Below are positions 1 through 38,982 of a DNA stretch of 38,982 nucleotides, one piece after another. The notes below the pieces were generated by a model. That model did not search any database and was not told the DNA's origin. It saw only the letters and a list, made by a program, of their open reading frames with translations. How positions within the stretch are numbered: position 1 is the stretch's first letter; each line of letters begins with the position of its first letter. Made by a program: the position numbers and the translations under genes. This DNA is from Kiritimatiellales bacterium (GTDB lineage Bacteria; Verrucomicrobiota; Kiritimatiellia; Kiritimatiellales; Pontiellaceae), in assembly GCA_030595785.1 (NCBI GenBank), contig JAUVCG010000002.1:1-38982 (forward strand). Direction: 5' to 3'.

Positions 1-40
1 CAGAAAGAAGCTTCATACGACACTGGAAAGGAATCACCCC

Positions 41-154
41 ATGGGCGATAAGAAAAGCAAAAAGGACAAGGCCAAAGGCAAGAGACAGGCAGATGCAAAA
101 CAAGCACAAGCCGCTAAGCAGAAACTAGACAAACAGAAGCCCAGGACACCTTAA
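41..154 (+). CDS. Small Lys/Gln/Ala-rich basic protein, 37 aa (MGDKKSKKDKAKGKRQADAKQAQAAKQKLDKQKPRTP)
   Basis: ATG preceded by a GGAAAGG-like RBS; clean short ORF ending TAA at 152-154; strongly biased composition resembling small MGDK-type lysine-rich proteins. Below the size cutoff of the ORF track. Confidence 0.5.
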   Translation: MGDKKSKKDKAKGKRQADAKQAQAAKQKLDKQKPRTP

Positions 155-568
155 ATACAGGGCCAACAAGGCAATTGAGAGTAGTGCTGATCCGCCGCTT
201 GGCAGACGGCACACCCTCATTGCAGACGTTATGTCTAAAAATGAATGATGATGCGCCCAATCCTGAAAGGACATGGTCAGAGGCCGGGGGAATCGGCTAT
301 ACGTTGGTGGACGATAACCGCTGGCACAAATTCTCAAGTCCGTCTCTCTTGTAGAGCCTGCCGGTTCCGCGCTTGCTTCGGTCTCTCTTTTTGCTATCTT
401 TTCTCATTCGGACGCTTGGTGGTTGTTGTGCACTTGTTTGCCTATGCGCCTCAAAGCATCCGAAGTGGGCTTTGATGCAAAATAATACCACAGAAATACT
501 ACAAGTTTGTTTATTGGAATAGCTCTGTATATTTGTAAATATTTGGTTTAGACGCAGTTGTGTTAATT

Positions 569-654
569 GCTCGGGTGGCGAAATTGGTAGACGCAAGGGA
601 CTTAAAATCCCTCGGCCTTAGGCTGTGCGGGTTCGAGTCCCGCCCCGAGCACCA
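569..654 (+). tRNA. tRNA-Leu(TAA)
   Basis: Acceptor GCTCGGG/CCCGAGC, anticodon loop CTTAAAA, T-arm GGTTCGAGTCC, long variable arm, encoded ACCA 3' end. Confidence 0.97.
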
Positions 655-660
655 CCTTAT

Positions 661-700
661 AAAACCCTTGTATCATTGGCTAATATGAGGGTTTTTCTAT
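661..700 (+). terminator. Putative rho-independent terminator downstream of tRNA-Leu
   Basis: AAAACCCT...AGGGTTTT 8-bp stem followed by a T-rich tract. Confidence 0.5.
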
Positions 701-852
701 TATTTACAAAAACCCATACTATCGTTACGCAAAGGATGCACGTGTGGTGTTCGTCTACAGGGGAATGCGAGTTTCAGGTGCCGTCTGAGGTGGTGGGCTC
801 TCCCCCAAAGACGGGGGCAAGGGCGGGAGCTTGTGCTGGTAGGGGGAAATAA

Positions 853-1368
853 TTAAATCCCGGAGTTATGCGGCAGGACGATTTCGCGCAGATAGCGCAT
901 ATGCGCCTCGGTCCATCGGGCCGTTCCAGAGTAGCGATAACCGTTGCGCAGCAGGAAACTCAAAAGCTGTTTCTTGCACCGCATCAACTCACTCACCGCA
1001 TCGGTACGGCCCCGGCAGACGTCACGGATCACCTCGTCGTCCACCGCCGGGATATGCACCGCCGTCAGTTCGCCCGCCCGCAGCAGTCCGGCGAGCTTAC
1101 GGGCGTCGCGCCGATCCGTTTTTACCTTATCGCCCGATTTCTGAGGGATCAGCGACGGAGCCACCACGATGCAATCGTAGCCGAGTTTAATCAAACGCCG
1201 CGCCAGGACAAATCCAGTCGGCCCCGCCTCGTAGCACAGGGCAATATTCTCCTTGCCGAGCTCATGTTTTTTCTGGAACTTGCGCAGGCCGGTCAGGAAA
1301 CGATCAAGGTCAGCTGAAAACTTGCCGATGAGTTCAGGCTTTTCTCTTCCGGCAAAAGCCGAAGCCAT
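853..1368 (-). pseudogene. IS110-family (DEDD) transposase remnant, truncated at both ends
   Basis: GPTGFVLARRLIKLGYDCIVVAPSLIPQKSGDKVKTDRRDARKLAGLLRAGELTAVHIP matches the IS110 N-terminal DEDD domain. The initial catalytic segment and the whole C-terminal (IS116/IS110/IS902) domain are missing; ends in NSGI*. Confidence 0.85.
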
Positions 1369-1577
1369 CGAATTAGTTGAACCGTTCCCTTATCCGTATC
1401 GCAGCCGTCCCGGCTGCCGTGTCGATCGAGATTCGCGGTTTTACCCAATGCCCCCGCAGGCACGGGATAAACTCCCTCCAACGAATGATCCCCCCGCAGG
1501 TTTTACAGATCCAGGGGGTGCGGTGCGGCGGCTTCGGTCTTTGTGTCCACTACGGGCTGATTTTAAGTTTTATCAGC

Positions 1578-2072
1578 ATGGCTGCGTTTAATGTGCATGC
1601 CAAGACCGTCTACTATACCCTGGACAATGTCATGCTCGATGATGGCACACAGATGACCGGTGTGTTCTCATGGAGCTTTACCAACGATTTCGAAAAGGGC
1701 AGCGGGCAGTTTATTGCGTTGGACATCCCCTGGACGTCTCATGATGAGAGTGATCTTTTTGCCAATATTGATGTTACGAAGACCATTGAAATCACACTCA
1801 CCAACAACGTCCATGACGACGGGGTGGATATTAAACTCGTTCTGGAACAGCCTCTCACGCCCACCACCTCTTCGCTGCTTGTTTTAGAGGAACTCGTACC
1901 TGGAGAGGGAGGTGAAAGTAAGTATGAGATCGGAGGAAATGGATTTCACACCGGGCAATTCCTGAGCGGAAGTATCGCCCCGATTAATGCAACCCTGAGT
2001 ATTTCCACGCCCTCATCCGGCGGTGCCTCTCTATCGTGGGAGCCCGATTTTCCGGGTTATGTGCTGTTTTAA
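1578..2072 (+). pseudogene. Truncated secreted protein
   Basis: ILSFISMAAFNVHAKT signal-like start; C-terminal SLSWEPDFPGYVLF* looks like a 'GY-x-L-QxSTNL'-type domain cut off abruptly. The true start is uncertain and merges with the IS remnant upstream. Confidence 0.5.
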
Positions 2073-2921
2073 GGCCTTAATAAAGTCAGGACTGGTGCCG
2101 CAGCATCCGCCGATAAAGTCGGCGCCGGAGTCCATCAACGGCTGGGCAAAGGATGCAAATTCATCGGCTGTCGTTTTGTAGATCGCTTGTCCATCCACCA
2201 TCTCGGGCAGGCCGGCATTTCCCTTGATCCAGATCGGCAGGTTGGTCTTGGCTTTCATGGTGGCGCAGAGCTTGACGAAGCCTTCAATGCCTTGGCCGCA
2301 GTTGGAGCCGATCACGTCCGCGCCGGCCTCAGACAGTTCTTGAGTGGCCTGTTCGACGGTTACACCCATCATGGTGCGGTCCAGGTCGGCACCCGCGTCG
2401 TAGACCATCGACACGACAACCGGAAGGCCCGTGCCCTTGCAAGCCTTGAGTGCGATCTTGGCTTCCTCCAGATCGGACATGGTTTCGATGACCAGCCCAT
2501 CCGCGCCTCCGGTAGCCAAAGCCTTCGCCTGTTCCGAAAAAGCGTCGAAAAGTTCATCCTCGGTAACGTCGCCCATCATCAGCATTTTTCCGGTTGGGCC
2601 TACAGATGCAAAAACAAGGGCCTTGTCACCGGCCGCGCGTCTTGAAATTTCGGCCCCGGCCTTATTGACCTCTGCCACTTTATCGGCCAACCCATGGCGT
2701 TCCAGCGTAAAGCAGGTTCCTCCAAAGGTATTCGTAATAATGATCCGGCTGCCCGCTTCCACGTAGGCCTTGGCGACGGTCTCGACGATTTCGGGATTAT
2801 CCAGATTCAGCGCTTCCGGTGATTCGCCGGGTTTCAGTCCCTGCTTTTGCAGTTCCGTTCCCCATGCTCCGTCGATGAGGATCGGGCGTTCGGTCAGAAG
2901 GTTCTTGATGGTATCGTGCAT
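2031..2921 (-). CDS. Homocysteine S-methyltransferase family protein (MetH N-terminal/BHMT-like domain)
   Basis: DGAWGTELQKQGL, NTFGG, GSNCGQG and C-terminal GGCCGT zinc motif; stand-alone Hcy-binding domain. Confidence 0.93.
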   Translation of the reverse strand: MHDTIKNLLTERPILIDGAWGTELQKQGLKPGESPEALNLDNPEIVETVAKAYVEAGSRIIITNTFGGTCFTLERHGLADKVAEVNKAGAEISRRAAGDKALVFASVGPTGKMLMMGDVTEDELFDAFSEQAKALATGGADGLVIETMSDLEEAKIALKACKGTGLPVVVSMVYDAGADLDRTMMGVTVEQATQELSEAGADVIGSNCGQGIEGFVKLCATMKAKTNLPIWIKGNAGLPEMVDGQAIYKTTADEFASFAQPLMDSGADFIGGCCGTSPDFIKALKQHITRKIGLPR

Positions 2922-3023
2922 TTCCCTGCTCCCTTTCAGTTGTAGGGAGCCATTCTATTGATTAATCCGTAGATTGCACCGATTACCCGGATTTTTCTGC
3001 TGCAGATTTTAGGAAATAGAATG

Positions 3024-3104
3024 GGCAGAATAATTGAGTGGCAGAATAATTTTCTCTACTGGACGAGCGGATAAGAAATTATTCTGCCACAAAATCATTC
3101 TGCC
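3024..3104. repeat. Large imperfect inverted repeat built on GGCAGAATAATT units
   Basis: Left arm 3024-3052 GGCAGAATAATTGAGTGGCAGAATAATTT pairs with right arm 3076-3104 (26 of 29 positions); each arm contains two GGCAGAAT(A/G)ATT units. Confidence 0.8.
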
Positions 3105-3123
3105 TAAGTTCTTTCTGATTGTG

Positions 3124-4008
3124 CTACAGAAGTGCCATAAAGCGGGAGTGCAGGTCTTCCGATCCGCCTTTAACGATCCAGGCCAGACATTGTGCCATCC
3201 CCGCTTCGGCAGGGGTAATGCTGAATCCGGCCTTGGAATAGTCGAAGTAGACTGGGCCGTCCAAGGATTGGATATAGCCCTTGACGCGGTAGATGGCCTC
3301 TTCATTTTCAAGGATAAAGGCTTCGATCGCCGATGGAGCGACTGGGTGGGGTAGTTCAACGGAAAAGGCCGAGTATCGAGGGTCGCGGCACTTGGCATAT
3401 TCACCATGCAGTTCTTCGTGTGAGCCGGATTTACTCAGAACGGAGAAATCAGCCTCGCCTTTCACGCACCGCACGAGGTTGGCCCCTGACTTGATATTGC
3501 GCACGGCCTGTTCCGTATCGGTCAGCTGCTCTTCGTCGTACAGATCACACTTATTGAGCAGGACAAGATCGGCCGCCTCGACCTGGTGGATAATATTCGG
3601 CAGGGTATGGATGAGACGCAGGAAGCTGCGTGGTTCAACGATGCTGACAATATTGGCCAGCTCGAAATACCTGCCGAGTCCCGTCTCCTTCAGCATATCG
3701 GCGATCACGCGCGGGTCGGCCATGCCGCTCGCCTCGATCACGACACCCTCGGTGTCCGGGTGCTGCTCATGGATCTTCGTCATTTGCCCGATGAACTCGG
3801 TGACGAGGCACTTGCAGAAAATACTTCCTCCGGGAATGGAAACCACGTCCGGATTTTCCGCCGACACCATGGCTCCATCCACATCGAGGGCGGAAAATTC
3901 GTTGACCAGATAGATCCATTTCCTGTCACGATTTTCCTCCACGATGCGTTTCAACAGCGTGGTCTTTCCCGTTCCAAGGAATCCGGTTATTAGGCAGATT
4001 GGAATCAT
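3124..4008 (-). CDS. CobW/COG0523-family GTP-binding metallochaperone-like protein
   Basis: GFLGTGKTTLLKR P-loop, VNEFSALDVDG, EASGMADP, LNKCDLYDEEQL; Cys motif GGSIFCKC in place of canonical GCICC. Confidence 0.92.
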   Translation of the reverse strand: MIPICLITGFLGTGKTTLLKRIVEENRDRKWIYLVNEFSALDVDGAMVSAENPDVVSIPGGSIFCKCLVTEFIGQMTKIHEQHPDTEGVVIEASGMADPRVIADMLKETGLGRYFELANIVSIVEPRSFLRLIHTLPNIIHQVEAADLVLLNKCDLYDEEQLTDTEQAVRNIKSGANLVRCVKGEADFSVLSKSGSHEELHGEYAKCRDPRYSAFSVELPHPVAPSAIEAFILENEEAIYRVKGYIQSLDGPVYFDYSKAGFSITPAEAGMAQCLAWIVKGGSEDLHSRFMALL

Positions 4009-4010
4009 AG

Positions 4011-4053
4011 ATAGGCCTTGGGCTATAGGCTATAGGCTTTTGGTTTTAGGGCC
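4011..4053. repeat. GGCTATA/GGCTTTT heptad intergenic repeat
   Basis: ataggccttgggctataggctataggcttttggttttagggccc; reverse-complement relative of the repeats near 32185, 32874 and 33064. Confidence 0.55.
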
Positions 4054-5428
4054 CGACGCTCATTTTCGGCAGGGCGGCTTTTTCGATCGCCTTCACCAGT
4101 GTGGTTTGGTCGGGGATGATCGATGCAAAGGTCGGCTCGCCGTTAATGCAGATGGTCGGCAGGTTTTTAACGCCGAGTTTAACCATCATACCAATGCCTT
4201 CGCGCACCTTGATCTTGTGCTCATTGATCCACACCTTGACCATGGCGGCATCGGCAGCCATTTCAACGGCTTCCATCATATACTGGCACGGGGCGCAGGA
4301 GGTGGAGTCGAGGGTGATAACATCGAGGATCACCGCACGGGCGCCGTGGTAGTCCGGCAGGGTGACATCGTCGAACGAGTCGGCATCCTTTGCCTGAAGC
4401 GACTTGGCCGCTTCACGGGCATAGGTGTCGTGGACCAACTCGGAAACGGCCTGCAGGTTCTTCACCGGGACGGCGTAGGGCAGATCGCAGCCCGGAGCCA
4501 GGATAAAGCCCTTGCTGCCGCTCTTATTCATGATATCGAGCGTTTCCATTTTCGCGTCATCTTCATCGCCAAGCAAGAGAACGGCAGTCAGCTTGATGTT
4601 TCCGCCAAACGACTTTCCCTGGGCTTCGCAGAGCTCGCGCAGATGCGACATATCGATCTGTTCGTCCACGGAAATATTATCGGCCGTGGTTTTCGTCATC
4701 ACTTCCAGGTTGCGGGTAACATCGCCGCACACAAAGATGGAAGAGATACCTCCCTTTTCACGGATGTGGTCATAGACGTTGTTCATCGCCGGCGTGACAA
4801 ACTGCTCGAAGTGAGCGGGTGAAATCTGGCTGGTCATGGGATCGACCACCGCAATTACGTCGGCACCATGTTTCAGGTAGATGTCGGCCGACTTCTTGCA
4901 GACTTCGGCACAGTAGTTGATGACATCGATCACCACATCCTCTTCGTCATACATATCGAGGAAGATGTCATTGCCCAGCAAGTGGAGGGCGAGGGTGAAG
5001 GGACCGCAGATCAGTCCGTAAAGGGCGGTATCGTCTCCAATATCTTTCTTCAGCGTTTCCAGTGCTGCGGTGACAACCGGGAAGCGGCCTTTGGATTCAT
5101 CGATCTCGGGCAGGTCGGTAATTTTCTTACCCATGGCCAGCGGATGGCTGGTCACAGCCGGGGGAACTTCATCGGCCCAGTGCAGGTCGCAACCGAGGAT
5201 TTCGGCCTCGATCTGCAGGTCGAACATGACCGGGAGGCCGTCTGGATTATATAGTGATTTTGCTTTCTTGAGTCCTTCTACAAGTAACACTGCCGAGGTG
5301 AGATATTCCGTTGCCGTCTTACCGATAAGGTATCCGCCATGGCATCCCACAAAAGGAAGCCATGCCGGACGTTCGGTTTCTTTGCCGGCGATAGCGTCTA
5401 AAAGAATCTGTTTTCCTGTCATTTTCAT
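4046..5428 (-). CDS. Uroporphyrinogen decarboxylase-family (MtaA/MtbA-like) methyltransferase with C-terminal thioredoxin-like domain
   Basis: N-terminal ~340 aa UroD fold (GKQILLDAIAGKETERPAWLPFVG, LICGPFTLALHLLG, FVCGDVTRNLEVM, LAPGCDLPYAVPVKN); C-terminal ~95 aa with CAPC motif and NLPTICINGE, typical of small thioredoxin-fold proteins. Confidence 0.87.
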   Translation of the reverse strand: MKMTGKQILLDAIAGKETERPAWLPFVGCHGGYLIGKTATEYLTSAVLLVEGLKKAKSLYNPDGLPVMFDLQIEAEILGCDLHWADEVPPAVTSHPLAMGKKITDLPEIDESKGRFPVVTAALETLKKDIGDDTALYGLICGPFTLALHLLGNDIFLDMYDEEDVVIDVINYCAEVCKKSADIYLKHGADVIAVVDPMTSQISPAHFEQFVTPAMNNVYDHIREKGGISSIFVCGDVTRNLEVMTKTTADNISVDEQIDMSHLRELCEAQGKSFGGNIKLTAVLLLGDEDDAKMETLDIMNKSGSKGFILAPGCDLPYAVPVKNLQAVSELVHDTYAREAAKSLQAKDADSFDDVTLPDYHGARAVILDVITLDSTSCAPCQYMMEAVEMAADAAMVKVWINEHKIKVREGIGMMVKLGVKNLPTICINGEPTFASIIPDQTTLVKAIEKAALPKMSVGP

Positions 5429-5525
5429 CTCCTTGATTAAATGGTCGGGAAATAATAGAAGGATAATTTAATCCGTATAGGTTGTTATGGGCATTAAATA
5501 TGTCAATCTTGCTGTTTAATGCGGT

Positions 5526-6272
5526 TTAGGTGTCCGTATTAATGGTTACGATCTGCTCCGTGTGATCTGCGGAAATTTTTGCTCCGGGCGGAACGACGAG
5601 GAAATCTTCCGGATTCCAGTTCCCGTTAAGCAGGCAGCGGATAAGGGTGAGGTCGCCGGCGACTTTTTCATAGTTCCACTGTTTGGATGCGGCTTCTTCC
5701 CGGGCGATCTTTTCAAAGCGGTCGTCGGGCTCAACGCCCATTTCAATGAAGGTAATCTGTGAATAGTTTTTGCCTCTATCACAAAGTTCTTCCTTCAGAA
5801 ATTCGGCGTTGTCTTCGCCATATTTTTCGACGAGCTGCTCGTAGGTCATATCCATGCCCAGCTGGTTAGGGATGGAGAGCTCTTTGAGTTCTTCGGCAAC
5901 CTCGTCCCGTTCAATCCATCCCGTGGTCAGGAAATAGGTGCCGAGGTTGGCGTCAAAGTATGCCTGATATTTTTTACGGCTTCCGAAGAAGAGGGTAATG
6001 CAGTCATGTGCGCGTGGCAGGATCAACTGAACTCCGCGCGCCCTGAGTCCGACAAGCCCATTGTTGCAGAGTCCGTAGCCCAGAAGAATGGCATCGTAAT
6101 CCTGTTCCGAAGCCTTATCCACTTGCGCCTGAAGCCGCTTGAGCATTTCTTCGGTCGGAATATCGTGCAGGCCCTTCTGCAAAAACTCCACATCAATTGC
6201 GTGGGGTGACTGCTCCAGCAGGAACTCCATCTCCCGGAAAAATATCTCGCAACTGATTAGTTTAAACTTCAT
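5526..6272 (-). CDS. DUF1638 domain-containing protein
   Basis: MKFKLISCEIFFREMEFLL, LLGYGLCNNGLVGLRA, LILPRAHDCITLFFGSRKKY, GTYFLTTGWIE. Start moved to 6272 from the longer ORF. Confidence 0.85.
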   Translation of the reverse strand: MKFKLISCEIFFREMEFLLEQSPHAIDVEFLQKGLHDIPTEEMLKRLQAQVDKASEQDYDAILLGYGLCNNGLVGLRARGVQLILPRAHDCITLFFGSRKKYQAYFDANLGTYFLTTGWIERDEVAEELKELSIPNQLGMDMTYEQLVEKYGEDNAEFLKEELCDRGKNYSQITFIEMGVEPDDRFEKIAREEAASKQWNYEKVAGDLTLIRCLLNGNWNPEDFLVVPPGAKISADHTEQIVTINTDT

Positions 6273-6492
6273 AGGATTTAATCCGTTGGTATTCAATCTG
6301 TAGCACAATGGGTAAAATGAAAAACGTCGCTGGAAAACAAGAAAACGGCAGATAGTAGCAACCATGTTAATTTAGTCCAACCTAGCAGAACTGGATCCAA
6401 AACGAAAAGAATCCTGCACAACCGTGACCGAATTCGAAAAGTGAAGTATACGTTTTCTGGTTCCGTGTGTTCAGTGTATTCCGTGGTTTATA

Positions 6493-8133
6493 TTAATTCT
6501 GTCCAGTGTTGGGGAAGTCGTCCTCGTCGAGGTTGGGGATGGCGAGGGCTTCCTGGAAATAGTTGGTGAACCATGCCGTTTTGTTGAGTTCAACAATACG
6601 CGGACGGTCGATGATTTCGAGGTAGGCCGGCCCCGCGCTTCGGTCGAGCAGGGCGAGTCCCGCGCCGGCCAGGGAACCATTGCCGATCACTTCATAGTTT
6701 TCGGTTCCAATGTCTGGAAGAAGTCCCAGGGCAATGGCGTTTTCAAGGCGGATGTGCTTGGCGAAGCCACCAGCGAGGAAGACCCGATCGAGGTCGTGAA
6801 TGGTTTTTCCCAATTCGGCCAGAAGGGTCTTCAATCCGGAATAGATGGCGGCCTTGGCCTTGAGGATTTCGGCGATGTCGTGCTCGGTGACGGTGATGGA
6901 TTCGCCGGTTGCCGACTCGTCCGGGGGGACCAGCACGCACGCATGCATCCCGGAAACCGACTCGTAGCACTCTTTTTCCTTGAGCAGTTCCACGTCGTAG
7001 CGACCCATGGCATTGATGAGTCCGCAACGGAAGCCTTCGGCAATAAAGTCGATGATGGCGGAGCCGCAGAGCCCCATGGGAACGGGGTCGCCGATGATGG
7101 TTAGCTTGAAGTCGAGGTTTTCGTCGTAGCGAATGGTATCGATGGCGCGGCTGGCGGCGCGTGCGCCGTGCAACAGTCCTGCGCCTTCGAAGGCCGGACC
7201 AGCCGCCGTGGCGCAGGCGGTTACCTGGTCGTCGTGGTAGGCCACCATTTCGCCGTTGGTTCCAATGTCGACCAGCAGGACCAATCCGTTTTGCTTGCAC
7301 AGCTTGGCCACGTGGAGGTCGGAGGTGATGTCGCCACCGACATAGCCCGAGATGGCGGGAATGGCTTCGACCACCGCATCGGGATGGGTGTCGATCCCCA
7401 GCGCGCCGGCCGGGCTTTCGAAGGTTCGGCTGACGGGATCGAAGGGGAGCACGCCGATGCTGACCGGCGAAACCCCGTAGAAGATATGCATCATCACGGT
7501 ATTGCCGGATATCGCGAGGTGCACAATATCGTTTTTGTCAATGCCGTGGTCGGCGCAGAGCTTGTGGATGATGGGATTGAGGGTGTGGTTGATCACCAGC
7601 TCTTTCAATGTCTCGAGACAGCCGGGTTCGCTGCAAAGCGATATGCGCGAGACAACATCGTCGGCCTTGAGAATCTGCTGGTTGTAGAGCGATTCGCGCC
7701 CGAGCGTCCCGCCGGTTTCCAGGTTGATTAGCGCCGCCACCACGGTGGTGGTTCCAATGTCGACGGCAAGGCCGTATCCGGAGGGGAAACGAGGGTTGAA
7801 GGTGTGTTCTGGAATATCCATTTCATCGGCGATGCGGGCTCCTTCGAACGAAATAACGGAAGCGCGGGGCAGGAAGATTTCGGCGGTGTTTCCCAGCACA
7901 TGGGCCTGGCACGAAAGCACTTCGCGCCGTTGCTCGGGATGAACCTCGATCTCTTCGTCGAACACGCGGTAGCGGCCTTCGCCAAGCAGGACATTGCAAC
8001 GGCCGCACGATCCCTTGCCGCCGCACTTGGCCTCGAGGTTCTGCCCGGCGGCGCGCGCCAGCTCCAAAACGCAAAGACCGCTGTCGTTTTCGACAGCGGT
8101 CGACTGTCCATCGAAATGGAAAGTGATGGCCAT
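6493..8133 (-). CDS. RACo-like corrinoid activation protein: 2Fe-2S ferredoxin domain plus DUF4445/ASKHA ATPase
   Basis: N-terminal CGGKGSCGRC 2Fe-2S motif; GYGLAVDIGTTTVVAAL, GNTVMMHIFYGV, LVDIGTNGEMV, GLCGSAIIDFIAE, VFLAGGFAKHI. Confidence 0.93.
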   Translation of the reverse strand: MAITFHFDGQSTAVENDSGLCVLELARAAGQNLEAKCGGKGSCGRCNVLLGEGRYRVFDEEIEVHPEQRREVLSCQAHVLGNTAEIFLPRASVISFEGARIADEMDIPEHTFNPRFPSGYGLAVDIGTTTVVAALINLETGGTLGRESLYNQQILKADDVVSRISLCSEPGCLETLKELVINHTLNPIIHKLCADHGIDKNDIVHLAISGNTVMMHIFYGVSPVSIGVLPFDPVSRTFESPAGALGIDTHPDAVVEAIPAISGYVGGDITSDLHVAKLCKQNGLVLLVDIGTNGEMVAYHDDQVTACATAAGPAFEGAGLLHGARAASRAIDTIRYDENLDFKLTIIGDPVPMGLCGSAIIDFIAEGFRCGLINAMGRYDVELLKEKECYESVSGMHACVLVPPDESATGESITVTEHDIAEILKAKAAIYSGLKTLLAELGKTIHDLDRVFLAGGFAKHIRLENAIALGLLPDIGTENYEVIGNGSLAGAGLALLDRSAGPAYLEIIDRPRIVELNKTAWFTNYFQEALAIPNLDEDDFPNTGQN

Positions 8134-8138
8134 GCGCG

Positions 8139-8765
8139 TTAAGCGGCGAGGCCGAGCGCGATCTTCGCGGATTTAACCGCTGTGTTGGCATCATCGGAGT
8201 ATCCGTCGGCGCCGATTTCATCAGCATATTCCTGGGTGACGGGTGCGCCGCCGATCAGAATCTTGGCGCCGCAGTTGCCCAGGCCTTCGATGACTTCTTT
8301 CATGTAAGGCATGGTGGTGGTGAGCAGTGCGCTGAGCAGGATAACCTGGGCGCCGCCATCGACGGCTTCCTTGTACTTATCCACATCGCAGTCGACGCCG
8401 AGATCCATTACTTCGAAGCCCGCACCCTTGAGCATCATGGCGACGAGGTTTTTACCGATATCGTGCAGATCACCCTTGACGGTTCCGATGGCTACCTTGC
8501 CGATCGGTTCGTGTCCGGCCTCCTGCAGCAGCGGATCGAGAATGTCGAGACCGGCCTGCATGGCGCGGGCGGCAATGAGCATTTCCGGCACATAGGCTTC
8601 GTTGCGCGAAAAGCGGTCACCGATCTCCGCCATAGCTGGAATCATGGACTCCATTAAAATCTCTTCCACATTGGTGCCGGCAGCGACGAGTTCATTGACG
8701 ATGGATGAAACATCCTTGCGTTTACCTTTCAAGACCGCTTCATAAAGTGCTTCGTTTTTAGCCAT
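8139..8765 (-). CDS. Corrinoid (B12-binding) protein of the methyltransferase type
   Basis: Cap-domain helices then GTVKGDLHDIGKNLVAMMLKGAGFEVMDLG (DxHxxG) and GGAPVTQEYADEIGADGYSDDA. Confidence 0.96.
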   Translation of the reverse strand: MAKNEALYEAVLKGKRKDVSSIVNELVAAGTNVEEILMESMIPAMAEIGDRFSRNEAYVPEMLIAARAMQAGLDILDPLLQEAGHEPIGKVAIGTVKGDLHDIGKNLVAMMLKGAGFEVMDLGVDCDVDKYKEAVDGGAQVILLSALLTTTMPYMKEVIEGLGNCGAKILIGGAPVTQEYADEIGADGYSDDANTAVKSAKIALGLAA

Positions 8766-8973
8766 ATCTTCTTCCCCCAGGTTTGTTTGGTTATTTGGTG
8801 TTGTATACTATCCTGTTTTTTTAACCCTTAATTGCAATCTAAAATAGAACAATAGAGCTGAAAAACAAAACGATCTTGCTGAATTGCTTGATTTGCAGTG
8901 TCAGCGGTCGGTTTTGTTACTTTGTCACATGCCAATATTTCATTCGATTGCAACTCCGCGCGAGTATTGAAAA

Positions 8974-10737
8974 CTAGAACAATCCTGTCACTTTGCCGGT
9001 CTCCACGTCTACATCGATCTTGCGGAAGCCGGGGTTCGATCCGGTGCCCGGAAGCAGCTTGATATCTCCCGCAACCGGGACAACAAAGCCAGCGCCCTTG
9101 TAGATGAGTACATCGCGGATCGGCAACGTCCAGCCGGTTGGCCGGCCCTTGAGGTCGGGATTGTGGGATAGGCTCAGGTGGGTCTTCACCATGCACATGC
9201 CCATGCGGGCTATTTCCGGATTGCTCTGGAATCGGTTGATTTTTTCTTCTGCCTCATCAGACCATTCCACACCGTCCGCGCCGTAGATTTCAGTGGCGAT
9301 TTTTTCGACGCGATCCTTTAAGGGCATGTCGAGTTCGTAGAGGTAGTCGAAGGTATTCTCCTCCTCGCAGGCCGCCACGACGGCCTCGGCCAGTTCAATG
9401 GCTCCGTCGCCCCCCTTGAGCCAGTGCTCCGAAACCGCGCATCGGGTGCCGTGTGCTTCGGCCACTTTACGCACGAGCTGATGCTCGGCTTCGGTGTCGG
9501 TGTAGAAGCCGTTGATGCAAACGACCGGGGTCGCACCACTCTTCTTGACGGTTTCAATATGTGCGACCAGGTTTTCGCAACCGGCTTCGAGAAACTCCAA
9601 ATGCTCTTCGGTGTAGGTCGGATCGAGCGGTTTCCCGGGTTTCACAGCAGGGCCTCCACCATGCATCTTCAGCGCGCGAACCGTCGCCACAATAACAACC
9701 GCATCGGGTTTCAGGCCGGAGTAGCGGCATTTGAGGTTCCAGAATTTTTCAAAACCAATGTCAGCTGCGAATCCGCTCTCGGTGATTAGATACTCACCCA
9801 TGCGGATGCCAAGCATGTCGGCAATTACTGAACTCTGACCAATGGCAATATTGGCGAACGGACCCGCATGAACGAGGACGGGATTGCCTTCAATGGTTTG
9901 CACCAGATTGGGGTTGAGCGCTTTAGCCATTAGAGCCGTCATTGCGCCATCCACTTCAAGGTCGGCGGTGGTGACTTCTTCGCCGGAGCGGCTATAGGCT
10001 ACGACCATTTTTCCAATGCGTTCGCGCATGTCTTTCATGCTGTCAGAGACGGCCAGAATGGCCATGATTTCACTCGAAACGGTGATCTGAAAGCCAGATT
10101 CCATCTCATAGCCGTCCATCTTGCCACCCTTGCCGATGGTAATGTTGCGCAGTGACTGGGCGCAGAAGTCGATGGCCCATTTGATCTGCACGCGTTCGGG
10201 GTCGATATCCAGGCGCGGGATGCCAATCTTGGCGAGGCGCTCGTCATCATAATTGTGTTCGTGCTGCATACGGGCGGTGAGCGCCACCATGCAAAGGTTG
10301 TGGGCGTTGGTGATGGCGTCGATGTCGCCAGTGAGTCCGAGCGAAAACGGAGCCAGCGGGATACATTGCGCAAGGCCGCCGCCGGCGGCGGAGCCCTTGA
10401 TGTTAAAGGTGGGGCCGCCGCTGGGTTGGCGAATGGCGCCGACCGGTTTCTTTCCGATTTTGCCGAGTCCTTCCACGAGCCCCATCGTCGTGGTGGTCTT
10501 GCCTTCACCAAGCGGGGTGGGGGTGATGGCGGTCACATCCACATACTTACCGCGGGGCAGATCCTTTACGCGGTTCCAGGCCCGCATGAAATCGATCTTC
10601 GCTACGCTTTTCTCCATGGGAAGCAGCTCGCCGTATGCCAGACCGAGTTTTTCAGCGATCTCCTGAATGGGCTTGATGTTCTGTTCTGCGGCTTCGGCAA
10701 TCTGCCAGTCCGCCATTTGGGTTGGGTCAAGTTTCAT
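8974..10737 (-). CDS. fhs: Formate--tetrahydrofolate ligase
   Basis: [48 protein letters not shown]; start at MKLDPTQ with AGGAAA RBS. Confidence 0.97.
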
Positions 10738-10778
10738 AGTTTTTCCTGGTTTCATTATTCAGAATCCGATTATTGTAT

Positions 10779-13220
10779 TTATTTTCTGAGGCTGTCGCAG
10801 AATTCGCCCATCAATTCGATAGCATCGTTGGTTTTGTCCATGTCGCCATCCATCGCTGCGTAGGCGGATACCAGCTCGACCAGTTTCGGGTCGGCGGGCT
10901 TGGCCCCGAATTTATGGGCGGCGTTCACGATGCCGGCATCGAGGCCGTACTCCATCGCTTTTTCAACGTAGGCGCGGCAGATACCGATCTTCCGGCCGGG
11001 CAGGTCGCGGCAGCAGTTGCTCACGCCCATTGAGAAATGCACGCCCTTCATTTCCGGATCGTTTTTGATGACCTTGATGGTCTCGAAAGCGCGGTAGGTA
11101 TAGCCGGGTACGTCCGGCATCATCGGCATGTCGATGGCCAGCGGGAACACGGTGGAATCGAAGAAGATCTCTTCGGGCTTGAAGCCGTGCTGCATGGCCT
11201 TTGCATAGATTTCTTTGGCCAGGGCAACCAGCTCCTCCACCGAATGTGATCCGCCGGGGCCGGTGGCCGCGTCTTCGCTCATGAGCAGGCCGATGAACGA
11301 AAAGTCGTATTCCTTTTTCAGCGGCATCATCTCATCCGCGGTGTAGGTCTTGATGGAATTGACCAGCGGAGGCTTAACGGGATCTTCCGTGTTGTACCAT
11401 TCCTTCAGGCCGGCCAGCAGTACGTTGTCGTCGGAGCTGTCGATGCAGGCCGGAACGCTGCCGCCCCATTTACGGACAAGTTTAACGTATTCCACCATGA
11501 TATCGATGGAGAGCTGCGGGTCGGATTCGCCAAAGGCATCCATGTTGATGGCGATATAGTCGGCACCGTTGGCGGCCTGCTCCTCGATCAGCGCGCGGAT
11601 ATAGTCGAGCTGAGGGCTGTCGGTTTCGTAGGCGCCTTTGCCCAAGGCGTGCAGTTCGTGCATGACCGCGGCGTGCCTGGGAATGGAAGCGTGGATGTCT
11701 TCGCCGATCGTGATGATTGCATTTTTCATGGTGTGATCCTTTCCGAATAGATAGTTCAAAATCGATGATGAATGTTCAAGCGTCGCAATACGGGGATTAT
11801 TGATGGTTTTTCGCAGCCGTGCCAAGCCGCCTTCTTCGGCTTTTGCCGCCCAATAAATCTGCTCTCCGCGGCAGATCACGCCGTCCTCGTTGCCGCAGGT
11901 TCCGTCGGGCTTGGCATCTCCGCAGGGTGCGTTGGCCAGCCCTTTCGCACAGCCGCCCAGTGTGCAGTAGCCAAAGTTTTCCGCAAGATAGCAGTCTCCG
12001 CACTCCTCGCATTCAAAGGCGGCGTGCTTGGCGATACGCTCCATGGCAAAGAATGATTTTGCAGCCCATCCTTCCGGCTTCTTTTTCGCACCGGCCAACT
12101 CCATGGTTTTTTTGAATCCGTGAAATCCCTTGTGGTCTGGATCGAGCAGGGATTTGTGCATAAAGTTGAACCAGCGCTGGTGCAGCGTCTGTTTGCCCGG
12201 TGACAACTCCTGCTTTTCGCCCTCTTGGTCATAGAGGTAGAAGGTTTCTGCCGGCGGCCAGCACAGGTTGTCCTGGAATTCGACCCAGCCCTCGCCGATT
12301 TCGGCGGCACGCTGGAGGATCTTGCAGAACGTGTTATGGTCGTGCACGCCCCCGAGATCGATGCCCGCATAGCCCAGCGCCTTGTACATGGCAACCTGTT
12401 GCGCCGCCCGTTCGAGATGTTCTTCGGAAGTTTCCGATTTCAACTTGGCCAGAAACTCATCACTCACATGGCAGCCCGGCAGCTTGCCGGTGTTCATCAG
12501 GCGCGGTGCGGCGTTGGTGGTGGTCAGAAAATAGACGTTTCCAAGCACGGGGACATTCAGCTTGGCTTCTTCCATGTAAAACTTGAGTTCGAGCGATTTT
12601 TTCCAGTCCCATCCCACCTGGGTAATCAGGAAGCGTGCCCCACAGGTGACCTTCTTTTCCATCTTGAAATATTGCTGCAGCTGCGACGGCTCGGAATATT
12701 TGAACGGCGAAACGGCGGCGCCGGCAACCAGCTGCGGTACCTGATCGAGGTCAGCATGCTTTCCCTTAAGCAGTTCCTCGCGGTTCATCCGGGAGATCTG
12801 CTGGAGCAGCCCGACCGCTTCCAGTTCGAACACCCCCTTGGCGCGTACCGGCACATCACCGGTCAGCGCCAGCACCGTTCGAACGCCGCGTTGTTTGTAG
12901 CCGATTAGCATAGAATTCAGTGCGGATTGGTTATGATCCTTGCAACTGATATGGGGAATATAATCAAGACCGTCGAGCAGATCCGTCATCGCCAGCTGCG
13001 CCAGCACATCCGAAGGATCAAGGTTTGAAACGCCGCCCGGGTTTTGCGGCAGTGCCACACCGGCGAAGTCGAAGCCCGCAGGAATATCACTTCCCCCTGC
13101 CGCCTTGTGTGCTTCGAGGAACTTCATGATAGGAGCCATGCTGTAGCCGCGCCCCGATGTCAGCTCGGCGATGACCGTGAACTCCGTATCTTTCAATAAG
13201 CTGTCTTTAAGTCGTTTCAT
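10779..13220 (-). CDS. Fusion: MetF-type methylenetetrahydrofolate reductase + MTHFR C-terminal (MetV-like) Cys-rich domain + pterin-binding methyltransferase domain
   Basis: N-term TEFTVIAELTSGRG and HISCKDHN; middle CEECGDCYLAENFGYCTLGGCAKGLANAPCGDAKPDGTCG; C-term TIGEDIHASIPRH, CIDSSDDNVLLAGL, GVSNCCRDLPGR typical of MeTr/MetH pterin domains. One uninterrupted frame. Confidence 0.92.
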   Translation of the reverse strand: MKRLKDSLLKDTEFTVIAELTSGRGYSMAPIMKFLEAHKAAGGSDIPAGFDFAGVALPQNPGGVSNLDPSDVLAQLAMTDLLDGLDYIPHISCKDHNQSALNSMLIGYKQRGVRTVLALTGDVPVRAKGVFELEAVGLLQQISRMNREELLKGKHADLDQVPQLVAGAAVSPFKYSEPSQLQQYFKMEKKVTCGARFLITQVGWDWKKSLELKFYMEEAKLNVPVLGNVYFLTTTNAAPRLMNTGKLPGCHVSDEFLAKLKSETSEEHLERAAQQVAMYKALGYAGIDLGGVHDHNTFCKILQRAAEIGEGWVEFQDNLCWPPAETFYLYDQEGEKQELSPGKQTLHQRWFNFMHKSLLDPDHKGFHGFKKTMELAGAKKKPEGWAAKSFFAMERIAKHAAFECEECGDCYLAENFGYCTLGGCAKGLANAPCGDAKPDGTCGNEDGVICRGEQIYWAAKAEEGGLARLRKTINNPRIATLEHSSSILNYLFGKDHTMKNAIITIGEDIHASIPRHAAVMHELHALGKGAYETDSPQLDYIRALIEEQAANGADYIAINMDAFGESDPQLSIDIMVEYVKLVRKWGGSVPACIDSSDDNVLLAGLKEWYNTEDPVKPPLVNSIKTYTADEMMPLKKEYDFSFIGLLMSEDAATGPGGSHSVEELVALAKEIYAKAMQHGFKPEEIFFDSTVFPLAIDMPMMPDVPGYTYRAFETIKVIKNDPEMKGVHFSMGVSNCCRDLPGRKIGICRAYVEKAMEYGLDAGIVNAAHKFGAKPADPKLVELVSAYAAMDGDMDKTNDAIELMGEFCDSLRK

Positions 13221-13362
13221 GTTGGGTGCCGTTTCCTGATGTTCAATAAGGCTTGCATATGGATGCGATAGAAAATAGGTGTATCGTCTTTTAAAATTGT
13301 ATGATCTTGCTGTAATCGTTAGTTTTTGTATTCAGGGCATAACTGCCTTTTTTATAGATGAG

Positions 13363-13414
13363 TTATACCGATCTTGTCGAAGACGTTGAATTATACCACC
13401 GTGTTAGGGTATAA
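13363..13414. promoter_or_regulatory. Candidate regulator binding region in divergent promoter (TTATACC direct and inverted repeats)
   Basis: TTATACC at 13363-13369 and 13391-13397, GGTATAA at 13408-13414; the last two form an inverted repeat with a 10-nt spacer. Confidence 0.5.
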
Positions 13415-13457
13415 AGTATGTGGATTGAACGGGGGAGAATAGGATAGTTTGGGGATA

Positions 13458-13471
13458 AATATTGCAATATT
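13458..13471. promoter_or_regulatory. Perfect 14-bp palindrome AATATTGCAATATT in the regulator leader
   Basis: Sequence equals its own reverse complement; lies 65 bp upstream of the AraC-type ORF. Confidence 0.4.
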
Positions 13472-13535
13472 GCTGTTGCGGGGTGTAAATGCTGGGGTTT
13501 CAGTCTAATTTATCTGGCAAACAGGAATATTCTAT

Positions 13536-14744
13536 ATGTCGATCTTGTCAAAGCGTCTTTTCGGTTTAGTGGCCGCGGATTACCGTAAATCATACGGTCA
13601 GAATATTTGCATGTCGGATTGCGACGGACGAGTGGCCATGCCCGAAGTGTCGAATCCTATCGAAAACCTGCCGGCGTTATGTCATTTGCGCTGGCACAAC
13701 CTCAACGAGTCGCTGCGTTGGGGCGAGCCGCAGGTGTTTTTTGTGGCACCGGGCATCATGAGTTGGATGGTACCCATGGTGGATAAAACCGAACTCAAGG
13801 GAGGGCTGTGCGGAGGATATATTCTACTGGAAGACGATCCGCAAAGCATCATTGCCTCGGTCAACTATTTTGTGGGAGAGGGTGCAAAGCGCAAGGACGC
13901 CCAGGCGTTTGTCCGGGGATTGGAACCCTTCGAGCAGGGGCGAGTGCGCGAGGCGGCAGATCACCTTCATGAATTGTTTTATCAGTACAGTGGATGGCAA
14001 CCCTTGGAGCTGAAGCGCAACCGCGATCAGATGATGCAGCAGCGACAGATTGCCGAAGAGATCCACCAACGTAAGGTCGAGCAAAACCGCGCTTATCCTT
14101 ACGATGACGAACGCATTCTGCTTTCCCTCATCCGCGTGGGTGACCGGGCCGGTGCACGGAAGATATTCAACAAGATGCTCGCCGCCATGTTTCTCTATTC
14201 CCCCAAACAGGTGGTCGTTCGTGCGCGTGCGATCGAAATGATGGGTTATCTCGTGCGCGCAGCGGTCGAGGACAGCCCGTTGATGGAGCCGTTGATGGAG
14301 CGGCACATGAACTGGATCGAGCAGATTGTTGAGACCAGGGACTTTGATGATCTCTGCAATGTGTTGATGGAAGCACTGGATGACTTCATGAACAGCATTT
14401 TCCTGCAGGGCGTCAGTCCGGTCAGCCCCGCCGTGGGTAAGGCCCTCGACTACATTGCCGCAAACTTTACCGAGTCGGTCTCGCTCGAGGAAATTTCCAA
14501 TGCCGCCGGGTTGAGCACCTTCCGCATAGCGCATTTGCTCAAAGAGGCCACCGGAAAGACCGCGTTACAGAATATCCACTACCTGCGCATCCAGGAGGCG
14601 CGCCGCCTGCTTGAAACCAGCGATATGTCCTGCACCGACATTGCCTACGAAACCGGATTCGGTGACCAAAGCTACTTTATCAAACAATTCCGTAAGTGGA
14701 TGGGCATCACTCCGGCAAAATATAGAAAGTCGTTTCGCAGTTAG
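13536..14744 (+). CDS. AraC-family transcriptional regulator with PocR-like N-terminal sensory domain
   Basis: C-terminal double HTH (SVSLEEISNAAGLSTFRIAHLLKEATGKTALQNIHYLRIQEARRLLETSDMSCTDIAYETGFGDQSYFIKQFRKWMGITPAKYR); N-terminal CHLRWHNLNESLRWGEPQVFFVAPGIMSWMVP. Confidence 0.9.
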   Translation: MSILSKRLFGLVAADYRKSYGQNICMSDCDGRVAMPEVSNPIENLPALCHLRWHNLNESLRWGEPQVFFVAPGIMSWMVPMVDKTELKGGLCGGYILLEDDPQSIIASVNYFVGEGAKRKDAQAFVRGLEPFEQGRVREAADHLHELFYQYSGWQPLELKRNRDQMMQQRQIAEEIHQRKVEQNRAYPYDDERILLSLIRVGDRAGARKIFNKMLAAMFLYSPKQVVVRARAIEMMGYLVRAAVEDSPLMEPLMERHMNWIEQIVETRDFDDLCNVLMEALDDFMNSIFLQGVSPVSPAVGKALDYIAANFTESVSLEEISNAAGLSTFRIAHLLKEATGKTALQNIHYLRIQEARRLLETSDMSCTDIAYETGFGDQSYFIKQFRKWMGITPAKYRKSFRS

Positions 14745-14959
14745 TCGAGGTGGTAAGAGCCGCCATCTATATAGGAGCTCATGGGATTAGTCTTATTTTA
14801 TGCGGCCGAAGGCAGAGCACCTCGGCTGTAGCCGTGGATATCTATGAATTTAGATAGGTTAAAGTTTCAGTTCCAACGGTATGTCCAATGCCCGGGTTTT
14901 TAAACAACGGCCCCATCAGTCACTGCTGGATTATCCGGTACTCACAAAAAGCGATTGTA

Positions 14960-15691
14960 TCAATACCAGAGCTTGGGCGAGGTTGGGTAGGTGCGGGTGC
15001 ACGTTTTATCGAAATAGGCACCAAGGGGAAGCTGTTTCAGGTTTTCAATGTTGTCATAAAGCCACGAATTTGACGCGCTGTAAGCGATAATCTCTCCCCG
15101 CTCATCCTTAACCGTCACCAGGTTTCCGTGATACTTCCTGCCTCGGGAGGCTCCACGCAGATCATATTGTATCGTCCGGATTGTTTTTTCGCTGCTGAAT
15201 TTATGGGATCTGTCATTTTCTTTGCCTGGGGTGAAGGCACTTTCCTGGCGATCAAACAGAATGAATTTGTTCCCCCAAACCTCAGTTCCTATAGCAAAAA
15301 ATTCTATGCGCAACGTGTGATTATACCTCTTGGAGCTGATCTGCTTAATTTTCGCACCGAACACATAATCCAAAATTTGGGGGGGAGGCAGCTGGGCGAA
15401 ATAGTTGGACGGAGGCATCTTGATAATCAACTGGTTGCTTTGTTGAAAAAAATCAACCTTGAATTCCGGCGGATTAGACAGTTCGATATATGCAATGTCT
15501 TCCGGCGAGAGTTGCGCCCGCGGGATCTTCTTTGTTTTTCCGCGGGCATCCTTAAGGATCATTTTATCACCGCTGCTGCTGACATATTCCGCTTCAAATG
15601 TCTTTCCATCCGAACTCGTCCATGTCCGCATTTCGGCTTGAATTGCTCCAGCAAGTGCGACAAGCATGACTGTGTATATAATTCGTCTCAT
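14960..15691 (-). CDS. Secreted SHD1-like domain protein
   Basis: Signal peptide MRRIIYTVMLVALAGAIQA; RTWTSSDGKTFEAEYVSSSGDKMILKDARGKTKKIPRAQLSPEDIAYI. Start moved to 15691. Confidence 0.75.
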   Translation of the reverse strand: MRRIIYTVMLVALAGAIQAEMRTWTSSDGKTFEAEYVSSSGDKMILKDARGKTKKIPRAQLSPEDIAYIELSNPPEFKVDFFQQSNQLIIKMPPSNYFAQLPPPQILDYVFGAKIKQISSKRYNHTLRIEFFAIGTEVWGNKFILFDRQESAFTPGKENDRSHKFSSEKTIRTIQYDLRGASRGRKYHGNLVTVKDERGEIIAYSASNSWLYDNIENLKQLPLGAYFDKTCTRTYPTSPKLWY

Positions 15692-15934
15692 ATTTTTCTC
15701 TTCACGGTTATCCCATATCACGCAAGCTATCAGATTCCCTAACTGTGAATCAACTGTCATGATAAAAGCAATCTCAACGGACCTATGCATCTATGTGATA
15801 CGGTCTCTTGCTGTGATCCAAATTTGTGTTATAAACCAATAAGTATTCAGATATAAGTGAATTGTCAGGCATAAAGCAGGATTAATTGTGAGAGTTCTCA
15901 TTATTAGCGGGATCCATCCCGCTCAGTAGGAGCA

Positions 15935-17071
15935 GTGTTTATGAAGCGCAAAGACAAGAAAGCCGGGAAACCCGGGAAAGCCGGCAAAGGAATGTCCAGT
16001 GCAGTGCTGCTGAGCATCTTGATTCACGCGGGACTTTTTCTGCTTGCCGGGATGCTGGTGGTTTTCACGGTCGTGAAGAAAGAGGATAAGAAATTCGAGC
16101 CTCCAAAGGCGGTTGAGCGTCCCAAGATGAAACTGCGCAAGCCGAAGGTGAAGCCATCGAAATCATCAAAGCCCAAATCGACCACGCGCATCGTTACCCG
16201 GGTCAATCGTACGTCCATGCCCGACATTCAACTGCCGGAGATGTCTGGGATGGGTGACGGACTTGGTGGCGGACTTGGTGACGGTTTTAGCATGATGCCC
16301 GATCTCGGAGAACTCACTGTATTCGGTAGTGCGCAGGCGATCGGAAATGACTTTATCGGTACGTTTTATGACTTAAAGCGTAGGCGAGATGGTTCTCTCA
16401 GTGGAGTGGCTGATATTGAGACTGTGTCTATATTGGCTAATTTCGTTAAGAGCGGATGGAAGGAATCTCATCTGAGCAAGTATTATAGTTCGCCTAAGAA
16501 GCTGTATGCAACCTGCTTTATGATACCAACCTTGATTTCATCTCTTGGTCCCATGGCCTTTGATGAAGCCGATACGGTAGGTTGGTGCTGGGCGGCACAC
16601 TACAAGGGGCAGCTGGTGCACAAGGATGCGATTACATTCCGGTTCTGGGGCCAGGGCGACGATGTGCTCGTGGTTCGGGTTGACGGGAAAATCGTGCTCA
16701 ATGGCAGCTGGCCGGGGGGAACGTGGAATACACAGAACGTTCTTAGTCCGACATGGCAATCTTCCGGCACCAAATCACGTATGTATCGGATGGGAAACAA
16801 CCTGGCCGAAGTGGGGGACTGGATCACACTTGAGCCCGGTGTTCCACTGCCTATGGAAGTTCTTCTTGGCGAGGTGCCTGGCGGGCATTTTGACGCGATG
16901 CTGGTTGTGGAGGTCAAGGGGGGGGAATATGAGAGAAACCGTCAGGGTGGTCCGATTCTTCCCATGTTCACTACGGAAATACCTTCCCATGAAATACTTG
17001 ATGCCATTATTCCCATTTTGATGCCGGGAGAGGCCTCCTTAACCAACGGTCCGGTCTTCAAAGACTATTAG
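15935..17071 (+). CDS. Membrane-anchored protein with basic/Pro-rich linker and PA14-like domain
   Basis: TM segment SAVLLSILIHAGLFLLAGMLVVFTVV; Lys-Pro-rich stretch; FRFWGQGDDVLVVRVDGKIVLNGSW resembles PA14. Confidence 0.6.
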   Translation: MFMKRKDKKAGKPGKAGKGMSSAVLLSILIHAGLFLLAGMLVVFTVVKKEDKKFEPPKAVERPKMKLRKPKVKPSKSSKPKSTTRIVTRVNRTSMPDIQLPEMSGMGDGLGGGLGDGFSMMPDLGELTVFGSAQAIGNDFIGTFYDLKRRRDGSLSGVADIETVSILANFVKSGWKESHLSKYYSSPKKLYATCFMIPTLISSLGPMAFDEADTVGWCWAAHYKGQLVHKDAITFRFWGQGDDVLVVRVDGKIVLNGSWPGGTWNTQNVLSPTWQSSGTKSRMYRMGNNLAEVGDWITLEPGVPLPMEVLLGEVPGGHFDAMLVVEVKGGEYERNRQGGPILPMFTTEIPSHEILDAIIPILMPGEASLTNGPVFKDY

Positions 17072-17268
17072 CCTCTGGCCGCCCATAGAAATCCTCGCCT
17101 GTCCATTTTGCGCGCTGTGCCGGAGTTGATATTTTCCGGTACGTGACCGAGGGCATTGTAGTAGACCCGACCTTCACCCCACCTTTTCGTCCAGGCCACA
17201 GGCATCTCGGTGTGACGGTTTTTGTCATGCGGTCCTTCGGCAATCAGGAAAGGTGTCGCAACCTGCAT
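17068..17268 (-). pseudogene. ThuA-domain protein remnant (C-terminal part only)
   Basis: MPVAWTKRWGEGRVYYNALGHVPENI...RRGFLWAARG matches the ThuA C-terminus; a stop codon sits upstream in frame and the next gene ends at 17288. Confidence 0.75.
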
Positions 17269-17287
17269 GACGGCGTCCGCGCAGTAT

Positions 17288-18466
17288 TTATTTCAGTTCG
17301 GGAACGTCGACCCATTTCCGCTCTTTCCAGCTCTGCATACCGAGCTCGGCGAGTTGGACGCCCTTGGCTCCTTCCATAAGAGAATAGTTCCATTCGGTGT
17401 CGAGCACAACGTGCCTGATGAACATTTCCCACTGAATCTTGAAGGCATTCTCATATCCAATGTTATTCGGAACATCTTCCCAGCAGTCGAGATGGTCGAT
17501 CGTCTGCGGAATATCGGGGTTCCAAACCGGTTTCGGCGTATTGACGGCCGCCTGGGTTTTGACTTCGCGCAGGCCCGCTACTGCCGAGCCCTTGACGCCA
17601 TCGACGTGCACGGTCAGCAGATCGTCGCGGCGGACGCGGGTACACCATGAGCTGTTGAACTGAACCATGGTTCCGTCTTCGAGAACAAACATGGCATAGG
17701 CGGAATCGTCGGCTGTACATTTGAACGGAGTGCCGTCTTCGGCGCGGCGCTCGGGCAGGTCGGTCGCGCCGTAGGCCACGAGGCTCTTGACCGGGCCGAA
17801 TATGTTGTCGATCACGTAGCGCCAGTGACAAAACATATCAATCATCATACCGCCGCCGTCTTCGGATCGGTAGTTCCAGCTCGGGCGCTGGGCAGGCTGG
17901 TCGTAGTCCATGCCGGTGAAGACCCAATATCCGAATTCGCCGCGTACGGAAAGGATCTTGCCGAAGAAGCCGAGTTCCTTAAGCATCTTGAGCTTACGGA
18001 ATCCGGGCAGCCAGAGCTTGTCCTGCACAACGCCGTTCTTGAGGCCGGCATCGTCGACCAGCCTGGCGAGGCGGACCGCTTCTTTCGTTTCGACGGCGGT
18101 CGGCTTTTCGCAGTAGATCGCCTTGCCCGCCTTCACGGCCATTTCGACAAAGTTAGCGCGCTGGAGTGTGCCGGAGGCGTCGAAAAAGATTTCGTAGTCG
18201 CCGTATTTCCCGTCGAGCGCGCCCTGTACGTCGGTGGTGTATTTAAAGGCTTCGCCGCAGGCGTCATTGCCGTATGTTTCGGCGAGTTCTTTGAGCGCAT
18301 ATTCGCGGCGTCCGGTCAGGATCGGGTCGGGCATAATAATGAGATCGTTGCCGACTTTAATTCCGCCTTCTTTGATGATAGCAGCAATAGAGCGCGCCAG
18401 GTGCTGGTTAGTGCCCATGCGCCCGGTCACGCCGTTCATGATGATTCCGATACGTTTGATTTCCAT
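17288..18466 (-). CDS. Gfo/Idh/MocA-family oxidoreductase
   Basis: IKRIGIIMNGVTGRMGTNQHL, ADFDASGTLQRANFVEMAVKAGKAIYCEKPTA-like segment with EKP motif, GGGMMIDMFCHWRYVID. Start moved to 18466. Confidence 0.92.
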   Translation of the reverse strand: MEIKRIGIIMNGVTGRMGTNQHLARSIAAIIKEGGIKVGNDLIIMPDPILTGRREYALKELAETYGNDACGEAFKYTTDVQGALDGKYGDYEIFFDASGTLQRANFVEMAVKAGKAIYCEKPTAVETKEAVRLARLVDDAGLKNGVVQDKLWLPGFRKLKMLKELGFFGKILSVRGEFGYWVFTGMDYDQPAQRPSWNYRSEDGGGMMIDMFCHWRYVIDNIFGPVKSLVAYGATDLPERRAEDGTPFKCTADDSAYAMFVLEDGTMVQFNSSWCTRVRRDDLLTVHVDGVKGSAVAGLREVKTQAAVNTPKPVWNPDIPQTIDHLDCWEDVPNNIGYENAFKIQWEMFIRHVVLDTEWNYSLMEGAKGVQLAELGMQSWKERKWVDVPELK

Positions 18467-18758
18467 GTTGAATCTCCAGTTCAATGTAGTTGTTAAGTTG
18501 ATGGTTGTTGGTTGATGAGGATCGTTTAAATCGTTCAAGCGATGCTGCGCATCTCGTTGAAGTCGCGAAAGTCGAACTCCTTTTATTGCCCAACCCGGCT
18601 CAGCCGGAACCAATTTAACAGAAGAGCGCAAAGATCGCGAAGCAGGACGGTTGCCTACCTTTGCGAACGTTGCGACCTTGGTGTAAAAAATCCTGTGTAA
18701 ACATGATTGAATTTGGAAAGTAAGGTACTAAAGCCCAGCGCCTATGGCCTAAAGCCTT

Positions 18759-19223
18759 CTAAATAATAATCGGCCCTCCATCGGGCATTTCGGTACACTG
18801 GGGCTGAGCGCCTTCGGGCAGGGCGGGTACGTCGACGCCTTCTTTCGGGAGGGTGCCGGCCAGCTCCTGTCGCCAGTGGGCGACGTCGCCGGCGGGGCCG
18901 TAGCAGTAGATGAAGTGCAGCGGCTCATCGCCAATGTTGGTCATTTGGTGAAAGACGGTCGGCGGAATCTGAACAATCTGTTCGGCCGTCATTTCGAGGC
19001 GCTCTTCACCGAGGCACATTTCGCCGCGACCCGAAACGACGAAGTAAACTTCTTCGGATTCCTGGTTGTGCCACGGAACCTGTCCGCCGTTGGGTTCGAG
19101 AGTAACATAGCCCATGCAGAAGTTATCGCATTGGACGGGCGACATGCCTCCCACAAGGTTTTGTGTCAGCCGCCGCGCGGGATAGGTGCGGCCTTTGATT
19201 TCGTTAAGATCTCCGATGATCAT
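18759..19223 (-). CDS. Cupin-domain protein
   Basis: VPWHNQESEEVYFVVSGRGEMCLGEERLEMTAEQIVQIPPTVFHQMTNIGDEPLHFIY. Confidence 0.9.
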   Translation of the reverse strand: MIIGDLNEIKGRTYPARRLTQNLVGGMSPVQCDNFCMGYVTLEPNGGQVPWHNQESEEVYFVVSGRGEMCLGEERLEMTAEQIVQIPPTVFHQMTNIGDEPLHFIYCYGPAGDVAHWRQELAGTLPKEGVDVPALPEGAQPQCTEMPDGGPIII

Positions 19224-19240
19224 GGTTTTCTCCTTCAGGG

Positions 19241-20611
19241 TTACAGATAAAACTTCAGGTAGGGTTCATCATTTGCGAGGCGCTGAACGTAGAGGGCGGC
19301 TTCGCGGGCGTGGTAGTCTCCCCACATGCTTGATTCTCCGCACGGCACCACCTGACCTTCCGGAATATGGTCCCAGCCGTTCGGACGATGGTAGACCGAA
19401 TGCAGGATGAGTCCCTGATGGGATTCATCGAGGCTGAGATAGGTGTCGCCGATTAGCGTTTTCATGGTGGTCAGGCCGGCCTGCATATAGCGTTTGGCCG
19501 CCTCCGGTTCCTTATCCTGCAGATAACGGCCGAGCCGCAACAGCCCTTGTACGCCGATCGCAGCGGCGGAGGAGTCGATCGGTTCGGCGTCGTTGAACGG
19601 ATCGGATTCGCGTTCATTAACATCCTCTCCGAGCTTGTGGGTGTTGAGTGCGCCGGTGTCCCAATAGGGGATGCCGTCGGTGGCGGTGTTTTCAATATAG
19701 AAGTCGCAGGTGGCTTTGGCCATCTTCAGCAGGAAGGCTTCGATGGCTTCGCGTCCGCCCAGCGGTTCGAGCTCGGTGTCGTCGACCGTGGACAGAAACT
19801 CCAGCTGCTCCGGTGCGCCGACCATGACCCAGGCGAGGCCGCGCGTCCAGGTGGTGAAGGGCGAAAAGCCCTGCTGCGAGTTGGGGCATCGGTAGTTGCA
19901 GTCGTTGAGGTTGAAGATGCTTTCGTGGGCCGTACGTCCCCAGAGGTCGTAGTAGTCGCGTCCTTCACCATAGTAGACCGCGAAGTCGGCTGTTGATTTT
20001 GCATGGTATACGAGCCGCTCAAGCAGACTCGTTTCCTTGTCGTTCTCGCCCATGAAAGAGGAGCCGAGCTGATGTGCCACAGCCAGTGCGCGCAACGAGC
20101 GGATCGTGTCGGCAAACAGCGAATGCGGGCCGTTGAACGAATAAATATATCCACCATCCGGCAGCGTGGTCCAACGGCGAGCCTGTACCGAGCCCGAGGC
20201 CTTGAGAGCTATTTCGTAGAAGTTGCGTTCCCATTCGTTTTCCGGAATCCGGCCTTCGTTCATCAGACGGAGCAGGTTGCCGTAGGTGCTGACATTGTTG
20301 AAGCCGTGGTCGTGTACACCGAAGTGAGAAACGTGCGTTGCCATCTTATCAACGGTATTTTTCTTTCCCATTTCAAGGAAAGACGCATCGCCGGTTGCGT
20401 CGAACTGCAGGATTTCGGAGCCATATTGAAAGCCCTGCGTCCATTCGGTCCAGCCGCGCGTGGTGTATTGCCCTTCAATCGTGAAAACGGGCGATCCGTT
20501 TGCTGGGTCATAGTTTTGATTTAGATGGTTGATCTTTTGGCCGGAAGCCTTCCAAAAACGTTCCAGATCGGGAAGTAGACCTGTCGCAGTGAGGTTATTA
20601 TTGATATCCAT
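19241..20611 (-). CDS. Glycoside hydrolase family 88 (unsaturated glucuronyl hydrolase-like)
   Basis: DHGFNNVSTYGNLLRLM, TTWTRGLAWVMVGAPEQLEFL, GWDHIPEGQVVPCGESSMWGDYHAREAALYVQRL. Start moved to 20611. Confidence 0.9.
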   Translation of the reverse strand: MDINNNLTATGLLPDLERFWKASGQKINHLNQNYDPANGSPVFTIEGQYTTRGWTEWTQGFQYGSEILQFDATGDASFLEMGKKNTVDKMATHVSHFGVHDHGFNNVSTYGNLLRLMNEGRIPENEWERNFYEIALKASGSVQARRWTTLPDGGYIYSFNGPHSLFADTIRSLRALAVAHQLGSSFMGENDKETSLLERLVYHAKSTADFAVYYGEGRDYYDLWGRTAHESIFNLNDCNYRCPNSQQGFSPFTTWTRGLAWVMVGAPEQLEFLSTVDDTELEPLGGREAIEAFLLKMAKATCDFYIENTATDGIPYWDTGALNTHKLGEDVNERESDPFNDAEPIDSSAAAIGVQGLLRLGRYLQDKEPEAAKRYMQAGLTTMKTLIGDTYLSLDESHQGLILHSVYHRPNGWDHIPEGQVVPCGESSMWGDYHAREAALYVQRLANDEPYLKFYL

Positions 20612-20702
20612 AATATTTCTCCAAAGATAAATATAGTCATAAATTATATTGCAACAGAATATTGTCAAGCGTTATATTGAACTCCTTCAAATGAGGAAAA
20701 TA

Positions 20703-21251
20703 ATGGGATCTAATAACGAAAACGGGATGGATATGTACAATTTTTCGGTATTGCGTGACCTGCGCAAACGTGCCGAAATGACGATTGCCGATCTTTCCGC
20801 TCGTACAGGCATATCGCCGGCGGTCATTTCAAAGCTGGAGCGGAATCAGACGACGGCCGAACTCAAAACACTCTTTCGGTTGGCACGTGCGTTCGGGTTG
20901 ACCGCATCAGAGATGCTTGCGCTGGTCGAATCGCGTACGGCCCAGTGCAAAGATGAGACGGATCGACGTGCAGGAGATTTCCATTTCAGGCAGATCGAGT
21001 TTGCGAACAGCAAGTGTTTTTATGCGGATGCTCCGAAGGGTGCGGCCCGGTCCAATCCGGATGCTCATCGCGACGACTTTGAGATCTGCTGGGTATTGGA
21101 GGGAAAAGTGCGCATTGAACTGCCGTATGAAAGTCATGTGTTGTCTACCGGTCAATGCCTCCAGTTCGATGCGGTTTTTGAACATACCTATGAAGTATTG
21201 GAAGACTGCCGGATCATCATTCAGCATATCAGTAAAGCGAAGCGGTTTTAA
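20703..21251 (+). CDS. XRE-family HTH regulator with C-terminal cupin
   Basis: LRDLRKRAEMTIADLSARTGISPAVISKLERNQTTAELKTLFRLARAFGL, then cupin-like FEICWVLEGKVRIELPYESHVLSTGQCLQFDAVFEHTYEVLED. Start at MGSNNEN. Confidence 0.88.
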   Translation: MGSNNENGMDMYNFSVLRDLRKRAEMTIADLSARTGISPAVISKLERNQTTAELKTLFRLARAFGLTASEMLALVESRTAQCKDETDRRAGDFHFRQIEFANSKCFYADAPKGAARSNPDAHRDDFEICWVLEGKVRIELPYESHVLSTGQCLQFDAVFEHTYEVLEDCRIIIQHISKAKRF

Positions 21252-21270
21252 TCAACAAGGGAGTCCAGGC

Positions 21271-22044
21271 ATGAAAAGAACAGCATTGGTAACGGGCGGC
21301 GGTAGGGGGATCGGTTTTGGCATTTGCGAAAAGCTGGCATCCGACGGGTTCAACCTCGTTTTAAGTGGGCGCAGCGATGCATCGAAAGTGGCGGACTCCG
21401 TCCAGGCCTTGGAAGCCATGGGTGCGGAAGTGCTCTATTGCTCCGGCGATGTTTCTTCCGCTATTGATCGCGCAGCGATGCTGAAGGAAATCAAGGCGCG
21501 CTTCGGCCGTCTCGATGTACTCGTCAATAACGCCGGTGTCGCACCGAGGGTTCGCGCCGATATCCTTGAAGCGGATGAAGACAGTTTTGAATGGATCATG
21601 AAGATTAACCTGCAGGGTCCCTACTTCCTGACACAGGCTGTCGCCAACTGGATGATAGAACAAAAACAGGCCACCGACTCTTTTGAAGGCTGCATTATCA
21701 ATGTCGGCTCCATCTCCGCAACGGTCGTATCGCCGAACCGCGGTGACTACTGCATTTCGAAGGCCGGCCTCGGCATGATGAGTTCGCTTTTCGCAGCGCG
21801 TCTGGGCGAGTTCGCTATTCCGGTCTATGAAATTCGGCCGGGCATTATCAAGACCGACATGACCGCAGGTGTAACCGACAAATATGACAACCTTATTCAT
21901 AACACCGAGCTACTGGTCGAAAAGCGTTGGGGGCTTCCGGAGGACATCGGCAAGCTTGCCGCGGCCATGGCGCGCGGCGATATGCCATACGCATCCGGGC
22001 AGGCTATATATGTGGACGGCGGACTGACCCTTCCGAGGCTGTAG
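21271..22044 (+). CDS. Short-chain dehydrogenase/reductase (3-ketoacyl-ACP reductase-like)
   Basis: TALVTGGGRGIGFGI, DVLVNNAGVAPR, YCISKAG, ASGQAIYVDGGLTLPRL. Confidence 0.95.
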   Translation: MKRTALVTGGGRGIGFGICEKLASDGFNLVLSGRSDASKVADSVQALEAMGAEVLYCSGDVSSAIDRAAMLKEIKARFGRLDVLVNNAGVAPRVRADILEADEDSFEWIMKINLQGPYFLTQAVANWMIEQKQATDSFEGCIINVGSISATVVSPNRGDYCISKAGLGMMSSLFAARLGEFAIPVYEIRPGIIKTDMTAGVTDKYDNLIHNTELLVEKRWGLPEDIGKLAAAMARGDMPYASGQAIYVDGGLTLPRL

Positions 22045-22157
22045 GGCAATGAGAAAATCCGTGTACGCAGAACGAATGGCGGATATGCTTCGCTTTCTCA
22101 TAAAAGGAGTGCGGGAAACCCACTTGCGGATCCGAAATATATTGAAGGAGTAAGATC

Positions 22158-22421
22158 ATGACCTACATACCTGCAGCCCATCGTTATGAAACCTGCCGAA
22201 GCATGCTGCAGTGCGCGTTTGATCTGGGCATCACTCATTTTGATCTGGCAAACAACTACGGGCTGCCGCCGGGCTCGGCTGAAGAAATGTTTGGCCGCGT
22301 TTTTAAACAGGACTTTATCACGCATCGCGATGAGTTGCTGTTATCTCAAACTATCGCGGGGAAGAAATGCGCAAAGCCGCCGCCATTCTTTGAAGGTGGA
22401 ATGGGCGCGTCTGCATTTTGA
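22158..22421 (+). pseudogene. Aldo/keto reductase (YghZ/GAP-reductase type) remnant with internal and C-terminal deletions
   Basis: MTYIPAAHRYE then TCRSMLQCAFDLGITHFDLANNYGLPPGSAEEMFGRVFKQDFITHRDELLLS. The usual 'RRCGRSGLKLPAISLGLWHNFG' segment between these parts and everything after the first ~100 aa are absent. Confidence 0.85.
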
Positions 22422-22456
22422 CCTTTCCTGAAGAATGGCCTATCCTGTGGCCGACT

Positions 22457-24229
22457 ATGAGATTCAGACTCTACAGGTTTATGTGGGTGGCGGTGTGTGT
22501 ATCATCTTTTATCGGTGCGATGGCCCGCGCGGATGCACCGGCGGTAGAGTATAAAGCGCGGATCAGAGGCGCGGGTGATAGTGCGCTTGAGAAGGCGATC
22601 AAGGAATCGGCTCTGACCTTCAGGTTGGAGGACCGCCCCCCTGCAACAATGGGCCAGCTGCAGCGTCGCATCAACGGCGATCTTCCAAGGATTGAAACCA
22701 TTCTCGAATCGCGCGGCTATTACGATGCCGCAGTTGCGGCAGAAATCGATAGGGAGCGCGATCCCGTCCGCGTCACCTTCAACATCGAGCCGGCTGGGCA
22801 ATATCGTTTTGATCGCGTTCAACTGCGCTTTCTGGGCTCACCGGATCCATCGCTGGAGAAAATCAAACCCGCACTTCGCAAGGGTAGCCGGGCCGTGGCT
22901 TCGCGGGCCTTTGAAGAGCAGCAGCGCATCATCGTACTCCTGCAGCGCAGGGGCTACCCGTTCCCGAAGCTTGAAAAACGAACCGTCACGCTGAATCGTG
23001 AAAACCAAACGGTCGATGTGCTGCTGGAGTTCAACCTGGGTGCTTCGTCGGTCTATGGTGCTTTCGAAGTCCATGGGCTTGAGTCGGTCAACCGGAAATA
23101 TATCAGGCGCCAGCTGCCCTGGAAGCCGGGCGACCCTTACGACGCGAAGCAACTCGACGATTTTGAGAATAAACTGCTGGGCACCGGTCTTTTCGGAACA
23201 GCTCGTGTTGTGCCGCAGCCGGGAGAGGCGGGCACCAACGCAATTCCTGTTAAGATTACCGTCACCGAGCGCGATAAGCGCACGGTTCGCTTCGGGGTGA
23301 ACTATTCCGATATCGGTTTCGGCGCAAACGCGCGGTGGGAGCACCGGAATTTTTTTGGAAGCGGAGAGCATTTAGAAACGTCGTTCACCTGGTCGCAGAT
23401 CGAGTTGGGCGGAAATGTTTCGCTTACGCGCCCCGGCTTCCTGCTGGCGAATCAGTCGCTGGTTCTTGATCTTGATGCTTCGTACGAAACGCCGGATGCC
23501 TACGAGTCAAGAAAGGCGCGCGCCACGACGATGGTGCTGCGCGACTTTACGCAGGAAATTCAGGCGGGGCTGGGCGTGGGATACCAGTATTCCCACGTTG
23601 AGCAGTTGGCTTCGGACGAGCGCTACAGTCTGGTGTTTTTTCCATTGCAGGCGGCTCTCGATTATCGCGACGACAAGCTCAACCCCGTGCGTGGTGCGCA
23701 TCTATTTGGTCGCACGGCCTTCTATAAGGACACCATGGCCAGTGACTCATTTCTGAAGAGTGCCTGCGAGGGCCGCCACTACCTTACACTCTGGAAAAGA
23801 TACCGGCTCTCGAGCGCATTGCGCCTGACGCTCGGCAGCATCGACGGCGCTTCGATCAATAATGTGCCTGCCGACGAGCGCTTCTATGCCGGCGGTGGCG
23901 GTTCGATCCGGGGCTATGAATATCAGGCCGTGGGTCCCTCCGCCGCCGACGGTACTCCGCTCGGTGGCGACAAGATGCTGGAATTTTCTACCGAGCTTCG
24001 GCTCCAGCCCGGCAACAAACTCGGCTATGTTGCATTTGTTGATGGCGGCACGGTCTATAACGACCTTCTTACGAATGCCGACCGTTCATTGCGCTATGGC
24101 GCAGGGTTGGGGTTGCGCTGGTTCACCGCCATCGGGCCGTTGCGCGTGGATGTGGCCTATCCGCTCAACCCGGATTCAACGCAGCGGGAGCGGGTGCAGT
24201 TTTACATTAGTTTGGGGCAGGCTTTTTAA
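22457..24229 (+). CDS. tamA: TamA/Omp85-family outer membrane assembly protein
   Basis: POTRA-like repeats, RFYAGGGGSIRGYEYQAVGP, C-terminal GPLRVDVAYPLNPDSTQRERVQFYISLGQAF. Confidence 0.9.
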   Translation: MRFRLYRFMWVAVCVSSFIGAMARADAPAVEYKARIRGAGDSALEKAIKESALTFRLEDRPPATMGQLQRRINGDLPRIETILESRGYYDAAVAAEIDRERDPVRVTFNIEPAGQYRFDRVQLRFLGSPDPSLEKIKPALRKGSRAVASRAFEEQQRIIVLLQRRGYPFPKLEKRTVTLNRENQTVDVLLEFNLGASSVYGAFEVHGLESVNRKYIRRQLPWKPGDPYDAKQLDDFENKLLGTGLFGTARVVPQPGEAGTNAIPVKITVTERDKRTVRFGVNYSDIGFGANARWEHRNFFGSGEHLETSFTWSQIELGGNVSLTRPGFLLANQSLVLDLDASYETPDAYESRKARATTMVLRDFTQEIQAGLGVGYQYSHVEQLASDERYSLVFFPLQAALDYRDDKLNPVRGAHLFGRTAFYKDTMASDSFLKSACEGRHYLTLWKRYRLSSALRLTLGSIDGASINNVPADERFYAGGGGSIRGYEYQAVGPSAADGTPLGGDKMLEFSTELRLQPGNKLGYVAFVDGGTVYNDLLTNADRSLRYGAGLGLRWFTAIGPLRVDVAYPLNPDSTQRERVQFYISLGQAF

Positions 24230-26868
24230 TGAAAAAGAGAACGTCCATCGTGTTGAAAAGCCTCGGAGTGCTGGCGCTCGTGCCGGTGCTGTTGCTGGCA
24301 TTGCTCCAGACCCCGCCGGGCAAGGCCCTGCTGGCATCGGCGCTGTCACGGAGCCTGAGTGGTTCGGACAATCTCGATGTGCGGATCGGAAAAATCAGCG
24401 GGTGGATTCCGGCCGCGGTCCGGATCGACCACCTCGAGATCGGCGATGCCGATGGGGTATGGTTAACCGCCGACGGGCTGCACTGCCGCTGGATGATCCG
24501 GGAGCTTGTGGATCGCCGTATTCGCGTTGCGCGGCTCGGCGCAAATACGATCGAGCTGCACCGTTTCCCGGTGGCCGGGAAGTCCGACGGGCCATCTCCC
24601 AACGATCCGCGCGAGTTCCAGCCTTTGGAAATCATGTTGGATAAGCTGGCGATCGAACAACTGAAGCTAGGTGAGCCCGTGGCGGGCATGCCGCTGGAAT
24701 ATGCCGTGCATTCGGGCGGTATCCACTTGTTGCCGTCCGGGCGTTTGACCGGCGAACTGCGTGTGAGCGGCGATGCCGATGGGCGGGTCGAACTCGACGC
24801 GCTGCTCGGAGGGCAGCGCGACAATCGGCTTGTGATTCTGGCCGAGCTGGATCGAATGACGAAGCCTTCGTTTGGCTTAGACCTTTTGTCTGGACATGCG
24901 GAAGCCACGCTCACCCGCGCAGGAGTACGCGCCACGGTGGCCGCATCCGTGCGGAAGGATGATTTCGATGGACAGCTGTCTGCCCAGCTGGAATATGCCG
25001 GGCGGCAATTGCGGGTGCCGCATTTCGGGATTGTTACCCCCGGCCATTCTGCGGGAGGAAATCTCTCGGTGGATTTCTCTCAGGAGACCACCGGTATCCT
25101 GCTGGATATTCGCATGGCAGATGCCGCGACCAACACCTGTTCAATCCACGCCGATGCGACCGTGTCCAGCAGCAACGGCCAGTGGGCGGTGGACTTCCAC
25201 CCCTTGGATTTTCAGTGTCTGGAGCTGGTCAGCGGTTCGCTGGTGGGAAAGGTTTCACCGGATCAATTGGCGCTGAACGGATCGTTGGAGGAGTTTGATC
25301 TGAATGGCCTGCCCATGTCTGGCATCTCCAATTTTACCGGAGGGGTAGGCGGAACACTTTCGCTGTCGGGTTCTCTCGCGAAACCGGAGATTCGGGCTGA
25401 ACTGGATATGCTGGGGCTCACATCGACCCAGGAGGCGCTCGACGAACTACCCGAGCTCAACCTCCATCTATCGGGCGGGTTGGCGGACGGAACCATGCAA
25501 GGCTCCTCGATCATCACCAATTCAACCCGTGGCCGTATGGCGGCCGGGTTCCGGATGCCGTGCGCCTTCTCACTCGATCCGTTCCTTTTCAAGCCCGACC
25601 TCGAGGGGATCCATGCCGACCTGTCGGCGGATGTGGATATGGGGCTTCTCAATCAGCTCGCACTGTTCAATAACCAGCGGATCGCCGGGAGGCTTGTGGC
25701 CGAGCTGGTCTACGACCGGAACCTCTCGGGCTCGCTCCAGCTGGAACAGGGGACCTATGAGCACTTTAAATGGGGTGTTGTTGTGCGCGATGTATCACTC
25801 GACCTGGCCGCCACGGATGAGGGGCTGCGCATCGATACGGCCACTGCAACGGATGGCGATGCCGGTCGCATTGCAATGACGGGTGGCGTGGTTTCCAATC
25901 AACTGGCGCTGGCACTGGATCTCACCCGTGCGGCCATTGTCAGGCGTGACGATGTGGAAGGAACACTCTCCGGCCAGTTTGAAATTACGGGGCCGTTGTC
26001 CCGCCCGGCCGTGATGGGGACTTTAACGGTGGACCGCGCGGATATCCTGATCGACAACTTTGCGCCCGCTCTCCCGCCGCTGTTGACCGACTACGATGCT
26101 TTAGCCAAAACCAATACCGTTGATGTGGCAGAAAAACAATCACCGCTGCCTTTCGGCCTGGATGTGCAGGTGGATTTAGCGGATCAGGTGTTTGCGAATG
26201 CCTCAATGATCGATTCGGTCTGGGGCGGAAACCTGCGGGTGAAGGACGTGCCTAAGGGCATCTCGGTGAGTGGATTAATCAAGCCGAAGCGCGGCTATGT
26301 CTCCTTCATTGGAAAAAAATTCCGGTTCATCGACGGGCAGATCGATATGGATGGCGCTGTTCCGGCAGAACCTTCGATGACCCAGATTACGGCGGAATAC
26401 AGCCGGAGCGACTTTACGGCTCGGCTGATCCTTAACGGACGGTTCGACAACCCCGGATTCAGGCTTGAATCCTCGCCCGCTATGCCAGAGGATGAGATCC
26501 TTTCACATGTGCTGTTCGAGCGGGATACCTCGGAGATCACACCGTATCAGGCCTTTCAGATTGCGGCGGCCGCCCGGCAGCTTTCAGGCGGATTGAACGG
26601 CCCGGGCTTCATGTACCAGATGCGGCAGGCGGTGGGGGTTGATACATTGGAATGGCGCGAAGGTGCAGGGGATGGGGAGGCTTCTTCGGTGGCGGCCGGG
26701 AAATACCTTACTCCGGCGCTTTACGTGGAGGTCAACCGATCGCTCGATGAAAGGGGCGACACCGGTATGCTGGCCGAATACGAGGTAACCAAACACTTTT
26801 CCGTCGAAACCAGTACCGGCCCGAAGATGCGCCCCGGTATCGGCGTCAACTGGAAGAATGACTATTAA
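24229..26868 (+). CDS. tamB: Translocation/assembly module TamB
   Basis: Starts on the last base of tamA's stop (TAATG); C-terminal DUF490-like region GRFDNPGFRLESSPAMPEDEILSHVLFERDTSEITPYQAFQIAAAARQLSG...YEVTKHFSVETSTGPKMRPGIGVNWKNDY. Confidence 0.93.
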   Translation: MKKRTSIVLKSLGVLALVPVLLLALLQTPPGKALLASALSRSLSGSDNLDVRIGKISGWIPAAVRIDHLEIGDADGVWLTADGLHCRWMIRELVDRRIRVARLGANTIELHRFPVAGKSDGPSPNDPREFQPLEIMLDKLAIEQLKLGEPVAGMPLEYAVHSGGIHLLPSGRLTGELRVSGDADGRVELDALLGGQRDNRLVILAELDRMTKPSFGLDLLSGHAEATLTRAGVRATVAASVRKDDFDGQLSAQLEYAGRQLRVPHFGIVTPGHSAGGNLSVDFSQETTGILLDIRMADAATNTCSIHADATVSSSNGQWAVDFHPLDFQCLELVSGSLVGKVSPDQLALNGSLEEFDLNGLPMSGISNFTGGVGGTLSLSGSLAKPEIRAELDMLGLTSTQEALDELPELNLHLSGGLADGTMQGSSIITNSTRGRMAAGFRMPCAFSLDPFLFKPDLEGIHADLSADVDMGLLNQLALFNNQRIAGRLVAELVYDRNLSGSLQLEQGTYEHFKWGVVVRDVSLDLAATDEGLRIDTATATDGDAGRIAMTGGVVSNQLALALDLTRAAIVRRDDVEGTLSGQFEITGPLSRPAVMGTLTVDRADILIDNFAPALPPLLTDYDALAKTNTVDVAEKQSPLPFGLDVQVDLADQVFANASMIDSVWGGNLRVKDVPKGISVSGLIKPKRGYVSFIGKKFRFIDGQIDMDGAVPAEPSMTQITAEYSRSDFTARLILNGRFDNPGFRLESSPAMPEDEILSHVLFERDTSEITPYQAFQIAAAARQLSGGLNGPGFMYQMRQAVGVDTLEWREGAGDGEASSVAAGKYLTPALYVEVNRSLDERGDTGMLAEYEVTKHFSVETSTGPKMRPGIGVNWKNDY

Positions 26869-26885
26869 TAAGAGAAGGAAAACCG

Positions 26886-27290
26886 ATGATTACACAACTT
26901 GCACATGTCTGTATCTATTCGGCCGATCTTGAGGAAACCGCCCGGTTTTACTTCGAGGCACTGGATCTCGAAAAAGGCTTTGAGTTTATCAAGGACGGAG
27001 AATTGTTCGGCTATTACATCAAGCTCGGCAGCAATACCTTTATCGAAGTGTTCAAGGGCGATCCCGGCGAAATCGGGAACATTAACCATATGGCCATTCA
27101 GGTCGATGACATCGACCGGGTCATTGCCCGGATAAAAGAGCACGGATATGAAATAGAAGAGAAATCGTTCGGAGCGGATCACTCATGGCAGGTCTGGGTG
27201 ACCGACCCCGACGGCGTCAGGATCGAGTTTCATCAGTACACGGAAAAAAGCCTCCAGCTAACCGGAGGCCAGTGTGTTGTAGATTGGTAA
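26886..27290 (+). CDS. VOC/glyoxalase-family protein
   Basis: LAHVCIYSADLEETARFYFEALDLEKGFEF, INHMAIQVDDIDRVIARIKEHGYEIE, WVTDPDGVRIEFHQYT. Confidence 0.93.
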   Translation: MITQLAHVCIYSADLEETARFYFEALDLEKGFEFIKDGELFGYYIKLGSNTFIEVFKGDPGEIGNINHMAIQVDDIDRVIARIKEHGYEIEEKSFGADHSWQVWVTDPDGVRIEFHQYTEKSLQLTGGQCVVDW

Positions 27291-27347
27291 TTAAAAGGGG
27301 GATTGCATATGCGCTCGGCATCCCGGCCGGATACCTGGTCTTTGATT

Positions 27348-27372
27348 GTAGGGCGGGGGCCGTGACCCCGCC
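27348..27372. repeat. GTAG-headed REP-like palindrome (divergent stem)
   Basis: GTAGGGCGGGGGCCGTGACCCCGCC: GTAG plus 7-bp stem GGCGGGG/CCCCGCC. Confidence 0.6.
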
Positions 27373-27429
27373 ACATTCCGCGATCATGGATCAGGGGGTA
27401 AAGCAGAAGCGTTGGCGGTTATATTGAGA

Positions 27430-27456
27430 AGGGGGCTTTCGGGCCTCCGTTTTTTA
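27430..27456 (+). terminator. Putative rho-independent terminator after the VOC gene
   Basis: GGGGGC-TTTCGG-GCCTCC hairpin followed by GTTTTTT. Confidence 0.55.
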
Positions 27457-27524
27457 TCCGGTAGAGGTTTGCCACTAATAACGAATTTCTGTAAATCCTG
27501 TGTATACACGAAAGGAGCTAAACC

Positions 27525-27953
27525 ATGTCAGTAATAAAAGAACTGCAATCAGAGATAACCCGTCTGGCCCGCAAGGAGATCAAAAAGGAACTCGATCCGG
27601 TAAAGCGGATCAATGCTGCTCAGCGAGGATTGATCGCCAATCTCCGCAGGGATGTAGCCGAACTTCAGAAGGAAGTGGCCATGTTGAAGCAAGAGCAGGG
27701 CCAACCCGCTCCGGTGGTGGATGAAGAAGCGGTGCAGAACTTCTGGATCTCAAGCAAGGGCGTAGTGTCTCTGCGGAAGCGCCTGCAATTGACGCAGGCT
27801 GAACTGGCCGTGCTGGCCGACGTGAGCACCCAGTCTGTTGTGAAGTGGGAAAAGCATGAGGGCAAGATCCCATTCCGCAAGCAGGAGACGGCAGTGAAGA
27901 TGCAGCAGATCCGGGGCATGAGCAAGAGTGAGGCCTGGGCCAAGTTTGAGTAG
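27525..27953 (+). CDS. Coiled-coil plus XRE-type HTH DNA-binding protein
   Basis: N-terminal heptad-like AELQKEVAMLKQEQ; C-terminal LRKRLQLTQAELAVLADVSTQSVVKWEKHEGKIPFRKQE. Confidence 0.82.
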   Translation: MSVIKELQSEITRLARKEIKKELDPVKRINAAQRGLIANLRRDVAELQKEVAMLKQEQGQPAPVVDEEAVQNFWISSKGVVSLRKRLQLTQAELAVLADVSTQSVVKWEKHEGKIPFRKQETAVKMQQIRGMSKSEAWAKFE

Positions 27954-28031
27954 GAGATCTATTTACCGGTTTGAGTGAGTAGGAGATCTTTTCAAGGAGG
28001 CTGCCGACTCTATCCATCTTCTGGATCGAAG

Positions 28032-28067
28032 GGCGGAAGCGCAACGGCGCTTCCGCCTTTCTGTTTT
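28032..28067 (+). terminator. Strong rho-independent terminator
   Basis: Perfect 11-bp stem GGCGGAAGCGC-AACG-GCGCTTCCGCC followed by TTTCTGTTTT. Confidence 0.8.
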
Positions 28068-28224
28068 CGGGGATGTGCTGATGAAAAACCATTTTTATCT
28101 GATCGTGCGCACGCCGGATGCCGATCTGAGTCGGGCCATTCAGTGGCTGAAGGTGTCGTGCAGCATGGGGATTAACACGAAGTACAATCGTGGGATCGGG
28201 GAAATGCAGATAACATTATTATAG
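28066..28224 (+). pseudogene. REP-associated tyrosine transposase (RAYT, Y1_Tnp/IS200-like) fragment
   Basis: FGDVLMKNHFYLIVRTPDADLSRAIQWLKVSCSMGINTKYNRGIG matches RAYT 'VLMPNHFHLLVRTPEANLSRAMQWLNTSYSMWFNRRYNRSG'; HUH-region His changed to Tyr, C-terminus missing; not in the ORF track. Confidence 0.82.
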
Positions 28225-28389
28225 GACTGACCCGAATGGCACTATAGATACGGCAGGAAGGTCTGCGACCATTCACGCCCTACAATTCGAAACGGCTGAA
28301 CGTAGTGCCTTCGGGGCTGGTGCGGAGGTTGTTGCGAAGGCGGGGTGAAATCCTTGGACTTGAACCCCTTTATGCGGTAGAGCTATTGC

Positions 28390-29688
28390 ATGAATATACA
28401 AGGATCTTTAGTTAAGCGTTGGGGTGTTGTTCTTTTGACGGGGCTCTCGTTTTGCGGGTTGGATACTGTGGCCGGGGAGTGGCCGGAGTTCCGTGGTCCG
28501 GGGGGTGATGGCCGGGTCGAGGGATCGGCCCGGTTGCCGTTGCGCTGGAGCGAGACTACGAACGTGGTCTGGAAAACGGAGATTCCTCACGTGGGCTGGT
28601 CGACTCCGGTCACGATGGGCGACCGGATCTGGCTGAGCAGCGCCACGAAGGACGGGCACGATTATTATGCGTATTGCGTGGCGGCCGATACGGGTAAGAT
28701 TCTTTTTGAAAAGCACCTGTTCCATTGCGATACGCCGGAGTCGCTGGGAAACAGCGTGAACTGCTATGCCGCTCCTTCGGCGACGCTGGAGCCGGGCCGG
28801 GTCTATATTCATTTCGGGAGTTACGGGACGGCTTGCCTGGACTCGGCATCGGGCAAGGTGCTTTGGAAGCGCGATGATCTGCCCTGCCGTCATTATCGCG
28901 GGCCGGGATCGTCGGCGATCCTTCACGACGAGTTGCTTATTCTGACATTCGATGGCGTGGACCAGCAGTATGTCACCGCGCTCGACAAGCGCTCGGGCAA
29001 AACGGTCTGGCGGACGGACCGGGACGTCGAGTGGAAGGATCTGGACGATAACGGCCAGCCCAAGCGGGATGGCGATTTCCGGAAGGCGTTCGCGACTCCG
29101 ATTGTGATCAAGGCCAACGGGAAAGAGCAGCTGATCTGCCCGGCCTCTTCGTCGGTATTTGCCTACGATCCGCAAACGGGAAAAGAAATCTGGAAGGTGG
29201 TGCACGGTAGCCATACCGCGTCGGTCAGCCCGGTATTCAGCGAAGGATTGGTGGTGGCGGCGACGGGGAACCGCCCGGCCGAGCTGCTGGGCATCCGCCC
29301 GGATGGGAAGGGCGATGTTTCGGACTCGCACGTGGTCTGGCGTTTCGAGGGCAAGGATGTGCCCACCACGCCTTCGCCGCTTGCGATCGATGATCTGCTA
29401 TTTGTGCTGAGCAACCGGGGTACGGTTACATGCCTTGAAACCAAAACGGGTAAAACCGTGTGGCGCGAGCGCGTGGGCGGAAACTATCTGGCCTCTCCAA
29501 TCTATGACGGCGAACGGATCTATTTTTTCAGTGCAAACGGAAAAAGCCTCGTGATTCGGGCCGGACGAACGTTTGAGCAGTTGGCCGAAAACAAGTTGGA
29601 CTCCGGCTTCAATGCCTCGCCCGCGGTATTGGGCAATTCCCTGATTCTGCGAAACAAGACCCATCTCTACCGGATATCGGAGCAGTAG
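28390..29688 (+). CDS. PQQ-binding-like beta-propeller repeat protein (exported)
   Basis: EWPEFRGPGGDGR start motif, repeated 'tGK.lWk' blades (DSASGKVLWKRDDLPC, DKRSGKTVWRTDRD, DPQTGKEIWKVVHG, ETKTGKTVWRERVGG). Confidence 0.9.
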   Translation: MNIQGSLVKRWGVVLLTGLSFCGLDTVAGEWPEFRGPGGDGRVEGSARLPLRWSETTNVVWKTEIPHVGWSTPVTMGDRIWLSSATKDGHDYYAYCVAADTGKILFEKHLFHCDTPESLGNSVNCYAAPSATLEPGRVYIHFGSYGTACLDSASGKVLWKRDDLPCRHYRGPGSSAILHDELLILTFDGVDQQYVTALDKRSGKTVWRTDRDVEWKDLDDNGQPKRDGDFRKAFATPIVIKANGKEQLICPASSSVFAYDPQTGKEIWKVVHGSHTASVSPVFSEGLVVAATGNRPAELLGIRPDGKGDVSDSHVVWRFEGKDVPTTPSPLAIDDLLFVLSNRGTVTCLETKTGKTVWRERVGGNYLASPIYDGERIYFFSANGKSLVIRAGRTFEQLAENKLDSGFNASPAVLGNSLILRNKTHLYRISEQ

Positions 29689-30194
29689 GACCGTACCGAA
29701 TAGCACTAAGTTAAGCGTAAATAGCGCGCGGAACCGTCTCCGGTTGCCATTTCGCTGCGCTTCATTGCCGCCACGATGTGTCGGCCTCTCTTCGTGTCAC
29801 TACGATGGAACTTGTAGTACGTACCCGATCCGCATGCTGGGGAAATTCTTTGTAGTATCCTCCCAGCGAAGCGGAGAGGAAATGTTGGTGTGTGTACGTA
29901 GATCCCATCTCCACTTTGTTTCGATGCTACGTAGACGCGCCTCCTATGTAGTTCACTCGCAACAAATTGATATAAGCAGCGGATAAGTGTGCAGAAAAAT
30001 AATCTGCCCTCCGTTGCCTATATCAATCCGTTGCAGAAAAGAGGGTATCCTTCCTTCTTTCGGGTTCATAGAGCCGCTCATATTGTACGGATTTGGTACT
30101 GGAAAAGCCGGAGATACAGGGGCATGCTACCTCCATGTTAAAGCGCGGGACAGTGGACGCGTCACAGTGAAGCACAACAGGAAAGGAGCCTGTC

Positions 30195-30341
30195 ATGAAA
30201 AGAATACTCGCATACGTACTGGCCGCTGGAGCGGTTTCCGTTCTTTTGAGCGGATGTGCAACGGAAAAGAAGGCGGAGGAACACCCGAAGGCGGAACATC
30301 CGCAGGCTGAACAGCCGAAGGCCGAACACCCGTCCAATTAA
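30195..30341 (+). CDS. Small lipoprotein with tandem EHPKA-type repeats, 48 aa
   Basis: GAAAGGAG RBS, MKRILAYVLAAGAVSVLLSGC lipobox, then AEEHPKAEHPQAEQPKAEHPSN; 15-bp DNA tandem repeat at 30279-30332. Below the ORF track cutoff. Confidence 0.75.
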   Translation: MKRILAYVLAAGAVSVLLSGCATEKKAEEHPKAEHPQAEQPKAEHPSN

Positions 30342-30345
30342 GTAG

Positions 30346-31812
30346 ATGGACGTTACGGCCCCATACAAAAAGGCATGGCGGGCGACCGTGGTCTGCCCGG
30401 CCGCCTGCCTGTGTATCTTTATCGCCGGATGTTCCAGTGTCCGGACTCCGCACAATCCGGCAGCCGAGCCGGTTCCCGGGGTGGTGACCTCGGACATCGA
30501 TGCCGGCATCCGGAAGCATATCCGCGAGGTGAGCGAAGCCCATGGCGGAATCTTCCCGCTGGTGGATCACGGCGAAGAGTTGTCGCTGAGGTTGGTCAAG
30601 GTGCACACCGAATATCTGGCCACGCTCGGTCCGCACGAACACTTTGCCTGTGTCGATCTGGTCGATGCCAACGGCGATGTCCATGATGTGGATTTTTTCA
30701 TGCACGGGGATCCCGGCAACATGGAGGTGACCCGTACGATGCCGCACAAGCTCAACGGCATCCCTTACTATTTCTGGGAACAGAACGATGAAGAAAACTG
30801 GGTCACGGTTCCCTCCGATCAGGCCTCGCAAAAGCTGATGGGGGTGATTGCCCCCGTAGATCATTTTACGTTCCGCTATCGGGCCGCGCTGCCCGAAATC
30901 ACCGGCCCGGCCAGACTATGGATTCCGCTGGCACAAAGCGATCCGTTCCAGACGGTGGAAACCAAAGCCATATATGAACCAAGAAAACACCGCATCCTCG
31001 ACGAGCAGAAGCATGGCAACAAGGTGCTGTTCTGGGAGCTGGGGCCGGAGGACAGCGGCACGTACATCGACATTCGCTATGATGTGCGGCGCATTGAAAA
31101 GTCAGCTTACGTCGATCCAGGCAGCGATCCGTCCGACTATCTCGTCCCCGACCGGCTGGTGCCCGCCGATCCCTTTTTTGAACAGACGGCGAAGGACGCC
31201 ACGGTTGGAAAGCCCACCGACCTCCAGCGAGCCCGGGCGTTGTACGACCTGGTGATCGACCAGCTCAAATATGCCAAGGCCGGCGAAGGATGGGGCCAGG
31301 GCGACGCGGTCTTCGCGTGCGATGCGCGGCGGGGAAACTGCACCGACTACCACGCCTACTTCATCGCCCTGGCCCGCTCCATCGGCATCCCGGCACGATT
31401 TGCCATCGGTGCAGCCATTCCATCGAACCGGGATGAAAGCGGGGTCGATGGGTATCACTGCTGGGTTGAGTTCTTTGCCGAAGGAAAATGGTGGCCGCTG
31501 GACATCAGCGAGGCGGACAAATATTCCGCCCTGTCCACCTATTATTTTGGACATAACCCGGCCAACCGCCTTGAGTTCAGCCGGGGGCGCGATCTGGTAG
31601 TGCATCCGGGGCCCGCATCGGGGCCCATCAACTTCCTGGCCTATCCCGTCCTCGAAGTTGAAGGCTCCCGGGTTAAAACCAAAATCGACTTCTCGTTCCA
31701 GCGGTCGGCCGGCTCTGCAGAAGAGGCGCTTTCCGGCCGCTCCCCACCAACCCGCCCGGCTCCGGCCGGCAGCGACGAAAAGCCCGCTCGAAGTGGAAAA
31801 CCAGCTGCATAG
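30346..31812 (+). CDS. Transglutaminase-like domain lipoprotein
   Basis: Lipobox-like CIFIAGCSS; RRGNCTDYHAYFIALARSIGIPARFAIG...GYHCWVEFFAEGKWWPLDISEADK gives the Cys-His-Asp triad. Confidence 0.9.
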   Translation: MDVTAPYKKAWRATVVCPAACLCIFIAGCSSVRTPHNPAAEPVPGVVTSDIDAGIRKHIREVSEAHGGIFPLVDHGEELSLRLVKVHTEYLATLGPHEHFACVDLVDANGDVHDVDFFMHGDPGNMEVTRTMPHKLNGIPYYFWEQNDEENWVTVPSDQASQKLMGVIAPVDHFTFRYRAALPEITGPARLWIPLAQSDPFQTVETKAIYEPRKHRILDEQKHGNKVLFWELGPEDSGTYIDIRYDVRRIEKSAYVDPGSDPSDYLVPDRLVPADPFFEQTAKDATVGKPTDLQRARALYDLVIDQLKYAKAGEGWGQGDAVFACDARRGNCTDYHAYFIALARSIGIPARFAIGAAIPSNRDESGVDGYHCWVEFFAEGKWWPLDISEADKYSALSTYYFGHNPANRLEFSRGRDLVVHPGPASGPINFLAYPVLEVEGSRVKTKIDFSFQRSAGSAEEALSGRSPPTRPAPAGSDEKPARSGKPAA

Positions 31813-32006
31813 GGGTATCTTCGAGCCACTGTGTTGCCCGTGTGTTTTAAAGAAAAAGGTACCCGTCCACTTTGGTCCACCGTACTTGACCAACAACTTG
31901 ACTAACCGGACATCGTGGATAGCTTACATTATGGATTTCCTTATGTAAGGATGAGGTGCAGTGCTCGCTTGCACAATATGGGATCTTCAGGAATGATCCA
32001 TTCCTT

Positions 32007-32083
32007 GCCCCGGTAGCTCAATTGGACAGAGCATCGGACTTCGAATCCGAGGGTTACAGGTTCGACTCCTGTCCGGGGCGCCA
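32007..32083 (+). tRNA. tRNA-Arg(TCG)
   Basis: Acceptor GCCCCGG/CCGGGGC, anticodon loop CTTCGAA, T-arm AGGTTCGACTCCT, encoded CCA. Confidence 0.97.
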
Positions 32084-32127
32084 CCTGTGGTTTGTTTAGC
32101 CGCGAGAGAACGCATAGAACGCAAAAG

Positions 32128-32152
32128 GTAGGGCGGCATCGCCGAGGCCGCC
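32128..32152. repeat. GTAG-headed REP palindrome
   Basis: GTAGGGCGGCATCGCCGAGGCCGCC followed by GTTTTTT. Confidence 0.75.
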
Positions 32153-32184
32153 GTTTTTTCGAGGGGGCGGGGTCAGGTCTTAAT

Positions 32185-32219
32185 GCCTAAAGCCTAAAGC
32201 CTACAGCCTCAAGCCTTTC
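32185..32219. repeat. GCCTAAA heptamer tandem repeat, 5 copies
   Basis: GCCTAAA GCCTAAA GCCTACA GCCTCAA GCCTTTC. Confidence 0.8.
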
Positions 32220-32326
32220 GGGACCTATGGTAGTTTTTTTAATCAATAATTGGTAGAAATAATAAGTATAAGATATAACTAGTAAAAATAATTAAGGGTA
32301 TTATTTAGAGACAGCCCCTTTGTCGG

Positions 32327-32777
32327 ATGGAGCCAGTTATGGAACAGTTGATTGTTAAGAGTGGGATTGATGGAAAAATTCTTCTGATTCGCGGGATTCA
32401 GGTAATGCTGGATCGGGATCTGGCGGAACTCTACGGCGTTGAAACAAAAATTCTTAATCGAGCGGTGAATCGGAATAGTGACCGGTTTCCCGAGGAGTTC
32501 CGTTTTCGACTGACCAAGGAGGAGTCTGAAAACTTGATGTGCCAAAATGGAACCTCAAGTTTGGTGTCACAATATGTAATACCTGATGACGAAGACTTGA
32601 GGTCGCAAAATGCGACCTCAAGTGGAGCACATGGCGGGCGTCGCTATTTTCCTGATCCTCGATGAAACCGCAGTCTATCACATCGGTGCATCCTTGAAGG
32701 ATCTGGGCAAAAAATGGTTCGCCTTCTCCAAAATCGAAAAGGATGCGCTCAATATTGTCGAACGGCTTCCAAAATGA
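32327..32777 (+). pseudogene. ORF6N-domain protein, frame-disrupted with internal deletion
   Basis: N-part GIQVMLDRDLAELYGVETKILNRAVNRNSDRFPEEFRFRLTKEE is ORF6N. After SSGAHGGRRYF the frame ends, while a second frame encodes FLILDETAVYHIGASLKDLGKKWFAFSKIEKDALNIVERLPK*, the typical C-terminus. Confidence 0.82.
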
Positions 32778-32844
32778 GCAGAATAGTAAACAGGAAGATT
32801 TCCGAACTGCTTCCCTGAATTTCTCGGAAAGTGGATAGAAAAGG

Positions 32845-32869
32845 GTAGGGCGGCATCGCCGAGGCCGCC
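32845..32869. repeat. GTAG-headed REP palindrome, identical to the 32128 copy
   Basis: GTAGGGCGGCATCGCCGAGGCCGCC. Confidence 0.75.
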
Positions 32870-32873
32870 TTCT

Positions 32874-32894
32874 GCCTACAGCCTCAAGCCTTTC
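32874..32894. repeat. GCCTAAA-family heptamers, 3 copies
   Basis: GCCTACA GCCTCAA GCCTTTC, identical to the last three units at 32199-32219. Confidence 0.7.
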
Positions 32895-33063
32895 TACAAT
32901 GCCGCCGTTTTTTCATTCCTCGCAGAGCCGCAGAGATCGCGGAGCATGAAAACAAATGTATTCCGACGGAAAAGGAATCCAGTACATCCTGCTAAACGCG
33001 CTCTGCGCACTCCGCGCCTCTGCGAGGAACATGTCTGTGTTGATCAGTGGCATTCTTTCGCCA

Positions 33064-33098
33064 AGCTAAAGTCTAAGGTCTACAGCCTAAGGCCTCGC
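33064..33098. repeat. GCCTAAA-family heptamers, degenerate
   Basis: AGCTAAA GTCTAAG GTCTACA GCCTAAG GCCTCGC. Confidence 0.6.
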
Positions 33099-33109
33099 GG
33101 CAACGCCGC

Positions 33110-33670
33110 CTAATACTCGCGGTATTCCGCAAATCCCCCTGCGACAAGCTTGTCATTAATGTTCACAAATCCATCATTTTCAGGCAGCCAGATTTCAGCG
33201 AGGTAGCGGCCATATTTTCCGCGCTGGTCCTTGATCGTTTCAATGATCACTTCCTTGCCGTCGATTAATTCCCGCAGCGCGTCGCGCGAAGCGATGCCGA
33301 CGGCTTTGGTGTCGCCCGTAAGCTCCGGTGCATTGATGCGGACAAGCCGCAGTTTTTCATTGCGGAGCCAAATGCCCAGTCCGAGATCGATATCCACCCG
33401 GCAGGTATCACCGTCATACACCGAGCGCACCAGCGCGTTATAGTGGTAGAGTTCGGCCTCCTTCGAAATCAGGTTCAGCTTCTTTCCCAGCGCATCGATA
33501 TACTGCTCCAGCGTTGCGATCCGGAAGTCGCTGTCACCATTTTCCAGATGGCTGATCGTCGACTGCGCAATGCCGGACCTTTCGCTGATTTCAGTCTGTG
33601 ACAAACCACTTTTCCGCCGCTCAAACCTCAGCAGCACCCCGATTTTTTGACCCTTTTCATCACTCATCAT
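33110..33670 (-). CDS. XRE-type HTH fused to thermonuclease (SNase-like) domain
   Basis: N-term IGVLLRFERRKSGLSQTEISERSGIAQSTISHLENGDSDFRIATLEQYIDALGKKL; C-term VRSVYDGDTCRVDIDLGLGIWLRNEKLRLVRINAPEL...GRYLAEIWL...NINDKLVAGGFAEYREY (SNase R/D/E pattern). Confidence 0.88.
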   Translation of the reverse strand: MMSDEKGQKIGVLLRFERRKSGLSQTEISERSGIAQSTISHLENGDSDFRIATLEQYIDALGKKLNLISKEAELYHYNALVRSVYDGDTCRVDIDLGLGIWLRNEKLRLVRINAPELTGDTKAVGIASRDALRELIDGKEVIIETIKDQRGKYGRYLAEIWLPENDGFVNINDKLVAGGFAEYREY

Positions 33671-33681
33671 GCCCTCCAGGC

Positions 33682-33699
33682 TATATCGTATACGCTATA
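33682..33699. promoter_or_regulatory. Candidate operator 1 for the HTH-SNase gene
   Basis: TATATCG-TATA-CGCTATA, 7+4+7 architecture, 12 bp upstream of the start codon. Confidence 0.6.
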
Positions 33700-33733
33700 A
33701 GAAGCATTTTTAATGCCGATAAAAAGGAATAAA

Positions 33734-33751
33734 TATAGCGAGAACGCTATA
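33734..33751. promoter_or_regulatory. Candidate operator 2 for the HTH-SNase gene
   Basis: TATAGCG-AGAA-CGCTATA, perfect 7-bp arms, same spacing, 52 bp from operator 1. Confidence 0.65.
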
Positions 33752-33938
33752 ATAACCAAGACTGATCAACCCCCTGATTCAGTGCCCTCCCTCCGAAACT
33801 CAGGAACTGCTCGTCCAAATCAGAAAGCAGCTGAGGGATGTACCACGAAATTGCCATTGCACTTCGTTTCATTGCCGTCCCTTCGGGCCAGCCTCGCTTC
33901 GCGTCACGAAATACACGAAAGTTGGATTGGCCGCAAAG

Positions 33939-33963
33939 GTAGGGCGGCCTCGCCGAGGCCGCC
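33939..33963. repeat. GTAG-headed REP palindrome with near-perfect stem
   Basis: GTAGGGCGGCCTCGCCGAGGCCGCC; GGCGGCCTCG/CGAGGCCGCC complementary around one centre base. Confidence 0.75.
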
Positions 33964-34163
33964 GTCTGCAAGGATTATCCCGCCGGCTATCTAGTCGTTT
34001 CACGACGTAAAGTCCTTGCCACAAAGTTCGCTACAATGAGTAGCTGCCGACTCAAACTCCTTCATTTCTTACGTGATCCCTAGTAAAAAATACTAAGGAG
34101 CTTGCAGAATGCCGTGTTCTTTCCTAATGTTTTTAATGACTCAATATCTATGTTCCTAATGCC

Positions 34164-37100
34164 ATGAATAGAGTGAAAAAGATCCTAAATAGAAGCCTTC
34201 TTCTGGATTTGGAAACAACTCCAAATGGGAAAGTTCTGAAGGTCGGAGCGGTTTGCAGTGGTAAGGAAAGCTACTTAAAAGGGCGCTTTTCTCAGACTGA
34301 TGTAAGCAAGGTGCTAAATGAGCTTGGAAAAGATGCCGACTATGTTCTCGGGCATAACATCCTCGATCATGATCTCCCTATCCTTCAGAAGCAATTTCCC
34401 GCTCTCCACCTTCATACGCTGCCTGTAATCGACACCCTGTTTTTATCTCCAATCGCTTTTCCTGAAAATCCCTACCACCACTTGGTAAAAGACTGCCGTT
34501 TGTTAAGCACCGCGTTGAATGATCCTGTTTGTGATGCCCGAAATTCGGGGCAGCTATTCAGCGACCAGTGCGTTGTTTTTGAAGCGTTGAGGGACAGTGA
34601 AAAAGAGTTGGTTCGATTTTATGCATGGGCCTTCTCGGCAACGATGCTTCCTCTTTTCCATGCATTGGAAATCGAGCCGCTCTCGGATCAGGAAGCCCGG
34701 AACTACTTCGGTTCACGGGTGACTGAACTGGGATGCCAAACCGCCGCTCAATCCTTAGCGCTGGAAATTGCTCAATTGGAGTTGAGGGAGTCTTCGGCCT
34801 ATGCCTTGGCTTGGTTGCGTATTGCCGGGTCAAATTCGATCATTCCGCCTTGGGTTCGGCACCGCTTCCCTGAAGTAGCAAGCATTGTACGCCGCTTACG
34901 GGACAAAGGCTGTTCTGCCCCATCATGTTCCTACTGCCAAACGAATCATAATCCACAAGTGCAACTGAAGCGTTTCTTTGGTTTTGACGACTTTAGGGCG
35001 CAACCCGCTGCGCCGGATGGTGGGAGTTTACAGGAGGCCATCATCCGCACAGGAATGAATGATATCCCCCTCCTTGCCATCTTGCCGACCGGAGGTGGGA
35101 AATCGCTTTGCTTTCAATTACCCGCGCTGGTGCGAAATCAGCGGCTTGGCGTTTTGTCGATTGTTATTTCTCCCTTGCAGGCCTTGATGAAGGATCAGGT
35201 TGATAATCTTAACCGTCTCACGGAGTCGAATTTTGCCGCCGCACTTTATGGAATGCTTACACCACCCGAACGCGGGGATGTCATGGAGCGCGTTCGTCTT
35301 GGTGATGTTGCTCTTTTGTATGTATCCCCGGAGCAGCTACGCAATAATTCCTTCCGAAAGGTCATCAAAGAGCGCGAGATTGGCTGTTGGATATTCGATG
35401 AAGCGCATTGCCTCTCCCGGTGGGGGCACTCCTTTCGCCCGGACTATCTGTATGCTTCTCGCTTTATTCGCGAAATGGCAGAGCAGCAGGCTGTTCCTTG
35501 CCCGCCCGTTGCTTGCTTCACCGCGACAGCAAAACAGGACGTCATAGAAGAGATTCGTCAGCATTTCCAGAAGGAGCTGTCGCAGGACCTGGAACTGTTT
35601 GATGGTGGTGCAGAGAGGGTAAATCTCGACTTCGAGGTGCAGGTGGTCAATTCCGCTGATAAAAGGGAGCGCGTTCGTGAAATGCTTGTCGACCGCCTTC
35701 CTAAACCAAAGGATGGGGCGTCTGTCGTCTATTGCGCAACCCGGCACGGTACCGAAGATATGGCCATTTGGTTAAAACAAGCCGGCTTGTCGGCTGAAGC
35801 GTTTCATGCGGGACTGGAGGCGCCTGAAAAACGGCGAATACAAGAGGAATTCATCGCAGGGACCATCCAGCATATTTGCGCAACGAACGCCTTTGGTATG
35901 GGGATCGACAAGGACAACGTCCGTTTGGTAATCCATGCCGACATTCCCGGATCACTGGAAAACTATTTGCAGGAAGCGGGTCGCGCAGGCCGTGATAGAA
36001 ATCAGGCGCGGTGCATTTTGCTCTACGATAAGCAGGATGTTGAAACCCAGTTTTCATTAAGTGCCTTTTCCCGGCTTACCCGCCATGACATTGCACAAAT
36101 CCTGCGCGGCCTGCGCCGTGCCAAGCGTGACGATAAAAATGCAGTCGTCATAACGTCGGGGGAAATTCTCCGGGATGAGGAAGTCGATACGGGATTCAAT
36201 ACAACCGATCCCATGGCATCCACCAAGATCAATACAGCCGTCTCCATGCTGGAGCGGGGTAGTTTTGTTCAACGCGATGAAAACAGGACCAGCGTGCTGC
36301 AGGTTCAGCCACTGGTTCGATCAGTGGATGACGCCGTCAAGAAGATCGATGCACTTAATCTATCGAAAAAGGTTCGGAGTCAATGGCTGGAAATGTTGGG
36401 TGCCATTTTTAACAGCAATCCGAATGAAGGACTCAGTGCCGACAATTTGGCAGAGCTTCCTTCAATGGCGTTGGCGGAAGATTCCGCAGTATACCGTACA
36501 CTACGCCATGACACCTTACCGGTAATACGTATCCTTAACGATATGGTGAACGCGCAGCTCATCAAAAAAGATACGTTGATGAGCGCCTACGTAAAGGTTC
36601 GGTGTACAAACGCATCAGATAAGGTCTTATCAAAAATCTGTGAATTAGAAATAGCCATGATCGCTATCATGCGCGAAGAAGAACCCGATGCCGATGGTTG
36701 GCTGGTTCTGGGTCTTCGTCGACTGAATCAGCGACTGCATGACGAGGGTTTTGCTTGTACTTCTGATGTTATTATCAACCTGTTCAAGAGCCTTGCTCTC
36801 GATGGAAAGGGGCTTGCCGGCAACCGGGGAAGCATAGATATCAAATATCGGGATAAGGAGCATTATCGCGTAAAGCTCCAACGCTCATGGGATGATTTGG
36901 CCAAGACCGCCGAAAAGCGGCATGCTGTTTCCGGGATCATTTTGAGTGCCATAATTCGTAAGGTCCCCGCGCAATCAAGCGGCGAGCATTTGGTGGAATT
37001 CAGCGAAAGCGATATGCTGGAGGCCTTAAAAGGCGATATGTTTGTGGCCGCGCAGATCAAGGATTTCAGCGCAGCGATAGAGCGGGGGCTGCTTTTCCTT

Positions 37101-38982
37101 CATGAACAAAAATCAATAATCCTGCAGCAGGGTTTGGCCATATTCCGGCAAGCCATGACCATCACGATCCTTCCCGAGAGTAAAGGCCGGCGGTTCACGG
37201 AAGGAGACTATTCATCGCTCAAAGAACACTACAAGGAACGCAATTTTCAGATCCATGTGATGAATCGTTATGCCAGCCTCGGCCTCGAAAAGATAACAAC
37301 CGCGTTGGGGCTTGTGGCGGCCTATTTTACCATGAGCAAAACCGAGTTCGTAAAAAAATACTTTGCCGGGGAAAAGGATATGCTGGATCGCGCTACCAGT
37401 GCGGAATCCTATCAGACTATTGTTGATCAACTAAACAACGCCGTTCAAATTGCAGTGGTGTCTGCCCGGGCCAATATCAATATGCTCGTGCTCGCGGGTC
37501 CCGGATCCGGTAAAACACGGGTGATTGCACATCGTTGTGCTTATTTGTTGAGAGTTGAACGCGTTCGCCCCCATGAAATTCTGGTTGTATGCTTCAATCG
37601 TTCCGCCGCTATCAGTCTCCGGCAACGCATACGGGAGCTTGTTGGTAAGGGCGCGGCAAGGGTCACCGTTCAGACCTATCACGGTCTGGCCATGCGGCTG
37701 ATTGGAGCGTCGTTCGCGACACGTCTTGACGGCAAAGGCGAAATGCTGGACCTGGACGCAATGATTCCTGAAGCCACCAGAATGCTCCGGGGGGAATGCG
37801 ATATCCCCGGCCTTGAGCGCGATGAAATGCGTGAGCGGTTGCTTGCAGGATACCGGCATATTCTGATCGATGAATATCAGGATATTGATAAACCTCAATA
37901 CGACATGGTTTCGGCCATCGCGGGGCGGGCCCTTGAATCTGAAAATGAAGATGCCAAGCTCTCGATTCTCGCTGTAGGGGACGACGACCAGAATGTCTAC
38001 ACTTTCCGGGGGGCCAACATTCAGTTTATCCGACAGTTTAAAGAAGACTACAGCGCCCGGGCGCACTATCTGATCGAAAACTACCGATCCACGGAAAATA
38101 TCATCAACGTCTCCAATCAACTGATCGCGCTGAACCACGATCGGATGAAGACGGATCACCCCATTCAAATCAACGCAGCCCGTCGTTCTGAACCTGCCGG
38201 GAACCTCGTCCAGATCGTGGATTGCCAGAATACACTGCACCAGGCCCGTTACGTCCTGAATACAATCAAGGAATTCAGAAAGTCCGAAGGGGGCATTGCC
38301 GTTTTTTCCCGCACGAAAAAGGAACTCCATGTAATTCGGGCCGCACTCGAAGACGCGGCCATTCCTTCCATTATGGCGGCGGAAAGCAATGGTAATATTC
38401 CCCTCCATCGAATGCGGGAACCCAAAGCCCTGATTGCGTTTATAAAGCAGCTCCAGCAAGTCACGATTACGGCATCGCGTCTTCAGAATGAGTTTCAGAC
38501 ATTGCCGTGCTACGAAAAAAATAATCCATGGTGTCAAATTATTTGCGACATCCTTTGCGAGTGGGAAGACGAAACAAACAATAATGATCGATCCCCAGTC
38601 GAAGCCATCGATTTTATCTATGATGCGCTGCACGAACGTCAGCGGGAACGCGTATCGGATGGGAGCGTCTATTTATCAACCGTTCATTCCGCTAAAGGGC
38701 TTGAATTCGACCATGTCATAATGCTTGGAAAATGGGCGAGGCCATCGAACACCTCAGAGCAGGAAGAGGAACGGCGGTTGTACTATGTAGGTATGACGCG
38801 GGCGCGCAAAACACTTACATTATGCGAGCTTGAAAAGACCTCGAATCCGCACACGCGCGTGCTGGATAGTAGGGGCGTTGTGCACTCGAAGGCAGGTTTG
38901 CTTACTGATCCCCCGGACCAAGCGTTGAGCTTGAACTATGCAATAGTGGATCTTTCCAATGCCTGGATCGGATATCCGACCT
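34164..38982 (+). CDS. Giant fusion: DEDD-type 3'-5' exonuclease + RecQ-type SF2 helicase + UvrD/Rep-type SF1 helicase (3' end outside window)
   Basis: [19 protein letters not shown] and [12 protein letters not shown] (exonuclease); [72 protein letters not shown] (RecQ); [89 protein letters not shown] (UvrD). Frame checked at 34164, 35043, 37443 and 38703; no stop before the window end, probably why the ORF track omits it. Confidence 0.92.
   Translation, partial: [1606 protein letters not shown]

Follow-up and report, generated by a model that had tools for sequence, protein, structure and literature searches.

The gene cluster analysed here, located in a window of 38,982 nucleotides (the whole stretch of DNA studied) from a marine Pontiella-type bacterium with a 59% complete genome, probably represents a common hub of corrinoid-dependent demethylation in Pontiella-type Kiritimatiellota. 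We suggest that substrate methyltransferases, mostly UroD-family proteins encoded elsewhere and, in one congener, MtaB, would transfer methyl groups to the Co(I) state of the corrinoid protein, which the RACo-type activase, together with a DUF1638 protein, would restore. Two exits are envisaged. Through the first, the methyl group would pass to tetrahydrofolate (THF) via the pterin domain of a trifunctional fusion, be oxidised by the MetF/MetV part and, by way of FolD and Fhs (one ATP), leave the cell as formate exported by FocA. Through the second, it would be transferred to homocysteine by HcyMT, giving methionine.

Gene content of the cluster

An earlier note on this DNA had described the modules of cobalamin-dependent methionine synthase (MetH) as separate pieces in one minus-strand cluster. 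All open reading frames were found at the coordinates it gave, and Pfam assignment confirmed every module (Table 1).

Table 1. Features of the cluster and their assignments
Feature	Position	Strand	Assignment
HcyMT, homocysteine S-methyltransferase, MtgE-like module	2031..2921	-	S-methyl_trans PF02574 5e-69
CobW-family GTPase, possible metal/cofactor chaperone	3124..4008	-	cobW PF02492 4e-36
UroD-Trx, UroD-family MtaA/CmuA-like protein with CAPC thioredoxin-like domain	4046..5428	-	URO-D PF01208 2e-55; Thioredoxin_3 6e-5 (weak)
DUF1638 protein	5526..6365 (likely start about 6272)	-	PF07796 2e-37
RACo/RamA-type 2Fe-2S corrinoid reductive activase	6493..8133	-	Fer2, Raco_middle (PF17651), RACo_C_ter (PF14574 3e-74)
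Corrinoid methyl-carrier protein, DxHxxG motif	8139..8765	-	B12-binding_2 PF02607, B12-binding PF02310
Fhs, formate--tetrahydrofolate ligase	8974..10755	-	FTHFS PF01268 2e-228; NCBIfam equivalog above cut-off
Trifunctional fusion, 813 aa: MTHFR (MetF), MetV-type, methyl-THF:corrinoid methyltransferase	10779..13220	-	PF02219, PF12225 (DUF5981), PF00809 (Pterin_bind)
Divergent AraC-type regulator	13536..14744	+	PF12833 5e-24

The closest solved structures to HcyMT are the Hcy domains of MetH, while the RACo protein matches solved RACo 3zyy at 7e-97 and has the complete activase domain set (Fer2, RACo middle and RACo C-terminal). The corrinoid protein resembles carriers of the MtgC/MtbC type more closely than MetH models, its scores of 144-164 bits against MtgC models, below the equivalog cut-offs of 310-370, denoting similarity at the level of type only. 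The pterin part of the fusion is closest to the AcsE methyltransferase (MeTr); this module is fused to MetF-MetV, yet it is on a separate chain from the Hcy and corrinoid modules. That the MTHFR, MetV-type and pterin domains form a single polypeptide had been overlooked in the earlier note, as had the CAPC thioredoxin-like domain on the MtaA-like protein.

UroD-Trx resembles MtaA (4ay7) both in sequence (2e-22) and in the fold of its predicted model (TM 0.88), the model adding nothing beyond the MtaA fold. Its metal motif is FxC instead of HxC in 14/14 orthologues, the zinc-site His being missing, and the window encodes no substrate methyltransferase in which HxC is intact. CobW adjoins UroD-Trx across the class and is fused to DUF1638 in three genomes. 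The portion of DUF1638 conserved among relatives begins near 6272; its model was predicted with good confidence (pLDDT 84.7) and matched no solved structure at E < 0.001, so that no role was assigned to it on this basis. Rfam returned two tRNAs only, with no cobalamin riboswitch or other RNA at the cluster.

Conservation of the locus in relatives

Gene order is conserved in other genomes of the genus, with proteins 66-91% identical, and the recurrence of this order shows that the cluster is not a product of chance. In relatives the locus reads AraC–FolD–fusion–FocA–Fhs–corrinoid protein–RACo–DUF1638, with the AraC position kept at 73-85% identity. The presence of FolD and the formate channel FocA inside it had escaped the earlier note; both are absent from the locus in our window. 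Together, FocA, Fhs and FolD point to oxidation of the methyl group to formate. The THF exit is not universal, since one genus hub (G027) has no fusion. Use of the fusion to trace the corrinoid system was also considered and rejected, as in Planctomycetota the fusion mostly stands without such genes.

The fusion raises the possibility of a Wood-Ljungdahl methyl branch, in which MetF-MetV-AcsE, Fhs and an AcsV-like RACo would work together. In its favour, AcsE is the nearest match of the pterin domain and AcsV that of RACo, the pathway typically includes Fhs and MetV-type domains, and in one Kiritimatiellae relative (L284) an apparent CODH/ACS-type cluster, read by eye, adjoins a RACo. However, AcsB/CdhC (PF03598) was found in 0/28 genus genomes, leaving the pterin domain without a CFeSP acetyl-CoA partner; instead of CFeSP, the carrier is a single-chain corrinoid protein of the MtgC type; and the Planctomycetota fusion has neither CODH/ACS nor corrinoid genes as a repeated neighbour. 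We consider this explanation highly improbable.

Retention of MetH

MetH was found in 27/28 genus genomes, the source genome included, where the classical MetH runs off the end of contig C52. The reactivation domain PF02965 was not found in the source genome, in which MetH is cut by this contig end, and is carried by the one copy checked, that of a congener (G024). The proposal in the earlier note that the cluster is the cell's methionine synthase in place of MetH is thus not supported: a complete metH elsewhere, which that note had named as evidence against itself, is present in relatives and very probably in the source genome, and the adjacent substrate methyltransferase it named alongside occurs in relatives too. 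Nor is the cluster a sole methionine synthase of the Phaeobacter type.

A biosynthetic role can still be framed, with formate converted to methyl-THF (Fhs, FolD, MetF) and the methyl passed via the corrinoid protein to homocysteine, RACo reactivating the carrier much as in Phaeobacter; such a split synthase may be a second route beside MetH, anaerobic or formate-fed. All of its modules, with the RamA-like protein and DUF1638, match the set required experimentally for methionine synthesis in Phaeobacter (PMC5764234), and Sinorhizobium meliloti likewise has MetH alongside RamA-like and DUF1638 proteins (PMC5764234). That these modules go together with a RACo-type activase, and that DUF1638 is linked to corrinoid/methionine functions, were claims of the earlier note which this precedent upholds. 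HcyMT lies in the window operon and has RACo and the corrinoid protein as neighbours in class members, and its orthologue occurs in 10/11 RACo+ and 0/17 RACo- genus genomes (77-88% identity, G013 excepted). However, MetH is retained throughout the genus, HcyMT often lies outside the locus even though its presence tracks RACo, and several class-level hubs with HcyMT have no pterin methyltransferase within the stretch read. A purely biosynthetic system also leaves the UroD expansion, MtaB, FocA and an inducible-type AraC unexplained, and we regard it as unlikely. As HcyMT tracks RACo, homocysteine methylation is probably a side exit of the demethylation hub, as in Ruegeria MtgBCDE.

Candidate substrate methyltransferases

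The earlier note had seen no catabolic partner for the cluster. The MttB superfamily (PF06253) was found in 0/28 genus genomes, with a match in the control genome, Methanosarcina. In one congener (G012), MtaB (3e-155) shares an operon with the corrinoid protein (88% identical), RACo and DUF1638, and MtaB adjoins related hubs in two more class members, as spotted by eye in the hub loci examined. The MttB family and CODH/ACS were both rejected as hub partners, being absent from the genus.

The more widespread candidates are UroD-family paralogues, which score higher to MtaA/CmuA than to HemE. At least three such methyltransferase-like paralogues occur in 11/11 RACo+ and 1/17 RACo- genus genomes, and in 67/75 RACo+ and 5/71 RACo- genomes among 146 relatives (p about 1e-26), the hub trait switching at least 7 times on the genus tree. 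Most genus paralogues have an HSCG/HxDG motif in which the third ligand is H, E, D or N, and such metal motifs are associated with O-methyl substrates (PMC10418091); the HxC/D motif with a non-Cys third ligand of UroD-type O-demethylases is thus present in most paralogues outside the window. Two paralogues in the source genome have an HSCG/HCCG motif, and UroD paralogues there adjoin AraC and a sodium:solute symporter. Compared with 20 control positions (18 random, two hand-picked against overlap), AraC (10 vs at most 1) and solute/sugar transporters (8 vs at most 1) were commoner around UroD paralogues; the excess of fucosidases and desaturases was not significant. The idea that sulfatases would mark the surroundings of the paralogues as polysaccharide loci was rejected, since they were no commoner there than in controls (8/108 neighbours vs 13/100).

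A further alternative is that two independent modules are neighbours here: one would turn methyl groups into formate, and the other, comprising UroD-Trx, CobW and HcyMT, would serve some unrelated purpose in thiol or cofactor chemistry. The latter forms a stand-alone group in two congeners (G003 and G012), and its UroD-Trx is without the zinc-site His. However, the two units share genomes (together in 10/11 RACo+ and 0/17 RACo-), and UroD-Trx adjoins RACo in most of the class-level loci containing it, making independence improbable.

Demethylation of 6-O-methyl-galactose by P450 is known. It is possible, and we propose it tentatively, that in marine, anaerobic Kiritimatiellota polysaccharide degraders an expanded set of UroD-family methyltransferases removes O-methyl groups from algal sugars under anaerobic conditions, feeding one formate and methionine hub, which, if true, would be an anaerobic counterpart to the P450 reaction. 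Some of the UroD methyltransferase genes have a fucosidase, a sugar transporter or an AraC regulator as neighbour. Counting against a demethylation hub, Pontiella type strains do not grow on methanol (PMC7356697) and formate has been reported as a minor product only (PMC6388578).

Significance and comparison with known systems

The literature already contains a split methionine synthase accompanied by a RamA-like protein and DUF1638. The new part is that one hub may be fed by UroD-family methyltransferases, some of them encoded next to genes for fucosidases and sugar transporters. If true, the idea of a single corrinoid protein in both demethylation and methionine synthesis, for which Ruegeria MtgC is the precedent (PMC12478193), now held for aerobic marine Proteobacteria, would apply to anaerobic Kiritimatiellota as well, there with another family of substrate enzymes. 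A testable function would also be gained for the numerous UroD-family members that carry the annotation 'uroporphyrinogen decarboxylase' in these genomes. Kiritimatiellota is also a second phylum where DUF1638 follows the RamA/RACo activase (57/75 RACo+ vs 2/71 RACo- genomes).

The cluster shares separate Hcy, corrinoid and pterin modules, a RACo/RamA-like activase and DUF1638 with the split synthase of Phaeobacter inhibens (Price 2018, PMC5764234), where the system replaces MetH and its genes are scattered, whereas this genus keeps MetH; additional here are the fusion of MetF-MetV to the pterin module, Fhs in the locus (FocA and FolD in relatives), UroD-Trx and CobW. With Ruegeria pomeroyi MtgBCDE, a dual glycine-betaine demethylase and methionine synthase for which bidirectional use was proposed (PMC12478193), it has in common an MtgC-type corrinoid protein, pterin and Hcy modules, RamA and DUF1638; in place of the MttB family, UroD-family proteins or MtaB appear to act as substitutes.

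The MtoABCD/Mtv-type aromatic O-demethylases (PMC8630106) share the corrinoid protein, the 2Fe-2S activase and the methyltransferase to a pterin carrier, and their substrate methyltransferases are placed in the MtaA/CmuA-type tree, a type common to the hub system. Here, by contrast, the candidate substrate genes lie at a distance from the hub, some of them close to genes for fucosidases or sugar transporters; the system additionally has HcyMT, DUF1638 and the MetF-MetV fusion, and the fate of the methyl group appears to be formate. In the type 1 mlp clusters of Kountz and Balskus (PMC10418091), the Mlps nearly always have a His-Cys-Cys site and there is no folate methyltransferase, whereas most paralogues here are not His-Cys-Cys and a folate methyltransferase is present; Mlp2/Mlp3 with a His-Cys-Cys site do not occur in the window cluster, the sole UroD protein of which, UroD-Trx, is Phe-Cys-Cys. 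Finally, the MesA-D core folate-independent methionine synthases (PMC7857596) share the idea of direct methyl transfer from corrinoid to homocysteine; they are MetE-fold enzymes, while HcyMT is of the MetH type (PF02574).

Gene content of the cluster

The source genome, in which the window is contig C35, comprises 1.78 Mb in 137 contigs and is 59% complete. The genes described in an earlier note are present in the window, with positions unchanged (Table). Its minus-strand cluster of fusion, Fhs, corrinoid protein, RACo-type activase and DUF1638 is referred to here as the hub. For the corrinoid protein, NCBIfam MtgC/MtbC models outscore MetH models. The transposase piece lies beside tRNA-Leu, upstream of the 3' end of the cluster.

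Table. Features of the window and their closest solved relatives
Feature	Position (nt)	Content	Best solved relative
tRNA-Leu	569-654		
Transposase piece	853-1368	IS110-type	
HcyMT	2031-2921		MetH Hcy domains
CobW	3124-4008		
UroD-Trx	4046-5428	MtaA-like; thioredoxin-like domain with CAPC at C-terminal side	MtaA
DUF1638	5526-6365	True start probably near 6272, matching the start in relatives	No confident match of the fold
Activase	6493-8133		RACo
Corrinoid protein	8139-8765		Single-chain methyl-carrier corrinoid proteins
Fusion	10779-13220	One chain: MTHFR, MetV-type domain (PF12225), pterin-binding domain	AcsE-type MeTr (pterin domain)
Genes near hub	17288-22041	Gfo/Idh oxidoreductase, cupin, weak GH88-type match, short-chain dehydrogenase; probable role in processing uronates or sugars	

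A classical methionine synthase coexists with the hub

The cluster had been read as a disassembled MetH or a novel methyl-transfer system. We conclude that it is not the cell's methionine synthase, or not the sole one, as 27/28 genomes of the genus, including this one, carry MetH, in most cases in an open frame some 1230-1290 aa long; it was not found in G012, which is 85% complete. In the source genome, a second PF02574 gene (contig C52) extends into pterin and B12 cap domains up to the contig end, and because the gene runs past that end, the reactivation domain (PF02965) is undetected in this assembly. The one genus copy that was domain-scanned (G024) has all five MetH domains, with PF02965 at 2e-119.

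Organization of the locus in relatives

Relatives show the order AraC, FolD, fusion, FocA (PF01226), Fhs, corrinoid protein, RACo and DUF1638, with UroD-Trx, CobW and HcyMT forming a separable unit; FolD and FocA were not found in the window's locus. As predicted from sequence, Fhs, a formate channel, FolD and MetF-MetV beside a methyl-corrinoid:THF methyltransferase are the set required for methyl oxidation to formate, and the same enzymes serve the reverse direction, in which the locus may also operate. CODH/ACS was found in 0/28 genus genomes.

Elsewhere in named genomes the fusion occurs in Kiritimatiellales/Pontiellaceae and, more distantly (47-64%), in Planctomycetota, where it is mostly unaccompanied by corrinoid genes. 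In the planctomycetotal loci (L156-L228), its commonest neighbour appears by eye to be a gene of the thiamine-phosphate-synthase type, found on the same strand at 28 loci. In P. sulfatireligans F21 (L039) the fusion is spread over two overlapping frames (6704-7810 and 7762-9141), either a genuine split or a sequencing error. G007 retains a hub remnant (L045, contig C236) with Fhs intact and the fusion reduced to a short piece; its only UroD gene is HemE.

UroD-family proteins as candidate substrate methyltransferases

MttB-family proteins are absent from the 28 genus genomes. The operon of the congener G012 starts with MtaB and continues with a gene of CobW type, a corrinoid protein at 88% identity, RACo and DUF1638, and MtaB also lies within loci of two class members (G030 and G049). 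UroD-family proteins are more general candidates for the substrate methyltransferases. In profile searches of 146 draft genomes of relatives, at least two PF01208 genes occurred in 71/75 genomes with RACo vs 9/71 without (p 3e-26); within the genus, at least three occurred in 11/11 vs 1/17, the sole exception (G017) having its locus severed by a contig end. One set of these counts has an upper limit of 13 scored candidates per genome. Mapped onto a MetH-based tree of the genus, the hub label switches at least 7 times, near the 8.8 of shuffled labels, and the hub/UroD association is therefore not one inherited event. Sister genomes differ accordingly in both: G016 has the hub and 9 UroD genes vs 1 and no hub in G001, and G000 the hub and 4 vs 1 and a fusion remnant in G007.

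Metal motifs were read in all genus UroD paralogues other than HemE and UroD-Trx. The majority carry HSCG, HCCG or HxDG, the third ligand being H, N, E, D or Q. Just three have His-Cys-Cys, a combination linked to S/Se substrates, while substituted ligands are linked to O substrates (PMC10418091). MtaA/CmuA models outscore HemE for these paralogues, which together with the motifs is consistent with O-demethylation.

In genomes of the P. desulfatans, P. sulfatireligans and G024 types, we set the surroundings of 27 UroD loci (108 neighbours) against those of 20 control positions (100 neighbours); 18 of the controls were random and two were picked by hand in place of overlapping ones. AraC regulators (10 vs at most 1, single-test p 0.01) and solute or sugar transporters (8 vs at most 1, single-test p 0.04) were commoner near UroD loci, the most cautious control count being used because the control listing does not show all single-member families. 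The excess of alpha-L-fucosidases (5) and FA_desaturases (6) was non-significant, and sulfatases were not enriched (8 of 108 vs 13 of 100). In the source genome itself, a sodium:solute symporter accompanies one UroD gene, and an AraC-UroD pair is also present. Fatty-acid-desaturase-type genes adjoin UroD paralogues at four loci (L133, L137, L138, L143), three of these paralogues having an HSCG...GNQ motif; Rieske proteins occur near UroD paralogues too, in what is described as an anaerobic organism.

UroD-Trx is 54-90% identical across the class, usually with RACo adjacent. Its orthologues have an invariant CAPC; of the MtaA zinc-site residues, the two Cys are retained, and Phe replaces His in 14/14.

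DUF1638 and a probable methionine exit

DUF1638 was previously found to be needed together with a RamA-like protein, its role not being given (Price 2018, PMC5764234). Here it tracks RACo (57/75 genomes with RACo vs 2/71 without), so that the association is now seen in another phylum. It is fused to CobW in three genomes, as confirmed by Pfam in G072 (L294) and recognized from similarity in G059 (L293) and G092 (L295), and joined to a UroD domain in G023 (L128). Across 18 sequences Cys69 and Cys91 are invariant and Cys8 nearly so (numbered in the window protein from the Met at 6272), which would fit a putative metal or Fe-S site.

HcyMT (77-88% identity) is present in 10/11 genus genomes with RACo vs 0/17 without (p 8e-7), including genomes in which it lies far from the hub. 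Among class members it is found next to RACo or the corrinoid protein at L285, L287, L290, L292 and L302, with no pterin gene seen in the stretches read. The earlier note's grouping of HcyMT with the corrinoid protein and RACo is therefore sound, and we infer that HcyMT transfers methyl from methyl-corrinoid to homocysteine. One genome that lacks both RACo and DUF1638 (L083; G014, contig C143) has a short operon in which a corrinoid protein (44%) and HcyMT (45%) are accompanied by a UroD-family gene. The nearest tested precedent for the proposed methionine exit of the hub is Ruegeria MtgC, which is required for betaine demethylation as well as methionine synthesis (PMC12478193).
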